IMG/VR virus record: IMGVR_UViG_3300032562_000004
Location: 62,001-126,000 of that record
DNA length: 64,000 nucleotides
Strand: one strand, 5' to 3'
From: a virus
Made by a program: the position numbers and the translations under genes. A model generated the notes under the pieces. The model was not told the origin of the DNA. It saw only the letters and a program-made list of their open reading frames with translations, and searched no databases. Below, in pieces: positions 1-64,000 of the stretch; within the stretch, counting starts at the first letter, position 1, and every line of letters begins with the position of its first letter.

Positions 1-18
1 CTTTTTAGTTTCACTCAT
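1..18 (-). CDS. Start of a truncated gene
   Basis: Only six codons (MSETKK) are inside the window; the rest lies to the left. The ATG is at 16-18 with a good AAGGAG ribosome binding site just upstream (complement of 25-30). It is the first protein gene downstream of the tRNA with anticodon CAT, so it is probably cotranscribed with the tRNA cluster. Function cannot be judged. Confidence 0.5.
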
Positions 19-31
19 AATATCTCCTTGT

Positions 32-105
32 TGGTTGCGGATCCTGGAGTTGCACCAAGAACTAAAGATTATGAGTCTTTTGTGATTCTATTTCACCAAT
101 CCGCT
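32..105 (-). tRNA. tRNA, anticodon CAT (Met or Ile2)
   Basis: A cloverleaf can be drawn by hand over 74 nt: D stem GTGA/TCAC, anticodon stem AAAGA/TCTTT with loop CTCATAA (anticodon CAT), T arm CTTGG/CCAGG, and an encoded CCA end. The acceptor stem has an A-A mismatch at the first pair. CAT can be elongator Met, initiator, or the lysidine-modified Ile2 tRNA that T4 also encodes. The sequence alone does not decide; the AT-rich genome makes Ile2 (AUA codons) attractive. Confidence 0.85.
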
Positions 106-161
106 GTTATATTTTACTAAATGGATTATGAAGTTAATCATAATACTATAAAGGACTTTAA

Positions 162-524
162 ATGTTAAATTGTGTCATATGTTCAAATAAACTTAAAGGT
201 AAACAAACAAAATTTTGTAGTTTGCCTTGTAAAAATACTTCTACAAACTTGAAAAATCAATCCTATACAAACCAAAGAGAAAGAGGATTAGATGTTAAAA
301 CCAAATTAATTAAATTAAAAGGATCTTGTTGTTCAGTATGTGGTTACAATAAAAATTATGCTGGTCTTTGTTTCCATCACCTAAAAGATAAAAATTTTCA
401 AATAGATATGAGAAGATGTTCCAATACAAAATGGGAAATTTTGGTCGAAGAAGTTGAAAAGTGTATGCTACTTTGTCACAACTGCCACATGGAAATTCAC
501 TATCCTGTATATTCCATTATATAG
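162..524 (+). CDS. HNH endonuclease (probable homing endonuclease)
   Basis: A 120-residue protein and the only plus-strand gene in the window. An N-terminal zinc-ribbon-like CxxC pair (CVIC, CSLPC) is followed by an HNH-type core: CSVCGY, then FHHL, then CMLLCHNCHMEIHY. The paired CxxC motifs and the closing HNCHMEIH are typical of zinc-bound HNH nucleases that cut one site and spread by homing. AAGGAC lies about 6 bases before the ATG. The gene is inserted between tRNA(CAT) and the structured element at 527-723, against the direction of the tRNA operon, so it must use its own promoter. It could instead be a non-mobile nuclease, but phage tRNA clusters are common homing sites. Confidence 0.75.
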   Translation: MLNCVICSNKLKGKQTKFCSLPCKNTSTNLKNQSYTNQRERGLDVKTKLIKLKGSCCSVCGYNKNYAGLCFHHLKDKNFQIDMRRCSNTKWEILVEEVEKCMLLCHNCHMEIHYPVYSII

Positions 525-526
525 AC

Positions 527-723
527 ATTATTGAGAATACTGTTTCGTGTTTAAGATAATTCAACCGACCCTTTACAGGATTATTTCGGTATTATAGGTC
601 TCTCCTGTGTTCGTCTTGCTGCGTCAGCATACAGCGTTCTCAGATACCTGAGGATTACTACCAGGATGATGTCCTTCCCTAACAGTTGGGATTGCTTACT
701 CTTTTGCCCACATTCTCAATAAT
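527..723. ncRNA. Structured element closed by a perfect 12-bp inverted repeat
   Basis: The 12-mer at 527-538 (ATTATTGAGAAT) is exactly repeated as its reverse complement at 712-723. Inside are several local hairpins: ACAGGA/TCCTGT (575-580/603-608), TGCTG/CAGCA with a 3-nt loop (617-629), CTCAG/CTGAG with a 4-nt loop (639-652) and AGGA/TCCT (663-675). No open reading frame fits. Read on the minus strand, the element starts at the last base of the CCA end of tRNA-Gly, so normal tRNA 3' processing would free its 5' end. I cannot match it to tmRNA, RNase P, 6S or a group I intron. It is most likely a phage non-coding RNA, with minus strand favoured by context; a relic tied to the neighbouring HNH gene is the alternative. 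Confidence 0.5.
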
Positions 724-796
724 GGAGCGGGATATTGGAATTGAACCAATGACGAAAGGTTGGAAACCTTTAGTTTTACCACTAAACTAATCCCGC
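723..796 (-). tRNA. tRNA-Gly(TCC)
   Basis: Acceptor GCGGGAT/ATCCCGC pairs perfectly. Anticodon stem AAAGG/CCTTT holds the loop TTTCCAA (anticodon TCC). T arm is ATTGG-TTCAATT-CCAAT, and the 3' end is TCCA with CCA encoded. It lies between the tRNA-like element at 803-869 and the structured element at 527-723. Confidence 0.93.
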
Positions 797-802
797 AAAA
801 AC

Positions 803-869
803 TGGAGCGGTGGTCTGCTTTGCTCAGATAATCTAAGAGGGTATCTCAAATCGTGCTATCACACACCGC
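803..869 (-). ncRNA. tRNA-like element or degenerate tRNA
   Basis: The 67-nt sequence begins GCGGTG and ends CACCGC-TCCA, i.e. a tRNA-style acceptor stem and an encoded CCA end like the neighbouring tRNA-Gly. The inside is not a normal cloverleaf: the T-loop consensus is missing (TCTG-AGCAAAG-CAGA instead), and a 9-pair stem with three G-U pairs and loop TACCC fills the anticodon position. A good promoter (879-907) predicts a start 2-4 nt before its first base, so it should be transcribed. It may be a decayed tRNA, a tRNA mimic, or a small stable RNA processed by tRNA enzymes. Confidence 0.45.
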
Positions 870-878
870 ATATTCAAT

Positions 879-907
879 ACTATAACATTACTTATACACA
901 AAGTCAA
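879..907 (-). promoter_or_regulatory. Sigma-70 promoter of the tRNA-like/tRNA-Gly unit
   Basis: On the minus strand: -35 TTGACT (902-907), exactly 17 bp, -10 TATAGT (879-884). The predicted start (about 872) is 2-4 nt upstream of the tRNA-like element, giving almost no leader. Confidence 0.7.
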
Positions 908-926
908 TAACTTTATGTGGTAAATT

Positions 927-1011
927 TGGTGCATCAGGAAAGATTCGAACTTTCGTAGCCAGAGGCGATTGATTTACAGTCAATTGGTTTTAACCACTCA
1001 CCCACCGATGC
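927..1011 (-). tRNA. tRNA-Tyr(GTA)
   Basis: An 85-nt class II tRNA. Acceptor GCATCGG/CTGATGC, anticodon stem ATTGA/TCAAT with loop CTGTAAA (anticodon GTA), a long variable arm (CGCCTCTGGCTACG) typical of bacterial tRNA-Tyr, T arm GAAAG-TTCGAAT-CTTTC and an encoded CCA. It is separated by 5 nt from tRNA-Asn upstream, so both are probably cut from one transcript. Confidence 0.93.
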
Positions 1012-1016
1012 ATTTT

Positions 1017-1092
1017 TGGCTCCCCGAGCTGGGCTCGAACCAGCGACCTACGGATTAACAGTCCGGCGCTCTACCAACTGAGCTATCAGGGA
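1017..1092 (-). tRNA. tRNA-Asn(GTT)
   Basis: A canonical 76-nt cloverleaf: acceptor TCCCTGA/TCGGGGA, D arm GCTC/GAGC, anticodon stem CCGGA/TCCGT with loop CTGTTAA (GTT), T arm GCTGG-TTCGAGC-CCAGC, discriminator G and encoded CCA. It is much more GC-rich and bacterial in look than the other tRNAs here. Confidence 0.95.
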
Positions 1093-1103
1093 ATAAAACA
1101 TTT

Positions 1104-1132
1104 ATTATACTACACAAAAGAATTCCTGTCTA
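1104..1132 (-). promoter_or_regulatory. Sigma-70 promoter of tRNA-Asn/tRNA-Tyr
   Basis: Minus strand -35 TAGACA (1127-1132), 17-bp spacer, -10 TATAAT (1104-1109). The predicted start near 1097 is only about 5 nt before the tRNA-Asn 5' end. Confidence 0.65.
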
Positions 1133-1150
1133 GTAACTTTTTGGTATACT

Positions 1151-1225
1151 TGGCATCCCGGTACGGATTCGAACCGCATCTTTTGGTTTTGGAGACCAAT
1201 GTGCTACCGTTAACACTACCGAGAA
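1151..1225 (-). tRNA. tRNA-Trp(CCA)
   Basis: D arm GTGT/GCAC, anticodon stem TTGGT/ACCAA with loop CTCCAAA (anticodon CCA), T arm TGCGG-TTCGAAT-CCGTA, and an encoded GCCA end. The first acceptor pair is a T-T mismatch; the other six pair. No promoter of its own is visible: it directly follows the terminator of the homospermidine synthase gene and would depend on read-through. Confidence 0.9.
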
Positions 1226-1233
1226 CTCGAAAA

Positions 1234-1261
1234 AAAACCCTAGAGATTAGTCTAGGGTTTT
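1234..1261 (-). terminator. Rho-independent terminator after hss
   Basis: Perfect 11-bp stem AAAACCCTAGA/TCTAGGGTTTT with a 6-nt loop. On the minus strand it is followed by an uninterrupted T run. It lies 26 nt after the stop codon of the homospermidine synthase gene and just before tRNA-Trp. Confidence 0.9.
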
Positions 1262-1286
1262 ATTATAACAGACTTAATTTATTTTA

Positions 1287-2726
1287 TCAAGTCCAAACCC
1301 TAAAGTTTTCAAATTTACATGGATTATTTTTACTTAATTCACGGTAAAATAATGAATTGGTATCTTGTGATGGTGTCCAATTAGACATTACCGACACCAA
1401 AGGTTCCCAATACATATCACCAATTGCCAAAATTTCTTCAAATGGTAACATTTCAGGTTCAATATATCCTTCTCTTGGGTGATTAATCATCCAAACAATA
1501 GCACCTAACATGGAGCCTGCAACTTGTATTGATGTAGCATTTTCACCTTCAACAAGTTTACGAGCACCATGAATATCTAATTGTGATCCGTGCCAAAAGC
1601 AGAATCCATCACCAATCAATAGCACACCTAACTCATCCATACCCGAAACAATTTCATCTTTTAAAATACGATGGTCTCTTTGTAAGTCTAATTCGTTACC
1701 ACGCATCTCATGTAAAGAAGCAAGAGCTGCATCACATGGTTGATAAACATAATAAACGGATGGTCTAAATGATTTGTCTTTTGTTTCAAAATATTGGCTT
1801 AGTGTAACAGACTCAGAGTGCTGAATACAATAACCATTATATTGTCCACCATCAGGTACCCATGAACGCATTAGTGTTGTACAACCAGGTTGCATTAAGT
1901 ATGCTACATTACCCTGTGAACGACCACCTTCTGGATGTTTATCTTCGTGTGTACCCCAACCCATCTCTGTAGGTGCACGACCTTCTGCCCAAAAACCTTC
2001 ACATGACCAAGTATTAGTAAATTCATTTTTGGTTTTTGGCTCATCAATAACTTGTTGGTCACGTTCAGCAATATGAATCACTTTAACACCAAGTGATTTC
2101 ATCAACTGAGCCCATTCTTCTTTTGTTTTTGGTGTTGTAACTTTTTTGCCTTGTTTCTTGGCAAGTTGAAGTAAAGCACGTTTGGTCAAATGAGTAACAT
2201 AACCAGGATTTGCACCATGAGTTACACAGCAAGTAGGTGCATCATGTAAATATTTGTCCATTGCTTCACGAACAACTTTATGTGTGTGAAACAAAGTTCT
2301 ATCAGCAGTATTAGGAATGGTTTCATCAGGATCATGTTCCCAACGCTCAAGTGATGTATCAATTTCCATCACTCCGTTTTCCATACACCATTCTAAAAGT
2401 GTTTGTGCTTCGATGTTTAATGAAGCATTGATAATCATATCACCTTCACCAACATATTTGGCTAACTCTTTTTTGTAATTACTTGGTTTGATTTCTTGGC
2501 GCACATAGTTTACACCAGAACCAGCATGACGGCGCAAGAACAATGCTCTATGGTCATCACGTTCCAATACTGTAATGTTCTTTGGTTCTACAACTAGGTG
2601 GCGGAGAATGATAGGAAGAATTGACTGTCCGACAGAACCATATCCAATGATAAGAATCTTACCATCAAATTGTGCATACTTTTCATATTTGGTTTTATCG
2701 AATTCTTTAAATGGTTGTATAGGCAT
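1287..2726 (-). CDS. hss: Homospermidine synthase
   Basis: A full-length 479-residue protein of the NAD-dependent homospermidine synthase family (saccharopine-dehydrogenase-like fold). This enzyme condenses two putrescines, or putrescine and spermidine, to sym-homospermidine with release of ammonia or diaminopropane. A Rossmann motif GYGSVGQ is at residues 28-34, followed by the family blocks LERDDHR, NASLNIEAQ, TSLERWEHDP and THGANPG. The length matches bacterial enzymes (about 475), so it looks intact. The nearest gene downstream is the tRNA block, separated by a strong terminator. Candidate late octamers lie upstream. In the cell it would change the polyamine pool, possibly to neutralise packaged DNA or to help replication and translation; that role is inferred. 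It is a host-derived auxiliary metabolic gene. Confidence 0.93.
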   Translation of the reverse strand: MPIQPFKEFDKTKYEKYAQFDGKILIIGYGSVGQSILPIILRHLVVEPKNITVLERDDHRALFLRRHAGSGVNYVRQEIKPSNYKKELAKYVGEGDMIINASLNIEAQTLLEWCMENGVMEIDTSLERWEHDPDETIPNTADRTLFHTHKVVREAMDKYLHDAPTCCVTHGANPGYVTHLTKRALLQLAKKQGKKVTTPKTKEEWAQLMKSLGVKVIHIAERDQQVIDEPKTKNEFTNTWSCEGFWAEGRAPTEMGWGTHEDKHPEGGRSQGNVAYLMQPGCTTLMRSWVPDGGQYNGYCIQHSESVTLSQYFETKDKSFRPSVYYVYQPCDAALASLHEMRGNELDLQRDHRILKDEIVSGMDELGVLLIGDGFCFWHGSQLDIHGARKLVEGENATSIQVAGSMLGAIVWMINHPREGYIEPEMLPFEEILAIGDMYWEPLVSVMSNWTPSQDTNSLFYRELSKNNPCKFENFRVWT

Positions 2727-2746
2727 AGTAACTCGTCTAAAAAATT

Positions 2747-2766
2747 AATTTATAGAGTTATTTATG
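2747..2766 (-). promoter_or_regulatory. Candidate late promoter of hss
   Basis: The minus strand shows CATAAATA (2759-2766), a full match to NATAAATA, and TATAAATT (2747-2754), one base off. Both lie 20-35 nt before the hss start codon. Confidence 0.4.
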
Positions 2767-2771
2767 CTATC

Positions 2772-3275
2772 CTATTTCCATCCTAAAGGTTTTGGAATAA
2801 TTGGATCTTCAGGATTGCTTACTCCTTCAAATACTTCCCAAAGTTTTTCTTTGATGGCGAATTGAGCAAATAACCCTATTTCTGTGCCAAAGGCTTCTAT
2901 TTCCCACGGCTGAACCCAATAATCAATATTATCAGAATCAACTCTCAGGCCTTTCCAACGAGTTAATGTTTCATTAGTTTCATTGTAGGCAAATTGTTTG
3001 ATGTGGGTCATTTCGTGGGCAAGAGCTTTTAATATTTCTTTTGCTGAAATGTTTGGATTTAACTCAATCTCAAATTCTCTTGCTTTACGACTTTCATTAT
3101 ACTCCAGAATGGAAGCATAACCATAAACATCTATTTTTGAATAAAATTTAATTTTAATATAGATGTTTTCTAACATCTTAGGCGTCATGAGTTGTTCGGC
3201 ATAGAATACTGCCGCTCTTTTGACGTAAGGTCGGAATAGTTTTTTATCGGGACAACCAACTATACTCAGCTGCAT
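2772..3275 (-). CDS. HExxH zinc metallopeptidase-like protein
   Basis: A 167-residue protein with the zinc-peptidase motif HEMTHIKQ (residues 87-94) inside the helix ILKALAHEMTHIKQF, and an acidic downstream patch (PWEIEAFG) that could supply the third zinc ligand. The arrangement resembles SprT-like and other minigluzincin proteins found in many T4-like phages. There is no signal peptide. A strong ribosome binding site (AAGGAG) is 7 nt before the ATG. It sits between dCMP deaminase and hss on the same strand. Its substrate is unknown; roles in processing phage or host proteins are guesses. Confidence 0.6.
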   Translation of the reverse strand: MQLSIVGCPDKKLFRPYVKRAAVFYAEQLMTPKMLENIYIKIKFYSKIDVYGYASILEYNESRKAREFEIELNPNISAKEILKALAHEMTHIKQFAYNETNETLTRWKGLRVDSDNIDYWVQPWEIEAFGTEIGLFAQFAIKEKLWEVFEGVSNPEDPIIPKPLGWK

Positions 3276-3312
3276 TTGGGTTTCTCCTTAGTAAATTGAC
3301 CCAATACAACAC

Positions 3313-3320
3313 TATTTATG
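3313..3320 (-). promoter_or_regulatory. Candidate late promoter octamer
   Basis: CATAAATA on the minus strand in the 48-nt gap between the dCMP deaminase stop and the HExxH protein start; it fits NATAAATA and leaves a leader of about 30 nt. Confidence 0.4.
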
Positions 3321-3323
3321 ACC

Positions 3324-3827
3324 TTACTTCATTTCACCTGGTGAAACGACTTCAACTTCAATACCACATTTCTCAAGAAAATCAATACCTTGTGTATCTC
3401 GGTATGAGTTTCGGTAATAAACTTTTTTTACTCCAACGGTATATACTTGTTTGGCACAATCTATACAAGGAGCATGGGTCAGGAACATCGTGGAACCATC
3501 TCCAGACTCACTACTTTTGGCCAGCTTGGCGATGGCATTGGCCTCTGCATGAATCACCTCAGGTTTGGTTTTAGATTTAAACCAGTCTCCTTTATCAGTT
3601 TTGGTATATCCTAAACCAATCATGTCGGTACCTAGAACATCATCACCCAAAACAAAAAAGGTATTTTCACACTCATTTGTCCAACCGGATGGCATACCAT
3701 TGTAACCAATACTGATAATTCGGTCATCTTTTACCACGATGGCGCCTACTTGAAGTCTTTTGGCTGATGATAGTTTTGCAAATCTTTCAGCCACATCCAT
3801 GTAGGCAAGAATAAACTTATTCTTCAT
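3324..3827 (-). CDS. cd: Deoxycytidylate (dCMP) deaminase
   Basis: A 167-residue zinc-dependent deaminase that converts dCMP to dUMP, feeding thymidylate synthesis for an AT-rich phage genome. The zinc and catalytic motif HAEANA is at residues 93-98 and PCIDC at 120-124, with the family N-terminus SAKRLQVGAIVVKD. Length is close to T4 Cd (193). Its ATG shares one base with the stop of the rubredoxin gene (TAATG), so translation is coupled to the redox genes upstream. Confidence 0.93.
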   Translation of the reverse strand: MKNKFILAYMDVAERFAKLSSAKRLQVGAIVVKDDRIISIGYNGMPSGWTNECENTFFVLGDDVLGTDMIGLGYTKTDKGDWFKSKTKPEVIHAEANAIAKLAKSSESGDGSTMFLTHAPCIDCAKQVYTVGVKKVYYRNSYRDTQGIDFLEKCGIEVEVVSPGEMK

Positions 3828-3964
3828 TATAAAACGTAATAATCTTCTTTACCTACACCACAATCAGGACATTGAAAATCTTCTGATAAAGTTTCCCATT
3901 TACCTTCTACTTCTTCATTATGGACATGACCACAAACTACACAAATATGTTGTTGATTTTCCAT
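3827..3964 (-). CDS. Rubredoxin-like small iron protein
   Basis: A 45-residue ORF. Two metal-binding knuckles are evident: CVVCGH (Cys8, Cys11) and CPDCGVGKEDY (Cys32, Cys35). The second is nearly the rubredoxin consensus CPxCGxxKxxF. It is shorter than free-standing rubredoxins (about 54) but equals the rubredoxin tail of rubrerythrin. It starts inside the stop of the 47-residue gene (TAATG) and ends in the start of dCMP deaminase (TAATG). Likely role: electron carrier for the rubrerythrin encoded two genes upstream. A plain zinc knuckle protein is the alternative. Confidence 0.8.
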   Translation of the reverse strand: MENQQHICVVCGHVHNEEVEGKWETLSEDFQCPDCGVGKEDYYVL

Positions 3965-4107
3965 TATAGATTCTCCATATTTTTTGCATATTCAAGAATA
4001 GCTTCAGCAAACATAACAGGAAAATCTGCTCTTCCCCCAGCCATTGTTATACCTTCGGCTCGACCTGTAATCTGTAGATAGATATTGTGGATTACTTCTT
4101 TACTCAT
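3964..4107 (-). CDS. Small unknown protein between rubrerythrin and rubredoxin
   Basis: A 47-residue ORF, MSKEVIHNIYLQITGRAEGI to AEAILEYAKNMENL. It is joined by TAATG overlaps to rubrerythrin upstream and rubredoxin downstream. Before each start stands the same GGAGAATCTATA leader, so the three small starts share a translation signal. No known family recognised. The overlap pattern and good ribosome binding site make it a likely real gene. Confidence 0.65.
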   Translation of the reverse strand: MSKEVIHNIYLQITGRAEGITMAGGRADFPVMFAEAILEYAKNMENL

Positions 4108-4556
4108 TATAGATTCTCCAAAACTTGTTTATAGGCATTAGCATGACGCTCTTCAACTTTAGCAAGAGCAGCAAATCGTTTTTCGGCTTTGAGAAGAACT
4201 TTTTTAAATTCTTCTGCGTGTTGTTTAGATTCTTCAATCTGTTCTGTAAATTCTTTACTTGCAATTGAAAGACCTTCACCAAAAGCCTGATTTCTAAATT
4301 GTGGATACATTGTGGTGAATTCATATGTTTCACCCTCAATTGCTTTTTCTAAACATTCTTTTGTTGATGGTTTACCAATCAACAATTCAAGATGTCCCCA
4401 AGCATGAAGAATTTCTTGGTCTGCTGTGTGTTCAAAATGTTTAGCAACATCTTCAAATCCTTCTCCACGAGCAATCTTGGCAAAGTAACGGTACTTAATG
4501 TGTGCCATTGATTCGCCAGCTAAAGCACTCTCAAGATTTTTTAGTGTAATACTCAT
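4107..4556 (-). CDS. Rubrerythrin-like diiron protein
   Basis: A 149-residue four-helix-bundle ferritin-like protein. Diiron ligand patterns are visible: Glu15 in LAGESMAHIKY, E48xxH51 in DQEILHAWGH, and E135xxH138 in VEERHANAYK. This matches the N-terminal domain of rubrerythrin, a peroxidase that reduces hydrogen peroxide with electrons from rubredoxin. The usual fused rubredoxin tail is missing, and a separate rubredoxin-like gene lies 143 nt downstream. GGAG precedes the ATG. Likely use: defence of infected cells or of phage metalloenzymes against oxidative stress; that is inference. Confidence 0.88.
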   Translation of the reverse strand: MSITLKNLESALAGESMAHIKYRYFAKIARGEGFEDVAKHFEHTADQEILHAWGHLELLIGKPSTKECLEKAIEGETYEFTTMYPQFRNQAFGEGLSIASKEFTEQIEESKQHAEEFKKVLLKAEKRFAALAKVEERHANAYKQVLENL

Positions 4557-4660
4557 AATTTCTCCATAAAAGTTAATCGTATAATTATCTAGTACGAAAA
4601 ACTGTAAAATTAGTTATTTAATATATGATATATTCTAATGATTGTTATTGATAAAATCGA

Positions 4661-4831
4661 TTACCATTGGCCATCATCAAACCATACACGAATAGTGATA
4701 GGCAACAACTCCAAAATGAAAGCATCTTGTTCCCAAACTTCTTGATTACGATACATTTGGCAGGCAATTCTCCAATGAAATGGATTTAACTTAATGATGA
4801 TATTACAACCAGAATATTTTAACCAGTTCAT
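4661..4831 (-). CDS. Small unknown protein, Trp-rich end
   Basis: A 56-residue ORF, MNWLKYSGCNIIIKLNPFHW to TIRVWFDDGQW. Its ATG overlaps the stop of the upstream 68-residue gene as ATGA, which supports translational coupling. No recognised domain. The gap down to the rubrerythrin start (4557-4660) holds only AT-rich DNA with no clear consensus promoter. Confidence 0.55.
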   Translation of the reverse strand: MNWLKYSGCNIIIKLNPFHWRIACQMYRNQEVWEQDAFILELLPITIRVWFDDGQW

Positions 4832-5034
4832 GATATTTTTAAAAAGTGTTTTGCAAGTTTATCTTTTAACATAGAAGGCATATCAACATAAGGCCACTCC
4901 AAATGAAAAGGACATGGAACACCACCCCATTTATATTCACTTAAAAAAGTTTTCACAATTTTAATATCATCTTTATTACTAGGATCAAACTGACGTTTTT
5001 GGTACATACCAAACATTTCCAAACGATTACTCAT
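4828..5034 (-). CDS. Unknown protein, 68 residues
   Basis: MSNRLEMFGMYQKRQFDPSN onward, with a central KWGGVPCPFHLEWPY segment. It starts 4 nt inside the end of the 72-residue gene (ATGA overlap) and ends in an ATGA overlap with the 56-residue gene. I do not recognise the family. The chain of overlaps from the promoter at 5256-5284 suggests a small early operon of three unknown proteins. Confidence 0.6.
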   Translation of the reverse strand: MSNRLEMFGMYQKRQFDPSNKDDIKIVKTFLSEYKWGGVPCPFHLEWPYVDMPSMLKDKLAKHFLKIS

Positions 5035-5249
5035 TTCACAAACTCCAAATTTTCTTTACGCATATAAAAAGTCTGTTGTAGTTTTGATCCATCAGGACGA
5101 ATACGCACAACAGGAATGAAAGTAACACCGTCAATCTCTTTGGTTTCCCAATTTGACCAGGTGTAATAGATTTCGGAGTTCGTTTTGGAACGAACTTTTT
5201 TTATAATGGCTTTTCCGCCAGTATAACCGGGTCTTAGATTTTTTTTCAT
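5031..5249 (-). CDS. Unknown 72-residue protein on a predicted leaderless mRNA
   Basis: I choose the ATG at 5247-5249 (MKKNLRPGYTGGKAIIKKVR). A TTG 18 nt earlier is in frame but falls inside the -10 region. No Shine-Dalgarno precedes the ATG. The promoter at 5256-5284 places the transcription start about on the A of ATG, so the mRNA would have no leader. The protein is basic at its N-terminus with later beta-like segments (YYTWSNWETKEIDGVTFIPV). No family recognised. Confidence 0.6.
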   Translation of the reverse strand: MKKNLRPGYTGGKAIIKKVRSKTNSEIYYTWSNWETKEIDGVTFIPVVRIRPDGSKLQQTFYMRKENLEFVK

Positions 5250-5255
5250 GATATA

Positions 5256-5284
5256 ATTATAACTCAAAGAAAGGGACCAGTCAA
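5256..5284 (-). promoter_or_regulatory. Consensus sigma-70 promoter, likely leaderless
   Basis: Minus strand -35 TTGACT (5279-5284), exactly 17 bp, -10 TATAAT (5256-5261). The start expected 7 nt after the -10 falls at 5249, the first base of the downstream ATG. The -35 hexamer is exactly the loop of the hairpin at 5271-5292. Confidence 0.75.
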
Positions 5285-5292
5285 GGCCCCTT
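5271..5292 (-). terminator. Terminator-like hairpin overlapping a promoter
   Basis: On the minus strand AAGGGGCC and GGTCCCTT pair over 8 bp (one G-T) around the 6-nt loop TTGACT, followed by the weak T stretch TCTTT. It lies just after the stop of the 20-residue ORF and would end the upstream operon where the next promoter begins. Confidence 0.5.
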
Positions 5293-5295
5293 ATA

Positions 5296-5358
5296 TTATT
5301 TACCGTTTGGGTAGTTCAACTGTTCCCATTCTTCATCTGTAACAGGCCACCAGTTCAT
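5296..5358 (-). CDS. Micro-ORF, 20 residues
   Basis: MNWWPVTDEEWEQLNYPNGK. Its ATG overlaps the stop of the upstream 90-residue gene (ATGA) and its own stop is 4 nt before the terminator-like hairpin. Acidic and rich in Trp. The MNW start resembles the 56-residue gene (MNWLKY). Coupling supports translation, but an ORF this short could be chance. Confidence 0.4.
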   Translation of the reverse strand: MNWWPVTDEEWEQLNYPNGK

Positions 5359-5627
5359 TTTTTACCCGAACCAGTATTTACAAATGCATACATCTTTTCT
5401 GCGGCAGATAGTACCTCATCAAGACCTGGGAATGTTGGCATACCAACTGTGGTAACGATTTGACCAGTTTTTTCATCACGTTTAGCACTCATTTCCCAAC
5501 CGGCAAACTTAGAGTGATATTCCTCGGTAATAAGACCTCTGGCCATATCGAGGACTTCTGTACGGATTTCATAACCGTTTTTGTTGAATTTAACTTCTGG
5601 AAGTTGCGGTTTGATATCTTTCATCAT
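5355..5627 (-). CDS. Conserved-looking unknown protein, 90 residues
   Basis: MMKDIKPQLPEVKFNKNGYE onward, with a helical EIRTEVLDMARGLITEEY stretch and a C-terminal FPGLDEVLSAAEKMYAFVN. I have the impression of similar short proteins in other marine T4-like phages but cannot name a function. AAAGGAAAT gives a ribosome binding site for the first of two adjacent ATGs. It has its own strong promoter and a 5' hairpin leader, so it is the first gene of an early unit that runs into the 20-residue ORF. Confidence 0.65.
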   Translation of the reverse strand: MMKDIKPQLPEVKFNKNGYEIRTEVLDMARGLITEEYHSKFAGWEMSAKRDEKTGQIVTTVGMPTFPGLDEVLSAAEKMYAFVNTGSGKK

Positions 5628-5657
5628 TTTATTTCCTTTGTGTGTGTGTGTTTAAAA

Positions 5658-5678
5658 TGTGACACCTACGGCATCACA
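5658..5678 (-). promoter_or_regulatory. 5'-terminal mRNA hairpin
   Basis: TGTGATGCC/GGTGTCACA pair over 9 bp (two wobble pairs) with a 3-nt loop, beginning at the predicted transcription start 5678. It is followed by a run of six CA repeats before the ribosome binding site. It could protect the 5' end or be a protein-binding site. Confidence 0.45.
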
Positions 5679-5682
5679 AGTA

Positions 5683-5713
5683 TATTTATAACATATTTCT
5701 ACTACTTTGTCAA
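5683..5713 (-). promoter_or_regulatory. Early promoter with an embedded late octamer
   Basis: Minus strand -35 TTGACA (5708-5713), 17 bp, -10 TATAAA (5685-5690). The -10 is also the start of TATAAATA (5683-5690), the T4 late consensus, so this unit may be read both early and late. The -35 contains the TGA stop codon of regA. Confidence 0.7.
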
Positions 5714-6129
5714 TAGGCCCCTGGTTTTTTACCAATTGAATATTTGGCAACTAATCCCCAATCATCTTTTTCCTTGTGGGAAAGTATCTTAATCTGTGAT
5801 AGGAAAATAGGTGGTGGAGTTTCAATCTGCTTAATGTTTACCACTTTTACTAAGCCCCAATCTTGTAATAACTTCACAATAGCATTCCTACGAGATAAAT
5901 CGTTTTCGGAGATGTCCGTTGGTTTTCCATCCAAAGCAAATAATTCTTTAAAGTGGACAATTGCGTAATGTCCACGTTTATGTAAAATATGACATGATTG
6001 GTACAGTATTCTGTCTTTTTTGGATGCCACTCCAATACGGGTAAGAGTTTCACGAACCTTTAAAAAATCATCTTTTTCATCGATTGTCACTTCAACACCA
6101 TGACCTAAAAAAATATCAAATTCACTCAT
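5710..6129 (-). CDS. regA: RegA translational repressor
   Basis: A 139-residue homologue of T4 RegA (122), which binds ribosome-binding regions of early mRNAs and blocks their translation. The hallmark block DFLKVRETLTRIGVASKKDR (residues 21-40) and the following YQSCHILHKRGHYAIVHFKE are very close to T4, as are the LLQDWGL and YSIG segments. The N-terminus is about 14 residues longer than in T4. In T4 regA directly follows gene 62; here an HNH endonuclease gene lies between them and overlaps the regA start (ATGA). Its targets probably include clamp and clamp-loader messages. Confidence 0.95.
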   Translation of the reverse strand: MSEFDIFLGHGVEVTIDEKDDFLKVRETLTRIGVASKKDRILYQSCHILHKRGHYAIVHFKELFALDGKPTDISENDLSRRNAIVKLLQDWGLVKVVNIKQIETPPPIFLSQIKILSHKEKDDWGLVAKYSIGKKPGAY

Positions 6130-6722
6130 TTTTTATCCTTATTATTTTTGTGAAATATTCTTTTGTTCAAATTATTTTTCCATGGCAACATTTGTAGATT
6201 ATTTTTAGAAGCACAATCTTCAACGGATACACCAGAACAAAAACATTCCGAAACACCTTTTATGTGGTCTAATTGATAGCCACCATCAGCACCACATAAA
6301 GTCCTTGGGAACTTTTCAGGATTGATTTCATTACTATATTTAGAATATTCCATTTCTGTCAAATAACGGACTTTCCTACAATATTTTTTATACTCATTGG
6401 TATTGTAGTTTCGTTTAATATTGAATTTTTTCAACCATCGATTCAATGAAGATATAGTTTTAATCTGTAAGTCTTGAATGATATCTCGGTTACTATAACC
6501 CTTATCGATCATTTCTTGTAACTTTTCTTCTTTCAAATCATATTTTCTATTATTACCACCACCTTGTGTTCGCCTCATTAATCCAAAATGGTCTATCCAT
6601 TTTCTAACTCTTAATTTATTACAACCATAATAATCGCCTAATTCTTGTTGGCTCAAGGTTTCATAAAGTTTAGAAAATTCTTCTTTGTCTGGATATTGAT
6701 TATATTTAATTTTGTTCGTCAT
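6126..6722 (-). CDS. HNH homing endonuclease between gp62 and regA
   Basis: A 198-residue protein. The N-terminal half carries helix-turn-helix-like repeats (LYETLSQQELGDYYGCNKLR and GYSNRDIIQDLQIKTISSLN) that probably read DNA. The C-terminal half has LCGADGGYQLDHIKGVSECF and CASKNNLQMLPWKNNLNK, the H-N-H arrangement of phage homing nucleases. It is inserted between the clamp-loader and regA genes and joined to regA by ATGA. An exact TATAAATA octamer 25 nt upstream suggests its own late transcription, as known for T4 homing endonucleases. Confidence 0.8.
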   Translation of the reverse strand: MTNKIKYNQYPDKEEFSKLYETLSQQELGDYYGCNKLRVRKWIDHFGLMRRTQGGGNNRKYDLKEEKLQEMIDKGYSNRDIIQDLQIKTISSLNRWLKKFNIKRNYNTNEYKKYCRKVRYLTEMEYSKYSNEINPEKFPRTLCGADGGYQLDHIKGVSECFCSGVSVEDCASKNNLQMLPWKNNLNKRIFHKNNKDKK

Positions 6723-6734
6723 ATTTGAGCCTTT

Positions 6735-6767
6735 AAAGTATACCTATATTTATAATAATTATACTTT
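6735..6767 (-). promoter_or_regulatory. Late promoter inside an inverted repeat
   Basis: The exact late octamer TATAAATA (6747-6754) lies between perfect 8-bp inverted repeats AAAGTATA (6735-6742) and TATACTTT (6760-6767). It precedes the HNH-regA pair. The repeats could form a hairpin or be an operator. Confidence 0.6.
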
Positions 6768-6775
6768 ATAAAGAA

Positions 6776-7165
6776 CTATTTTTTAACTCCACCCTTCTCT
6801 ACCTTATTCTTTATTTCCTCCAGTTGTTCAATAGTAAGAATACGAAGTGATTCTTTAGCTTTTTCGTTGGAAAAACCAAAATAAACTTTTACACATTCCA
6901 AATCTTTATTAGAATCTATTTTTTGCCATGGCTGAAATTTTCTTTTCATTGACCGAATCGTACCAAGAAGATACTGGTATTGCATATCCGGATCTAATGA
7001 GGAGTTGATGTTCAATTCATTCACATAAAGCACGCAATCCATGTGATAGGACAAGGCTCGGTTGATTATGAAAGGCTTGTATTCCTTATAATCAATCTCG
7101 TCACGGAAGACAGATTTTTTAGTTTGTAGTATAGATGGCAGAATTTCTTTAAATAAATCTGGCAT
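6776..7165 (-). CDS. 62: Clamp loader small subunit
   Basis: A 129-residue gp62 homologue, partner of gp44 in loading the gp45 sliding clamp. I choose the ATG at 7163-7165 (MPDLFKEILPSIL), which follows CGGAG by 8 nt and the upstream stop by 1 nt; an earlier in-frame ATG would extend into the nuclease gene. Typical blocks are INRALSYHMDCVLYVNELN, QYQYLLGTIRSMKRKFQPW and KAKESLRILTIEQLEEIKN. T4 gp62 is longer (187), but short versions are usual in the marine T4-like group. Confidence 0.87.
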   Translation of the reverse strand: MPDLFKEILPSILQTKKSVFRDEIDYKEYKPFIINRALSYHMDCVLYVNELNINSSLDPDMQYQYLLGTIRSMKRKFQPWQKIDSNKDLECVKVYFGFSNEKAKESLRILTIEQLEEIKNKVEKGGVKK

Positions 7166-7166
7166 C

Positions 7167-7628
7167 TTAGAACTCCGAAACAGTATATTTTTGAAGCTCT
7201 CTGATTTCTTCATCCGTGATTTTTTTAACTGGTCGTAAAGCAAGTTGTTCTCGGTCTATCAACAACATAACTCTACCATCTTTTGTAGTATAATTTCTGG
7301 TTACAAATTCGGTTGGATCAACTTCAAAAATCCAACCACCCCACTTATCTTTATTTCTCAAAGGAGGTACTGAAACAAAATAAACAATATCAACCGAGCG
7401 ACATTTTCGTAGTTGATTTGGTTTAAAAGTAAAAGCATTCTGCATAACAAAAGGAACTTGAGTTTTCACTTCTACCTTTTTATCTTCAACCAGTAAATCT
7501 TTTTCAGAATCAAATTTATCAATGGATGACTTAACACGATAACCGGCTTCACTTAACATATTGATGACTATTTTTTCGCCAGCTAATCCTAGCTCATTCA
7601 TCATTTCTTCTTTGGTCATCTTTTTCAT
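7167..7628 (-). CDS. Putative PD-(D/E)XK nuclease between clamp-loader genes
   Basis: A 153-residue protein with a restriction-endonuclease-like core: a helix with Glu18 (GLAGEKIVINMLSEAGYRV), a strand with Asp44 (SEKDLLVEDKK) and the E-x-K catalytic pair in KVEVKTQ (Glu53, Lys55), then a beta segment ending YFVSVPP. The order fits the fold. It replaces nothing in T4, where 62 directly follows 44. It starts in an ATGA overlap with gp44 and is followed by gp62 after 1 nt, so it is cotranslated with replication proteins. A DNA-repair or recombination nuclease is likely; specificity unknown. Confidence 0.6.
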   Translation of the reverse strand: MKKMTKEEMMNELGLAGEKIVINMLSEAGYRVKSSIDKFDSEKDLLVEDKKVEVKTQVPFVMQNAFTFKPNQLRKCRSVDIVYFVSVPPLRNKDKWGGWIFEVDPTEFVTRNYTTKDGRVMLLIDREQLALRPVKKITDEEIRELQKYTVSEF

Positions 7629-8557
7629 TTGAACTCACAATCTACCATGATTTCGGTTAAACAAGCAATCATATTAATTTCATGGTCAGCAACGAAAGCG
7701 GATTGATATTGATACTTAGCTAAATGAAGAACCAATTGTGGTACTGAATTTGGTTTTAATGATTCATAAAGAGTATCATAAAGTTTACGATAAATCTTGG
7801 CTGGGTCATTATCTAGATTATTAGAAACCCATTTACGAGTTGATGCAAAGTCTTTTGATTTTAAGGATGTAACCAAAGCGCCAAGTTGTACATCAGCAAT
7901 ATTGGTAAGAATACCTTTATCGATAACTCCAGAAACGGCATATCTCTGCAATTCATTAAGAACTCTACGATTGTCTGGAAAGTGTTTGGTGATAACTGCC
8001 GCAACGACCTCTTTATCATACTTTACTCCTTCTTGTTCGAGAATCCATTCAACACGTTTAAAGAAAGCCGCAGCCATCTTTTGTTTAGAACCATTAATCT
8101 TAAAGTCAATAACTGAACACCGAGAATGAATCGGATCAATGATACGATTTTTAAAATTACATGTAAAGATAAATGAACAGTTTGAGGAGAACTCCTCGAT
8201 GGCACCACGCAACGCTGGTTGAGTTGAATTAGGATTTAGATAGTCTGCTTCGTCAATGATAACAACTTTGCGGCCACCAGCGAGTGAAACCGATGAGGCA
8301 TAGTTCTTAATTTTATTACGAAGAACATCAATACCAGACTCATCAGAACCATTAATAACAATGTAATCACAACCAACTTCTTGACAGAGAGCTTTTGCGA
8401 TTGTAGTTTTACCAACGCCGGCACTACCCGAAAGTAAAAGGTTCGGTATTTCTTTTCTAGAGACATAATCCATAAATGTGGATTTGATTGCATCCGGTAG
8501 GATACAATCTTCCACTTTGCTTGGTCGATACCTTTCGACCCACAATAAATGTTCCAT
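7625..8557 (-). CDS. 44: Clamp loader large subunit (ATPase)
   Basis: A 310-residue AAA+ ATPase homologous to T4 gp44 (319) and RFC small subunits. It opens and loads the gp45 clamp using ATP. Walker A GSAGVGKTT starts at residue 44, Walker B VVIIDEAD ends at 105, and the arginine-finger/sensor motif SRCSVIDF follows. I choose the ATG at 8555-8557 (MEHLLWVERYRP), 6 nt after GGAG; a GTG codon precedes it. Confidence 0.96.
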   Translation of the reverse strand: MEHLLWVERYRPSKVEDCILPDAIKSTFMDYVSRKEIPNLLLSGSAGVGKTTIAKALCQEVGCDYIVINGSDESGIDVLRNKIKNYASSVSLAGGRKVVIIDEADYLNPNSTQPALRGAIEEFSSNCSFIFTCNFKNRIIDPIHSRCSVIDFKINGSKQKMAAAFFKRVEWILEQEGVKYDKEVVAAVITKHFPDNRRVLNELQRYAVSGVIDKGILTNIADVQLGALVTSLKSKDFASTRKWVSNNLDNDPAKIYRKLYDTLYESLKPNSVPQLVLHLAKYQYQSAFVADHEINMIACLTEIMVDCEFK

Positions 8558-8585
8558 CACAAACTCCCATAATATATTAAACTAC

Positions 8586-8861
8586 TTATTTTACTTCCGT
8601 AATACCTTCAAATAATGCTTCAAATTCTTTGAACTCATCAACCTCAGTTTGTAAAGATTGATTGAATTGAACTTTAGCCATTCTTTTAATAATCTTTTTA
8701 GGAATTTTTAGATTATCAAAAGTAACATCAACGATTTCTTTGACTTGCTTTTGCTTCATCTGAATACTCATTTGGTGTTCATTGATTTCGTTAATTGCAC
8801 CTTTAAGTTGTTTCAGTTGTTTATCATCAAAGGTTCCGTAAAGTGTTTGAACTACTGGCAT
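8586..8861 (-). CDS. Small DNA-binding-like protein (DsbA-like?)
   Basis: A 91-residue, mostly helical protein: QLKQLKGAINEINEHQMSIQ, then VKEIVDVTFDNLKIPKKIIK, then an acidic C-terminal EVDEFKEFEALFEGI. Size, helix pattern and the ending resemble T4 DsbA (89 residues), a double-strand DNA-binding protein linked to late promoters. Position between gp45 and gp44 fits a replication or transcription accessory. The match is by eye and weak. Its ATG overlaps the upstream stop (TAATG). Confidence 0.45.
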   Translation of the reverse strand: MPVVQTLYGTFDDKQLKQLKGAINEINEHQMSIQMKQKQVKEIVDVTFDNLKIPKKIIKRMAKVQFNQSLQTEVDEFKEFEALFEGITEVK

Positions 8862-9049
8862 TATTTTGCTGCCTGTAATTGACCAACAACCTCAACATAC
8901 GATTCTTCAGCAACTAAGTTGCCGTTTACTAAACCGATAATTGTACGACCAGCATGTTCACCTTCAACGGCTTCAAATACTGCCACAACAAACTCAGGGT
9001 TAACAGCAATACTATTTTTAGTAACTGCATCTGTAAAAGTTAACATCAT
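8861..9049 (-). CDS. Unknown small protein downstream of the clamp gene
   Basis: A 62-residue protein, MMLTFTDAVTKNSIAVNPEF onward, with short beta-strand-like segments (FVVAVFEAVEG, RTIIGLVNGNLVAEESYVEV). It follows gp45 by 3 nt and is coupled to the next gene by TAATG. The GGAG of the gp45 end is 8 nt before the first ATG. I do not recognise a function. Confidence 0.6.
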   Translation of the reverse strand: MMLTFTDAVTKNSIAVNPEFVVAVFEAVEGEHAGRTIIGLVNGNLVAEESYVEVVGQLQAAK

Positions 9050-9052
9050 TTT

Positions 9053-9724
9053 TTATTCTCCAATTTTAGTTTCTTTAGCCTCAAATGCAATCCAGTATTG
9101 AATATCATCTTTGGTATTTTTAAAATGTCCGATGCCTTTGAATGAAATCTTGACATCATACGATCCAGAAATTAACTTAATATTTTCTGTTTTGAATACA
9201 ATGGAATATTTTTTTCCATTACCTTCACCAACTTCAACGGTGTTTGTGTGTGCTGCATTATTGCTAGCATCAAACGAAACAATGCTAATAGTTTCACCAT
9301 CAGAATTAACAGCAATATGAGGTGAAGATAAGATGCTTGATGCTTTCATAATTGCATCATAATCTTCAGCAGTTAAAGTAAATTCACAATCAACTGATGG
9401 AAGTGTGATTTCTTTTTCTGGTGGAGTAACAATCATTTCTTTAGCCGTCATACGATAATTACTTGAACGCTTACCGTTCTTGAAGATTACATCAGAATCG
9501 GTAAAATCAATTTCAGAATCTTTATAAAGACCATGTACAGACAAAAACTCATTCAAATCATAGATGCAAAATTCTTTTGGAAAATCATCTTTTAATTGAG
9601 CTTGTGCCAATACAGTCTTACTAGAAGATACTGTGCTAAGTTTCTTGCCTTTTTTGAATTGAATACCTTGGTTGATGCTTGAAAAGTTCTTCAATACGGT
9701 TAGTGTTTCATTTGACAACTTCAT
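9053..9724 (-). CDS. 45: Sliding clamp
   Basis: A 223-residue homologue of T4 gp45 (228), the trimeric ring that tethers the DNA polymerase and, with gp55 and gp33, activates late promoters. The start is MKLSNETLTVLKNFSSINQG, matching T4 MKLSKDTTALLKNFATINSG. I choose this ATG (9722-9724) because GGAG lies 7 nt upstream; an ATG 12 nt earlier contains that GGAG. IYDLNEFLSV corresponds to IYDLNGFLGI in T4. The gene overlaps the upstream DUF5664 gene by 17 nt. Confidence 0.95.
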   Translation of the reverse strand: MKLSNETLTVLKNFSSINQGIQFKKGKKLSTVSSSKTVLAQAQLKDDFPKEFCIYDLNEFLSVHGLYKDSEIDFTDSDVIFKNGKRSSNYRMTAKEMIVTPPEKEITLPSVDCEFTLTAEDYDAIMKASSILSSPHIAVNSDGETISIVSFDASNNAAHTNTVEVGEGNGKKYSIVFKTENIKLISGSYDVKISFKGIGHFKNTKDDIQYWIAFEAKETKIGE

Positions 9725-10136
9725 TTGCTTCTCCATTATTTAAAAAATCAATTGTATCATGTTCATACAAAAACATCAAGCAGCACATTGCGTGTGCTAA
9801 GTGATTCTTACCAGTTTCTTGGTCATTTTGTTCACCAGATTTCCAAGCCCATAGATGCCGTTGTGCGGCATCAAAGTATCTGCGCTTAGAATCTGGTACC
9901 CATTTCCAATTATCTGGTTCATACTTCTGTGCACCAAAAGTTAAAATCTCTACTGTTGCTTTTAATGCGTTTGGTGGTACTAGACCATACTGCAATTTAC
10001 CGCCATCGAATTTACGACCACCTGTGGAAGCCGTCTGTGATAATGTTACTGCATTGAGTTTATTTTCTGTATCAGTTTTATCAACAGCTGCTGTTACAGT
10101 ATCATCACTATGATATTCCCAAGGATAAGCAGACAT
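9708..10136 (-). CDS. dATP/dGTP diphosphohydrolase-like protein (DUF5664)
   Basis: A 142-residue protein. Residues about 40-135 carry the family blocks GGRKFDGGKLQYGLVPPNAL, GAQKYEPDNWKW, RRYFDAAQRHLWAW and NHLAHAMCCLMFLYE, typical of the MazG-related domain named dATP/dGTP diphosphohydrolase in phages. The first 40 residues are low-complexity and Thr/Asp-rich. Expected role: purine dNTP hydrolysis, either nucleotide sanitation or pool shaping. It lies between a glycosyltransferase and the clamp gene. Confidence 0.75.
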   Translation of the reverse strand: MSAYPWEYHSDDTVTAAVDKTDTENKLNAVTLSQTASTGGRKFDGGKLQYGLVPPNALKATVEILTFGAQKYEPDNWKWVPDSKRRYFDAAQRHLWAWKSGEQNDQETGKNHLAHAMCCLMFLYEHDTIDFLNNGEANEVVK

Positions 10137-10954
10137 TACATTTCACCTACAAAATTAGCAACTGCTGGCATATCTCCTTGGAAATGGTATGTGCCAATGT
10201 GTGATGTTTTCATCCAAGGACAAAGATGGATTTTACCACCAATTTTACGCCACATTTGGCAGAACATATAATCTTCTGAAAGATAACGGTCAGAACCGCC
10301 ACCAGTAATTGAATCTTTAGAATCAATAACAGTATCAAAGAAAGCATGAATGTAACGAGAGCCATCAAAGTGTGCTTGACCTACATGGTCAGGTTTATAA
10401 CGAATTGATGGATACGCTTCTTCCATTTTCTTAAACACTTCACGTTTAATCATCATGAATCCAGTACCAATCTCTAGCACTTCAAGTGGTTCTGTTACAG
10501 AGAATTGTGCAGTACCTTTAACTGGATTAAAAACATAATCACCAGTAACTTTTTCCAACATTTGTGGATCAATATCGGGATTCTTTTCTACTGCTTTCTT
10601 AACTGAACGCCACTTGATGGCTTTCTTAGGATAAGGACCACCAGATACATCTTTGTCCATCGCCAATAATGCGATAACATCTTGTGGATTAAAATGAATA
10701 TCCGAATCAATGAACAACATGTGTGAACATTCGGAACGATGGATATATTCGTCAACAAGATAATTTCTTGCTCGTGTAATTAGGGACTCATTAAACAAAA
10801 ATGAGAATTTGATTTGTATGCCATATTGCATACAGAGACCTTGTAAATCAAGGCAAGCTTTCATATACAATCCGTGATTCATACCGCCATACATTGGTGT
10901 TGCTACAAACAGACTCTTAGTTTGTAAATCTTCTTTTTTGATTGAAATTTCCAT
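10136..10954 (-). CDS. GT-A type glycosyltransferase
   Basis: A 272-residue soluble protein with the N-terminal strand SLFVATPMYGG, then SLITRARNYLVDEY, and the metal-binding DxD motif in MLFIDSDIHF (Asp83, Asp85), followed by GGPYPKKAIKW and the acceptor-side EDYMFCQMWRKIGGKIHLCP. These are marks of phage GT2-like transferases acting on nucleotide sugars. Possible targets are phage DNA bases, virion proteins or host surface sugars; the sequence does not say which. It is joined to the DUF5664 gene by TAATG. Confidence 0.8.
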   Translation of the reverse strand: MEISIKKEDLQTKSLFVATPMYGGMNHGLYMKACLDLQGLCMQYGIQIKFSFLFNESLITRARNYLVDEYIHRSECSHMLFIDSDIHFNPQDVIALLAMDKDVSGGPYPKKAIKWRSVKKAVEKNPDIDPQMLEKVTGDYVFNPVKGTAQFSVTEPLEVLEIGTGFMMIKREVFKKMEEAYPSIRYKPDHVGQAHFDGSRYIHAFFDTVIDSKDSITGGGSDRYLSEDYMFCQMWRKIGGKIHLCPWMKTSHIGTYHFQGDMPAVANFVGEM

Positions 10955-10978
10955 TTGTGTTCCAAAAATATAAAAAAA

Positions 10979-11004
10979 GGGGAATCACCTTTCGGTGAAA
11001 CCCC
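10979..11004 (-). terminator. Rho-independent terminator after the HTH gene
   Basis: GGGG-TCACC/GGTGA-CCCC stem with a small internal A-A loop and a 4-nt tip, followed on the minus strand by seven T. It lies 14 nt after the stop of the HTH gene. Confidence 0.9.
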
Positions 11005-11017
11005 ACATCAAACTACA

Positions 11018-11281
11018 TTAGGCAGTTAGTGAATAACCAGACTTCAAAGCAGCTTTAACGAGGCCTTTAGTTGGTGTACCCAAACGGTAGAAAGAAACTT
11101 TCTGACCATCAACAGTTTTAGAGTTAGTGTAGATAACGTTGCCTTCTTGACGGAGTTCGTCAATACGAGCAGCAACATTAGTAATACCGAAACGGCGTTG
11201 AGCTTGTTTGGTTGTAAAAGTGTTGTAGCCAGAGGTTTGTTTCAAAGCGGCCAACATCTTTTGTTTAGCGGATAATTTCAT
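11018..11281 (-). CDS. Small helix-turn-helix (winged helix) protein
   Basis: An 87-residue basic protein. MKLSAKQKMLAALKQTSGYN is followed by TTKQAQRRFGITNVAARIDE, a clear helix-turn-helix, then a wing-like EGNVIYTNSKTVDGQKVSFYRLG. Small proteins of this type are common in T4-like and other phages and bind DNA. I choose the ATG at 11279-11281, 7 nt after GGAG; longer in-frame starts run through the promoter. Promoter, leader hairpin and strong terminator make it a single-gene transcript. Confidence 0.75.
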   Translation of the reverse strand: MKLSAKQKMLAALKQTSGYNTFTTKQAQRRFGITNVAARIDELRQEGNVIYTNSKTVDGQKVSFYRLGTPTKGLVKAALKSGYSLTA

Positions 11282-11312
11282 TGTAATACTCCATAGTAAG
11301 TTAAAATAAATC

Positions 11313-11364
11313 CTTGCCTTAAGCAAGTTCACACAGTATATCATTTATATATGTGTGGTGTCAA
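11313..11364 (-). promoter_or_regulatory. Sigma-70 promoter and 5' hairpin of the HTH gene
   Basis: Minus strand -35 TTGACA (11359-11364), 18 bp, -10 TATACT (11335-11340); predicted start near 11328. A CTTGC/GCAAG hairpin (11313-11327) begins right at that start. GGAG and the ATG follow. Confidence 0.7.
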
Positions 11365-11381
11365 GTATATTTGTGGTATAC

Positions 11382-12434
11382 TTAAATTAGTACCGAATTT
11401 CCATATACATCAACGATACCCTGTTCTTTCGGTTTTCCTCCATCAAAAGGATTTGGAGATATATCTTGTGGTAAAAATCCAATAAATTTTACCGGATGGT
11501 TTTTAATCACATCTTCCAAACTAACTTTAAAACCTAATTTTTCCATTTCATATTTTAAAGTTTCACAATCTTCCAATAAAAATTTATCAAAAGATTCTTT
11601 ATATTTCAATCTCTGTTTGTGTAATTTTGGTGCTTCCAATGGTGAAGAAATCCAAGCATAAAATTCAACAGGAACACCACCATACTCTCTCGATAGAATC
11701 TTACCCTCATACAAAGAACCTCTTGGGGTTTCTTGACTGGAAATATATCCAAGCTTTTTTGATTGACTAAAACGCAAATCACCTTTAATAGGTAAATTAA
11801 ATTTTTGAGCTACTTCAGAAGTACTATTTTCACCTTTACCTGCATGATAACACAATAAGGTGGATGAAATTGAAACATGTCTGCGAACTCTATTAAAAAT
11901 AGTATTTTGATTTTTTTCTGTTTTGTCTGCTGCTACAACTTTAATGAAAGATTTTATATCAGAATCTTCATTAGTAATTTCTTTATTGGTAATAGCTTCT
12001 TTGATTTGTTTAACTAAATCATCTAAAGTATTGGGTATTGCAGGAGTAAAAACGTGGTTTGTTGTTAATCTGTGGATCCTTTCATCTTTAGGAGAATCAA
12101 ATTCAACAACATCGTATATCATTGATTCCCATCCGGCTTGTTCTGCTGCAGCATTACGATGATAACCAGACAATCCAATAAAACGATTTTTATTGTTTGG
12201 ATCAACCTTTACTGTGGGTGGTGTACAAGTATGAATGAATCCGTTGACAATGAATGAATCACGAATTTCTGGAATTTTTTCTGCTACAATATTTAATAAT
12301 CGTGGATTATTTTCTTTTGGATATGTAACATCCTCTCCACGTTTTAAAACAATTCGTTTAACGTGTTTAACGCCATTTTGAAATTTTGGAGGACACAACT
12401 CTAAAGACTTTCTTACATCAAATAATGCTTTCAT
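11382..12434 (-). CDS. ParB/sulfiredoxin-like domain protein
   Basis: A 350-residue protein. The N-terminal third shows the ParB-N type core: SFIVNGFIHTCTPPTVKVD then FIGLSGYHRNAAAEQAGWES (GYHRNAA at residues 90-96, the counterpart of the ParB GERR box) and a strand MIYDVVEFDS. Such domains use CTP or ATP and may act as nucleases or kinases. The C-terminal two thirds (RVRRHVSISSTLLCYHAGKG, EFYAWISSPLEAPKL) match nothing I know. AAAGGAG precedes the ATG. No plasmid-type parA lies nearby, so segregation is unlikely; a DNA-modification or anti-defence role is possible but unproven. Confidence 0.55.
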   Translation of the reverse strand: MKALFDVRKSLELCPPKFQNGVKHVKRIVLKRGEDVTYPKENNPRLLNIVAEKIPEIRDSFIVNGFIHTCTPPTVKVDPNNKNRFIGLSGYHRNAAAEQAGWESMIYDVVEFDSPKDERIHRLTTNHVFTPAIPNTLDDLVKQIKEAITNKEITNEDSDIKSFIKVVAADKTEKNQNTIFNRVRRHVSISSTLLCYHAGKGENSTSEVAQKFNLPIKGDLRFSQSKKLGYISSQETPRGSLYEGKILSREYGGVPVEFYAWISSPLEAPKLHKQRLKYKESFDKFLLEDCETLKYEMEKLGFKVSLEDVIKNHPVKFIGFLPQDISPNPFDGGKPKEQGIVDVYGNSVLI

Positions 12435-12512
12435 TTACTTCTCCTTTAATTAATTAGAACATCTAAATTAATACTACCAGACACAACTCTACTGAGAATA
12501 TGTCCTTACTGC

Positions 12513-13772
12513 TTACCGACCAACCTGACCCAAGTATTTCGCTTTGGTATCTTCCCACGATAGATAAATCAAATCATCATAGAAAAGAGATTCATAAGAA
12601 ACGGTATTCTTCTTTTGTAATTGCCGAATACGACCTTTGGCATACTTTGTTTTCCAAATATCAGATAATGCTTCTTCACTGGTATCAAAGGACTTTACCA
12701 AATTAGTATCTGTAATTTCTTTACGAAGAAACTCATTTGTATTATTATACAACGGACTAAAATAAATGCCACGTTGATGTTCGGTACGAATCAGTTGTTT
12801 TGGTATCTGTAATTTAGAGTACGCAAAGTTCAATGAACGATTCTTATGGTCACGTTTAAGTGGAAGACCTTGTTGATTCTTTGCTTCCCACCATTCAAAA
12901 TATTTACGAGTATGATTCTCTTTAATCCAATCAAACACTAATTTCTTAGTTGCTCTTGATGGTTCAAATGCAACTGAACCTGATGAAAATCCCATTGGAT
13001 TCCAATGTTCCAGTCCATCGTATTGAGATAGACCACCTGATTTTGTTTTGCCGTAAAGAGAAGTTGTGGTAACTCCAGCAAGAACATCTCCATATTGTCG
13101 TTTCCAATCTTTCTGTACTGTGTCTGATAAACACATTAGTGCCAACAATTTACCACCCATGTAATTAAAACCAAGTGGTTGTAAAGGAACGATGGTGGAT
13201 CCAATCGCAGTATGATTAATCATATGTTGTTGTGTCTTAATATCTCTCGACCATCCGATTGCATTATCTCTTGGAGTCAAGTCCAGGAAGTCTGAGGAGA
13301 TACAGATAACACCAAGATATTTACCTGTTACTTCATCGGTAAGAATGTAGAATAGATTACGACCAATGTTAGAATTGTTCTTCATGGTTGATGAGAATGT
13401 TCTAATGGCATTCCAAGTTTCGGCATCAGGACCATTTGAAAGAACCATAACAGGTTTTAATTTCTCATAATCATCAGGTGATTCTGGCATCCAAAAGTTT
13501 GCTTTAACTTTATCGACCAGTTTCCTTTGCTCAGGATCAACCATCATTACTTCTGAACCCCACAATGTAGAAACATCATGTACAGGATATCTTTCTTTTA
13601 CTTCACACCATTTTTGGTATAGAGTATATTCACGAACATCCATTTGAGAAGCATAAGTTAAATCTTTGATGAGAACTTCTTTCATCGCTTCTTCATCAAT
13701 GTGTTCAAATGTGGTGTTCTTTTCAGACCACTCTTTCCATTGCTTTTCTACATATTCAATAGGTGTTGCCAT
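12513..13772 (-). CDS. DUF4338 / DruA-family protein
   Basis: A 419-residue protein. The middle carries the phage version of DUF4338, the family of Druantia protein DruA: GRNLFYILTDEVTGKYLGVI, SSDFLDLTPRDNAIGWSRD, STIVPLQPLGFNYMGGKLLA and YGDVLAGVTTTSLYGKTKSG. The RDNAIGWS and GGKLLALM boxes are especially telling. The N-terminal 90 residues are helical and charged, the C-terminal 120 basic. No other Druantia gene is nearby. Its start is far from a clear promoter; it is followed by nothing for about 80 nt. Function in phages is unknown: it may be a captured defence nuclease used in superinfection exclusion or DNA transactions. Confidence 0.7.
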   Translation of the reverse strand: MATPIEYVEKQWKEWSEKNTTFEHIDEEAMKEVLIKDLTYASQMDVREYTLYQKWCEVKERYPVHDVSTLWGSEVMMVDPEQRKLVDKVKANFWMPESPDDYEKLKPVMVLSNGPDAETWNAIRTFSSTMKNNSNIGRNLFYILTDEVTGKYLGVICISSDFLDLTPRDNAIGWSRDIKTQQHMINHTAIGSTIVPLQPLGFNYMGGKLLALMCLSDTVQKDWKRQYGDVLAGVTTTSLYGKTKSGGLSQYDGLEHWNPMGFSSGSVAFEPSRATKKLVFDWIKENHTRKYFEWWEAKNQQGLPLKRDHKNRSLNFAYSKLQIPKQLIRTEHQRGIYFSPLYNNTNEFLRKEITDTNLVKSFDTSEEALSDIWKTKYAKGRIRQLQKKNTVSYESLFYDDLIYLSWEDTKAKYLGQVGR

Positions 13773-14389
13773 TATTTTTTTAGACCAATTTTCTTCAATA
13801 TTTTGTTTCGCTTCTTCATGCCTTGTTGCAAGGCCAAAGGTTTTACTCTTTGAGTATACACGATACCATTCAAATGGTCAAGCTCATGTTGGAAAACTCG
13901 AGCAGATATGCCAGTAAGTGGTGTTGTTTGTACGTTACCTCTATAATCTTGGTATTCAACCACAATAGATGCTGGTCTGGTAATATTAAAACCTAAAAGT
14001 GGAAACGATAAACAACCTTCTACCATGTGTGCTTCACCTTCGGATGAAATTATTTTTGGATTAAAAAATGCCACATAGTTATCTTCAGCACCACATACAA
14101 ATACACGATGCCTAAAACCACATTGATTGGCAGATAATCCATAACCTTTATAATGTTTACAGGTTTCTACCAAAGAAGAAGCAAACTCACCAGGATTAAC
14201 AGGCGGATTATTAAAATCAAATTCTGGTAATGCTTCTTTGAGAATTGGATGATTCTCTGGCACTAAAGGAAACAAAGGAACTTTAACAGTTTCCGTTTTT
14301 TTGGTTTCTAAGGCTTGTTCTGTATTATACTTAAAGATTTCATCATTCTCTTTTGAAAATATTACGGTATCTTGATGTTTCTCACTCAT
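13772..14389 (-). CDS. def: Peptide deformylase
   Basis: A 205-residue protein with all three PDF motifs: GYGLSANQCG (82-91), EGCLSFP (124-130) and the metal-binding HELDHLNG (168-175). The metal ligands Cys126, His168 and His172 are present, so it should remove N-formyl groups from nascent proteins. The first 35 residues are an extra charged tail not seen in short phage PDFs. Start MSEKHQDT chosen because its ATG overlaps the stop of the GIY-YIG gene (ATGA) and AAGGA lies 8 nt upstream. PDF genes are frequent host-derived genes in cyanophage-type T4 phages. Confidence 0.93.
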   Translation of the reverse strand: MSEKHQDTVIFSKENDEIFKYNTEQALETKKTETVKVPLFPLVPENHPILKEALPEFDFNNPPVNPGEFASSLVETCKHYKGYGLSANQCGFRHRVFVCGAEDNYVAFFNPKIISSEGEAHMVEGCLSFPLLGFNITRPASIVVEYQDYRGNVQTTPLTGISARVFQHELDHLNGIVYTQRVKPLALQQGMKKRNKILKKIGLKK

Positions 14390-15066
14390 TTTGTCCATCC
14401 TTTATAAACATTTCTTTTACCATTCCAAACTTCAGACATGGCTCCTTTATTCAAATCATTATTTTTGCAAAATTCGGTTAACCCAAAAACCGAAACTTTT
14501 TCACCCAACGGAGAAATAAACGTATATTGTTTTTTTAATTTGCTTTTATGTTCTTCCGTTTTTGGTTTTTTTAATTTATTAATGGTCTCTTCGGAATAGA
14601 CTCCAGTTTTATTTTTATTCCAAGGTATATTTCCTAATTTTTTTTTACTTAAAACCTTTTTAACTTCATCAGTATGGGTTTTATTAAACATAGGATTATT
14701 TTTACCTAACATACTTTCACTTTTATTTTTTATCCATTCATTAGTATGCTTTTTGCCATACATACCATTCATGGTTCCATACATAGGACCTCCGGTACCA
14801 CCACGATGTACATTATAATCTGGTTTTAATTCTTCAATCAATTGTATTTCACAATTAATGGCGTCATTTTTATTATCAAAATCGTATAATAATTCAATTT
14901 TAAAATTATCAACTCCATATTTTTTGATGGCTGATACGACTGGCATTTTAGTTGTTGTTGCTTTAATGTGTAATTTAAATCTTTTTTCTAAGGTTAATTT
15001 AGTATATCCAACATAAAAATGTCCATTAATTTTGTTAGTAATTTTGTATATTTTATAAGTTTTCAT
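14386..15066 (-). CDS. GIY-YIG homing endonuclease
   Basis: A 226-residue protein. The N-terminal nuclease domain has IYKITNKINGHFYVGYTK (the GIY-YIG variant), the helix with Arg (LEKRFKLHIK) and Glu in NCEIQLIEEL. The centre holds NUMOD3-type DNA-binding repeats (NGMYGKKHTNE, KNNPMFNKTHTDE), and the C-terminus an HTH-like VSVFGLTEFCKNNDLNKGAM. It is inserted upstream of the deformylase gene. No Shine-Dalgarno is visible before the ATG. AATAAATA at 15095-15102 may be its late promoter. Confidence 0.9.
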   Translation of the reverse strand: MKTYKIYKITNKINGHFYVGYTKLTLEKRFKLHIKATTTKMPVVSAIKKYGVDNFKIELLYDFDNKNDAINCEIQLIEELKPDYNVHRGGTGGPMYGTMNGMYGKKHTNEWIKNKSESMLGKNNPMFNKTHTDEVKKVLSKKKLGNIPWNKNKTGVYSEETINKLKKPKTEEHKSKLKKQYTFISPLGEKVSVFGLTEFCKNNDLNKGAMSEVWNGKRNVYKGWTK

Positions 15067-15094
15067 ATAATTATTGAAATTGAGTTATCGCTAC

Positions 15095-15102
15095 TATTTA
15101 TT
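15095..15102 (-). promoter_or_regulatory. Candidate late promoter of the GIY-YIG gene
   Basis: AATAAATA on the minus strand in the 45-nt gap between gp46 and the GIY-YIG gene; fits NATAAATA and leaves about 22 nt of leader. Confidence 0.4.
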
Positions 15103-15111
15103 TAGTAATCT

Positions 15112-16827
15112 TCACTTTTCAATAACGGAAAAATTGTTCTTTTTGGTAAAACGAATAACGCTTCTGAATTTATCAAACATTTGGTCGGACTTATGGCTAA
15201 TAACAAAAACATTGGTGTCTGGCGATAAATCTTTCAATAAACCCATCAGAAGTTCAACGGAAGCTGTATCCAAACTACTATCAAAAACTTCATCTAAAAT
15301 TAACAAGTTGGTATTTGTTGAATTTTTTAACTTGGCTATTTGCCTCCATGTGAATAAAAGTGCCAAATCAATTTTTTGTTTTTCACCTTCTGAGAAGTTG
15401 GCATAACCAAAATCATCACGGTGTCTTGATTTAATTGTTTCTTCAAAGTTCTCATTGATATTAAAGTTCACAAAGAAATCCATGGCACTCAAATACTTGT
15501 TAATCAATTTATTCATAATTGGTAAGTATTGACGGATAATCTTTGTTTTAATACCAGTATCTTTTAATAAAGAACCAGCAAAATCGTAGTATTGTTTTTC
15601 TGTTGCCAATTCTTCTTGCTTTTTAACTAAAACTCCAAGTTCAGTTTTCAGTTCTTTTAGTTTAGCATTATCTTCAACAAGCGAGTCTTTCTGTGCAGAC
15701 AAAGATTCAATCTCTTTTTGGATTTTAGTAATGTAAGCATTGACCGCTGATATGGTTGAATTGTGTTTAACGATTTCATTATTGTGTTCCTGAATATGCT
15801 TAACTATTTTTTGGATTTCTTGGATCCTTTCATTTGCCTTTTGGATTTGAGTTTCGATGTCTTTAACTGCAACTCCAATTTCTCCTTTTGTTTTATGGAT
15901 TCCACTAAGCTGGCTACGTCTGAAGGAGTCAGCGATACCTTGCTTACAGGTTGGACAGTCGTGGTTTTCTTCATAGAATTTCTCCTCTTTTTCTAATTTC
16001 TTTAGTTTGGATTCTAATTTGGTTTCTAACTGTAACAACTTGGAACTTTTCTTTTCTGTTGCCAATCTATCGGCAATCTTTTTATTCAACACATCAATGT
16101 GTTTTTGGATTAGTTCCACATCTCTCTGTAAAGTAAATGTTTGGTGTATGCTTTCTTCAACTTCTTTTTTCTTCTTGGCAATTTCTTCTTCAGAACGATT
16201 CTTGTGTTCTTCGATACTTTGTTTTTGGAAGTTAATTCTTTCTGAAGTTAAATCCATTTCATACTTGGTCTTTGTAGAAGCATCTTTAATCTCCGACATC
16301 TTCTCTTTTACTAATCCATTCATTGAGGAAAAAATACCAATGTCCAACAAATCTTCAATAATGTTTCGTCTATCAGCAGGAGATAATTGCATGAACGGAA
16401 CAAATGATGCTGAACCTAATATGACTACTTGAGTAAAGGATTTAAAGCTAAGTTTAAGAATATTCTTTTCTAATACTTCTTGGTAATCTCTAGCTGCTGC
16501 ATCCTGATTCATCAATACATCATCACAATAGATTTCAAACACATTAGGTTTAATACCACGGATAACTTTGTAATATTTCTTACCAATGGAAAACTCTATC
16601 TCAACCACAGCAGCTTGCTGATTGATAGAATTTAATAATTGTGGTTTGTTAATTTTACGAAATGGTTTACCAAAAAGACCAAAACACAAGGCATCCAAAA
16701 TAGTGGATTTACCTGCACCATTATTACCAATGATGAGTGTGTTTGATGATTTAGTAAAGTTAATTTCGGTAAAACTTGCTCCGGTGGATAAGAAATTCTT
16801 CCATCGGACCTTTTGGAATATAATCAT
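15112..16827 (-). CDS. 46: Recombination nuclease subunit gp46 (Rad50/SbcC-like)
   Basis: A 571-residue ATPase (T4 gp46: 560). Walker A GNNGAGKST is at residues 34-42, a long coiled coil spans about 170-440, a zinc-hook CPTCKQ lies near 290 at its apex, the signature FSEGEKQKIDLAL follows at about 475-490 and Walker B LLILDEVFDSS near 510. With gp47 it resects DNA ends for recombination-dependent replication and degrades host DNA. The ATG overlaps the stop of an HNH gene (ATGA) that now separates it from gp47. Confidence 0.96.
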   Translation of the reverse strand: MIIFQKVRWKNFLSTGASFTEINFTKSSNTLIIGNNGAGKSTILDALCFGLFGKPFRKINKPQLLNSINQQAAVVEIEFSIGKKYYKVIRGIKPNVFEIYCDDVLMNQDAAARDYQEVLEKNILKLSFKSFTQVVILGSASFVPFMQLSPADRRNIIEDLLDIGIFSSMNGLVKEKMSEIKDASTKTKYEMDLTSERINFQKQSIEEHKNRSEEEIAKKKKEVEESIHQTFTLQRDVELIQKHIDVLNKKIADRLATEKKSSKLLQLETKLESKLKKLEKEEKFYEENHDCPTCKQGIADSFRRSQLSGIHKTKGEIGVAVKDIETQIQKANERIQEIQKIVKHIQEHNNEIVKHNSTISAVNAYITKIQKEIESLSAQKDSLVEDNAKLKELKTELGVLVKKQEELATEKQYYDFAGSLLKDTGIKTKIIRQYLPIMNKLINKYLSAMDFFVNFNINENFEETIKSRHRDDFGYANFSEGEKQKIDLALLFTWRQIAKLKNSTNTNLLILDEVFDSSLDTASVELLMGLLKDLSPDTNVFVISHKSDQMFDKFRSVIRFTKKNNFSVIEK

Positions 16828-17315
16828 TCAACACCCATTCTATTTTTTCGCTTTGTTTCTTTTATTTTATCAATAACTTCTTGTGGTCTTTTTACGCCTT
16901 TTAATGCAAGGCTCATTTTTAATTTAGTTTCATTTGACGGTTTTTTACCCAAATGTGAATCTCTCAACTTTTGTCTAGTTTCCTCAGAAGGTTTCTTTCC
17001 TGTGGCCAAAATAGACATTTTTATTTTTGCTTCATCGGTATGTAAACGTCCGGCCGAAGATAATCCAATTTTTTTCTTGGTTTCATTGGATAATTTTTTA
17101 CCTATGTTACCCAATTTGATTTTTTCTCTTATAATTTCTTCTTTGTTCATTCTACCCGATAATCCCTGCCAAGCAATATAATCTTGCCATTTACCATAAT
17201 TTTCATATAATATACGATGTGCTGTCGCATGTTCTTCTACCGACAATTCAATTAAATTGGATATATCATTGGTACCGCCCATATGTTTAGGTATAATATG
17301 ATGTTTGTGTTTCAT
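16824..17315 (-). CDS. HNH homing endonuclease between gp47 and gp46
   Basis: A 163-residue protein. HHIIPKHMGGTNDISNLIEL and EEHATAHRILYENYG form the HNH core within the first 45 residues. The rest is a series of NUMOD3-like repeats (KKLSNETKKKIGLSSAG, KKPSEETRQKLRDSHLG, KKPSNETKLKMSLALKG) that wrap along DNA. ATGA overlaps at both ends stitch it exactly between gp47 and gp46, which are adjacent in T4. The insertion therefore keeps translational coupling of the nuclease subunits. Confidence 0.9.
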   Translation of the reverse strand: MKHKHHIIPKHMGGTNDISNLIELSVEEHATAHRILYENYGKWQDYIAWQGLSGRMNKEEIIREKIKLGNIGKKLSNETKKKIGLSSAGRLHTDEAKIKMSILATGKKPSEETRQKLRDSHLGKKPSNETKLKMSLALKGVKRPQEVIDKIKETKRKNRMGVE

Positions 17316-18382
17316 GCTTGTTCTTGATTTAACGCCTCAATATATAACTCTTTCATTACAGTTTTGAGTTTATTATTATCAATATAATCTTCTTTGATGC
17401 CTTCCACAAAATTATTAATTATAGTCAAAGTGTCCTGCGCTTGGTCAAGTATATCATCTTCTACACCTTCCGTCAAGTCTGTAAAGTCCTCGGCAATGGT
17501 AACATCGATTGGATTGACCTCATATAACTTTGCCATAAACTTATCAAACAGATAGGGATTGGTTTTGTTAATTACCACAACTTTAACATAGGTATTGGTA
17601 AACTTAGTTAAGTCTTTATTATTAATTTCGGTAATAGATTCTTCTTTATCATCATAAATGATACGGTGGAACATTACATTTGGGTTTTGAATAAACTCCA
17701 AATTGCGAGTGGACAAATCAAACAAGTGAAATCCTCTAGGATCATTATAATCTTGCCAAGTAAGTTCGTAGGGGTTTCCGAGATACTTGATATTATCTTG
17801 AGAAGAACGGTGATGGTAATGGCCAGAGAATACACAATCAAAGCGATTAAAAATTCCACGGTTTAATCCTTCCTGTGATGGCATGCCACGATGCATGGCA
17901 AAGCCTGAAATTTCAAAATGTCCCATACAAATATCAGCATCGGTCTCTTTAATAGTTTGGATGGAGTCGCTGTAATTTTCAGGACAAATCCAAGGCATCA
18001 TACAGATGGCAGTATCTTTCACATCAATTGTAGTGGGTTCATCAATGACTTGAATATTGGTATACTCTCTGAGTAATAGGTCCGGAGAATTTATTTTATT
18101 CGTATTTTTATATGAGGTATCATGGTTACCCACTAAAATATATGTTTGTATATTTCGTTTGGCTAGTTGATCAAAATATATACTTTTAGCTTTATTCCAA
18201 GTAACAAAGTTGATATATTTTCTTCTATCAAAAGTATCACCAAGCATCAATACTGTATCAATGCCTTCTTTATCCAATGTTGGAAAAAAAGTATCCCGAT
18301 AAAACTTTTCATAATAATCTATAAAATTTAAACTGTCGTTTCTTGCACCCCAATGTGTATCAGTTATTATTGCTACCTTCAC
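17312..18382 (-). CDS. 47: Recombination nuclease subunit gp47 (Mre11/SbcD-like)
   Basis: A 356-residue metallophosphoesterase (T4 gp47: 339). Metal-binding motifs in order are DTHWG (8-12), GDTFDRR (48-54), GNHD (85-88), MGHFEISG and GHYHHRS (about 185-191). It forms the SbcCD-type nuclease with gp46. The start codon lies inside the C-terminus of the upstream endonuclease gene, which overlaps it by 23 nt in another frame. Confidence 0.96.
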   Translation of the reverse strand: MKVAIITDTHWGARNDSLNFIDYYEKFYRDTFFPTLDKEGIDTVLMLGDTFDRRKYINFVTWNKAKSIYFDQLAKRNIQTYILVGNHDTSYKNTNKINSPDLLLREYTNIQVIDEPTTIDVKDTAICMMPWICPENYSDSIQTIKETDADICMGHFEISGFAMHRGMPSQEGLNRGIFNRFDCVFSGHYHHRSSQDNIKYLGNPYELTWQDYNDPRGFHLFDLSTRNLEFIQNPNVMFHRIIYDDKEESITEINNKDLTKFTNTYVKVVVINKTNPYLFDKFMAKLYEVNPIDVTIAEDFTDLTEGVEDDILDQAQDTLTIINNFVEGIKEDYIDNNKLKTVMKELYIEALNQEQA

Positions 18383-19067
18383 TTAAATATCTCCAATCAT
18401 TATAATTTAACCTACACTTTCTTCTAATGTTTACAGGATCAATTCCAAAATGCTTAGAAGCTTCTATTGCACTATTAAAAACCAAACCTTCTGCATATAT
18501 TTTTTTAATGGGTTTTTGTTTTCTTTGTTTTAAATCTACCGAACCTTTAGGTCTACCAGAAATTTTTCTGTTTTTCATTGCTTCGGTGGGATTTTTCCAT
18601 TTTATTTTCATTAATGTTGATTGTTTTTCTTTATTTCTTTCAATCAATCTTTGTTTCTTTTTCTGTCCTTCTTTAGTATTCCAATATTCTTTTGTTTTTT
18701 CTGATTTTATTTTTTTAGTTGCTTCACTATTTTTAATGGAACAATATCCTTTTGTTGCTATACTATGATTAAAGTATTCATCACTTAAAACATTTAATTT
18801 AATATGTAAATCGTGTTCCTTTTCAACCAAATCTTGTGGTGTTAATTCTTCAAATAATTCAAGAATTTCAAACAAAAAGTTTTTAGTGTTCTTTTTTTCT
18901 TTTTTCCACCAGTCTTTTAACGTTAATCCTTCGGTATATTCATATATTTGTTTAGAATCTACAGAACCAAAGTAATTACCCTTATAGTTATATTTTGATC
19001 CAACATAATATTTTGGCCAATTAGTGTTTAAATGTGGTAAATAAGTTACTTTATAAAGTATATTCAT
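18360..19067 (-). CDS. GIY-YIG-like homing endonuclease upstream of gp47
   Basis: A 235-residue protein with a diverged GIY-YIG start (YKVTYLPHLNTNWPKYYVGS, then KYNYKGNYFGS), Glu in VEKEHDLHIKL, a lysine-rich middle (NUMOD-like) and an HTH-like C-terminus VFNSAIEASKHFGIDPVNIR. This is the plan of a phage homing endonuclease. AAGGAGG precedes the ATG by 6 nt. Its last six codons (EGSNNN) are read out of frame from the first codons of gp47, so the insertion uses the host gene start as its own tail. Confidence 0.75.
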   Translation of the reverse strand: MNILYKVTYLPHLNTNWPKYYVGSKYNYKGNYFGSVDSKQIYEYTEGLTLKDWWKKEKKNTKNFLFEILELFEELTPQDLVEKEHDLHIKLNVLSDEYFNHSIATKGYCSIKNSEATKKIKSEKTKEYWNTKEGQKKKQRLIERNKEKQSTLMKIKWKNPTEAMKNRKISGRPKGSVDLKQRKQKPIKKIYAEGLVFNSAIEASKHFGIDPVNIRRKCRLNYNDWRYLSEGSNNN

Positions 19068-19121
19068 AATGCCTCCTTATAACTTATTTAGTAACTTATG
19101 TTTTTATAATAAGTATCATGA

Positions 19122-19283
19122 CTAGTTCCTGTCTGGTTTTTTGTGGTTAACATCGTCATAATATTTAATTTCTAATACCGAATCAATTGGTTGTTTGTTG
19201 GCAAATAATGTTGCTTCATGTAGTGATTCAAAGGCTTTAAATCTGAGCGATCCACCACTTAAATAATAAGATACTTTATACAT
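19122..19283 (-). CDS. Unknown small protein after gp55
   Basis: A 53-residue ORF, MYKVSYYLSGGSLRFKAFES to NHKKPDRN. AGGAGAG is 7 nt before its ATG, and it starts 4 nt after the gp55 stop, so it is very likely translated. One beta-beta-alpha-like unit is visible (YKVSYYLSGG, LRFKAFESLHEATLFAN). No family recognised. Confidence 0.65.
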   Translation of the reverse strand: MYKVSYYLSGGSLRFKAFESLHEATLFANKQPIDSVLEIKYYDDVNHKKPDRN

Positions 19284-19287
19284 TATA

Positions 19288-19824
19288 TCACTCTCCTAGA
19301 AACTTTTCAATACCTTTGGGCTTCTTTACCGCTTTCTTTGCTTCTTTGGCCAATTCATACGTCTCAATAAACTCCGAAATGTTATCATAGAGTTCAAATT
19401 GTTTAGAAGTACCATCTTCAAATTCCATCATTTCAAACTCATCCAAAATACCCATCTGTTCTGTGGCTTTGTATTTTACATAAGTCTGTTTCTTTTCCTT
19501 TTGGATTCTTCGTAGAAAGGCATAGTAAATGATTTGAGTAAAATAGGCAAAAGGATTCTTAGACTTGGTAGGATCAAAATTACTAAAATACATTAAACAG
19601 TTTTCAATACCATCTGCCATCATTTCATCACGATAGGTATAATTAATGAAGTTTGGTTTATGTGATAAACCTTCTGCAATCTTCATGAAACACTCTCCAA
19701 TGTAGTTTGGAATAGGTGGAGGAGGAGTTTTATTCTTCTTCGCTAGTTTGGATGCTTCTTTGTAATCAATTAATGCCTTGAGAAAGTCGGCATTATTAAC
19801 GTATTCTTTTTTCTTAGTCGCCAT
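19288..19824 (-). CDS. 55: Late-transcription sigma factor
   Basis: A 178-residue homologue of T4 gp55 (185), the sigma factor that recognises the TATAAATA octamer of late promoters together with the gp45 clamp. Family blocks are YIGECFMKIAEGLSHKPNFI, MMADGIENCLMYFSNFDPTK and NPFAYFTQIIYYAFLRRIQK (the -10 recognition helix), then a C-terminal KKPKGIEKFLGE. I choose the ATG at 19822-19824 (MATKKKEYVNN), 10 nt inside the end of the upstream HNH gene. Its presence fits the late octamers found across the window. Confidence 0.95.
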   Translation of the reverse strand: MATKKKEYVNNADFLKALIDYKEASKLAKKNKTPPPPIPNYIGECFMKIAEGLSHKPNFINYTYRDEMMADGIENCLMYFSNFDPTKSKNPFAYFTQIIYYAFLRRIQKEKKQTYVKYKATEQMGILDEFEMMEFEDGTSKQFELYDNISEFIETYELAKEAKKAVKKPKGIEKFLGE

Positions 19825-20299
19825 GATTTGCATACTCACCGTGTAAGTGGTTTCTCATTTTGTTTGCCATAATAATTGCCTCATCTTTATTTTTAAATCT
19901 ACCATAATATTTTTTAATTTTATTAACTTGAAAAGATACCATCCAACTAGTGGTTCTTTTATCCCAATAAATGTTTTTAACGCCAGAGGAATTATCTTTT
20001 CTTTTTTTGGTATTCCATCCGTTTTGTGATTTAGTAACACATCTTAAATTTTCTATTTTATTATTACTTTTATCTCCATCTATATGGTCAATTTCTTTTG
20101 GAAAATAACCATTAAACATAAAGTATACCAACCTGTGAGCATAGAATCTTTTATTAAATATTTTTATTTGTATATAACCTCGTGCATTAACATTACCGGC
20201 TTCAGATCCTACAGGAATAACAGAACTTGGTTGTTTTTTCCAAAACAATTTTCCTTCTTTATAATAGAGATATTCTTTTAAATTATCTTGTGTTATCAT
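19814..20299 (-). CDS. HNH-AP2 homing endonuclease upstream of gp55
   Basis: A 161-residue protein. GYIQIKIFNKRFYAHRLVYF and EIDHIDGDKSNNKIENLRCV are the classic HNH_3 core (residues about 40-85), NTKKRKDNSSGVKNIYWDKR and SWMVSFQVNKIKKYYGRFKN the AP2 DNA-binding domain. It overlaps the gp55 start by 11 nt. This nuclease class is common in T7- and T4-like phages as a free-standing homing gene. Confidence 0.92.
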   Translation of the reverse strand: MITQDNLKEYLYYKEGKLFWKKQPSSVIPVGSEAGNVNARGYIQIKIFNKRFYAHRLVYFMFNGYFPKEIDHIDGDKSNNKIENLRCVTKSQNGWNTKKRKDNSSGVKNIYWDKRTTSWMVSFQVNKIKKYYGRFKNKDEAIIMANKMRNHLHGEYANHGD

Positions 20300-20317
20300 G
20301 TTTACCAGATTTATCTA

Positions 20318-20346
20318 TTGACAATCGCTTGACAGACCGTTAGTAT
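20318..20346 (+). promoter_or_regulatory. Antisense promoter candidate
   Basis: Plus strand TTGACA (20318-20323), 17 bp, TAGTAT (20341-20346). A second TTGACA (20329-20334) sits 11 bp later with TATGTT 16 bp downstream. No plus-strand gene follows; transcription would run antisense to the Sm-like gene and uvsW. Confidence 0.35.
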
Positions 20347-20370
20347 CGAGTATGTTCCAGAATGAAAGTA

Positions 20371-20763
20371 TTAATGTATTGTATTTCCATGATTTCCTAA
20401 ATCTTCAAATTGATTCATAATATCTTGTAATTCTTCGTCAGACAAATCACTAATTTCATCCACGAGGTTCTTTGCTTTTAACAAATCTTTAATTTTTTCC
20501 ACAGTATTAATATAATATTCACAGAACTCATTTTCGGGTTCCATAACAGAAAGAACATCTTTAGTATGAATTTCAATAGAATTCTTTTTAAGTAATTGAA
20601 CTGGCAAGTAATGTTTCATAATTAAACCACCTTCTCTACCACGAAAATCAATACCAAACTCCATTGGTTCTTCTAAAATATAGTGGTCATTACTCAAAGA
20701 AACATTGGCAATCAAATCTGTCCCATTCTGTAACTTGATTATTTGTGTTTTTTGTTCAAGCAT
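20371..20763 (-). CDS. Sm/LSm-like small protein
   Basis: A 130-residue protein. The first 80 residues look like an Sm-type beta barrel: IIKLQNGTDLIANVSLSNDH, YILEEPMEFGIDF and GLIMKHYLPVQLLKKNSIEI. The rest is an acidic helix pair (KNLVDEISDLSDEELQDIMN). Sm-like proteins bind RNA or act as assembly rings. Similar proteins occur in marine T4-like phages, often beside recombination genes. AGGA precedes the ATG and the gene overlaps uvsW by 8 nt. The assignment is by pattern only. Confidence 0.5.
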   Translation of the reverse strand: MLEQKTQIIKLQNGTDLIANVSLSNDHYILEEPMEFGIDFRGREGGLIMKHYLPVQLLKKNSIEIHTKDVLSVMEPENEFCEYYINTVEKIKDLLKAKNLVDEISDLSDEELQDIMNQFEDLGNHGNTIH

Positions 20764-22270
20764 TTTTTAGTCCTATTTTATATATTTTAAATGGGAACTT
20801 CTCCTCATTATATATACGAACTCTTTCCACCATATGTTTTAAAGTATAGTTCATGTGTTTGCCGACTCTGAGGTCGTCTGAGATGTCGTAGAGAGTTGCA
20901 AGTTCTTTTCCTTCACTCTGTCGTAATCCTCGTCCAATACTTTGGAGAGTGCGTATGCTCGATTTAGTTGGCATTGCAAAAATAATGTTATGCAAATTCC
21001 TGATATTAATACCAGTACTAAAAGTACCAAAACTAGCCACAACAATAGCATCTTGTTCAATCTCCATAATTCTTCTAATTTCTTCACGGTCGGTTGTATC
21101 TGTGCCACCATGGACAAAAAATACTTTTCTATCACCTATTCGTTCCGTGTTCTTAATCATATTGTACAGTATTTTACCATGTCGGTCAACCATTTGATAT
21201 AAAACAAGTGTATTTTTACCTAAACTAACCGCAAGATTTTTAATGAATTTATTACGAGAATCGTTTGATATTAGATAATCAATTTCTTCTGCATAAGTTT
21301 TACCTTTCATTAACTTTGATATATCATCGGAATGCTTTAACACTAAACACTTAATTTCAAATTGAGAAACCAACTGTTGATTAATTAATTCATTTGTGGT
21401 AATAACCTTACGAACAGGACCAAAAAGTCCTTCTAATACAAGTTTGTGTGTTTTTGTACCATCAAGAGTGCCTGTTAGACCAATACGATACTTGGCATTA
21501 ACACAATTGGTTAATATGGTGGTAAGAGATTGTGCTTTAAAGTTATGTGCCTCGTCACCAATTACATAATCAAACTGTTCAAAGTATTCTTTTGGCATCT
21601 TATATAAAGATTGCCATGTAGAAATGGTGAGAGGTTTATCGGTTTCTTTTTCTTTACCTTGGTAGATTCGATGAATTAATGTTTCCATTGTACCATCATT
21701 GTAATCACCAAAGTCAGAGAATAGTTGTTCAACCAAAGATGTGGTTGGAACAATAATAAGACCTTTTAATTTTTGGTATTGATGGAGTTGTCGAAACAAC
21801 AAGTAGATGATGAGTGATTTGCCTGAGGCGGTTGGAGATAAGAGTAGAGCTCGCCTGTTCTGCATTGCATGAACGTATGCAGTGATTTGGTGTTCTCTGA
21901 CTTCGATTGGTTCTCCACGAGAATGTGGATTAATCTGTTCGATAAATTTCTTCGCATGATATTCTGAATATTCGTCTTGTATGCCAGTTACCGAATCATA
22001 TTCAATGGTATAATTTCTTGATTCAGCAAACTGCTCTATGTAATTTAATAATCCTATGTATATTTGATTGTTTCTTAAATCGAACAATCTTATTTTTCCA
22101 TCCCAAATTCGATTACGATATGCTGGTACAAATTGATAACCAGGAACAAAGAATTCAAAAAATTGAGAAAGTTCTTGAGCTATGTGTCTTTCACATTTAA
22201 CTTTTAAGTATACCTCGTTTACTTTAGAGATGTATATATTTTCGTTATTGTCCACCAATAAACTTTTCAT
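20756..22270 (-). CDS. uvsW: RNA-DNA / branch-migration helicase UvsW
   Basis: A 504-residue SF2 helicase (T4 UvsW: 502). The N-terminal domain (FEFFVPGYQFVPAYRNRIWD) matches the UvsW DNA-binding domain. Walker A SPTASGKSL is at 145-153, DEAH at 239-242, then GLTGTLDG and the motif VI QSIGRGLRQSEG. It unwinds R-loops and recombination intermediates, switching origin use to recombination-dependent replication. The ATG (22268-22270) lies inside the end of uvsY (26-nt overlap); an in-frame TTG is 6 nt earlier. Confidence 0.95.
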   Translation of the reverse strand: MKSLLVDNNENIYISKVNEVYLKVKCERHIAQELSQFFEFFVPGYQFVPAYRNRIWDGKIRLFDLRNNQIYIGLLNYIEQFAESRNYTIEYDSVTGIQDEYSEYHAKKFIEQINPHSRGEPIEVREHQITAYVHAMQNRRALLLSPTASGKSLIIYLLFRQLHQYQKLKGLIIVPTTSLVEQLFSDFGDYNDGTMETLIHRIYQGKEKETDKPLTISTWQSLYKMPKEYFEQFDYVIGDEAHNFKAQSLTTILTNCVNAKYRIGLTGTLDGTKTHKLVLEGLFGPVRKVITTNELINQQLVSQFEIKCLVLKHSDDISKLMKGKTYAEEIDYLISNDSRNKFIKNLAVSLGKNTLVLYQMVDRHGKILYNMIKNTERIGDRKVFFVHGGTDTTDREEIRRIMEIEQDAIVVASFGTFSTGINIRNLHNIIFAMPTKSSIRTLQSIGRGLRQSEGKELATLYDISDDLRVGKHMNYTLKHMVERVRIYNEEKFPFKIYKIGLKNA

Positions 22271-22679
22271 AATCAATGAATGACCTAAGTTGCCATGTTC
22301 TTTGTTTTAATTCATTCATAATAGATTCTAAGACAGATACCGTTTCTTCGTGGTAAACTTTCTTTTCTAACATCTTAATTAAATCGTCATCGCCTTCCAA
22401 GTAGGCATTGATATCTGATTTTAATACAAATTGAAAAGGTTGCCATCCACGAGAATACAATTCTTCTTGGTCCATACGACCACTATAATATTCAATCTTT
22501 ACCTTACGCATACGGAGATAATCAAAATGTGCCTTTTTAGATGCAATCTTGTGTTTCGTTAAAATCGAAAGGTATTTGTTGTGTAGTTTAGGAATCTTCA
22601 GCAGTTCTTTACCAGGTTCTGTCTGGTCCATGTCTGCGTCCGTTTCCCAATACTTTAAAATTTGTTCTAGATTTTCCAT
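22245..22679 (-). CDS. uvsY: Recombination mediator UvsY
   Basis: A 144-residue homologue of T4 UvsY (137), which loads UvsX recombinase onto gp32-coated single-stranded DNA. KAHFDYLRMRKVKIEYYSGR corresponds to KARLDYYSGRGDGDE of T4, and the C-terminal LESIMNELKQRTWQLRSFID to the T4 hexamerisation helix. I choose MENLEQILKYW at 22679; a longer in-frame start lies upstream of the predicted transcription start. No Shine-Dalgarno is seen. Confidence 0.88.
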   Translation of the reverse strand: MENLEQILKYWETDADMDQTEPGKELLKIPKLHNKYLSILTKHKIASKKAHFDYLRMRKVKIEYYSGRMDQEELYSRGWQPFQFVLKSDINAYLEGDDDLIKMLEKKVYHEETVSVLESIMNELKQRTWQLRSFIDYEKFIGGQ

Positions 22680-22711
22680 AATGTAATCAAAAATATAATG
22701 CTTAAATCTGT

Positions 22712-22740
22712 ATATTATCACAGACTATAATAAAAGTCAA
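22712..22740 (-). promoter_or_regulatory. Promoter of the uvsY-uvsW unit
   Basis: Minus strand -35 TTGACT (22735-22740), 17 bp, -10 TAATAT (22712-22717). The -35 contains the TGA stop of the upstream gene. The predicted start, near 22705, leaves a leader of about 26 nt. Confidence 0.55.
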
Positions 22741-23270
22741 GCAGAAACGTCCACAAAATCAAAATAATCAAACATAAAAGTGGAATCTGCCGAAATAATA
22801 TCATCAGCCGATTGACTGGAATCAAATATGATATCTGATAGTGTGATAGGAAACATGTTATAAAAATTAACCCGTAATAGTGGATTATTCAATGAAGATA
22901 AAACAGTCAAGGTACCATCTGAATAATAAGATGGTTTATTGCCCCTTTGTGCATAACCCGCCTGCAACCTTTTTCTTTCTTCGTAACTGTCTGGAGACGC
23001 AATGGAACGGAACCAAGTGTGTAATTCTTGCCACGATGCCAGTTTCTCGTCAACTAAGAAATGAATATTGAAAGGATTGTAAGTAATCTTATTACCAGGC
23101 GCAAAAATATCTAACATTGGAGTTTGTAGTGGTGCTTGACCTAGATTGATACCTGGTATATTTACAGACTGACAAAAGAAAGTTGTGTTTGGTAACCGAT
23201 CAAAAGTTAATAAAAACTTTGTCGGTTGTAATAGATTTGTATTCTGAGGTGATCTAGTAAGTGCTGTCAT
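22737..23270 (-). CDS. Tail-tube-like structural protein (gp19-fold; gp3 by position)
   Basis: A 177-residue protein: FLLTFDRLPNTTFFCQSVNI, PGINLGQAPLQTPMLDIF, FNIHFLVDEKLASWQELHTW and a C-terminal FMFDYFDFVDVSA. This is the pattern of contractile-tail tube-fold proteins (gp19, gp48/gp54 group). In cyanophage-type genomes the gene between gp23 and uvsY is often labelled gp3, the tail terminator, and T4 gp3 has nearly the same length (176). I can support the tube fold but not which role. It follows gp23 after tandem hairpins. Confidence 0.6.
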   Translation of the reverse strand: MTALTRSPQNTNLLQPTKFLLTFDRLPNTTFFCQSVNIPGINLGQAPLQTPMLDIFAPGNKITYNPFNIHFLVDEKLASWQELHTWFRSIASPDSYEERKRLQAGYAQRGNKPSYYSDGTLTVLSSLNNPLLRVNFYNMFPITLSDIIFDSSQSADDIISADSTFMFDYFDFVDVSA

Positions 23271-23293
23271 ACAATTATTTAGGCCATAAAAAA

Positions 23294-23315
23294 AGAGACT
23301 CCCGAAGAAGTCTCT
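23294..23315 (-). terminator. Terminator after gp23
   Basis: AGAGACT/AGTCTCT stem (7 bp) with an 8-nt loop, followed by seven T on the minus strand. A second hairpin ATCAC/GTGAT (23323-23338) lies between it and the gp23 stop. Confidence 0.88.
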
Positions 23316-23353
23316 CTAAACTATCACTCTGTGGTGATTTTGTTTTGTTTAAA

Positions 23354-24694
23354 TTACATGAGGTTCTTAACTTGGAAAATACGATAGTATACGTTAGAAC
23401 GTGGTGTAATTTGGCTAGTAGCAGCACCGTTTGCCAAGACACCTTTAGCAAATGGGTTTGGTACCATACCGTAACGTGTTTTGAAACCAATTTTTGGTTG
23501 GAATGTAAATTGGTCAACTGCACGAACCATTTGTAATGGAACGTATGGGCAATAGAACAAACCAGCGTCATAAGGTGAAGAACCTTTGTAACCGATTGTA
23601 ACCAATTCTTGGTTAGAAGTATAACCACCAAAGTATGGGTCAATGTACACTTTGATACGGCCATGTAACATACCAGCGAATGTATTGCCAGTATCATCTA
23701 CTTGCAAATCAGCAGACAAAGCAGGTGTGTAAGAAAGAACACCAGCCATAGCCATTGCTGAAGCAACGTCAGAAGAAACGATTAATACGTTACCTTTACC
23801 TCTACGAGTCTGCTTGGCAATAACGTTAGCGTCACGTTCAATTTGGAAAATCAAACCTTTGAAACGCTCAACTGACCAACGGCCGTTAGAGTCTGTATCT
23901 AAGTCAAATGTACCAGCATTTGTTGTGCCATATTGAGCACCTGGAACAGCGGACAAATAGATTGTACGGATAACTTCACGGTTGATTTCTGAGAGGATCT
24001 CAGTAGACAGAATGTTAGACAGTTCTGTTTCAGCATCAAGACCATGAATTGCTTTCAAGTCTTGTGCGAGTTCTAATGAGTACTCAGCTTTCAAGGCACG
24101 GCTTTGAGCAGTTACAGTAACTTTCTCAATTGTAAACGCCATTTGTTGGAATGGGTTTGTGTCGCTTGTACCTAATTGTTCAGCAGTAGCTGTTGGGATA
24201 CCAACACCAGTTGTGAATGCGTTAGCAGTCAAAGAAGCAACAGGGTTTGTTGTAACGTCAGCTGCTTGTGTACCTTGGAAACCGTATGGGTTAGCAGAAG
24301 AATTAGCACCAGAGAACTCTGTGTTAGCTTCGTTGAAGAATGCTTCAGCAGTGCTTGATTGGTTGTTGTACAATGCACGCATTGCAAAAATCAAACCAGT
24401 AGGACCAGTCATTGGTTGAACACCAGCAACGTCATAAGCGATTAGATTTGGCAATGAACGGCGTACCAAAGAAATCAAGATTGGGTCAAAGTTAGAAACA
24501 CCACCACCAATGTTGGTTGGACCAGCAGAGTAAGTAGTTTCGTTCAACTGAGCAGCATCTTGATTCATTGCTTGTTGTTGATTTTCCAAAACAAGAGCTG
24601 TAACAGCCTTCTTGTATGGGTCTTTAATAGAATCGAGTTCTGGATGTTCCAAAACTGGAGCCCATTTCTTTTGTAGTTCTTCAGTCATATACAT
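23354..24694 (-). CDS. 23: Major capsid protein gp23
   Basis: A 446-residue HK97-fold capsid protein (T4 gp23: 521). Recognisable blocks: ISLVRRSLPNLIAYDVAGVQ, QPMTGPTGLIFAMRALYNNQ, RALKAEYSLELAQDLKAIHG and RKGN-like loops near GKGNVLIVSSDVASAMAMAG. The scaffold-facing N-terminal 52 residues end in QLNE-TTYS, a plausible gp21 cleavage site (LxE consensus). Strong codon regularity and a tandem-hairpin terminator fit very high late expression. AAGGA precedes the first ATG by about 10 nt; a second ATG is two codons on. Confidence 0.97.
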   Translation of the reverse strand: MYMTEELQKKWAPVLEHPELDSIKDPYKKAVTALVLENQQQAMNQDAAQLNETTYSAGPTNIGGGVSNFDPILISLVRRSLPNLIAYDVAGVQPMTGPTGLIFAMRALYNNQSSTAEAFFNEANTEFSGANSSANPYGFQGTQAADVTTNPVASLTANAFTTGVGIPTATAEQLGTSDTNPFQQMAFTIEKVTVTAQSRALKAEYSLELAQDLKAIHGLDAETELSNILSTEILSEINREVIRTIYLSAVPGAQYGTTNAGTFDLDTDSNGRWSVERFKGLIFQIERDANVIAKQTRRGKGNVLIVSSDVASAMAMAGVLSYTPALSADLQVDDTGNTFAGMLHGRIKVYIDPYFGGYTSNQELVTIGYKGSSPYDAGLFYCPYVPLQMVRAVDQFTFQPKIGFKTRYGMVPNPFAKGVLANGAATSQITPRSNVYYRIFQVKNLM

Positions 24695-24722
24695 GTTAGT
24701 TTTTCCTTATAGTTGTATATTT

Positions 24723-26048
24723 TTACTTGAGTGATTTAGAAATAGTCTTGGAATAAGCTTCCATCAAAGGATCAGCAGACTTAGCTACAGTCTCGCCATC
24801 TTCTTCCACGAGCACTTCGTCTAGTGATGAACTGTCGGCAACTTTAATATCTGCTTTGAAATATGATTCTTTCAAAGTATCAATTTTGCCAACAAATTCG
24901 TCCTCAGTAGTGAATTCTACGTTCTCTGCGAGCGATTTTAACTTCTCTACTTGGGTTTGAGTCAGGCCTTCACACGCTGTGTAGATAGCCTCAATTTTCT
25001 TTTGTTCGTTTAGTTCTTTATTTAATTCGACACCACGTTGAATTTGTTCATTCAAAGCAGATTCAAGTTCCTCAACTTTAGCAGCCAAACCTTCAACAAT
25101 GTCTACCTTTTCAGATGGAACATCAATGTAATGTTCTACGAATAGGTTACGCAAACCATCGATGAATTCTTCGGTGATTTCGGCACGGAGACCAGATTCG
25201 ATAGCGATTTCGTTATCTTTAATCCATTCTTCTACCATGTAGTTGAGATAGTCATCAACTTTAGCGGCCAAATCTTCTTTGATTTCTTCAACGGCAGATT
25301 CAAACTGTTCCATCAATTCTGCTTCAGCAATGGCAACAACTTCTTCAGCACGAGCAATAACTGCGGCTTCAAAAATTGTAGAAGCTTTGGCAACGAATTC
25401 TTCAGAAAGATTTTCACCAGACAACAAAGCATCCATATCTTCTTTAATTTTGGCTTTGTTAATCATTTTCTTGATGAGTTTTTTATCTTGAGCCTCATCA
25501 TCATGATTCTCATCTTCTTCAGCAACCAAATCACCTTCAACTTCGGTAGATTCAGCATACTTGGAAGCAACGTGCTCACCATCATAGTGTTGGAAAGTAG
25601 CGCCTGCATTTTTTTGCATTGTTTGTGTTGCCAATTTACCAGCAATACGGTCACGAATAGCATCCATGTGTGTAGCTGGTTCTTGATGAGCGTGTACTAA
25701 ATCGGAACGACCCATAGTTTCTTGTGGTTGACCTTCGAGTTTACGGATACCTACGCCGTCTTTTTCGGAACCAACTGGAGGGGTAGCACCAGGAGGAGTT
25801 GCTGATGGTGTGCCTTTTGTGTAATCAGGCAAAGCATCTGTTTCTTCTTCAGGTGAGTGACCAATATCACCAGCATCGTTAGTGCCGTAAGCAGTCTTAG
25901 ACTGGATACGATCTTCACCAACTTCACCTTTTGTATGATGGTCTTGACCACGCTGGCCACGCTTCTTGGCAATGTTTGCGTCAAATGTTTCTTTTGAACC
26001 TTCAGCCAAGATTGCTTTAGCGGCTTCGGACAGATTAAATTTTCCCAT
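24723..26048 (-). CDS. 22: Prohead scaffolding core protein gp22
   Basis: A 441-residue protein, much longer than T4 gp22 (269) but similar to the extended gp22 of marine relatives. The N-terminal 160 residues are polar, Gly/Pro-rich and disordered-looking. The rest is acidic and strongly helical/coiled coil (AEAELMEQFESAVEEIKEDL, KVEELESALNEQIQRGVELN). Late octamer 26077-26084 stands just before it, and it directly precedes gp23, as in T4. It fills the prohead and is degraded by gp21. Confidence 0.9.
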   Translation of the reverse strand: MGKFNLSEAAKAILAEGSKETFDANIAKKRGQRGQDHHTKGEVGEDRIQSKTAYGTNDAGDIGHSPEEETDALPDYTKGTPSATPPGATPPVGSEKDGVGIRKLEGQPQETMGRSDLVHAHQEPATHMDAIRDRIAGKLATQTMQKNAGATFQHYDGEHVASKYAESTEVEGDLVAEEDENHDDEAQDKKLIKKMINKAKIKEDMDALLSGENLSEEFVAKASTIFEAAVIARAEEVVAIAEAELMEQFESAVEEIKEDLAAKVDDYLNYMVEEWIKDNEIAIESGLRAEITEEFIDGLRNLFVEHYIDVPSEKVDIVEGLAAKVEELESALNEQIQRGVELNKELNEQKKIEAIYTACEGLTQTQVEKLKSLAENVEFTTEDEFVGKIDTLKESYFKADIKVADSSSLDEVLVEEDGETVAKSADPLMEAYSKTISKSLK

Positions 26049-26076
26049 TTTGAAAATCTCCTTGATTTATTGGATA

Positions 26077-26084
26077 TATTTATA
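26077..26084 (-). promoter_or_regulatory. Late promoter of gp22-gp23
   Basis: Exact TATAAATA on the minus strand, 28 nt before the gp22 ATG, with AAGGAG in between. Confidence 0.75.
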
Positions 26085-26085
26085 T

Positions 26086-26730
26086 TTAAAGTTTTTTCAT
26101 GAAGTTCTCAAAAATGTGTAGACTAACTTCCTCAATCTCTTTGCGTGAAGCATGGCGAATCTGTTTGATTGCCCGAGAGTGATCCTGTTCTGTCCAAACA
26201 CCATTGACTAACATCCATTCTTTACCTTCCATAATGCCCTGCACAAAAGCACCTGGTGCGGAAGGGTCTGCTACAATATCTGCCGCTGTGGCTAGATAAA
26301 AATCGTTCTGAACAACATTAACACCATTAACGTTTTTCAATGAACCCATACCTCTTGATGAAACACCTAATTGAGCGCCACCTTCAATAAGGCTTCTGGC
26401 GATTTGACCCATAGGAGTATCAAGAATTTTTGCTTTACCGATCCATTGTGTACCATCTTCTCTCAAACCAACAATCATATGTGATACACGGTCTAAGTTA
26501 ATGGTTGGTGTTTCAGGATGTCCCAATTCACCAAAGGCACGGTTTTTGTTAATATATTCTTCAGTATAACGATGAACTTCTTTTTTCATCGTGTTGTATT
26601 CATACAAACGGCCATTCTTGTTTTTCTTTTCGGAAACGAGAAAAGGACCTTCAATAAAGAGTTCCTTTTTACCATCGGTACCTTCGGTAATATAATTTAC
26701 CGTTTCGTTAATTTCTTTAATAAGTTTCAT
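26086..26730 (-). CDS. 21: Prohead core protease gp21
   Basis: A 214-residue serine protease of the herpesvirus-assemblin-like family (T4 gp21: 212). The catalytic His71 is in FGELGHPETPTINLDRVSHM and Ser125 in LGVSSRGMGS. It cleaves gp22, gp23 and core proteins during head maturation. It lies immediately upstream of gp22. Confidence 0.95.
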   Translation of the reverse strand: MKLIKEINETVNYITEGTDGKKELFIEGPFLVSEKKNKNGRLYEYNTMKKEVHRYTEEYINKNRAFGELGHPETPTINLDRVSHMIVGLREDGTQWIGKAKILDTPMGQIARSLIEGGAQLGVSSRGMGSLKNVNGVNVVQNDFYLATAADIVADPSAPGAFVQGIMEGKEWMLVNGVWTEQDHSRAIKQIRHASRKEIEEVSLHIFENFMKKL

Positions 26731-27158
26731 AATCCTATTGCCCTTCGTTTTCTTAACGATATTTTTCTTTTTCTTATTGACGTTCTCAATTTAGCACGTC
26801 TTTTAAACTTTGACCTTCTGGACCCTATCTTACGATGCCTACGTTCTGCCGGCATCATTCGTACTAATTTACCAGCACGAATTGTATAACCTTTAACTGC
26901 CGAAAACTTCTTACGGCGTTGTATCTTACCTTTACGGACACGAACACGAATTACTTTGGTTCGTCCCATCTTTAATACATTTGACTTCTTGTTACCTTCA
27001 AATACCAATTCTGGTATTGCATCACCAAACATTTGAGAAGCAATCTCTTGCTTCTTTTCATCTAACTTATCGTAGATGATAGTTTCTAATATCTCGTCTA
27101 AATCCTTTTTCGCCTCTAATAACCTGTCGGATAAAAGATTTGAAATAAAAACATTCAT
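26727..27158 (-). CDS. Highly basic prohead-core-like protein
   Basis: A 143-residue protein. The first 50 residues form an acidic helix (LLEAKKDLDEILETIIYDKL, DEKKQEIASQMFGD) like T4 prohead core proteins gp67/gp68. The last 80 are extremely Arg/Lys-rich (VIRVRVRKGKIQRRKKFSAV, RRSKFKRRAKLRTSIRKRKI). It overlaps gp21 by ATGA and lies where T4 has gp68. It may bind DNA or the acidic scaffold inside the head. Position and N-terminus favour a prohead core role; not proven. Confidence 0.6.
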   Translation of the reverse strand: MNVFISNLLSDRLLEAKKDLDEILETIIYDKLDEKKQEIASQMFGDAIPELVFEGNKKSNVLKMGRTKVIRVRVRKGKIQRRKKFSAVKGYTIRAGKLVRMMPAERRHRKIGSRRSKFKRRAKLRTSIRKRKISLRKRRAIGL

Positions 27159-27742
27159 TACGGTACCAAATTGTATGGCTTGTAGTTGAACGCTGCTGGT
27201 TCGTTGAACTGACCACGTTGGTACATAGCGTTGTTCTTACGCAAAGTAATAATTAAAGTGTATGCACTATTTGCAGTACCACCTGTTGTTTGAATACCAA
27301 TATCTCCAACACCAACAGTATTAGCATGAATACCGTCACCAGAATTATTTAAAATAGATGGTAACTGCTCGCCTAGTCCAAACTCACCTTGTAAGTTTAG
27401 ATGAAAAATGGTTGATGAGTTGGCATATGCTGATGCAGCTGTGCCTGTGTTGTTGCCTGACCAAAACAATTCGACACCACCAACATTTGATGTTGGAAAG
27501 TTAACGTAATATTTTACGCCAGTTAACTGTAAATCGTAGTATGACAATGTTGTATTAGCAGAACCACCTTGTGAGTTTGCTACCAAATAGTTATTGGTTG
27601 CCAAAGCACCATACAAAGTATTAGCTTGAATACGAGCAACGTTTAATTCTGATCCTGATACGCCATCAAATACGCCAGTTAACTTAATAATAGCATCGGT
27701 CTGTGTGTCTCTTAGGACTTGGTATGTAAATTTATTTGACAT
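27158..27742 (-). CDS. Virion-type protein A of a tandem paralogous pair
   Basis: A 194-residue beta-rich protein, MSNKFTYQVLRDTQTDAIIK onward. It shares with the upstream gene the start (YxVLxDTxxxAxIKLTxxFDG), the block NVARIQANTLYGAL, and the end AYTLIxxLRKxNAMYQRGQFN-PAAFN-PYNLxP. It sits in the head gene cluster between gp20 and gp21. Probably structural; function unknown. Confidence 0.65.
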   Translation of the reverse strand: MSNKFTYQVLRDTQTDAIIKLTGVFDGVSGSELNVARIQANTLYGALATNNYLVANSQGGSANTTLSYYDLQLTGVKYYVNFPTSNVGGVELFWSGNNTGTAASAYANSSTIFHLNLQGEFGLGEQLPSILNNSGDGIHANTVGVGDIGIQTTGGTANSAYTLIITLRKNNAMYQRGQFNEPAAFNYKPYNLVP

Positions 27743-27743
27743 A

Positions 27744-28262
27744 TTATGGGTTCAAGTTATAAGGTGGAGCATTAAATGCAGCAGGATCATTAAATTGACC
27801 ACGCTGATACATTGCGTTATCTTTACGAAGCTCTACAATTAATGTGTAAGCACAATTTGCAACCAAACCAAAAGTTTGTACACCAATATCACCTGTAGCA
27901 CCTACGGCATTGTTTCTAATCGTAACCATGCCTTGTTCTTCTGAATATTGACCACACAAATCCATGTTAAAGATTGGAACAGTATTGGCAGTATTTGCTG
28001 CATTCCAAAACAACTCAACGTAACCTTTTTGTTGAGAAGCAATATTGTAACCAATTCTTGAAATGGTTATATTATAAAATGGCTTTGCTGTGTTGCCTGT
28101 TACTAATAAATTATTGTTAGCATCTAAAGCACCATACAAAGTATTAGCTTGAATACGAGCAACATTATACTCTTGACCAGAACCGTCAAAATTAGCAGTT
28201 AATTTAATAACGGCTTTTTGTGTTGTATCTTTTAATACTTCGTATGTATAAATGTTGGACAT
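27744..28262 (-). CDS. Virion-type protein B of a tandem paralogous pair
   Basis: A 172-residue paralogue of the next gene, from which it is separated by 1 nt. It lacks the Gly/Asn-rich insertions of that copy (centre VELFWNAANTANTVPIFNMD against VELFWSGNNTG plus extra residues). Likely a duplicated head or decoration protein. Confidence 0.65.
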   Translation of the reverse strand: MSNIYTYEVLKDTTQKAVIKLTANFDGSGQEYNVARIQANTLYGALDANNNLLVTGNTAKPFYNITISRIGYNIASQQKGYVELFWNAANTANTVPIFNMDLCGQYSEEQGMVTIRNNAVGATGDIGVQTFGLVANCAYTLIVELRKDNAMYQRGQFNDPAAFNAPPYNLNP

Positions 28263-28270
28263 TCTTTATC

Positions 28271-28486
28271 CTATTTAAATTCTTCTGGTACAGATGTGGA
28301 CCATTGCATTGCTTCATATGGTACTGTTACATATTTATCGATCTTATCCACATAGTACAAAGCGACTCTTTGTCCGTTAGGAAATTGCCTAACAGACTTA
28401 CGTTTCATAATCAAAACGGCAGGAGGATCCATAGTCTTTTGACTGGATCTTTTTGCTTCAGCAATTACTTGTTTAAGCGTTTTCAT
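28271..28486 (-). CDS. Unknown small basic protein in the head cluster
   Basis: A 71-residue protein from ATG 28484-28486 (MKTLKQVIAEAKRSSQKTMD); a GTG 21 nt earlier is in frame. A basic helix is followed by a beta-like ALYYVDKIDKYVTVPYEAM. It overlaps the 58-residue gene upstream by 14 nt. No family recognised. Confidence 0.55.
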   Translation of the reverse strand: MKTLKQVIAEAKRSSQKTMDPPAVLIMKRKSVRQFPNGQRVALYYVDKIDKYVTVPYEAMQWSTSVPEEFK

Positions 28487-28649
28487 CCGAATCAGATTCT
28501 TCTTCACTACGGAAGAAATTTTGTGCTACCGCTTGTTTAGCTGCTTCAATATGAGCAGTTACTTTATCGTGAATGGAAGCATAGAGTGCATTTCTAAATT
28601 CTACACCATTATCATCCATTGCATAGTCTATGATTTGTCTTGTATCCAT
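28473..28649 (-). CDS. 67: gp67-like prohead core protein (small)
   Basis: A 58-residue ORF. Helix MDTRQIIDYAMDDNGVEFRN is followed by AAKQAVAQNFFRSEEESDSD, an alpha-helix with an acidic tail. This resembles T4 gp67 (80 residues), where IARNFLIEGEEPEDEDED occupies the same place. It directly follows gp20, the T4 position of 67. GAGGAG and a late octamer precede it. Confidence 0.65.
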   Translation of the reverse strand: MDTRQIIDYAMDDNGVEFRNALYASIHDKVTAHIEAAKQAVAQNFFRSEEESDSDENA

Positions 28650-28665
28650 TTGTTTCTCCTCAAAA

Positions 28666-28673
28666 TATTTATA
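28666..28673 (-). promoter_or_regulatory. Late promoter of the 67-21 unit
   Basis: Exact TATAAATA on the minus strand between the gp20 stop and the gp67-like gene. Confidence 0.7.
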
Positions 28674-28681
28674 ATAAACGC

Positions 28682-30310
28682 TTAATCATTCGTTTTTTTG
28701 GCTGCTCGCTGAGCCATTTCAGCTTCGTGTTCTTGATCCAATGGATTACCAGGTTGGCTTGGTACTTGTGACATCATCTGTTGTTGTGCCACATCATTCA
28801 TTACTCCAACTGGTAAACCAAGGCCAGCTTCTTTTTCTTCATCCATCTCAGTTTGCATCTCTTTAATTTCATCGTCTGTTAAACGGAGAACATTGCGTTG
28901 AATCCAAGATTGTGAGAAATAACGACCAGTATAAGCATCAACGGCACCTAATAACTGTAGGCGGTTGGTCATTAATTCTGCTTCTTTTAATTCGGTAAAG
29001 TTATTATCACGAATAAAATCGTAATGAATATCATCTTGAAAATACTTCCATTCTTCATTAGTACAAATACCTTTAAGAACACATTGCACACGAAGTGCTT
29101 GGTCAAACATATCGGTAAATTTACTACGGAGTTTTTCAACAAAACGTGAGAACTTAATTTCATCACGGGTAATTTCTGTTGAACGACCTAATGAGAAACC
29201 TGAAGATTCTGGATTTAATCGTGAGATAGGAACATTTAATGCTTTGTACAATTTCTTTTCAAAGTACTTAACATCTTCCAACTCACCTAAGTTTTGACCA
29301 CCCGGTAATGTTGCAATTTCTGTACCTTTTCCACCTTCACGGCGTGGCAACCAGAAATCTTCAAGCATAGAAAGGTGTTTACGGTCATCACGAACTTCAC
29401 CGGTATTTGAATCGTATACCAGTTTGTTCTTATATTTGACCATGATATCACGGAGGTATTGTTCTGCCTTTAACTTTGGAAGATTACCCACGTCAATATA
29501 AAAAATACGGCGTTCAGGAGCACGACTGATACGATAAATGACTGTGGCATCTTCAATCATCCTTAACTGGTTAAGTGGTTTGATTGCTTTGTGTAAGTAA
29601 GACAACACTACTGCACGGCGACTGTCCATCAGTCCAGAAACCACGGAGATGATGGAATCTGTTGTGATTCGTACACCTACTGGTCCAAAGTTTTGTGACG
29701 ATCCTGTAGTCACCTTGTCGTTATAAATGTAATATTCATTTACCACATTCATTACATCCACACCAGTGCGCTCATCCTTTTGTTTCTTGATTTCACGGAT
29801 TTTACGGAGTTTGCGTGGATCGATATAACGGAGTTCTTTGATACCAGAATTTGGTGATTCGTGGTCGATGATAATGTGGAAGAATAAACGACCATCAACA
29901 TAGTATCTACGGAACAAATCTTGTGCCATACTCTTGTAATTTAATAACCGAATAATGGTATCAAATTCTTTTTTAATGGCGTTTTTAATTTTTTCTGGTT
30001 GTTCTAGATTGTCTAATACCAGTTTGATTGTGTTACCATCATCATCTTCACAGATTGCTTCACCAACGATATCATCAATGGCTGATTCAATTTCGGGTTG
30101 CATTGCCATTTCACGATAACGAGAAATAAGTTCTACGTCATTTTTGGCGGTACCATCAAGATCAACATAAGTGCCATAATAGGCCGCAGAGGTAATGGTA
30201 AGAGCACCATCGTCATTTGATGGTGGTGAGAATGATTGTTGTGCTACCTGTTCTTCTTCGTCTTTAGCACGAGCAATCGTAAAACCGAAAAGAGAGAATT
30301 TATTTGCCAT
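28682..30310 (-). CDS. 20: Portal protein gp20
   Basis: A 542-residue portal vertex protein (T4 gp20: 524). It forms the 12-mer ring for DNA entry and the neck. Typical blocks are ELISRYREMAMQPEIESAID, MAQDLFRRYYVDGRLFFHII, YRISRAPERRIFYIDVGNLP and KALNVPISRLNPESSGFSLG. The C-terminus is Gln-rich. No strong Shine-Dalgarno is visible before its ATG. Confidence 0.97.
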   Translation of the reverse strand: MANKFSLFGFTIARAKDEEEQVAQQSFSPPSNDDGALTITSAAYYGTYVDLDGTAKNDVELISRYREMAMQPEIESAIDDIVGEAICEDDDGNTIKLVLDNLEQPEKIKNAIKKEFDTIIRLLNYKSMAQDLFRRYYVDGRLFFHIIIDHESPNSGIKELRYIDPRKLRKIREIKKQKDERTGVDVMNVVNEYYIYNDKVTTGSSQNFGPVGVRITTDSIISVVSGLMDSRRAVVLSYLHKAIKPLNQLRMIEDATVIYRISRAPERRIFYIDVGNLPKLKAEQYLRDIMVKYKNKLVYDSNTGEVRDDRKHLSMLEDFWLPRREGGKGTEIATLPGGQNLGELEDVKYFEKKLYKALNVPISRLNPESSGFSLGRSTEITRDEIKFSRFVEKLRSKFTDMFDQALRVQCVLKGICTNEEWKYFQDDIHYDFIRDNNFTELKEAELMTNRLQLLGAVDAYTGRYFSQSWIQRNVLRLTDDEIKEMQTEMDEEKEAGLGLPVGVMNDVAQQQMMSQVPSQPGNPLDQEHEAEMAQRAAKKTND

Positions 30311-30341
30311 CGTATTTTATTCCAATTCAAAAAAACATAAT

Positions 30342-30363
30342 GAAAGGAACCGTAGTCCCTTTC
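30342..30363 (-). terminator. Terminator after gp19
   Basis: GAAAGGGAC/GTTCCTTTC 9-bp stem (one G-T) with loop TACG, then after five bases a run of seven T on the minus strand. Located between gp19 and gp20. Confidence 0.85.
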
Positions 30364-30378
30364 GTATAATAGTATATA

Positions 30379-30927
30379 TTAAGCGTCTGTAGAGGCAGCA
30401 TTCGTCCAGTATTGGTATGCGAATGTTACACCGTATTCTTCGATGGTATCGTTTGAACCCCAATCTAAATCAATTGCAGCCATATCTAACGGGAACATAC
30501 CAACAAATTTGTATGTGTTAATTGCTTCGCCTGTTTTACCATACTGAATAACAGAAGCGTCAACTGAATAACTTGAAGGAGTACCAGCAGCGGCACTTCT
30601 TACGTTTCCTGCGTGACTATTAATAGAATTCATCCAAGACTCAACTGAATTACGGATTAAGAAATCTTCATCATTAATAATCTGCAATGTCCAGTCAGTA
30701 AATGTACGGTTACCAGCAAACTTTAATTCACGACCATAATAATAAACTGGAACTGTACCAACTGTTGAACCAGGTAACTGTGCTGATTTGGCCATAAACG
30801 TGAGTTTTTGACCAGCAGCAACGGAGTTATTAGCAAATGTTGGAAGGGTTAATGTTACTTGAAATAGATTAGGACGGGCACCGTCTCCAATCAGATTCGC
30901 TCTAAATTCTGCTACGTTGAAAGCCAT
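30379..30927 (-). CDS. 19: Tail tube protein gp19
   Basis: A 182-residue protein (T4 gp19: 163). MAFNVAEFRANLIGDGARPN, FMAKSAQLPGSTVGTVPVYY, YGRELKFAGNRTFTDWTLQI and IDLDWGSNDTIEEYGVTFAY are diagnostic tube-protein blocks. It polymerises on the baseplate hub to form the inner tube. Late octamer upstream and strong terminator downstream indicate its own abundant transcript. Confidence 0.96.
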   Translation of the reverse strand: MAFNVAEFRANLIGDGARPNLFQVTLTLPTFANNSVAAGQKLTFMAKSAQLPGSTVGTVPVYYYGRELKFAGNRTFTDWTLQIINDEDFLIRNSVESWMNSINSHAGNVRSAAAGTPSSYSVDASVIQYGKTGEAINTYKFVGMFPLDMAAIDLDWGSNDTIEEYGVTFAYQYWTNAASTDA

Positions 30928-30950
30928 TGTTTTCTCCTATATCGTTGTAT

Positions 30951-30958
30951 TATTTATC
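30951..30958 (-). promoter_or_regulatory. Late promoter of gp19
   Basis: GATAAATA on the minus strand, 24 nt before the gp19 ATG; fits NATAAATA. AGGAG follows. Confidence 0.55.
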
Positions 30959-30961
30959 TGA

Positions 30962-32737
30962 TTAAACACCAGCTTGTCCAACGACTTCACTAAATGCAAC
31001 ACCAGTTCTTACTGCAACAAAGTTCAATTGGATAAAGTTAATGGAACGGGCAGGTTTAATGTAAATATCACCAACAAATTGGTTAGCATCAACAACTTCT
31101 GGAGTATTGTTTGTAGAATCACAAACCACTTGGAAGTCATAGATACCACGGCGACCTTGTACATCTCTTAGGAATGGAGTTACCAAAGATACAAATTGTG
31201 CTTGTGTAAAGGCATCATTAAATTCAAACAATGAATATTGTGAAGCCGTAGCAATTGTTTTCTCAAGCACAATGAATAGTCTGCGAACATTGATACGGTC
31301 AAAAGCGGAAGGTTTGGATTGTAAAGTTTTGTCTCCGTACAATACTGTACCATTGCCAGGGAAAGTAACTACTGGATTAATACCTGCTGCATAAAGTGTA
31401 TCACGTTGAGATTTAGTAGGATTCCATGCCAACTTAACAACATTCTTCAAGTTACCACGGTTGAATCCAGCTGGTGAATACCATGGATCACGAATCGAAT
31501 CGGTGTATACACACAGACCAGCAGTATCACCATTTAATGGTATCCAACGATATACGTTGTTATACTTATCAAACATATACTTCCAACCTGAGTCAGCAAC
31601 TGCATATGATGTTGAACGAGCTAATGAAGTGTTCCATGTAGTAATATTTGCAACTTCGTTACCTGTTTGGTTAACAACAGCAGAAGAAGGAGGCGATACA
31701 AATGCCACACAATCTTTACGAGAATTGGCAATATTATCAATTACATATTGTTGAACAGTAGTATCAGCACCACCTGTAATTACCAACGAAATATCAACAG
31801 CATCAGCATTTTGGAATAATGAATAGGCATTTTCCAAATCAGCATCGGTTGGTTGTACATCAGTACCATTGGCCAAAGTAACATAGTTAGGACCAGTAGA
31901 AGCATTATTACCTAAAACGGCAAAACTGGTATTGGCTAAGTTGCGACCCCAATAATTTGTAGACTGAGTATTTGCAGTATTTGCATACTGTGGAGGATCC
32001 ATTACATAAATGTATTTGGAATTATTATAGATGTAGTTCTTATAGTAATTTGAGTTACCCAATGAATCTTTGGCATCAGCACCTTTGGACATGAATGGGA
32101 ATACTTCAAGAACGGTATTTTTGGCACCAGTGAATAAACCACCAGTATCAACCACAACCATGTGAATTTCATCGTTTGCGGCACCAGCTGCAGCAGCTTG
32201 TGCTGAAGTACCAGGAGCAGCATTAAAGTAAGAAGAAACTCCAACACCGTTTACGTTCCAAGAAGCAAACTGACTAGCAAGACCAGCATCAAGAACAGAA
32301 ACAGTTAATGAATTACCTAAAACTCCAGGGTAACGAGCAACAACAGGACCATAAGCATTAGCATTGGTCAAGTTTTGTAAATATTGTGCTTGAAAAACAT
32401 CTTTGTTAGGTACTTGAACAGTACTTGTTACCAAACCGGTAATAGGACTTACGTTTGAAGATGCGTTGTAAGCACTTGTATTAGCAGCACGAACTACTTG
32501 TAAATTATTACCATAAGCTAAGAAAGAAGCTGCGGTAAAAAATGAAGTATATGTGTTGGAGTCTGGATTACCAAAGTATTTTGCTAGAGTAATTTCGCTA
32601 TCAACACTAACGATTTTGTTTACTGGACCCCATACGAAGCTTCCAGCAAAAGCACCGGCCGTAGTTAGAACCGATGGAACGACTGTAGTTAAGTCGACTT
32701 CGGAAACATTTACGCCTGGAGAGATTTGAAATGCCAT
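30962..32737 (-). CDS. 18: Tail sheath protein gp18
   Basis: A 591-residue contractile sheath protein (T4 gp18: 659). The start MAFQISPGVNVSEVDLTTVV, the block VWGPVNKIVSVDSEITLAKY, FGNPDSNTYTSFFTAASFLA, and the C-terminal FVSLVTPFLRDVQGRRGIYD through INFIQLNFVAVRTGVAFSEV are family-typical. AAGGAG precedes the ATG. It sits directly upstream of gp19. Confidence 0.97.
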   Translation of the reverse strand: MAFQISPGVNVSEVDLTTVVPSVLTTAGAFAGSFVWGPVNKIVSVDSEITLAKYFGNPDSNTYTSFFTAASFLAYGNNLQVVRAANTSAYNASSNVSPITGLVTSTVQVPNKDVFQAQYLQNLTNANAYGPVVARYPGVLGNSLTVSVLDAGLASQFASWNVNGVGVSSYFNAAPGTSAQAAAAGAANDEIHMVVVDTGGLFTGAKNTVLEVFPFMSKGADAKDSLGNSNYYKNYIYNNSKYIYVMDPPQYANTANTQSTNYWGRNLANTSFAVLGNNASTGPNYVTLANGTDVQPTDADLENAYSLFQNADAVDISLVITGGADTTVQQYVIDNIANSRKDCVAFVSPPSSAVVNQTGNEVANITTWNTSLARSTSYAVADSGWKYMFDKYNNVYRWIPLNGDTAGLCVYTDSIRDPWYSPAGFNRGNLKNVVKLAWNPTKSQRDTLYAAGINPVVTFPGNGTVLYGDKTLQSKPSAFDRINVRRLFIVLEKTIATASQYSLFEFNDAFTQAQFVSLVTPFLRDVQGRRGIYDFQVVCDSTNNTPEVVDANQFVGDIYIKPARSINFIQLNFVAVRTGVAFSEVVGQAGV

Positions 32738-32789
32738 TTGTTATCTCCTTGATATTATGATTTATTTGGCAGTTAAGATACCATACAGA

Positions 32790-32797
32790 TATTTATG
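32790..32797 (-). promoter_or_regulatory. Late promoter of gp18
   Basis: CATAAATA on the minus strand, in the 71-nt gap between gp17 and gp18; fits NATAAATA. Confidence 0.5.
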
Positions 32798-32808
32798 ATA
32801 GGTCATAT

Positions 32809-34491
32809 TTAGAGATTTTTTATCATATCTTTAATAAAACCAGAATAAACTTCACCGCCATCTGCAAATTCCCACACATCACCATCAATAACTTCTAGTC
32901 CCGGTCTTTCCAAACCAGTTTCAATGATAGGTGCAGGTAGTGTTTCTTCATCCAACTGGTTCAAATTCTCCAGCTGAATTTGTTTACGAATGTCGTGGTT
33001 AACAATGTCTTTGAAATACTTTTGACCTGTTGCCCACGCAAACATAACTAAACCCATTACTAAGTCATCATTGTGGCCATCGTCTGCCTTAAATGATGTT
33101 TTGTCGGCCACAAAAGTGGTCAATTCAGAAATGGTATCAAAATCATTAACTATTAATTTATTACCTTCAATTAAAGTTTTAAGATTTGAACAACCAATTC
33201 GTTTTACAGCAACCGACATTTTGAGTCCTAATTGGACTCCTCTACCAAAACCACCTGATAATTGTTGTGGTTTTTTATTGCCCGTAAAGATTTTCATTAG
33301 ATTTTCATACTCTAAATCTTGATGAATAATATCTGCTACGGTTGGATTAGTATTAATTTCTATTAAAATGTAAGCATCATTATATAACCTAGCGGCATTA
33401 TAAATGACCGTTGGGAACAACATTGCAGACATAGAAGTACTACGATAACTAGCCACCTGCTTATAAGGAGTGGTAGATATATCTATTACAGAGAAAGCTT
33501 GAGCGTCCAGATTTCGACCTTCGGACACATCAACCACAAGCATATACATGTGGTCTTTGGTTGTTTCATCGTTACCTTTGATTGGTTGTTCATAAATTTT
33601 CATCATATCAAAATCAGCAATTGGTTCTTGATAAACCAACTGTTGCAATTTGGTACCAGAAATCAAAGTATTCGTAGAACCTAAAAACTCAGTTTCAAAT
33701 TCTTGACGGAACTGATGTTCTGATGTGTTACGGATTGTTTCTTCTTTCCATGCCTCATCACGACCTGGTACCATAGACCAATGAACTTCAAATGGTACAT
33801 AGTTGTTTTTCTTATTGATTGCGTCCGTCCAAATCTTATAGAACAGATTCATACCATTAGGAGTAGAAACAATAATAATCTTAGTTTTAGTACCAGCAGT
33901 AATAACTGGATAAACTGAGGTAAAGAAGTCTGTGGCTATGTTTGCTGGTACGAAAGCAAACTCGTCTAAAAATACAATGTTATACGAACCAGAACGAGCC
34001 GCTGAACTTGATGTGGAAGAAGCAACGATTACAGAACCGTTTTCTAATTCTACACGACCTTTGTTCCACTCAATCACACCTTGTTGTAACCACATAGGTA
34101 GATTTTCATAGGCCAACTGAAGTTTACCAAGAATGGCTCGAGCAGTTTCGCCTCGGTTAGCAAGAACGGCAACAGTCTGTGAATCTTGAAATAGAATAGT
34201 CCAAAGTAAATATGCCACCGTAGTGGTGGTTTTACCAACCTGACGAGGACATTTCATGATTGTAAAACGATTATTATTAAACGTTCTAATCATGTCTTCT
34301 TGAAAGTCATACATTTTAAAATCAGTTACACCTTCATCGAGTGTAATAATCTTAATGTATTTGGCAAAATAAATTGGATCTTTTGCGCACTTAATGTATT
34401 CTTGGACTTGTTCTTCCGTAAATTCAACCTGAACACCTACTCGTTTTAGTAGAGGGTTATCTCGGTAACTTTGTTTATTTTTTGTTGCCAT
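32809..34491 (-). CDS. 17: Terminase large subunit gp17
   Basis: A 560-residue packaging motor (T4 gp17: 610). ATPase Walker A CPRQVGKTTT (81-90), Walker B IVFLDEFAFV (171-180) with catalytic Glu176, coupling motif IVSTPNGMNLFYKIW, and the RNase-H-like nuclease aspartates in LVVDVSEGRNLDAQAF and DGHNDDLVMGLVM. No inserted intein or intron is visible. It overlaps gp16 by 17 nt. Confidence 0.97.
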   Translation of the reverse strand: MATKNKQSYRDNPLLKRVGVQVEFTEEQVQEYIKCAKDPIYFAKYIKIITLDEGVTDFKMYDFQEDMIRTFNNNRFTIMKCPRQVGKTTTTVAYLLWTILFQDSQTVAVLANRGETARAILGKLQLAYENLPMWLQQGVIEWNKGRVELENGSVIVASSTSSSAARSGSYNIVFLDEFAFVPANIATDFFTSVYPVITAGTKTKIIIVSTPNGMNLFYKIWTDAINKKNNYVPFEVHWSMVPGRDEAWKEETIRNTSEHQFRQEFETEFLGSTNTLISGTKLQQLVYQEPIADFDMMKIYEQPIKGNDETTKDHMYMLVVDVSEGRNLDAQAFSVIDISTTPYKQVASYRSTSMSAMLFPTVIYNAARLYNDAYILIEINTNPTVADIIHQDLEYENLMKIFTGNKKPQQLSGGFGRGVQLGLKMSVAVKRIGCSNLKTLIEGNKLIVNDFDTISELTTFVADKTSFKADDGHNDDLVMGLVMFAWATGQKYFKDIVNHDIRKQIQLENLNQLDEETLPAPIIETGLERPGLEVIDGDVWEFADGGEVYSGFIKDMIKNL

Positions 34492-34933
34492 CTTTAATTA
34501 ATTTTGCCAATTCTGTGGTTGAGCCAACAAAAATGGCTTTATCGATATTGGTACTAGAAGATGATTTTTCTTTCATACCAGACATTTCACGCATTTGCTT
34601 TTGTATATTTAGGAGTTCTTTATTGGCATCAACCACGTTTTTCAGTAGAGTACCATAAACTTCAAATGCTCTTGGGTGTTGTCCGGCTTTAGCAATGGTT
34701 AGAATTTCTTCCATTGCTTCTGTGCCTTGTTCAATTAGACCTTGAAGATTTTCTTTTGATTGTTGATAAGCATCAGTTAAATCTTGTTGTAGTTCTTCTT
34801 CAACATTTTCAGATTTAATTACTGGTAACACAGGATGTTTGTTTGTATTGGTATCATTAATACCAGAATCATTTAGAAATTCTTTTGGTGTTACATCAAA
34901 AATTTCTTCCATGGATTTTTCAAATTTGTTCAT
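34475..34933 (-). CDS. 16: Terminase small subunit gp16
   Basis: A 152-residue helical protein (T4 gp16: 164). Central coiled-coil LIEQGTEAMEEILTIAKAGQ, HPRAFEVYGTLLKNVVDANK and ELLNIQKQMREM are typical of the small-terminase family; the N-terminus is a disordered acidic segment. It regulates gp17 and recognises DNA for packaging. Confidence 0.92.
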   Translation of the reverse strand: MNKFEKSMEEIFDVTPKEFLNDSGINDTNTNKHPVLPVIKSENVEEELQQDLTDAYQQSKENLQGLIEQGTEAMEEILTIAKAGQHPRAFEVYGTLLKNVVDANKELLNIQKQMREMSGMKEKSSSSTNIDKAIFVGSTTELAKLIKDGNKK

Positions 34934-34959
34934 ATTAAATTCCGTATGTGCCTTTTACT

Positions 34960-35967
34960 TTAAGTATTTGGATAATAAGATGATATATTAGGTGTTTCTT
35001 CAATAATTGTGGTAACAGCATATGAAGTGTTTGCATTGGCAGTAGTTGGATTAGGCTCAATTATTATTTGAGCATAATTAATTGGATTTACTTGATAAGA
35101 ACCAAACACATAGTTAGCATTAGATGCTCGACCAATTACTGGCAAATCAGATACAAAATTACCTGAAACATCTGTTAATGTTAATTGATTATTATTCCAG
35201 TAAATAACTTTACCTGATGCGGTAGAAGTACCAGCAGAATAACCTTGATATACTACTTCACCAATCTGATATGTTCCAATTCCTGGTGAGGTCATATTGA
35301 ACACAATATTATCAGTTGATGAAATTGTATTAAGAATATTGGTGATAGAAGTTTTAATTAATCCTGTAGAACTAATATTACCATAAATGAAACCTTTAAC
35401 AGTAAAGTTAAGTGTCCAAATAATCATACGAGTTTCTACTGTATGTGCATCACCTTCATATTCAATTTCTTGATTTGCAGAATTTAAAATAATAGGAACT
35501 TCTTTAACTATTCCCATTTCAGGAATTAAATTTAATTTGATTGTATAATCTGGTGCAAAAAATGGAATAATATGTTCTACAATTTGAGTACCATCTTCAA
35601 TGTTACGAACATAAATGTATAAATTAAAATCAAAATTGTATGGTACTGGATTATATTGAGAAACTATACCTTCTGATGTTGAAGCAAAATTTTTAATGTT
35701 TGTGTTTTGTTTTCTGGTAGCATCATAAGTCATACCAGTCATTTCAAAAGACATTCTTGGTAATGTAGTTTGAATCTTTTTATCTAAATTTGGATCATCT
35801 TCAAGTCGCTTAACATACATCTCTTTGGCCGCATAAACAATTGGCACAAGCATACGTTGTGCTTCTGAATTATCAGGATTGTAACGCACTAAAGTAATGT
35901 TATCAAATAGGTTACCAAAACCTACAACTAACTTACGAATCACTCTATTGTATGTTGTATTTGCCAT
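34960..35967 (-). CDS. 15: Tail sheath stabiliser / completion protein gp15
   Basis: A 335-residue protein (T4 gp15: 272). The first 215 residues match the gp15 family: RKLVVGFGNLFDNITLVRYN, RMLVPIVYAAKEMYVKRLED, TLPRMSFEMTGMTYDATRKQ. About 90 extra residues at the C-terminus form a small beta module (GEVVYQGYSAG, TDVSGNFVSDLPVIGRASNA) also found in gp14, gp8 and the gp7-like protein here. Confidence 0.93.
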   Translation of the reverse strand: MANTTYNRVIRKLVVGFGNLFDNITLVRYNPDNSEAQRMLVPIVYAAKEMYVKRLEDDPNLDKKIQTTLPRMSFEMTGMTYDATRKQNTNIKNFASTSEGIVSQYNPVPYNFDFNLYIYVRNIEDGTQIVEHIIPFFAPDYTIKLNLIPEMGIVKEVPIILNSANQEIEYEGDAHTVETRMIIWTLNFTVKGFIYGNISSTGLIKTSITNILNTISSTDNIVFNMTSPGIGTYQIGEVVYQGYSAGTSTASGKVIYWNNNQLTLTDVSGNFVSDLPVIGRASNANYVFGSYQVNPINYAQIIIEPNPTTANANTSYAVTTIIEETPNISSYYPNT

Positions 35968-37124
35968 TAGATACTACCAAAAGGATTAGATTCAGATAAA
36001 TCCAAAATTGAATTTGCTGAAGTTGCCAAATAAGAGTTATCATAGTTCTCTTTCTTGGCAGGATTATTTAAAGGATCAAAACTAATCAATGTGTATTGTG
36101 CATTAGAAGAAGAACCATATACAAACTGGCCATCAATAAATTCACCAGCAATATTGTTTAATGATAATACATCTGTACTTTGTACCCACGATTGAACAAA
36201 ACCAAGTGCTGTAGCATTGGATTGTGTGGTATCTGGTGATTGATAGACCAATTCACCAACATTGTAATCGAGACCATTAGAACCTGATAATGGTGCAGAG
36301 AATGTAGTTACTGTACCTGATGTGGTGTTAGCAGTTTTAATTTGATATAAAGAACCAGAAATGATAACTTGTGTAATTGGTTGTTGAATGTATGTGGTGT
36401 TATTCATCACATAACTAAATGTATCTCCAACTTTCAAACTTTGTAAAATAGGAATTAATGTGGAGTCGGTAGTATTAATATTTAAATAACCATTATTATA
36501 TACTGCAGCAGACCAGTTAATAGGTTTATAAATGTGAAACAAACGACCATCCATATTCAAATGTGTGGTGTAACCAGAATCAGAAACAACAATATCAATA
36601 TCAGCAACACCAGTTTGAATAATTTCTTGTGAGTATTTGTATTTCTCTAGAACCAATTCATAAAAATATGGGTATTTTTTACCCAACATATTGAAGTCTT
36701 TATTGTGTTCTACAAATTTAATCTCAAATAATTCACCAACACCATTGGTAACTGGTACATATACTAAATCACCTTCTCGTGGTCTAGTAAAAGTATTCTG
36801 TGGAACTCTCTGTTGAAATGACCTGCGAGAACAGATTACATTCAAATCATCTTTAATTTCTAAACCAAATTTGGTAAATATATCACGCTGACCGATGTAA
36901 TCAGTTGGGTCAGAAGAAATATACATCTCCAATGGAAAAGCATCTTGAAATTTCTTGACTGGATCTTCACCATACAATAAATCACGAGCGGCATCATTGG
37001 AGTTAGGAAGGTAAAACGCATTAAATCCCATAATCTTAATGGATTCAACGATTAAATCTTCGATAACTCTTTGTTCTGGTTGTGCCGATTTACCGTAATT
37101 GTTAAAGTATTGGTTAATTCCCAT
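35967..37124 (-). CDS. 14: Neck protein gp14
   Basis: A 385-residue protein (T4 gp14: 256). The N-terminal block EQRVIEDLIVESIKIMGFNA, then DPTDYIGQRDIFTKFGLEIK and GDLVYVPVTNGVGELFEIKF, are typical. The C-terminal part contains the VYQS-type beta module (GELVYQSPDTTQ, GEFIDGQFVYGSSSNAQYTL). With gp13 it seals the filled head. Its stop overlaps the gp15 start region (TAATG). Confidence 0.93.
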   Translation of the reverse strand: MGINQYFNNYGKSAQPEQRVIEDLIVESIKIMGFNAFYLPNSNDAARDLLYGEDPVKKFQDAFPLEMYISSDPTDYIGQRDIFTKFGLEIKDDLNVICSRRSFQQRVPQNTFTRPREGDLVYVPVTNGVGELFEIKFVEHNKDFNMLGKKYPYFYELVLEKYKYSQEIIQTGVADIDIVVSDSGYTTHLNMDGRLFHIYKPINWSAAVYNNGYLNINTTDSTLIPILQSLKVGDTFSYVMNNTTYIQQPITQVIISGSLYQIKTANTTSGTVTTFSAPLSGSNGLDYNVGELVYQSPDTTQSNATALGFVQSWVQSTDVLSLNNIAGEFIDGQFVYGSSSNAQYTLISFDPLNNPAKKENYDNSYLATSANSILDLSESNPFGSI

Positions 37125-37125
37125 A

Positions 37126-37899
37126 TTAGTTCATCATAAATTCTACCGGGAGACTGTACATATCTTGCATCTGGCCTTCCAACATTTTAATTTCTTCAAC
37201 GGCTTCATCATATGTTTCTTTACCATTCAATGTCACGCCACCTGGAAGTTGTAACCCACCAAACTTCTTCATATTGTTTCCCCATGTTCTCTTGATAAGT
37301 GCTGTGGTGTATTGTTGAAGCCAACGGTCTTCCCAAACTTTAGTATAAACATCGGGGTTCACAGAAGCATAACATTCGGCAATAACTGTGGTACCTACCG
37401 GTGCTTCTTCGGCACCCCACGCCCAATCGATATACAACCGTTGCATGTGGCGGTTAAAACGAATAGGAACCTCTCCAGTGAACAATAGTTCTAGTGAACG
37501 TAAGTGTTGCATCGTCAAGGTATAATTGATGTATGATGCGGAGGTGAAGTCGTAGAGTTCGTTTAGACGTAATTGATATCTAAGGTCGAACATATTAACG
37601 GTTGCCTGAGAATCTGAAAGTGGAAATATACGAGTAACACCAATAATATCTAAAGCATTGTTGGCATTATCTTCAGCATCCGTCAGGTCCAGGTACATAT
37701 TGTCTATGTCCTGTTGCTGAATTTGTTTGATATAGTAGAACTTTTGTGTACCATCAAAATGATAATCCTGCCAAATTTTTATGGCGTCATCAACTCTATC
37801 TGAAATTTGGTCGGAGTCAACATTTATATCTATTACCGGAGCACCTAATCTGCGTAAGCAATAATCGATAAATTCTTGTCTTGTTGTTATAGCTGCCAT
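37126..37899 (-). CDS. 13: Neck protein gp13
   Basis: A 257-residue protein (T4 gp13: 309). RLGAPVIDINVDSDQISDRV, DDAIKIWQDYHFDGTQKFYY and MQRLYIDWAWG are family-typical. GAGGAT precedes the ATG. Its first 15 codons reappear in the HNH gene just upstream (35 of 45 nt identical), so this start was probably rebuilt when the endonuclease gene inserted. Confidence 0.94.
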   Translation of the reverse strand: MAAITTRQEFIDYCLRRLGAPVIDINVDSDQISDRVDDAIKIWQDYHFDGTQKFYYIKQIQQQDIDNMYLDLTDAEDNANNALDIIGVTRIFPLSDSQATVNMFDLRYQLRLNELYDFTSASYINYTLTMQHLRSLELLFTGEVPIRFNRHMQRLYIDWAWGAEEAPVGTTVIAECYASVNPDVYTKVWEDRWLQQYTTALIKRTWGNNMKKFGGLQLPGGVTLNGKETYDEAVEEIKMLEGQMQDMYSLPVEFMMN

Positions 37900-37900
37900 A

Positions 37901-38599
37901 TTATCCTCTACCTAAAACAAAGCCATGTGGCTCTTGTCCTTGAATAAAATATTTTTGTTGTTTTGTTAATGGGTTATGATACCATTTTTTACCTAAAGAA
38001 TTTTTTGGAGAGTTTAAAGACATTTTTTTACGTCTTTCTTCTGTGTGTTTTATTCCAGATAAAGATTGTTTAATTTTTTCTTTATGTTCTTTTGATTTTG
38101 ATTTTCCATAGTGTGGACATAATTCACCTTTTTTACCATACATAGGATTGTTTTGTCCTGATGAATCCCAATGTGAATCGGTTGCTATTTTAACCATATG
38201 GTTTCTATATTCTTCCGTTTTCCATTGTTGTTTTTTATAATCACTATATTCTTTTTTGGCCAAATCATAAAGTTTAGAGTTGATATATCTGAATTGTGTT
38301 CTTTCGGTCTTTCTTTTCATACCAACTAAAGCAGTCAACATCTTATACTTATATTGTCCCGTAACAAATTTAGGCAATAAAGCATGGCAAAGAAAGTGTT
38401 CCCGTGCAGTCAATAGTACGGTATCATTGTTTTTAGAGATACTTTGGGGAACGATATGGTGAGATTCCACATATACCGGAGCGGTCTTTTTGGTCCAACC
38501 ACGAGACAAAGCATTGTTTACAATAGAAAAATACCATTTATTGTATTTGTTCTGTAAGCAATAATCTTTAAATTGTTGTCTGGAAGTAACTGCCGCCAT
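37901..38599 (-). CDS. HNH homing endonuclease carrying a copy of the gp13 start
   Basis: A 232-residue protein. Residues 1-15 (MAAVTSRQQFKDYCL) copy the gp13 N-terminus (MAAITTRQEFIDYCL). The nuclease core follows: YVESHHIVPQSISKNNDTVL and LTAREHFLCHALLPKFV (HNH), then a basic linker and NUMOD3-type repeats (NNPMYGKKGELCPHYGKSKS, KEHKEKIKQSLSGIKHTEER) and a C-terminal GKKWYHNPLTKQQKYFIQG. It lies 1 nt before gp13 and uses the late promoter at 38621-38628. Confidence 0.92.
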   Translation of the reverse strand: MAAVTSRQQFKDYCLQNKYNKWYFSIVNNALSRGWTKKTAPVYVESHHIVPQSISKNNDTVLLTAREHFLCHALLPKFVTGQYKYKMLTALVGMKRKTERTQFRYINSKLYDLAKKEYSDYKKQQWKTEEYRNHMVKIATDSHWDSSGQNNPMYGKKGELCPHYGKSKSKEHKEKIKQSLSGIKHTEERRKKMSLNSPKNSLGKKWYHNPLTKQQKYFIQGQEPHGFVLGRG

Positions 38600-38620
38600 T
38601 GTAATCTCCTATGATGGAGG

Positions 38621-38628
38621 TATTTATA
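38621..38628 (-). promoter_or_regulatory. Late promoter of the HNH-13-14-15 unit
   Basis: Exact TATAAATA on the minus strand, 22 nt before the HNH gene ATG; TAGGAG follows. Confidence 0.75.
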
Positions 38629-38644
38629 CTTTGTGTGGAAACAA

Positions 38645-38670
38645 AAAACAGGAGTCTAAGCTCCTGTTTT
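38645..38670 (-). terminator. Strong rho-independent terminator
   Basis: Perfect 10-bp stem AAAACAGGAG/CTCCTGTTTT with a 6-nt loop, followed by a T run on the minus strand. It closes the unit of the 91-residue gene, 20 nt after its stop. Confidence 0.92.
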
Positions 38671-38690
38671 AATTAAAAAATTGTTTTAAA

Positions 38691-38966
38691 TTAACAATCG
38701 GTGGCGCCAGCGTAATCACTAAATGTTTTCAATACTGCATAGATTGCTGGAAGCAAATCACCTTTGCCAGCCAAATCTGCTGTGCTGATATAATGAGCAT
38801 TTTCTTTAACAGTTGCCATATTGGCCTGACGTGCTGCTTCATTATAATAAATAGCTACTTGAACTTGTAATTGGTCTTTAGAACCAAAAAAGTTAGTAAC
38901 ACGAGCATATGCTTCAGGTGCTGGTTGACCAAATTGTGTTGTTGGTAAATTTAATTGTAATGCCAT
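38691..38966 (-). CDS. Unknown 91-residue protein, single-gene late unit
   Basis: MALQLNLPTTQFGQPAPEAY onward, then FFGSKDQLQVQVAIYYNEAA and a helical C-terminus LLPAIYAVLKTFSDYAGATD. An exact late octamer and AAGGAG stand before it and a perfect terminator after it, so it is probably made late and in quantity. A small virion or baseplate-associated component is likely. I have no firm family name. Confidence 0.65.
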   Translation of the reverse strand: MALQLNLPTTQFGQPAPEAYARVTNFFGSKDQLQVQVAIYYNEAARQANMATVKENAHYISTADLAGKGDLLPAIYAVLKTFSDYAGATDC

Positions 38967-38993
38967 GGTAAATCTCCTTTGTTGTTGACTGCT

Positions 38994-39001
38994 TATTTAT
39001 A
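38994..39001 (-). promoter_or_regulatory. Late promoter of the 91-residue gene
   Basis: Exact TATAAATA on the minus strand, 28 nt before the ATG, just after the stop of the giant fibre gene. Confidence 0.75.
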
Positions 39002-39009
39002 CTACTATT

Positions 39010-42000
39010 TTATGCTACTTCTACGGTTTGAACTCTTGCCACCCAATGAATAGTTGTGGCGGCCACGCCTATTCCGTTAATACTAAGAGCACCATTGGTG
39101 GTATCTGCTGTTGCGGTACAATTTCCAACAGTTCCCCAACCTTGAGATATTGCACCAGAAGTGGCTCCAAGTAAAGTTACTGTAGGTGATCCTACTAAAG
39201 TGGTTGATGCTGCTGAAGATCCTCTTGTTATTAATCCTTCAAGTTTCCATGAAGCCGCATCGCCTGTCGAAGTATTACGACCTACAACATAAGCAACATA
39301 ATTATATGCCCAATTATTTGGTAGTGTTACAAGAGAATTTGTGGCTGGAGAAAATAATCCTGCTGTTAATTGAGTGGTTGAAGAAGTTGTAGTGGTTGCC
39401 AATAACATATATGTGCCAGATTGTGCATCACCTTGAGCCGCAAAACCTCCAGCACTATGGGCATATGCGCCAGCAATACTTCTTGTTGTAGAGTTCCATC
39501 CAGCAAGAATGCCACTACAATAGCTATTACTCATGTTTCCATAACCACCACCAATAAATGTAGCGGTGTTTGTTGATCCGTTAGAAACTCCCGAGACCAC
39601 TGCAGCTCCGGTACCTGATGCGGTGTTAAAGTTTCCTGCTGCAGCACTTGTTCCAATAAATGATCCATAACCAGAGGCAAGATTTCCGTAACCGCCACCA
39701 ATAAATGAATAATTTCCTGTTGCTTTATTTCCTTGTCCGCCAGTTACAGTACTCCAGTCACCTGATGCTAAGTTTCCGTTTGCTGCAGTGCCGGCATCAC
39801 CGCCACCACCAACAAAACTGTATGCTCCGTTGGCAGAATTATTACCCCCACCAACCACAACGCCATGAGGAGTGTAGAAAGATAACGTTGGTGTTCCGTT
39901 TGCACTAGCATTTTGAGAAAGTGTAAGAGATGTTCCGCTAATGGCGGTTACATAAGTATCATTTGGATAACTTACAATACCTGTACCACTTACTAATTGA
40001 CCAACTTTGATCGCAGAATTTGAACCAGCAAGAGTTACAGATGTATTTCCAGATGTTACTCCATTTGCTGCGGCCGCTTGAGTTGTTACTGCAACTTGCG
40101 CTGTACCCGCATTGGTAAACCCACCACCAATAAAATTGTAATATCCTTTGGATGAATTTAAAAAACCGCCAACTGAAATTGCATATTGGCCTGATGCGCT
40201 ATTTTGCAATCCACCAGAAATTATTCCATATCCACCATTGGATATATTTCCAGAACCTCCAGATACTACAGCTGCATATCCAGTAGAAGTATTATATGTT
40301 CCGCCACCTAAAAAACAAAGAGTTCCACCGGCTACTTGAGAAGCCGTACTTCTAACAGTTTGCCAATCAACAGCATTAGGACCTCTAGCATTACCACCAG
40401 TAGCTGTAGAAGTAGTTGCTTGTGCTTGTAGTGCGCCTGTTCCTGCTGGAGAAACATAAAGAGAACCATCTGATTGAAGTCCTAGTCCTGCTACTCCACT
40501 AAAGGATAGGGTAGGAGTTCCGTAGATTGCTGTGGTTGTTGTTGGGATGTAGGTGTTGGTTACAGAACCAATTTCAAGCTGTGCGCCCCAAATATAAATT
40601 CCATAACCAACAGTTCCAGCATAAGTATTTGTTCCTCCAACCGCAGGACCAAAATCCAGATACAAAGGATTTATGCCAGAAATTCCAGTAATAGTAACAC
40701 TACATCTATACCAACCATTACCTGCATTAGTTATGTTTGTTGAATATAAATTTGAACCTGTTGAAGAAACTATTGTTCCATTTGATAAATTTATATAAAC
40801 AAATATATTGCCATTTTGAAAATAAAACTGTGTTCTTTCTGCGGCTTTTACATATAATGAAAAGGTATATTGCATTCCAACAGAAACACCACTACTTAGT
40901 GGATTAACAGTTAAACCAAAAAAAGTAGTTGTTGCAGTTTCTTGGATTTTTGTAGCGGTGCTACCGCCTATTGGGTCTGATTGTCCAGTAGAAAGCGTAG
41001 TTCCTGTTGTTGTTCCCCACGGAGAAACAGTAAAAGTTTGTGACTGAGTAAATAAATTTGTACCAGTACCTTTTAATACTTCTGTCTGTCCTGTAATAAT
41101 TCCGTTAAATACTCCGTTTGAAGCATAAACATCACCACCAACTCCTAATCCACCAGAAATAACTACAGAACCAGTTGTGTTACTTGTACTTGGGGTTGTA
41201 TTAGAAAATGTTGTTTGATTATTTGTTGTATATGTACTACCAAGATTCTGTAAGAATATTCCATTACCAGAATTTTGATATGACGTTACTTCAATTACCG
41301 CATTTGCATATGGCGGAGATGAAAGAGTAATTATGTTACCGGTAAGTGTGTAAGCTGTTTTTAATTGTGTGACACCATTTAAGTTAACTGATGTATAGTT
41401 AATATTTTGTGGTGTTTGTGATAATGTAAATGTATTACCGGTACCATTAGCAGTAAATCTATCAACAGCAAGAATAATTCCTGTAGTGTTAGCAAAGAAA
41501 GAAATACCATTTGAATTTAAAATATTGCTTGCGTAAATATTTCCTGAAAAAAATGTATTTGCAGCGTAAATGTTAACGTTACCTGTACCTTTAGGTGTAA
41601 TATTAATATCAATGTTTGTATTGGCACCTTGAGATGATAATACAGGACCACTATTTGATGTGTTACCAGAAACTTGTAAGAAGTTTACAGAAGATGTTGG
41701 TGCAGTAATGAATAAAGCATTGGCCGTATTTGCTAAAAATCCAATAGAACCTGTGGTTGGAAAATACATTCCAATGCCTGAGGTACCTACAAGTCCGTAA
41801 GAAGGATTTGTAGTTGTTCCAGCACCTGCTTGAACTTGTGTTGTTCCATATAATGTTGTTGTTGAAACGCCGGCACTAAATGTAAAAAGTGATCCACTAG
41901 TTTTAGTAAATGAGCCATCACCTAAGAAAATTGTTCCTGAATTTCCTGTTGTGGCCAATCCATTATTAATTGTGAGTGAACCACCAGTAGAGTAAATTGG

Positions 42001-45000
42001 ACCAGCAACACCAATACCACCAGAAACTACAAGAGCACCAGTAGTATTACTGGTTGATGTTGTGGCACTCATCACAGTAAGATTGCTGGTTACGTTAGTT
42101 GAAGATGTGCCTGCTGGTGAAACATATAAAGAACCATTCGAAGCTAAACTTAATCCTGCTACTCCACTAAAGGATAGGGTAGGAGTTCCGTAGATTGCTG
42201 TGGTTGTTGTTGGGACATAAGTGTTGGCTACTGTACCAAATTCAAGCTGTGCGCCCCATAATAATATGCCACTTGTACCATCACCAGCAAATGATTGGTC
42301 ACCCAACGCATAAGTGCTTTGAATTTGCCAATATAATGGTGGAACTGTTGAAATTGTGGCATTTCCAGTAATTACTAATCTATACCAGCCTGTAGCACCA
42401 CTTACAGCAGTAATAGTTGCTGATGTTGCAGTTCCATTTGTTACTGTTCCAGCTTGAACATCAAAAACAGCAGTTCCTGCCGTATTTCCACAGTTTAAAA
42501 ACAAATACCTATAACCATTTGCTTTAGCATATACACTCATTGTATATGTGGCACCGCTACTAACAGAAGCAGTTATTGGACTATAAGTTCTATGAAGTCC
42601 ATTAGTTGTGTTTGGTACTATATTTGTAGCTGTTGTTGTTCCATCTGGTGCAGTAGAAGCATTATCTGTTCCTGTCACATTTGCTGAACCGCCACCACAC
42701 CAATAACTAAATGCTTGCGACCTGTTAAATAAATTTTCCCCAGTACCTTTTAATACTTCTGTCTGTCCTGTAATAGTAGTAAATGTACCAGTAGAAGCGT
42801 ATAAATTTCCACCTACTCCTAAACCGCCATTAACAATTAAAGCTCCAGTAGTATTTGATGTGCTTGGTGTTGTATTGGAAACATATACTGTTGCAGCGGA
42901 GTTTGTTGTAATTATAGGACCAAGATTTGCTACAGCATTATTGGCAGTTAAAAATGCAACGTTGGCATATTGATTAGACGCATTAGCTTGAGCATAAGCC
43001 GAAGTTGCATATGTGTTAGTTGCGTTTGCTTGGTTGTATGCTGATGTGGCATAATTATTTGTTGCGTTAGCCTGAGCATAAGAAGATGAAGCTAAACTGT
43101 TTGCTGAATTAGCTTGGTTATATCCAGATTGTGCTAAATTATTGGCAGCATTGGCTTGGTTATAACCAGATTGCGCTAAACTATTTGCTGCGTTAGCTTG
43201 ACCATAAGCAGAAGTTGCATAAGTATTTGTTGCGTTTGCTTGGTTATAAGCCGATGTAGCATAGTTATTGGTAGCATTAGCTTGTGTATATGCAGAAGAA
43301 GCTAAATTATTTGCCGCATTAGCTTGAGCATATGCAGAAGAAGCTAAATTGTTTGCTGCATTAGCTTGATTATAACCAGATTGCGCTAAACTATTGGCAG
43401 CATTAGCCTGTATATAAGATGAACCCGCTAAACTGTTGGCCGCATTAGCTTGACCATAAGCAGAAGTGGCGTAATTATTAGTAACATTAGCTTGAGCATA
43501 CGCTGAAGTTGCGTACTGATTGGTAGCATTTGCCTGAGCATAAGCTGCCTGAGAGTATATTTGATTGGCAGATATCCAAGAATTTTGTGTTGCATTAACG
43601 CCTGACATAATAGTAATGCTTGAATTGGCGTAAGAACTAATAGCATTAGCTTGGTTATATGCTAATTGTGTATAATTACCTAATTCAATATTATTAATTG
43701 TTGCTGTGGGAGATATAATACCTCCCGTTTGAATTGAATCATATACTAAATTAGCTTCAGCCCAATTAACAACTGTACTAGGTTCTGTAGAAACGTTACT
43801 AAAGAATGTCCATGTACCATTATTATGATTACGAACAACACCAGTATGTTGATATTTGTTTGCAGAACCACCAACAAAATGACCTACAATTCCAAGGTCT
43901 AATGTGTTTGAATTGTTATTTGCCGCCAAGTAAATAATTGAATCATTTACTGATAATGTATTAGAGGCAACAAGTGTTGAGTTTCCACTTAAATAAATGT
44001 TACCTGAAACATTGATGTCACCAGTAAATATAACAGAACCGCCAACAGTACCACCAGTTTTAACAAAAGTATTACCTACGTTTGCAGTATTATAAGCATT
44101 TTGAATAATTGTATTTTGTGCTAAATCAACTCCTTCAATAACAGTCATTCTGTTATTTTGAGAAATGTCAACACCTTGAATTACAACAATGTTTGCTTGA
44201 GCAGAATTTGCTTGAGCATATGCTGATGTTGCATATGTATTGGTCGCATTTGCTTGGTTGTATGCTGATGTCGCATAATTATTGGTAGCGTTAGCCTGAC
44301 CATATGCTGAAGTGGCATAGGTATTGGTAGCATTTGCTTGATTGTATGCTGAAGTTGCATAATTATTAGTAGCATTAGCTTGAGCATAAGAAGATGAAGC
44401 TAAACTGTTTGCTGAATTAGCTTGGTTGTAACCAGACTGTGCCAAACTATTTGCTGCATTAGCTTGGCCATAAGCCGATGTGGCATAGGTATTAGTAGCA
44501 TTGGCTTGACCATAAGCTGAAGCTGCATAGGTATTGGTAGCATTTGCTTGATTGTAAGCCGAGTTAGCAAAAGTATTAACTGCCAATAAACTAGCATTTT
44601 GTGTTAAATCAATTGCAAACAATGATACAATATTGGCATTAGCAGATGCCATGGCACTTTGTAATAAACCAATGTTAGTATTTTGAGTTACATCTACACC
44701 TTGAGTATAGACTGTATTAGATTGTGCAGAGTTTGCTGTATTATAAGCCGAAGTAGCATAATTGTTTGTTGCATTGGCTTGACCATAGGCTGACGTAGCA
44801 TAGTTATTGGTGGCATTGGCTTGGTTATAACCAGATTGAGCTAAACTGTTAGACGCATTTGCCTGATTAAAACTAGATTGAGCCAGATTATTTGCTGAAT
44901 TAGCTTGACCATAAGCAGAAGTTGCATAGGTATTAGTAGCATTGGCTTGATTATATGCCGATGATGCGTAAGTATTGGTAGCATTTGCTTGATTGTAACC

Positions 45001-45807
45001 AGATTGAGCTAAACTATTTGTTGCATTAGCCTGACCATACGCTGATGTGGCATAGGTATTGGTAGCATTTGCTTGATTGTATGCTGAAGTTGCATAGGTA
45101 TTGACAGCAGTAATATTAGTATTCTGTGTATTCTCAATGCCTTGAAAATAATTTACATTAGAACTTAGATTATTAATTACAGAACCAATATTGGTGTTTT
45201 GTGTTAAATCAACACCAAGAATATAAGCAATATTAGCGTTAGCAGTATTCAAACCACCTTGTAGATATACTGAATTTGTTGTAGCAGTATTTGCTTGGTT
45301 GTAACCAGACTGAGCAAAAGTATTTACCGCTGTAATGTTTGTGTTTTGTGTGTTTTCAATGCCTTGGAAATAAAGAACATTAGAACCTAAATTATTGGTT
45401 AAAATACCAATATTAGTATTCTGTGTATTATCTACACCTTGTGTATAGACTGTATTAGAAGCTGCTGAATTTGCCTGTAAAAATGCCGCATTAGCTGTGT
45501 TAAAAGCAGGTTGTACTTGTGGTGCTACATTATTGGCCGCATTAAAAGCAGATTGTGCCAAACTTGTGGCATATGTAATATTAGTATTTTGAGTTACATC
45601 TACACCTTGTGTATAGACTGTATTGGATTGAGCAGACCTTGCAATATTGGCAGTTTGCTGATCCGTAACAGATAACACACCATAAGTATTGGAACCAATA
45701 TAGAGCGTATTGGAAACAAATGAGTATGCTAATTGACCATCTAATAATGTACTTGGTACTGTATTACTGTATGACCGTAATATTTGAATATTTGCTGTAT
45801 TGGCCAT
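39010..45807 (-). CDS. Giant repetitive tail fibre-like protein (2265 residues)
   Basis: The ATG at 45805-45807 (MANTANIQILRSY) shares a base with the upstream stop (TGATG); a TTG just before it is ignored. Residues about 60-560 and 740-960 are arrays of a 14-residue unit of the type ATNTYATSAYGQAN, interspersed with NTVYTQGVDVTQNTNI units. A shaft-like beta segment (NTLSVNDSIIYLAANNNSNT) lies between. Two copies of a jelly-roll, lectin-like module follow (about 1020-1210 and 1580-1770, each ending in YxPTTTTAIYGTPTLSFSG). Then come YadA-head-like repeats (about 1800-2110, units like GGYGNLASGYGSF) and a C-terminal cap ending WVARVQTVEVA. It is probably a trimeric side fibre or whisker with sugar-binding modules. 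No enzymatic motif seen. Confidence 0.8.
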   Translation of the reverse strand: MANTANIQILRSYSNTVPSTLLDGQLAYSFVSNTLYIGSNTYGVLSVTDQQTANIARSAQSNTVYTQGVDVTQNTNITYATSLAQSAFNAANNVAPQVQPAFNTANAAFLQANSAASNTVYTQGVDNTQNTNIGILTNNLGSNVLYFQGIENTQNTNITAVNTFAQSGYNQANTATTNSVYLQGGLNTANANIAYILGVDLTQNTNIGSVINNLSSNVNYFQGIENTQNTNITAVNTYATSAYNQANATNTYATSAYGQANATNSLAQSGYNQANATNTYASSAYNQANATNTYATSAYGQANSANNLAQSSFNQANASNSLAQSGYNQANATNNYATSAYGQANATNNYATSAYNTANSAQSNTVYTQGVDVTQNTNIGLLQSAMASANANIVSLFAIDLTQNASLLAVNTFANSAYNQANATNTYAASAYGQANATNTYATSAYGQANAANSLAQSGYNQANSANSLASSSYAQANATNNYATSAYNQANATNTYATSAYGQANATNNYATSAYNQANATNTYATSAYAQANSAQANIVVIQGVDISQNNRMTVIEGVDLAQNTIIQNAYNTANVGNTFVKTGGTVGGSVIFTGDINVSGNIYLSGNSTLVASNTLSVNDSIIYLAANNNSNTLDLGIVGHFVGGSANKYQHTGVVRNHNNGTWTFFSNVSTEPSTVVNWAEANLVYDSIQTGGIISPTATINNIELGNYTQLAYNQANAISSYANSSITIMSGVNATQNSWISANQIYSQAAYAQANATNQYATSAYAQANVTNNYATSAYGQANAANSLAGSSYIQANAANSLAQSGYNQANAANNLASSAYAQANAANNLASSAYTQANATNNYATSAYNQANATNTYATSAYGQANAANSLAQSGYNQANAANNLAQSGYNQANSANSLASSSYAQANATNNYATSAYNQANATNTYATSAYAQANASNQYANVAFLTANNAVANLGPIITTNSAATVYVSNTTPSTSNTTGALIVNGGLGVGGNLYASTGTFTTITGQTEVLKGTGENLFNRSQAFSYWCGGGSANVTGTDNASTAPDGTTTATNIVPNTTNGLHRTYSPITASVSSGATYTMSVYAKANGYRYLFLNCGNTAGTAVFDVQAGTVTNGTATSATITAVSGATGWYRLVITGNATISTVPPLYWQIQSTYALGDQSFAGDGTSGILLWGAQLEFGTVANTYVPTTTTAIYGTPTLSFSGVAGLSLASNGSLYVSPAGTSSTNVTSNLTVMSATTSTSNTTGALVVSGGIGVAGPIYSTGGSLTINNGLATTGNSGTIFLGDGSFTKTSGSLFTFSAGVSTTTLYGTTQVQAGAGTTTNPSYGLVGTSGIGMYFPTTGSIGFLANTANALFITAPTSSVNFLQVSGNTSNSGPVLSSQGANTNIDINITPKGTGNVNIYAANTFFSGNIYASNILNSNGISFFANTTGIILAVDRFTANGTGNTFTLSQTPQNINYTSVNLNGVTQLKTAYTLTGNIITLSSPPYANAVIEVTSYQNSGNGIFLQNLGSTYTTNNQTTFSNTTPSTSNTTGSVVISGGLGVGGDVYASNGVFNGIITGQTEVLKGTGTNLFTQSQTFTVSPWGTTTGTTLSTGQSDPIGGSTATKIQETATTTFFGLTVNPLSSGVSVGMQYTFSLYVKAAERTQFYFQNGNIFVYINLSNGTIVSSTGSNLYSTNITNAGNGWYRCSVTITGISGINPLYLDFGPAVGGTNTYAGTVGYGIYIWGAQLEIGSVTNTYIPTTTTAIYGTPTLSFSGVAGLGLQSDGSLYVSPAGTGALQAQATTSTATGGNARGPNAVDWQTVRSTASQVAGGTLCFLGGGTYNTSTGYAAVVSGGSGNISNGGYGIISGGLQNSASGQYAISVGGFLNSSKGYYNFIGGGFTNAGTAQVAVTTQAAAANGVTSGNTSVTLAGSNSAIKVGQLVSGTGIVSYPNDTYVTAISGTSLTLSQNASANGTPTLSFYTPHGVVVGGGNNSANGAYSFVGGGGDAGTAANGNLASGDWSTVTGGQGNKATGNYSFIGGGYGNLASGYGSFIGTSAAAGNFNTASGTGAAVVSGVSNGSTNTATFIGGGYGNMSNSYCSGILAGWNSTTRSIAGAYAHSAGGFAAQGDAQSGTYMLLATTTTSSTTQLTAGLFSPATNSLVTLPNNWAYNYVAYVVGRNTSTGDAASWKLEGLITRGSSAASTTLVGSPTVTLLGATSGAISQGWGTVGNCTATADTTNGALSINGIGVAATTIHWVARVQTVEVA
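42960..43560 (-). repeat. 42-bp tandem repeat array (distal)
   Basis: About fourteen diverged copies of a 42-bp unit encoding ATNxYATSAYxQAN or ANSLAQSGYNQAN. Synonymous positions differ between copies while the protein pattern is kept. Confidence 0.85.
44190..45110 (-). repeat. 42-bp tandem repeat array (proximal)
   Basis: A second, longer array of the same 42-bp unit, broken once near 44580-44720 by a QGVDVTQNTNIG-type spacer. Such arrays can expand or contract by recombination. Confidence 0.85.
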
Positions 45808-46046
45808 CAAAAGAATCCGTTGTCAAAATTTAAAGGGACAATAAAATTAATTGGTTCCACAACAAAAGAATTAGTTGCCTGCTTATACACAATAACATCA
45901 TTATCAGCGGCTATTGACATATTTAAATCACTAGAAGCTTTTAATGTGTTTTGACTACCATATTGAATAGCCGCTGCGGTAGGTGCCGAAGCAGGACCTA
46001 CTTGGACTTTGATTGTTGCTGGTGGAGTAATTGTAACATTTGGCAT
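45807..46046 (-). CDS. Unknown small protein upstream of the giant fibre
   Basis: A 79-residue protein: MPNVTITPPATIKVQVGPAS, then IQYGSQNTLKASSDLNMSIA and an aromatic end LNFDNGFF. Low-complexity start, beta-like middle. It is cotranslated with the giant fibre gene (TGATG), so perhaps a fibre-attachment or assembly component; inference only. Confidence 0.55.
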   Translation of the reverse strand: MPNVTITPPATIKVQVGPASAPTAAAIQYGSQNTLKASSDLNMSIAADNDVIVYKQATNSFVVEPINFIVPLNFDNGFF

Positions 46047-46055
46047 TAACTACTC

Positions 46056-46391
46056 CTAGTGAGAAGAGGATGGAGAAACGTCAACAATACCTTCTAATAT
46101 TCTAGTCACATTATTGTTTTGGTCAATAATTTTTGTATCATAAACGTAACGACCACCAGGAATATTGGCTGTCGTAGGAGCATCTAAAGAAAGAGTAATA
46201 GTACCATTATTGGCATTAATACTACAAGTAAAGATTGCTGTGGCATTGGCTGTGGTGTATGAACGTCTCATCATACTGTTAGCCGAGTAACTGCAGAGAT
46301 TATAGATGTTACCATACACGTCATCCAGAGTGATGGTAGTATTGAATGTCGTACCTTGTTCCAAGTATAGATTTTGATATGCAGCTGGCAT
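46056..46391 (-). CDS. Virion-associated Ig-like protein, 111 residues
   Basis: MPAAYQNLYLEQGTTFNTTI onward, with NLCSYSANSMMRRSYTTANA and DAPTTANIPGGRYVYDTKII. The all-beta pattern with a GRYVYDxxI strand resembles the N-terminal domains of small phage baseplate or fibre-adaptor proteins that fold like immunoglobulins. Late octamer at 46423-46430 precedes it. Role in attaching the neighbouring fibres is plausible. Confidence 0.55.
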   Translation of the reverse strand: MPAAYQNLYLEQGTTFNTTITLDDVYGNIYNLCSYSANSMMRRSYTTANATAIFTCSINANNGTITLSLDAPTTANIPGGRYVYDTKIIDQNNNVTRILEGIVDVSPSSSH

Positions 46392-46422
46392 TTTAGATTC
46401 CTGAATTCATTATTCTAGTGGA

Positions 46423-46430
46423 TATTTATG
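46423..46430 (-). promoter_or_regulatory. Late promoter candidate of the giant-fibre unit
   Basis: CATAAATA on the minus strand, about 32 nt before the 111-residue gene; fits NATAAATA. Confidence 0.5.
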
Positions 46431-46448
46431 TAATTTCCACTTCAGCCT

Positions 46449-46531
46449 AAAAGTAAAATCGCTTTTTGGATTCTTGGATTTCATCTCCGGAATTTGGAGG
46501 CCGGAACGCAAAAATTCGAAATTTTACTTTT
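46449..46531. repeat. Intergenic inverted-repeat element
   Basis: AAAAGTAAAAT (46449-46459) is perfectly inverted as ATTTTACTTTT (46521-46531), which spans the stop codon of the 660-residue fibre gene. The 61-nt interior is GC-richer and can form competing small stems: CTCC/GGAG (46485-46488/46496-46499) or CCGG/CCGG (46487-46490/46501-46504). It may end the fibre transcript without a T run or be an RNA-processing site. Confidence 0.45.
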
Positions 46532-48506
46532 TCTTTAATTCATCAATTTCTGACTTGAGTTCTTTAATTGCCTCAATCAGAAGTGGTACTAATCTTTCAT
46601 AGTTAATTGTTAAGTATTGGCTATCAATTGGTGCTGGAGAAACAATTTCAGGTAATACGGATTGAACGTCTTGAGCAGAAACACCAACTTCACGCTTGGC
46701 AGTATATCCAAGAGCTTGTGCAGTTTCATTAGCCTCATAATAGAAACCATTTAATGCCATTACTTTATCCAAAGGATTCTGTATTGGACCTAAATTAGTT
46801 TTTAATCTCATATCAGAGTAATAGGCAGTAATATTACCTGTGGCATTTAAATTACCACCGCCTGGAGCAGAAGTTCCTAAACCTAATGAGTTATGCTGAA
46901 CATCATTTCCTGTACCAACAGATTGATTAATGGTGTAAGAAGTGATATTACTTGCGTTACCTGGAATATTACCTGAAACATTAGAACCAGATACAGAACT
47001 TGCTACGGCTGCAGTACCAGAAATACTAATTGGCCATGTTCCAGAAGCACCAGTACCAGTTAATGTTGGAGAATACGAATTGTAGTTTCCAGCATACAAT
47101 ACTTGTGAAGAACCAATAGTTAAGTTACTAAAATTGGTCTGTGAAGTTGTTGCAGCATTACCAGAGATACTAATTGCGTAAGTTCCAGTAATATTTGTTT
47201 GAGTGATACTTGTTACACGACCTGTGGCATCAACAGTTAACACAGGAATAGCACTTACGCTACCATATGTACCAGCAGAAGCACCAGAAGTAGGGAATCT
47301 GGCTGCAGGTATAGTACCTTGAGTTAAATATGTAGCATTTGCTGCATTTGTATTGGCAGCATTCACCCAACCAGTTAAAACAGCAACATTTGAAGAAATG
47401 CTGTTATTTAATGTTGCAACATTTGAACTAATACTTGAATTTAATGTTGATACATTTGAACTTACACTAGCATTTAATGTTGCCACGTTGGCAATCAAAT
47501 AATTGTTGAGTGTATTGAAATTAGAGGTTGCGGTAGCATTAATAGCTGCTGTATTTGCGGCTAATAATGAATTAACAGCAATAATTGAGTTATTTAATGT
47601 ATTTGCCGCAGTTTGTGATGCCAATCCATTAGAATTTACAGTAATTACCGAATCACTAATCAGGTTAGCAGTAAGAATCTTAGAATAACTTGATGGATTA
47701 TTAACATCACGAATATCCCAATATTGTGAAGATTCATTCCAACGAATATAAGCGTTTGCTGAAGCTCCACGATAAACACCAAAAGTACTAATTACACCAG
47801 AACCACTATTGGCATTAAGAGTGAAATTATTAGAACTATTGACTGTTGAACCTGTAATAACAAAGTTACCTGCTACTTGAAGTTGTCCTAAAATTGTAGC
47901 ATTGTTATTAATATTTAAAGAAGAACCAGTAATACTTTGTGTGGCAATAAAGTCGGTAGCATTAACATCATTGGTTACGTTAATATATCTGGCAGCGTTA
48001 ATATTTGCTGAGAATGATGCGTTTTGTGCAACAGTTAATGTATTTTGTAATGAAGTGGCACCAACTACATTCAATGTGTTGCCTACGTTTGATGAACCAA
48101 CCAATGTACTAGATTGATAAACAATAAGATTGGCACCAACAGAAGCAGAGTTAGCTACTTGTAGACCTGTATTAGCACCTAATGCCAATAGAGGACCACC
48201 AATATTTGCCTGACCTGAATTGGTCAAACCAATTGTTGTATTTGTAAAGTATACTTGAGTATCAACACGAAGATTGTTTTGAATATAAGCAGAAGAACCA
48301 GTACCTTGTACTTGTAATTGACCTGCAACAACAGCATTATTGGCAACTTGCAAACCTAATGTGGGATCATTTAGATAAAGAGTTCCTGTTGGCTTAATAT
48401 AATTATTAGCCGCCATATTGTTATTTTCTTGAGCCAAAGCATTAATGGTAACCAATTGGTCACCAAAAGTATTGGCGTAACTTAATAGGGTAACTGTATT
48501 AGCCAT
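46524..48506 (-). CDS. Tail fibre protein with S74 intramolecular chaperone
   Basis: A 660-residue protein. A beta-helical, Asn/Thr/Ser-rich shaft (repeated STLNSSISSNVATLNNSISS) fills residues 1-550. The last 100 residues are a Peptidase_S74 chaperone domain: YYSDMRLKTNLGPIQNPLDK, REVGVSAQDVQSVLPEIV, then a C-terminal coiled coil EAIKELKSEIDELKKK. The SDMRLKxN motif supplies the autocleavage Ser that releases the folded trimeric fibre. Probably a side or long fibre tip. Confidence 0.88.
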   Translation of the reverse strand: MANTVTLLSYANTFGDQLVTINALAQENNNMAANNYIKPTGTLYLNDPTLGLQVANNAVVAGQLQVQGTGSSAYIQNNLRVDTQVYFTNTTIGLTNSGQANIGGPLLALGANTGLQVANSASVGANLIVYQSSTLVGSSNVGNTLNVVGATSLQNTLTVAQNASFSANINAARYINVTNDVNATDFIATQSITGSSLNINNNATILGQLQVAGNFVITGSTVNSSNNFTLNANSGSGVISTFGVYRGASANAYIRWNESSQYWDIRDVNNPSSYSKILTANLISDSVITVNSNGLASQTAANTLNNSIIAVNSLLAANTAAINATATSNFNTLNNYLIANVATLNASVSSNVSTLNSSISSNVATLNNSISSNVAVLTGWVNAANTNAANATYLTQGTIPAARFPTSGASAGTYGSVSAIPVLTVDATGRVTSITQTNITGTYAISISGNAATTSQTNFSNLTIGSSQVLYAGNYNSYSPTLTGTGASGTWPISISGTAAVASSVSGSNVSGNIPGNASNITSYTINQSVGTGNDVQHNSLGLGTSAPGGGNLNATGNITAYYSDMRLKTNLGPIQNPLDKVMALNGFYYEANETAQALGYTAKREVGVSAQDVQSVLPEIVSPAPIDSQYLTINYERLVPLLIEAIKELKSEIDELKKK

Positions 48507-48509
48507 GGA

Positions 48510-48731
48510 TTAATTGCTCTTTTCTAATAGTTTCATCAATAATACTTTTAGTTCACCTAATTCTTCTTTTATATTATTGATATCGGATTTCATAGTATTT
48601 ATTTCAGATGCTTGGCTGGCCAATCTGTTTCTTTTACGATAATATTCTTGTAATCCGTTCTTATCATTATTAATAAGAGCCATAGAATTAGTATCACGAA
48701 CCAATGTGGTGTTAGGTATTTGTATTAACAT
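48510..48731 (-). CDS. Small coiled-coil protein between fibre genes
   Basis: A 73-residue protein: MLIQIPNTTLVRDTNSMALI, a basic YYRKRNRLASQ turn, then a coiled coil SEINTMKSDINNIKEELGEL. Placed 3 nt after the 2119-residue gene and 3 nt before the S74 fibre gene. Small proteins of this kind (beta arm plus coiled coil) are widespread in marine T4-like fibre clusters; likely a virion or assembly part. Confidence 0.6.
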   Translation of the reverse strand: MLIQIPNTTLVRDTNSMALINNDKNGLQEYYRKRNRLASQASEINTMKSDINNIKEELGELKVLLMKLLEKSN

Positions 48732-48733
48732 GA

Positions 48734-51700
48734 TTAGTTGGTAGTATTAACGTTAGCAGGAAGAGCAATGGCACGCAAATCACTCAAATAAGGCACAGCA
48801 GTTTTATCTGTTGTTGTCAAAATAACTTTAATAACAAATTGATTGAATGATGTGTATGTTTGGCCATTAGAACTTGTATAAGAAACATATCCTTGGTCAA
48901 CACCAGCAGTACCAGGAGCAAAAGTATACTCATTTACATCTGTTCTATATTGTGAATACAATGTGTCTGAGCTATTTGTCTTGGTCATTAACTGCCAATT
49001 ACCACTTTCAAATGTTTGTGTGTCGTTACGATTTAAAATCTTATAATAAACGGTGATATCAGTATTAACCGGTCTGTAAGCAGTAATGTAAACATTTAAA
49101 TCGCCAGAATCATTTCCTGCTGCTAGCACAACTTTCTTAGTAACATATTTTGCAAGAGCAGGACCACCAGAAGCAGATGTTTCACCAGTAACGGTTGCTG
49201 TTGCTTGAGCAGTATTAGAACCAGTAATTGTGATGGTTGGTGTTGTGATATAACCTTGTCCACCAGAAGTAATAGCAATCGATATTACATTACCACTAGA
49301 ATTCAAATTAGCAACAGCACTAGCTTGAACACCATTTTTACCTGTAGGTGCAGAAATTGTAACGGCTACGTTTGCATTACTATAACCTGTACCTGCATTA
49401 GTAATATTAATTAAATTATTAGACAAAGAACAATTATTAATATTCCAATTAATTGCAAATGTGGACAATCCAGCATCAGAAAGAATTGGACTTACATATT
49501 GGTCATTAGATGATAATGTAGCATTCAAAATAAATGAAGTATTTGAATTTGCTAAAAGAATACGTTCACCATTACCGTCATTCAAATAAATGTTGTCAGG
49601 TTGTGATGTACCATATTTACCTGGAGTAATATTAGTAAATCCTGATGTTAAACCAGAAGCTAATGTGGCGTTATACTGATAGGTAATTCCAGTTGTTGTA
49701 GGAACAAAATCAGTTGTTGTTACGTTGAAAGCATCAACCAAAACATTATTTGCCGTAATTGTTGTTACTGTATTAGAAACATTATTGGCATTTTTAAAAT
49801 ATGTTAATGCTTGGTCAATCAATGTACGTCTTGGTAATTTGTTAGGAACAACAAACTCAATAGATGGGGTAACACTTGTGTTAAAGATACAAGCATCAGC
49901 AACAAACATTAAATCTTGATTCTGATCGGCCGTCCAAGTTTGCGAATTTTGTGATAAAAATAAAGAACCAATATATGGTGCAGAACCAATCTTAGTTACA
50001 ACGGAAGGTGTTGCATCTGTTGGTAAATTTTTGACAGATGATGATACTGCAATATCTCCACTTGAAGCACTCCATAAAGTATATTCATCAGAGTTTGATT
50101 TAACAATAAACGCATACAATACACCAGGTTGAATATAAACTGGAGCGTTAAATTCAAATTCTGTATATGCTGTTGGATCCAAATATTGTGGAGTAGAAGA
50201 TACATTGATCATATCTGGTGTTAATGTTACAATAGAATGATCTAATGTTGCACCATTTGGATAACCATTTAATGTTCCAACAATTGATAATGTTATTGGT
50301 GAATTATCATTAGGTTTAGTTGCAAAGAATAATTTGATAGAATTTAAGAACAACCCATTTGGATAATTATCAACAGAAATTTCAAATGTTTGAGCCACAG
50401 GATCATAAGGACTGTAAGACTTAACAGTATTAGATATTGTTTGTTGATTTACTTGTGTAAATGTATTCTTGGCACCAGCAGGAGAAGCACCAAAATCAAT
50501 ACCTTGTGAAGTTGTTTGTAGACCTTCAGCGTAGAATGATGCCTGTGCATAGGTTGAATAACTATTGGCATTGAAATTGGAACCATTATCTAATTGTAAT
50601 ACTCTCTGACCTGTATGGAATGTACCAGCAGGAATATTAAAGATGCCATAGAATGAACCATGTTTATCTGTTTTGAGTGATCCAATAGAATAAACATCTC
50701 CAACGGCAGCCGTTACTGGAGTTGCCAACACCAATGTATTATTAGCAGCATAGTAATTTGAAATTACTGCTGATTGACCAATTGCACCACCAGTACAGAA
50801 ATAAACAGTATTACCTGTATAATAACCATTTGCAGAAGATGCCAATGAAGAAATTTGAACTGTATTATTACTGTTATTGGCAGAAACTACACGGCCGCCA
50901 TTATGATTTTGTTTTACAAAAGATCCACTTGCTGTTGTTGAAACATAATTACCGTTTTGGTCAAAGTAAGCATTTTGAATTATTTCGCCAGCAGTACCGG
51001 TAGCAGAGTAACTTGTCGTGTAAGGATCAGAAGCAACATACAATCTTGTATTAGATGTTCCTGTGTAATTTTGTACACCAATAACTCTTGCTGTACCTGT
51101 AAATACACCTGCATTGTAATAACCAATAACATCATTAACATTAAATGTACCAGATACGCTAGTTAATTCAACTACGTTAGTTTTACGGATGTAATTTTGA
51201 ATATTTTGATTATCAAATGAAGCTTCTAGTTGTGTTTCAAACAACATGTTGCCGGCAGAAATAATAACTTCTTGTGCTTGAATATATGGTAATACAGAAA
51301 TATCAGTAATATAACCATTGTTTAGAGCATAAGTGTTACCAATATTGTCATACTGACCAACAATACTTGTTTGTTGTTGTACTTGACTTGTATATGTGGT
51401 TGTTGCAGTATAACCTACAACAGAACCATAAGGACTATTTACATTTGGATTACCATGATTTACAACAGATACACTTGAAGAATAAGATGTGCCTGAAACT
51501 GTTTGCCAATCGCCAGCAGACAACACATTGATAGCGGCTGAATTTGACTGGAATACTTGTAAATTTGGATCAGTAATTAATAATGAAGGTGCTTGATTTG
51601 TATCGACCCAATTATCTACGTTTGGTGTCAATGACAATGTGCCTTGTTGTGTAGCAAATGCAAATGGGTTTACATTAACAGTTCTAGAAGCAAATTGTTG

Positions 51701-54700
51701 AACGATTGCATTAGCAGTTGTAAATGGTAAAGAGAAATAATTTACAAGACCATCATTACCAATGTTATAACCTAATGTGCCGGAAGTAGCAGCCGATGAT
51801 AATCCCATATTGTAAGCAAGTGCAAGAGCTTTTAATGGATAGTTATTAACAGTCTGCATTGCAGTCAATTGTTTGCTACGTTTATTAATTGTTGCTGCAT
51901 AATCTGGATTGGCAGTATCAGCAGTTGCGTAACTGGAGAAGTCATCAACCATAATACCATTTTTGAATCGATTTAATCCATAAGCATCAGAAATTTGCAA
52001 CGACTGAGCATTTTGCTCTAACATACTTAATGCTGTATAGTATTCAACATTATTAATACGAGTTTCTAAATTACCAATGTCTTGCATTGTGTAACGCTTG
52101 TGCGGTACAGAAACAACAGATAAGTCAGAAACATAACCTGTTGGTGCTTCTGATGGAATATAACCAGTATATGGATTCAATGTCAATTGAGCAAGAACTA
52201 AAGAACCATCTGGTACAGAAGGCAAAATGGGATTAAGTGAAGGGGCACCTTCAATAATCTTAAAGCTTCTATCTTTGCTCAATACCAAATAGTCTTGGCG
52301 ACCAAGATAGTAAGAATAGTTACCTTCAAATAATGTAGAATCTACAGGCAAAAATAAACCATAATTAGATGCTGCATTAGAATAACGGAATACAAATGCT
52401 GATTGTGCATTTAGACGAGCGGGCCTAAAGTCAATACAATCTCTTAATGAATAGAGATTACCATTTTTGCTGGTGTATTTACCAATCTGTGAATATTGTT
52501 CTGGACTAGCAGACACACCAGAAGAAATATAAGATTGTACAGAGAAGTATCCGTCACCACCAGTGTGTTGATAGTAATTTACAAGAACTAACAAATTACC
52601 TGATGGTTGTGGAAAACCAGGTAACAATGTAATGCCAGCGTGGTCATAGTAACCATCTCGTTGGCCATTATCAAGAACATAATGTGAAGTTACATCGTAT
52701 GGTGATCCTGCACCCAACATAGCGGCAGTTGGTGTAACGCTTGGATTTTTTGTATCAATAATTTGAACAATATTTTTAACATCGGACAAATACAAACTTT
52801 GTTTTGTACCTGGAGTTACCAAACCTGCATTTTGAATGTATACTTGACCGGTTGAAGATAAAGATGGCGTAGGATTATATGTTGTATTATCAACAAATGT
52901 GTAAGTGTTGACCTGTGTACCACTTATATTAACGGCAGTTGTATTGGCATTAATTAAATTTTTACCTTTGAGTAAATAACCAGTACTATCAGCATTTTGA
53001 GCATTTACTGTAGCAATAACTGTTGCTGTAAATGCACTCAAATCAGGGAAAGCAAGAGTAGCAATGGTTGCTGTGCTATCTAAAGAAATTGAACGTGAAT
53101 TTGTTGTAAATGAAAGAATATCACCAACATTGATTGTTGAATTTGAACCTTTATTTGTAACAACAACAGTATAGTTTTGTTTAGCTAATGTTGAAGATAA
53201 TGTTGTACTTGGTGTTCCAAAATGGCGAATTGTATTGCCAAAACCAGAATAACTTAACTGTGCAGACACACCACTACCAGAAGCGGTGAAAGATACATTT
53301 CTCCACTCTTGTTGTGTTGTATAGTTTGTTCCTGTCAAAGAAGCAACATAAGGATTACCAACTTGGAACAATAATTCTGGTGACAACGGATTTTCGAGAA
53401 TTGTATTTCCAAAAGAATCTTTACCACTTGCTGCATTAATATTCGCAGAACCGTTGATAGTTGCTGGATATGAAGATTTGGCCGCAGTAACAATAGAATT
53501 TGCTTGAGCAATTGCATAGTTAATTGAGAACACAGAAGTTGTGTCTGGAATTGTTGTCCAGTTTTGATTAACGGTTGCAGTATGAGTTACGCCATTATAA
53601 GCAGCAATTGTTCTAAAATCGCCAGCATCTGTACCAGAATTGATTGAAATGGATGCGCCAACATAAGCAGAGTTGGATTGTGAAAAATAATTTGGGAAAG
53701 TAATTGTGTTTGATGTTGCAGAAACAGCAGTATTACTTGGCGCATTTAACTGTAGATTGTTTACAAAAAACTTATAAACATAGGTGTTTGATAAAGCATC
53801 ACTTATATTGTGGTCGTAAGATAAACTACGAACATTACCACTTGCTACAACAGTAGCAGAATAAGCCAAAGCGGAAGATACGTTTACGTTTGCAAGAGGT
53901 ACGCCATGTAAATCAATTTGTTGTTGTGTGGTAGTATCAAAGAATGAACCATTAGCACCACGAACAGTATCAACATAAAAATAGTTACCGTAAGACAAAT
54001 AGACTGGATTATTATTTTGTGAAGCAGTTGTTCTGGCACGATCAGTAATCAAATCTATACTTGCAGAATTTTCAACACGATAACCATGAACATATGCCAA
54101 ACCTTTACCAATACTCATAATGTAAGTATTATTTGAAGAATCTGCAGTATTTGTTTTTGGTGTTAGTTTAAAGTTATTAACAACATAATCACCATTGGTT
54201 TCATAATCACGTTTTGCAAAATAATCATCAATTACAGAGTAAACAGAGCCGTCAACTAATTTGGCAATAGAACCATTGGTAATACGAAGAAGTTCAATAA
54301 AACCATCATCATCGCCAAACAATAATGGTCGTGTTTCAAGTGTTAAACTGATTTGATAGCGATCCGCACCAGGAGCTTGATAGTTAGAAGCACCAACGGC
54401 AGGGTCTAATAAAGAAGCATCAGAAATATAATCAACAATAGTTTCTGTGGCATTTAAACCAACTCGTAAACTTGGGACATTATCATATTTGTCAAGAATT
54501 ATAGTTTGCGGATTAACCTGTACAAAAGTACCAGAAGAAATAGTTTCGCCTGAAGCATTAACATAACTTCCCGCAATATAAAATACGCCTTGTGCAATAG
54601 AAGCAACAGAAGATGAGCCTGTTGCTGAAGTTAATTGAGCTTGAGCAGCTAAATTAGACGTAGTTGCGTAGATTACAGAACCATTGGTAAATTGATTACC

Positions 54701-55093
54701 AGATTTATATGTAACAATTAAGGTTGGAGGATCACCCACACCGGTAACACCTGTTGCAGCTGCCACAGCAATAACTTTAGCTAAAACTGTACCTGTGGCG
54801 TCTTGAATTAATAAACCATTAAACTGATTGACATCTATAGATGCATTGTTATATGTTGGTTGTAATTTAATATAATAACAATTTAGATTTGTCGTTACTT
54901 GACCGCCAGTAACAGGAGAATTTGCTGCAAAAATATTATCAGCAAAAGAGCTAATTTGATTCTGGAGAATTGTCTGAGATTGAGTTAACTCACGAGCTTG
55001 TACGGCAAAACCAGGTTTAAAAAGAACTCGGTGATAATTTTTTGCCGGATCAAAATCATCATAATATGGTGAAATGTTAAAATTCTGAGACAT
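48734..55093 (-). CDS. Giant baseplate-associated structural protein (DUF4815 type)
   Basis: A 2119-residue protein. The N-terminus SQNFNISPYYDDFDPAKNYH, RVLFKPGFAVQARELTQSQT and LQNQISSFADNIFA is the DUF4815 signature of large virion proteins in cyanophage-type T4 phages. Later parts contain a RDCIDFRPARLN block, coiled segments (LETRINNVEYYTALSMLEQN), and near the C-terminus a GG-x-GY beta module (GTGYSNANVAVTI, GGQGYITTPTITITG). It probably sits at the baseplate rim as the base of fibres (functional counterpart of gp9/gp10-12). No enzymatic motif recognised. Confidence 0.85.
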   Translation of the reverse strand: MSQNFNISPYYDDFDPAKNYHRVLFKPGFAVQARELTQSQTILQNQISSFADNIFAANSPVTGGQVTTNLNCYYIKLQPTYNNASIDVNQFNGLLIQDATGTVLAKVIAVAAATGVTGVGDPPTLIVTYKSGNQFTNGSVIYATTSNLAAQAQLTSATGSSSVASIAQGVFYIAGSYVNASGETISSGTFVQVNPQTIILDKYDNVPSLRVGLNATETIVDYISDASLLDPAVGASNYQAPGADRYQISLTLETRPLLFGDDDGFIELLRITNGSIAKLVDGSVYSVIDDYFAKRDYETNGDYVVNNFKLTPKTNTADSSNNTYIMSIGKGLAYVHGYRVENSASIDLITDRARTTASQNNNPVYLSYGNYFYVDTVRGANGSFFDTTTQQQIDLHGVPLANVNVSSALAYSATVVASGNVRSLSYDHNISDALSNTYVYKFFVNNLQLNAPSNTAVSATSNTITFPNYFSQSNSAYVGASISINSGTDAGDFRTIAAYNGVTHTATVNQNWTTIPDTTSVFSINYAIAQANSIVTAAKSSYPATINGSANINAASGKDSFGNTILENPLSPELLFQVGNPYVASLTGTNYTTQQEWRNVSFTASGSGVSAQLSYSGFGNTIRHFGTPSTTLSSTLAKQNYTVVVTNKGSNSTINVGDILSFTTNSRSISLDSTATIATLAFPDLSAFTATVIATVNAQNADSTGYLLKGKNLINANTTAVNISGTQVNTYTFVDNTTYNPTPSLSSTGQVYIQNAGLVTPGTKQSLYLSDVKNIVQIIDTKNPSVTPTAAMLGAGSPYDVTSHYVLDNGQRDGYYDHAGITLLPGFPQPSGNLLVLVNYYQHTGGDGYFSVQSYISSGVSASPEQYSQIGKYTSKNGNLYSLRDCIDFRPARLNAQSAFVFRYSNAASNYGLFLPVDSTLFEGNYSYYLGRQDYLVLSKDRSFKIIEGAPSLNPILPSVPDGSLVLAQLTLNPYTGYIPSEAPTGYVSDLSVVSVPHKRYTMQDIGNLETRINNVEYYTALSMLEQNAQSLQISDAYGLNRFKNGIMVDDFSSYATADTANPDYAATINKRSKQLTAMQTVNNYPLKALALAYNMGLSSAATSGTLGYNIGNDGLVNYFSLPFTTANAIVQQFASRTVNVNPFAFATQQGTLSLTPNVDNWVDTNQAPSLLITDPNLQVFQSNSAAINVLSAGDWQTVSGTSYSSSVSVVNHGNPNVNSPYGSVVGYTATTTYTSQVQQQTSIVGQYDNIGNTYALNNGYITDISVLPYIQAQEVIISAGNMLFETQLEASFDNQNIQNYIRKTNVVELTSVSGTFNVNDVIGYYNAGVFTGTARVIGVQNYTGTSNTRLYVASDPYTTSYSATGTAGEIIQNAYFDQNGNYVSTTASGSFVKQNHNGGRVVSANNSNNTVQISSLASSANGYYTGNTVYFCTGGAIGQSAVISNYYAANNTLVLATPVTAAVGDVYSIGSLKTDKHGSFYGIFNIPAGTFHTGQRVLQLDNGSNFNANSYSTYAQASFYAEGLQTTSQGIDFGASPAGAKNTFTQVNQQTISNTVKSYSPYDPVAQTFEISVDNYPNGLFLNSIKLFFATKPNDNSPITLSIVGTLNGYPNGATLDHSIVTLTPDMINVSSTPQYLDPTAYTEFEFNAPVYIQPGVLYAFIVKSNSDEYTLWSASSGDIAVSSSVKNLPTDATPSVVTKIGSAPYIGSLFLSQNSQTWTADQNQDLMFVADACIFNTSVTPSIEFVVPNKLPRRTLIDQALTYFKNANNVSNTVTTITANNVLVDAFNVTTTDFVPTTTGITYQYNATLASGLTSGFTNITPGKYGTSQPDNIYLNDGNGERILLANSNTSFILNATLSSNDQYVSPILSDAGLSTFAINWNINNCSLSNNLINITNAGTGYSNANVAVTISAPTGKNGVQASAVANLNSSGNVISIAITSGGQGYITTPTITITGSNTAQATATVTGETSASGGPALAKYVTKKVVLAAGNDSGDLNVYITAYRPVNTDITVYYKILNRNDTQTFESGNWQLMTKTNSSDTLYSQYRTDVNEYTFAPGTAGVDQGYVSYTSSNGQTYTSFNQFVIKVILTTTDKTAVPYLSDLRAIALPANVNTTN

Positions 55094-55096
55094 TTT

Positions 55097-55834
55097 TTAT
55101 TTTACCTTAGTTAGCATTTGTTTTCCGTCCACACTTTTATATTTCCAAGAATAAACAGTTTTGTATTTAATCTTATTTATTCGACTATATTCCATTAAAT
55201 CATCAATCAATGTTGTTTGTTTCGTTTGTGGATCATACAAAGCCCACTTATTCATTCTTTTTAATTTCATCTTTTGTTTGGTTTCATCATTATGTTTTTT
55301 ACCAAACATTCCAACTTTATTATCTTTTAAATATTCTTTTCGAGACTCGCTCTGTTTTTTCTTGGTATCAACTGAATGATTTTTACCCACCATTGAAGTC
55401 TTTGCTGCTTGTAAAAACTTTTCATTTGCTTTGGTGCCATACATTGGATGGTTTTTTCCACTCAAAGCATTTCTTTTTGTTCCAACACTAATATTATGTC
55501 TTTGTTCTTTGGTGAGGGGTTCTCTTTTAATGCCGAGCATACCTTTTCTACCACCAACACAACTATTATAACCATTTGGAACTAAAGTATTATGTTCTTG
55601 TATAAAAAATGGTTCCATTATAGTTAAACAATGTTCTACGTCCCAACTTTCATATATTACTTCCCACTTAAAATTGTCCCAACCATGTTTTCTGATTGAT
55701 TTATGAAAAACAAAAGGACTATTATGTTTTGCTTTCTGTTTATGTTGATATTTTCTCTTTTTCAACGCATTAATAGTAAAACCAACATACTTTTTACCTG
55801 TTACCACATTTGTTACTGTATAAATTATAGCCAT
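55097..55834 (-). CDS. GIY-YIG homing endonuclease in the baseplate cluster
   Basis: A 245-residue protein. The N-terminal AIIYTVTNVVTGKKYVGFTI, LKKRKYQHKQ and NFKWEVIYESWDVEHCLTIM...PFFIQEH form the GIY-YIG nuclease domain. NUMOD3 repeats (KNHPMYGTKANE, NKVGMFGKKHNDETKQKMKL) and an HTH-like end (LMEYSRINKIKYKTVYSWKY) bind DNA. Inserted between gp8 and the giant structural gene. Its ribosome binding site is inside a hairpin (55842-55861). Confidence 0.92.
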   Translation of the reverse strand: MAIIYTVTNVVTGKKYVGFTINALKKRKYQHKQKAKHNSPFVFHKSIRKHGWDNFKWEVIYESWDVEHCLTIMEPFFIQEHNTLVPNGYNSCVGGRKGMLGIKREPLTKEQRHNISVGTKRNALSGKNHPMYGTKANEKFLQAAKTSMVGKNHSVDTKKKQSESRKEYLKDNKVGMFGKKHNDETKQKMKLKRMNKWALYDPQTKQTTLIDDLMEYSRINKIKYKTVYSWKYKSVDGKQMLTKVK

Positions 55835-55841
55835 TTTATAT

Positions 55842-55861
55842 CTCCTAATAGATTATAGGAG
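55842..55861 (-). promoter_or_regulatory. Hairpin that hides the endonuclease ribosome binding site
   Basis: CTCCTA/TAGGAG (6 bp, 8-nt loop). On the minus strand the 3' arm is the AGGAG Shine-Dalgarno 7 nt before the GIY-YIG start. Pairing would block ribosome binding on transcripts that contain both arms, a control known for I-TevI in T4. Confidence 0.6.
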
Positions 55862-55880
55862 TATATATGCAAAAAGTCTT

Positions 55881-57245
55881 TTAGAACCCGAGCACAAATC
55901 TAAATTGTTCAATTCCATCAGAACTTCTTGTAACGCCGCTTCGGTTTTCAATAACTGACAAATATCCTGAAAATGGTACAAAGTCTGGTGTGCTAACGGC
56001 TAATAATGTTCTTGCTGTTCCAGAATTATTTCCGTAAAGTGTTGCGTTAAGTGTTGGAGTTCCTGATATATTTATGATGCTAACCACATTGGTTGCTTGA
56101 TTAAAACTTAAAACTGTTCCAACATAAGATGCTGTTTCTAAAGAAGTGCCCTGATAAACTAACTCATCAGAAACATAAGAACCAAATCCTGGGGCAACAA
56201 TTAAATCGGTAGAAACTTTATAAATTGAGCCGTTTGCTGGAAGTGGATAGAGACTATTTGTGGTAGGATTGGCAAGAACACCAACTTGTCGGTAATCAAT
56301 ATCAGTTGGAATAATACCACCTTCAGAGCCATTGAACTCACAGGTAAGCATTACACGTGAACATCCTAATTCTGAAACAGGATCAAATCCATGACCACCA
56401 ATCGGAGAGCTGTCGGCGTCAAGTATGGCGCCTGATCCAAGCGCACTGCTTACTGAGATACTATAATAAGTATAATTTGATCCTGGATTGGTTACAGAGA
56501 CATCGGTAATAATACCATTTGCCACTTGTGGAGTACCAGCTGCACCAATACCATCGCCAGAAATTGTAATGGTAATTGCCGCATTGGATGTATCATAACC
56601 AGAACCACCATTGAGAACATTAATTACTTCAATATCACCACGACCAGCAGCAGAACCTAATGGATTTGGTGTATTTTGTCCTACTGGAACAGGAATCCAG
56701 TTGGCATCCATAAAATTCTTTTTGTTGCCGGCATCAATCGTATACATGTATTTCCATTTGTATCCGTCTGTGCCAATGTAGATGTTATCTGTTCCGTAAC
56801 TTCCTGGTTGAAAGAATGGTTCATTTACAGAAGTACCGCCATTGGCATTCCATAGACACTTGAATACTTGGTCATAACGATTTCTAACATAAAAACGTAA
56901 ATTTAAATAACCATTTTGGTCAAGTGAAAACATATCAATACTATCTTGATAATAATCATAAACAGTACCAGATACCCAATCAATTCTTTGGATTACGGGA
57001 GAAATATTATTTGAATTGACCAATTTTGCAACAAACATATTGTTGAAAACGGCCTTAATGTATTGTTGGTCTTGTGTTGGTGTTGGTGGAGCTGAATCAC
57101 TACTCCACGGATCAACACGGGATAAAAACACATAAAGTGTTCCAATAGGAGTTCCTGTTACTGGTAAAACAGCCACAGGTGCGTAATAAGTTTGCTCTAC
57201 TTGAGAAACTTTTGCGCCATAAGTTAAAAGGTCTATATTTGCCAT
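55881..57245 (-). CDS. 8: Baseplate wedge protein gp8
   Basis: A 454-residue protein (T4 gp8: 334). LYVFLSRVDPWSSDSAPPTP corresponds to IFITFGRSEPWSSNENEVGF of T4; QRIDWVSGTVYDYYQD, GTDGYKWKYMYTID and the C-terminal YLSVIENRSGV through EQFRFVLGF also match. About 120 extra residues in the middle contain a GGSGY beta module (NGGSGYDTSNAAITITISGD) and a VYQG module (SDELVYQGTSLETASYVGTV). Confidence 0.88.
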   Translation of the reverse strand: MANIDLLTYGAKVSQVEQTYYAPVAVLPVTGTPIGTLYVFLSRVDPWSSDSAPPTPTQDQQYIKAVFNNMFVAKLVNSNNISPVIQRIDWVSGTVYDYYQDSIDMFSLDQNGYLNLRFYVRNRYDQVFKCLWNANGGTSVNEPFFQPGSYGTDNIYIGTDGYKWKYMYTIDAGNKKNFMDANWIPVPVGQNTPNPLGSAAGRGDIEVINVLNGGSGYDTSNAAITITISGDGIGAAGTPQVANGIITDVSVTNPGSNYTYYSISVSSALGSGAILDADSSPIGGHGFDPVSELGCSRVMLTCEFNGSEGGIIPTDIDYRQVGVLANPTTNSLYPLPANGSIYKVSTDLIVAPGFGSYVSDELVYQGTSLETASYVGTVLSFNQATNVVSIINISGTPTLNATLYGNNSGTARTLLAVSTPDFVPFSGYLSVIENRSGVTRSSDGIEQFRFVLGF

Positions 57246-57272
57246 GATTTATTTATTCGTTAATTTCCAGCT

Positions 57273-60032
57273 TCATCTGTTAATTTGAATGTTTCCGTCT
57301 AATGAAGCATACATATTTCTTCTAGCAGACATCAATCCTGTTGCATTATTAGCTAAATTTGAACCAAGAGTAATTGTATTAGCAGTAACTCCAATAACTA
57401 CTTTCTCTACATTATTGGCCACCAGTACATAATCACCAACATTTACAATATCTAATAATGGGGCTGCGGTATTACTGTAATTGCCATTGTTGACAATATT
57501 ATATGAACCAGTCAAACTTGATATATTTATGACGCTACCACCTGCATTTGCTGTCACATAAGCAACATTTGCATAAGTCAACCAAACATTATCTTTAAGT
57601 GTTACTGTGTTTGCTGCACCATCCAAAACAGAAACAACTTCTGAATGAATTTTAAATCCGTAATTTGTTACTAATGTTAAACTGTCACCAGGAATAATAA
57701 TGGTTTGTAAATTAGCACCAGAAAGACCACCAAAAGTGACAATATTATTACTTTGATTGGTGTAATTTGATGTCATGTTGGCATAAGAACCTGGATTACC
57801 TGTATAGTATCCTAATGTATGACCTTCTTCTAAAAGACCGGCACCAGTAAAATTAACATGAGCATTAGCTTTCATAACATAACGACCAATGACCTGCATG
57901 CCTGTTGGATGTAACAAATCTAATAATGTTTTTCTATACTTGGCAATTTCTTTTTCTAATGTAATTTCGTAAGTATAATTATTGTATTTGTCACTTTGAA
58001 TAACATCATAAGAACTTAATTGACCAGAAGTATCAAGATATTGACCTTGGCTAATTGTTAAACCATTTAAGAATGAAGCGGCCGCTTTGGCGGTACCGTC
58101 ACCATAAGTAATCACACCGCTTGAATTGTATCGTGATGATGGATTTAATGTGTTGTATTGATTAGTTAAATTTAAAACAGCAGAAATATAAGCATTTTGG
58201 CCAATTGATCCTGGGGATTGAACATACAAAGGTAAATTATAATTTGGTATATTATTGTAGTTGTAAACACGAATATTGTATATTGTTTGATTAGAATTAG
58301 CAAAAGCATAAAGAGTTTGTATAGAATCTACCGTAGCCAAATAACTATTATTTGCAACATTGGTGCCTTGATAAACAATATCACCTTTAACTGGTAAATT
58401 ACTTACGGATACATTAGAAACACAAATATCTTGAACTTTTAAAGAAACATTAGGTGGAGCAATATAGTCTGTGCCATAATCAGTAATATTAATTGTGGAG
58501 ATTGATCCAACACGGTTCACAATTGATGAAAGTACAGCCCCTGCACCTAAAATGCCTGGCACATAAATTGAAGCTCCGTTTGCTTGAGTATTTGCAGAAT
58601 GAACTGTAACTGTTGGTAAATAATTTAACTTATAACCTAATCCACCCAAAGGTGTATGGTGTGGCGTATCAACAACAGGATACACATAACTAATGCCTGT
58701 AATCATACCGTTAGCCGCTACAGAGGTTACATTAGCCCGAGCACCATAACCAGATCCGCCAGTAAATACAATAGTATCATTTGCTTGATAACCTAATCCA
58801 CCAGAAACAATTTGTATCGGTGCCAAAATTCCCAAACTTCCTAGATTGCCGGTTAAAGAATTTTCAGCAGGAAATAAAGATTGTGGTGTAATTGTTGGAG
58901 CTTGCGTTAAACCTCCACCGCCACTTTGAACAAGAACAGAAGATAAAGTATATGTTGTAAATGAAAGGAATGTAAGTGCATTGGCTAAAGAAGTGTTGGC
59001 GTTGGCCGCTGCATTATTTGCAAAATTATATCTTGTATTACCTAATGTTATATTTCTTTTAACACCAATAATATCTGTAGGAACATAAGTTGCATTTGCA
59101 GAATTTAAAGGATTCAAAGAACCGACAACAGCTACAGGTGATTGTGAACCAGAATTTAAATTTGAAAATGAAATAACTGTATTTGGAGCATTGGTATAAC
59201 CATAACCACCATTATCTACAGTAATACGTTGCAATGATCCTGAAGTTGTTGAACTCACTGTGGCAGTAGCACCATGACCAGTATTTGAATTTAAACCACC
59301 ATAAAATACAATAGGATCACCAACTTGGTAAGTCAATCCTCTATTATTTGGATCAATAGTAACTTGACTAATTTGACCAACAATTTTTGCTCTTAAATTA
59401 CTTCCATTAATAATCACATCTTGATTATTTGAATCTACCACACGAACATATTCACCCGATTGAAACAATCGTTCAATGTTAGAAATAAATACTTCAGTTT
59501 TTACACCATCAAAAGTAGTTGCTTCAATCGTAGCAATTGTTTTTGTGGTTTCACCAAAAATTCTATAATTAGCAATATTTAAAAATCTAGTATCAGTAGT
59601 TGCTAAATTAAGACTTCTTGCAACATACCAAGTTCCTGCAGAAGCTTTTAGAACGGCATCTTTTGTGTAGAAAAAATCTACATCAGTACCATATAAAACT
59701 CTAAACAAAAATTGATAAGAAGCTGGTGTACCTTTAGATTGATATAAATCTTTTGCTATTTTAATAACTTTTGTTTTATCTGCCAATATATCTGTAGGAA
59801 AATATGGCAAAAACTCATTAGTAAAATAATTAATAAAAGTATTAGATGTTTCATCAACATCTTTATATGTCAGAATATTCTTTGCGCCATCAGTTACACC
59901 ACCATTTTGTTCCATCCATTCATAGTAAGCTTGAAGGAATAAAACAAAATTTTCATAATTGGGATCTTCCCGCACAAAGGCAGGAAGTTGTGATGGTACT
60001 AGTAACGAAGTTTTTTGATTACTTTGAATCAT
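57273..60032 (-). CDS. 7: Baseplate wedge protein, gp7-like
   Basis: A 919-residue protein between gp6 and gp8, the place of T4 gp7 (1032). The N-terminus (SQLPAFVREDPNYENFVLFL, QAYYEWMEQNG, FINYFTNEFLPYFPTDILAD, IAKDLYQSKGTPASYQFLFR) is a conserved block of marine T4-like phages. The middle is a chain of GG-x-GY beta modules (DNGGYGYTNAPNTV, SGGLGYQANDTIVFTG, GGLGYKLNYLPTV) and one VYQG module. The gp7 label rests on position and size more than on similarity. Confidence 0.65.
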   Translation of the reverse strand: MIQSNQKTSLLVPSQLPAFVREDPNYENFVLFLQAYYEWMEQNGGVTDGAKNILTYKDVDETSNTFINYFTNEFLPYFPTDILADKTKVIKIAKDLYQSKGTPASYQFLFRVLYGTDVDFFYTKDAVLKASAGTWYVARSLNLATTDTRFLNIANYRIFGETTKTIATIEATTFDGVKTEVFISNIERLFQSGEYVRVVDSNNQDVIINGSNLRAKIVGQISQVTIDPNNRGLTYQVGDPIVFYGGLNSNTGHGATATVSSTTSGSLQRITVDNGGYGYTNAPNTVISFSNLNSGSQSPVAVVGSLNPLNSANATYVPTDIIGVKRNITLGNTRYNFANNAAANANTSLANALTFLSFTTYTLSSVLVQSGGGGLTQAPTITPQSLFPAENSLTGNLGSLGILAPIQIVSGGLGYQANDTIVFTGGSGYGARANVTSVAANGMITGISYVYPVVDTPHHTPLGGLGYKLNYLPTVTVHSANTQANGASIYVPGILGAGAVLSSIVNRVGSISTINITDYGTDYIAPPNVSLKVQDICVSNVSVSNLPVKGDIVYQGTNVANNSYLATVDSIQTLYAFANSNQTIYNIRVYNYNNIPNYNLPLYVQSPGSIGQNAYISAVLNLTNQYNTLNPSSRYNSSGVITYGDGTAKAAASFLNGLTISQGQYLDTSGQLSSYDVIQSDKYNNYTYEITLEKEIAKYRKTLLDLLHPTGMQVIGRYVMKANAHVNFTGAGLLEEGHTLGYYTGNPGSYANMTSNYTNQSNNIVTFGGLSGANLQTIIIPGDSLTLVTNYGFKIHSEVVSVLDGAANTVTLKDNVWLTYANVAYVTANAGGSVINISSLTGSYNIVNNGNYSNTAAPLLDIVNVGDYVLVANNVEKVVIGVTANTITLGSNLANNATGLMSARRNMYASLDGNIQINR

Positions 60033-62110
60033 TTATTGGTTTTGGCCGTAACATTAACAGTAATTGCCGTAGGATCATACGGATCAATCGTAATAATACC
60101 ATTATATGTTGATGAAACAATGGTTGATGATGGTGTTGCTGTAAGAGCTAATTGACCTAAAGCAGAATTGATACCTGAAGGATTAAAATTATTTAATGTA
60201 ATAATCCCTTTTGTATAATCAACGGTACCAATATTGGAATTCAAAACTGTTTTTACTTGATTTGAATTATAATAGTAAGTTCTCAATGTACCATAACGAC
60301 CTTGAAGATTTACAACTGCGGCACCATTTTGACCTGTAGTATCCCCAGCTTGCGGTGTAATAGTCACAATAGCCGATGTATAGTTGTTGCCAGAAGTTAA
60401 TACATTGATAGCGGTAATTGCTCCGTTTACAATAACTGCTTGTGCTGTAGCACCAGAACCATCGCCTGAAATTGTAACAGTTGGTGTAGATTGATAATTA
60501 AATCCTGGATTAATAACAGAGATTGTGTCTACACCATATGTTGAAGATGGTACTTCTTCAATGTATACACCAGAAATTGTATTTGCCAAATTTGCTGGAT
60601 CTAAAAACTCCAAATCTGGAGAATTGGTAATACCACTTAACAATACGCCTTTTTCTAAAAGTGTGTTGTAATAAAGATTATAAGTCTGTGTTGTGGTTAA
60701 ATTAGGAAAGAACTTTTTCTGTAATTTAAGTGTAAAATCACTAGAAACAATTGAATTACTATAATTCTGTATAGCAGTTAAAAGTTCATACGAATTAAAT
60801 GTAGAGTTAAATGTGTTTAATGTAGTTGTGCCAAAATTTTGAATGGCTGTGGTAACGCCTGCTTGAATTTGTGACGATGTTAAAGTTGTTTGGGTAGAAT
60901 CATAAACCACATCAACAACCAATTGAACGTAAGTATAATCTGGATCAACAATAGTTGGAGTTACAGTTAAAACAGAAATAGGTTTAATTACTTCTGATAT
61001 TAATCTTTGTTTTTGTGTTGAGGTTAACAAATAAGAACCTGTAGGTTTTAAACAAATAAATGTTTGGCCATATACTGGAGGACTATTTTCTTCGCCACCC
61101 CACACATTAACTGCATCAAATGAAATACCTAAATTATTTTGTTGAATTGCCGTAATGTAATCACTTTTGGTAACAGCACGACCTTGAGCGGCATATGATT
61201 TAGGTGCTTGAAATTTAATTGAATCAATAGATTCTTTGTCGCCACCTTGAGAAGCAGGAGTTATTGAAAGTACGGCAGATGGTGAATAACCTGAAACGGT
61301 ATTCAATAATACAAACGAGTTTGCGCCAGCACCTGCAGTTCCTTCGGTCGAAAGATAATTAACAATTACAATGTTGCCATCTGTTAATTTTTGACCTAAT
61401 ATGCCGTCACCAAAATATATCTGATAATTACCATTTAGTGCTTCTTGTATAAAATAAACTTGTGAGGTTCCAGTTAGTTCTAAGTAATTTGAAGCCGGAT
61501 TATAAATTGTATAAGCTGAATTAGAAGAAGATTGTTGTACAATTACTTGCAATGTTGTAGTATCAATTGCATTATCTGGAATTTCAAAAACATAATTAGG
61601 ATTTGTAGAAGAATCTACTGTGAATGAATATGTTGCAACAACCGCCTGTTTAATTTCAACTTCCGGAAATATAGCAGTATTGTTTACGACATTAACGGTA
61701 TAAGAATCTGGATTGGTAAATGTGTAATTCACTCCGTTGATTGGTGCTGAACCAAAACTCTGATAAGCAGGTAAAGTCAACGAATTGGTATTTACATTCG
61801 TAAACACTACATTAACTGTTGCGGTAGGCGCAATAGCAGACTTCGGAACATATCCTAATACTTTTGCTTGAGATACAACAGAACTTCTTTGCACGGCAGA
61901 ATCCAAAAACATTTCATTGGCAACTTGATTCAAATAATAAGCATTATATTGTGTATTATAAGCCAACACATCTAAAAGAACATTTAAGCCAGAACCTTCA
62001 AAATTATAATCTTGAAAAGTACTTTGTCCTTGAAGATAGTTGATAAAGTTAGATTTAATAGAATCAAAATCTAAATTTGTGATTTGAATATTAGAATTAG
62101 CGCCAGCCAT
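60029..62110 (-). CDS. 6: Baseplate wedge protein gp6
   Basis: A 693-residue protein (T4 gp6: 660). The block LNVLLDVLAYNTQYNAYYLN, QVANEMFLDSAVQRSSVVSQ, AKVLGYVPKS is nearly universal in gp6. The middle has QGRAVTKSDYITAIQQNN and the clamp-like KPISVLTVTPTIVDPDYTYV. A GG-x-GY-type module (NPGFNYQSTPTVTISGDGSG) is inserted near residue 540. It forms the inner baseplate ring and overlaps gp25 by 1 nt and the gp7-like gene by ATGA. Confidence 0.95.
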   Translation of the reverse strand: MAGANSNIQITNLDFDSIKSNFINYLQGQSTFQDYNFEGSGLNVLLDVLAYNTQYNAYYLNQVANEMFLDSAVQRSSVVSQAKVLGYVPKSAIAPTATVNVVFTNVNTNSLTLPAYQSFGSAPINGVNYTFTNPDSYTVNVVNNTAIFPEVEIKQAVVATYSFTVDSSTNPNYVFEIPDNAIDTTTLQVIVQQSSSNSAYTIYNPASNYLELTGTSQVYFIQEALNGNYQIYFGDGILGQKLTDGNIVIVNYLSTEGTAGAGANSFVLLNTVSGYSPSAVLSITPASQGGDKESIDSIKFQAPKSYAAQGRAVTKSDYITAIQQNNLGISFDAVNVWGGEENSPPVYGQTFICLKPTGSYLLTSTQKQRLISEVIKPISVLTVTPTIVDPDYTYVQLVVDVVYDSTQTTLTSSQIQAGVTTAIQNFGTTTLNTFNSTFNSYELLTAIQNYSNSIVSSDFTLKLQKKFFPNLTTTQTYNLYYNTLLEKGVLLSGITNSPDLEFLDPANLANTISGVYIEEVPSSTYGVDTISVINPGFNYQSTPTVTISGDGSGATAQAVIVNGAITAINVLTSGNNYTSAIVTITPQAGDTTGQNGAAVVNLQGRYGTLRTYYYNSNQVKTVLNSNIGTVDYTKGIITLNNFNPSGINSALGQLALTATPSSTIVSSTYNGIITIDPYDPTAITVNVTAKTNK

Positions 62111-62499
62111 TATCTGGTCCTTTGTAATATAAGATTAATTGCCGTAGGTGATGTTTGGTTACCTATAAAAACCGATAAAGATACATTAAATTGATTATTG
62201 TCTGGATTAGCACTTACTACAAGAGTATTAATTGTGGCTCTTGGTTCATAATTTATTAATGTTCTTGTTATTTCATTTTGAATAAGAGTTGCAGTCAAAG
62301 GTGAAACTGGTTCAAACAATAATTGATTTAATGTACTTCCTACGTCTGGTTGAAACAATCGGTCATATAAATTGGTATTCAAAAGATTACGAACCGAACG
62401 AATTACCGCCTGTTCGTCATATTTCATAGAAACATCACCTGTCGCCGGTGAAGGTAGAAAGGTTAAATCTAAGTCTGAGTATATATGATTTGTTGCCAT
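62110..62499 (-). CDS. 25: Baseplate wedge protein gp25
   Basis: A 129-residue protein (T4 gp25: 132) of the gp25/lysozyme-like baseplate family. YSDLDLTFLPSPATGDVSMK, IRSVRNLLNTNLYDRLFQPD and FEPVSPLTATLIQNEITRTL are typical. It begins sheath assembly at the baseplate. No clear Shine-Dalgarno, but an AATAAATAAAGA tract precedes the ATG. Confidence 0.96.
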   Translation of the reverse strand: MATNHIYSDLDLTFLPSPATGDVSMKYDEQAVIRSVRNLLNTNLYDRLFQPDVGSTLNQLLFEPVSPLTATLIQNEITRTLINYEPRATINTLVVSANPDNNQFNVSLSVFIGNQTSPTAINLILQRTR

Positions 62500-62523
62500 T
62501 CTTTATTTATTACAGTTGTATGG

Positions 62524-62763
62524 TTAAGTTAAATTTATTATTTTCCATCCCAAATACCATTGTCCGTCTATTTGTATTGGTGTATCTGGAATTGCATTTT
62601 GATTCTCTCCAATCGAAGGAGGGTCCGAAGAAAAAACTTTAACATAACCTTCTGGCATATGTGTATCTAATATTTCTAATGGAAAACTAACATTAGGAAA
62701 TTCATCGCAAAGATTCATAATTGGAAATTTTTCAACCTGATTATTTGATATTTTAGCAAACAT
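62524..62763 (-). CDS. Small fibre-assembly-like protein
   Basis: A 79-residue protein: MFAKISNNQVEKFPIMNLCD, EFPNVSFPLEI, then PEGYVKVFSSDPPSIGENQN and DGQWYLGWKIINLT. The NNxVEKFPI / PNVSFP pattern resembles the N-terminal part of phage tail-fibre assembly or DUF4376-type proteins. It directly follows the adhesin-like gene to the right (1-nt gap). Function inferred from pattern and position. Confidence 0.5.
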   Translation of the reverse strand: MFAKISNNQVEKFPIMNLCDEFPNVSFPLEILDTHMPEGYVKVFSSDPPSIGENQNAIPDTPIQIDGQWYLGWKIINLT

Positions 62764-62764
62764 T

Positions 62765-64000
62765 TTATTTTAAACTATAATAACTTCTAGTTTGATTAAA
62801 AGGACTTTGAAAATACCCACAGGTAACCAATTGATTATTTGTTTGATTGTATGCCATTGAATAAAAATTATAACCAACACCCAAATATAATGAAGAATTT
62901 GATGATGTCCAATTGATACCATCAAAGCTGGTAAATATGTCTCCATACAATCCCATAACAACATATTGAGTTCCTGTCCATAAACAATTTTGAAAATAAA
63001 TGGATTTTCTCAATGAATTTAAATTTCCAGCTGATGTCCAATTAATACCATCTGAACTCACTGCGGCCGATTGGCCAACAACCAAAAATTTTGTTCCGCC
63101 ATATACAATTGAATAAGCTGTATTTGCACCAAAAACTGTTCTAAAATTTGATTGTGGAGTCCAATTTACTAAATCTGTGCTTGTAACACAATTTGATGTG
63201 GCGGTTCCAACAACTACAGTTAATGTACCATTATTTGCAATAGCAGTGGCTGAATTTGCAGCACCTGAACCAAAAGCTGTTGTAAAGTTTGCTTGATTGT
63301 TCCAATTAATTGCATCAGAACTGGTAGCACATTTTCCATAAGTGCCTACTGCAATATATTGATTTCCTGTATATATTAATTTATTAACAGTATTTGTAGT
63401 GGCTGATCCAAAAACAGTTGGTAGTGTTGTTGTTTGATTTGTCCAAGTTACGCCATCCGAACTTGTCAATATCTTTGCATAAATTCCACTAACGACATAT
63501 TGAGATCCTGTCCAGGCAATTGTTTTTGGATCATTAAGTCCAAACCAAGATAATGTAAATCCATTTTGTTTTGTCCAATTAATGCCATCTGGACTAGTCG
63601 CACAATCTCCAGACGAACCAATAACAAGATATTGCGATTTATTATAATTAACGTCCCAAGGAATATTATTTACGGCAGTAAAAGGCGTATTAAAATTTCC
63701 ATTTGATAAAGACCATGAAGTTCCATTAGAGCTTATTGCCAATTTTGCCACTTGAGCAATAGTATCCTTTCCAAAAATTGCAACAGCGTTTGGACTTGCA
63801 ACAAGAGTGGATGTACTAACGCCAGGAAAAGTGCCTGGAGGATTAAGGCCATTATAAGCTGTCCATTGATTTATCAAATTTGATGATGGTTGTTTTGTCC
63901 AAGTTGATCCGGTTGTGCTGGTAATGATATTGCCTGTATTTGTTACCGCCACATATTGTGAGTTTGACCATACAATTTTTGGAGCATATTCAGTACTATT
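62765..64000 (-). CDS. BNR/Asp-box beta-propeller adhesin (start outside the window)
   Basis: The frame stays open to the right edge (SNSQYVAVTNTGNI precedes the first GTG), so at least 411 residues are present and the start is missing. At least seven repeats of the form S-x-D-G-x-x-W (SPDGINWT, SSDGVTWT, SSDAINWN, STDLVNWT, SSDGINWT, SFDGINWT) alternate with QYVVVG-type strands. This is the Asp-box pattern of sialidase-like beta-propellers, frequent in receptor-binding phage proteins. No catalytic residues can be judged. Likely a tail fibre or adhesin paired with the 79-residue protein downstream. Confidence 0.7.
   Translation of the reverse strand, partial: NSTEYAPKIVWSNSQYVAVTNTGNIITSTTGSTWTKQPSSNLINQWTAYNGLNPPGTFPGVSTSTLVASPNAVAIFGKDTIAQVAKLAISSNGTSWSLSNGNFNTPFTAVNNIPWDVNYNKSQYLVIGSSGDCATSPDGINWTKQNGFTLSWFGLNDPKTIAWTGSQYVVSGIYAKILTSSDGVTWTNQTTTLPTVFGSATTNTVNKLIYTGNQYIAVGTYGKCATSSDAINWNNQANFTTAFGSGAANSATAIANNGTLTVVVGTATSNCVTSTDLVNWTPQSNFRTVFGANTAYSIVYGGTKFLVVGQSAAVSSDGINWTSAGNLNSLRKSIYFQNCLWTGTQYVVMGLYGDIFTSFDGINWTSSNSSLYLGVGYNFYSMAYNQTNNQLVTCGYFQSPFNQTRSYYSLK

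Follow-up and report, generated by a model that had tools for sequence, protein, structure and literature searches.

The stretch of DNA analysed here, called the window throughout (64,000 nucleotides), is part of a 235.8 kb IMG/VR virus record and comes from a T4-like phage. An ORF encoding an HNH endonuclease and a complete gp13 gene follow one another on the minus strand (Table 1). The first product had been taken for an HNH endonuclease in an earlier note made from the sequence, and it matches the PHROG profile of the homing endonuclease family phrog_655 (E=4e-29). The HHIxP...REHFxCH pattern is conserved in it, which together with the phrog_655 match places it among the Mob-like HNH nucleases; its Pfam matches are below the cutoffs (NUMOD3, E=0.0065). 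The second product matches phrog_211, head-tail adaptor Ad2 (E=1.5e-41), and the gene after gp13 is gp14 (phrog_460, head closure Hc2). No relative of the HNH protein was found in the PDB by sequence, and a PDB fold search with its AlphaFold model, which is of low confidence (mean pLDDT 72.7, pTM 0.42), gave no usable match. Likewise, no relatives were found in bacterial and archaeal genomes, and a megablast search of the region against named phages gave no match. The HNH gene does not appear to lie inside a self-splicing intron or an intein, because gp13 is intact, the nuclease ORF is complete with its own stop, and no Rfam intron match was obtained at 36900-39100. Further HEG-like ORFs (GIY-YIG, HNH) are encoded in the window (14386-15066; 16824-17315; 18360-19067; 19814-20299; 55097-55834); they are tightly packed against or overlap their neighbours and, by eye, none of them starts like the next gene.

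Table 1. Features of the HNH/gp13 locus, in coordinates of the window.
Feature	Position	Strand	Description
HNH ORF	37901-38599	(-)	232 aa; begins MAAVTSRQQFKDYCL
gp13, complete downstream copy (neck protein, head-tail adaptor Ad2)	37126-37899	(-)	257 aa; begins MAAITTRQEFIDYCL
HNH homing endonuclease body, Mob-like	37901..38554	(-)	QNKYNKWYF...HHIVP...REHFLCH...GRG (stop); phrog_655
Second gp13 start copy, restoring gp13	37855..37899	(-)	MAAITTRQEFIDYCL; 35/45 vs the captured copy
Captured resident gp13 start, codons 1-15, now the HNH N-terminus	38555..38599	(-)	MAAVTSRQQFKDYCL; 45/45 vs the gp13 start of L336 and L337
Insertion junction, gp13 codon 15 / HNH body	38554..38555	(-)	identity with L336/L337 ends here
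HNH 3' end	37900..37912	(-)	GGTAGAGGATAAT; encodes the final residues and stop; SD-like GGTAGAGG directly before gp13
T4-type late promoter element, now 5' of the HNH gene	38621..38628	(-)	TATAAATA; motif match; identical in L336/L337
SD-like AGGAG of the original gp13 leader, now before the HNH ORF	38606..38610	(-)	from sequence; identical in L336/L337
Left block common to the window and the empty-site contigs	38554..38711	(-)	96.8%, 158 nt
Right block common to the window and empty-site L337, from the gp13/gp14 boundary	26710..37131	(-)	98.8%, 10.4 kb

The two genes begin alike, as the earlier note had observed for the interval 37855-38599, which correctly spans both starts. Indeed, 35 of their first 45 nucleotides are identical, GATTATTGCTTA included. 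A scan of the window with the HNH 45-mer, on both strands, gave a mean score of 12.2 (sd 3.0); the gp13 start reached 35 and the next best 45-mer only 25, so the likeness is not due to chance. Among all pairs of the 80 ORF starts of the window, HNH/gp13 is also the best; the runner-up (29) very likely consists of the paralogous ORFs at 27158-28262, two adjacent ORFs with the similar starts MSNKFTYQVLRDTQT and MSNIYTYEVLKDTTQ that apparently derive from a duplication. When the starts of adjacent ORFs were scanned in general, the other pairs returned were tail-gene-like or of other kinds.

The earlier note had proposed looking for relatives that carry gp13 without the HNH gene and in which a single copy of the 45 nucleotides follows the promoter. 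Two viral contigs retrieved with a 21-nt leader pattern, L336 and L337, have exactly this organization: each contains one exact copy of the window's HNH 45-mer, behind the same leader, running into gp13. Between positions -78 and +46 relative to the ORF start, a segment comprising the promoter, the RBS and all 15 codons, the window and these contigs show zero mismatches; beyond +46, L336 and L337 read CGCAGATTAGGC, which is gp13, and the window reads CAGAACAAATAC, which is the nuclease. The junction is ambiguous by 1 nt, gp13 and the HNH body both going on with C. The leader of the resident gp13, with its late-promoter motif and RBS, and its first 15 codons are now the start of the nuclease ORF, and the proposed in-frame insertion after codon 15 is thereby supported, as is the use of the gp13 start by the HNH gene, which would also use the late promoter, recognized by motif match.

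The end of the nuclease ORF overlies a second, new start of gp13. This downstream gp13 is complete and is a diverged allele, sharing 609 of 774 nucleotides (78.8%) and 209 of 257 amino acids with that of L337. Since the captured leader and 15 codons are those of the resident and the gp13 behind them is at 79%, the downstream gp13 is not the resident allele; most simply, it would have arrived with the nuclease from a donor. The earlier idea that a second copy of the codons restored gp13 thus holds in that a complete gp13 follows the nuclease, but this copy is a different allele and not a duplicate of the resident codons. No close relatives with the window's gp13 allele were found by pattern search.

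Other particularities were noted around gp13 in this group. L337 carries a GIY-YIG endonuclease gene between gp13 and gp14 (reverse complement 2986-3687) that the window lacks, and therefore gp13 appears to be bracketed by two nuclease sites in the group; another HNH ORF occupies the same gp13/gp14 gap in L005. A contig with an 88% identical gp13, L009, stops at its base 1 near codon 13, beside the insertion point, perhaps an assembly break caused by mixed empty and occupied alleles.

Besides the window, eight contigs from eight metagenome ids are occupied, and all of their HNH starts are of the gp13 type. In three of them (L003, L004 and L005), a protein search revealed nucleases closely related to that of the window, all directly upstream of gp13 and starting with MATITNRQDFIDYCL, MATITNRNDFKAFCT and MATISTREAFKDYCL, respectively, before the body continues with xNKYxxWYF; in L003, the canonical start is on the nuclease and gp13 has the diverged start MSASKPESREEFKQFCL. 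The additional occupied sites are in L053, L054, L096/L097 and L173. The two gp13-type starts of L096 are identical at 37 of 45 positions, and when an empty relative of this locus was sought by exact matching, only L096 and L097 themselves came up. The site in L173 is a dead remnant from which most of the nuclease has been deleted. In this contig (2246-2500), the internal deletion lies between similar AAAAATGG-type stretches, and the fused and the restored gp13 starts are both retained. In two gp13 scans, occupied sites represent 3 of 109 distinct gp13 5' contexts (L053, L054, L173).

L053 provides a second natural pair with the empty L051, to which it is 92.8% identical over 1,876 nt, up to base 35 of the ORF. 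The presence and absence of the nuclease at one site in otherwise similar genomes is therefore seen twice, in the window versus L336/L337 and in L053 versus L051. The L053 nuclease (4558-5307) has the N-terminal half of those of L004 and L054 and a different C-terminal part, which suggests a module swap at one insertion site. The gp13 proteins of L004, L051-L055, L057 and L059 contain an extra stretch of about 80 aa (about 340 aa in total), absent from the window's gp13.

Furthermore, the sequence of gp13 behind the nuclease was compared between occupied and HNH-less phages. Across gp13 nt 37-105, L004, L053 and L054 share 88-93% with one another and 74-77% with the best empty phage; across nt 271-774, HNH-less phages are the nearest to L053 (95%) and L004 (91%), and L054 is close to both kinds (93% occupied, 91% empty). 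Label permutation, computed on this trio, gave p=0.0002 for the 5' tract and p=0.0006 for the 5'-minus-3' contrast. In L053, gp13 bases 46-105 are closest to the occupied loci (L054, 92%; L004, 83%; empty phages, 67-75%), and from about base 136 the gene is closest to the empty phages L055/L057 (up to 97%). A shared 5' tract was not seen in the older loci (window, L003, L005, L096). In the window, it is the gp13 allele that differs between the matching left block and the right block. These footprints, although indirect, are consistent with a transfer accompanied by co-conversion of flanking markers, and a replacement end of the target gene supplied with the element can be recognized in the downstream allele of the window and in the 5' tract that L053 has in common with L004 and L054.

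Codons 10-25 of the restored gp13 genes display no consistent change of the kind expected from protective recoding. A 23-nt stretch across the insertion point, GATTATTGCTTACGCAGATTAGG, is unchanged in the window's restored gp13, and therefore a nuclease reading that stretch alone would attack its own genome; either its target is wider or self-nicking is tolerated. For the Mob enzymes of T4, nicking of a single strand is reported (PMC2988022).

Taken as a whole, it is very probable that a free-standing, Mob-like HNH homing endonuclease gene has captured the start of its target by sitting in frame after codon 15 of gp13, its copying by repair and its founding route being proposed as follows. The nuclease, presumably capable of cutting and homing, would act on a co-infecting phage that lacks the HNH gene, nicking or cutting its gp13 near codons 12-20, and repair would copy the element from the donor phage. 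Were the left exchange to fall on the junction or slightly to its left, the recipient would retain its own leader and start, fused to the nuclease; with the right exchange inside or beyond gp13, the 5' end of the donor gp13 or the whole donor gp13 would come too, and the essential gene would be kept intact. The footprints of both exchanges are seen, the recipient leader and start on one side and the donor 5' end or whole gene on the other. More likely than not, homing proceeds by repeated swapping of starts: the mobile unit would combine a nuclease body that lacks a promoter with a complete gp13 5' end, or a whole copy, and at each transfer the nuclease would acquire the late promoter, RBS and first codons of the recipient, whose gp13 would be exchanged for the donor allele. 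The insertion mechanism, for which the earlier note claimed direct evidence, is thus documented in its product and exact junction, with cleavage as a presumed step.

The first fusion was probably produced by illegitimate break repair of the one-sided type, in which an ordinary nuclease gene located upstream of an intact gp13 would have been copied through homology on its gp13 side, with a microhomology join at codon 15 on the other, so that the second gp13 start would require no separate duplication event. One-sided illegitimate break repair with microhomology junctions has an experimental precedent in T4 (PMC2988022): that of the td intron, after a double-strand break (Parker, Belisle and Belfort 1999, cited in PMC2988022). 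Homology on one side and a microhomology junction on the other are common to both cases, and this route would create the gp13/HNH architecture; the td case is, however, a laboratory demonstration with an intron, and no intron is involved here.

A two-step origin, in which the nuclease first settled in the leader, immediately ahead of gp13, and received its gp13-like start through a later gene conversion from gp13, is rather unlikely. A broken relative with its own start does lie directly upstream of a distant gp13 (frameshifted HNH, L008 3500-4118), an arrangement that is suggestive of a possible pre-fusion state, and such an origin would yield the same present structure. However, the leader, promoter and start are continuous with those of an empty gp13, and the likeness breaks off abruptly, in the window at codon 15 and in L053 at about codon 12. 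An in-situ tandem duplication, with the nuclease landing in gp13 and the first 15 resident codons being duplicated as repair, would account for two copies in one locus, similar at 35 of 45 positions in the window and at 37 of 45 in L096. It is very unlikely and is largely refuted for the window and L053: the captured copy of the window is the resident allele (45/45 to L337) and its restoring copy, with the whole gp13, is about 21% different; over 36 nt, the captured start of L053 is 97% identical to L051 and the start of its own gp13 74%. An assembly artefact joining the gp13 alleles of two phages is extremely improbable, for although L337-like and window-like alleles could share one sample, the arrangement recurs with different alleles in the eight contigs from eight metagenome ids, one of them with a decayed HNH gene.

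The start of the nuclease could also be due to convergence of the start segments, or be an intrinsic N-terminus of a family whose HNH proteins tend to begin like gp13, the PHROG profile match indeed starting at residue 8, within the gp13-like segment; this can be dismissed almost with certainty, being refuted by the exact DNA match with gp13, 78 nt of untranslated leader included, and by the 136 family starts collected in two scans, which match the next gene only at the gp13 site, most of those elsewhere having a Met 1-9 residues before NKYxxWY. In named phages such as Bp7, KP182, Serratia phage 92A1 and Morganella phage MP1, the family members start in the ordinary way (MNYNKIYDDL and similar). 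Homologous endonucleases with the same N-terminus at sites unrelated to gp13, which according to the earlier note would speak against the insertion, were not found among the family starts examined. Nucleases of the L106/L124 type, upstream of gp14, were considered as carriers of the gp14 start (FxFL) and dropped, the likeness being too short.

Capture of the gp13 start by the nuclease gene would also affect the expression of both genes. The ATAAATA core of the late promoter is found in front of the nuclease in all eight occupied contigs checked, at -28/-29 (or -40) of its start. It is present in none of the eight over the 70 nt that precede gp13, and among the empty gp13 loci 52 of 74 have it within 70 nt of the gp13 start. 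In occupied loci with an intact HNH ORF, the HNH stop and the gp13 start are separated or overlap by +1 to -13 nt, and in the window the SD-like GGTAGAGG sits inside the last codons of the nuclease. Because the late-promoter and SD-like motifs are placed in this way, the nuclease would be transcribed late after a transfer, and gp13 would be translated by coupling to the nuclease. The late expression of the nuclease predicted here is testable, because the known T4 endonucleases are mostly held down.

Among known systems, the free-standing HNH (Mob) endonucleases of T4-like phages (MobE; phrog_655; PMC2988022) resemble the present gene in their phrog_655 HNH nuclease, in dense stop/start overlaps with neighbours, in mosaic presence between close relatives and in a co-conversion-like footprint. 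The Mob and Seg genes described either lie between genes, with a start of their own, or overlap an upstream ORF (PMC2988022), whereas the present ORF draws its promoter, RBS and first 15 codons from the target, and a different allele has taken the place of the essential gene downstream. A start capture with target replacement of this kind was not found in the portions of the T4 review and of a 2023 survey that were covered (PMC2988022, PMC10448857), nor was a phage case of start capture found in the open-access literature searched.

The gp13/HNH architecture is, by analogy, the mirror image of the endonuclease/gene hybrids of fungal mitochondria. In these mobile ORF/gene hybrids (Allomyces atp6; Glomus atp6, atp9, cox2 and nad3), a foreign C-terminal end arrives with the mobile ORF, behind which the native end persists; this displaced native end is closer to relatives (91-98%) than the supplied end (64-81%) (PMC3630166). 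Both share an endonuclease ORF in frame in a gene and a foreign replacement end, with 45/45 versus 35/45 in the present case. In the fungal hybrids, however, the 3' end is duplicated, whereas at the gp13 locus it is the 5' end, the native start lying upstream and being reused as the nuclease start; a duplicated C-terminal end with the native end downstream does not occur there. Furthermore, the host of the present element is a bacterial virus and not a mitochondrion.

The two pairs give natural before and after states of a phage homing endonuclease insertion at base resolution. They reveal a selfish gene inside an essential gene, with neither intron nor intein, that borrows the start of that gene and is followed by a replacement copy, and they suggest that the alleles of a structural gene may be swapped as a by-product of the spread of the nuclease.
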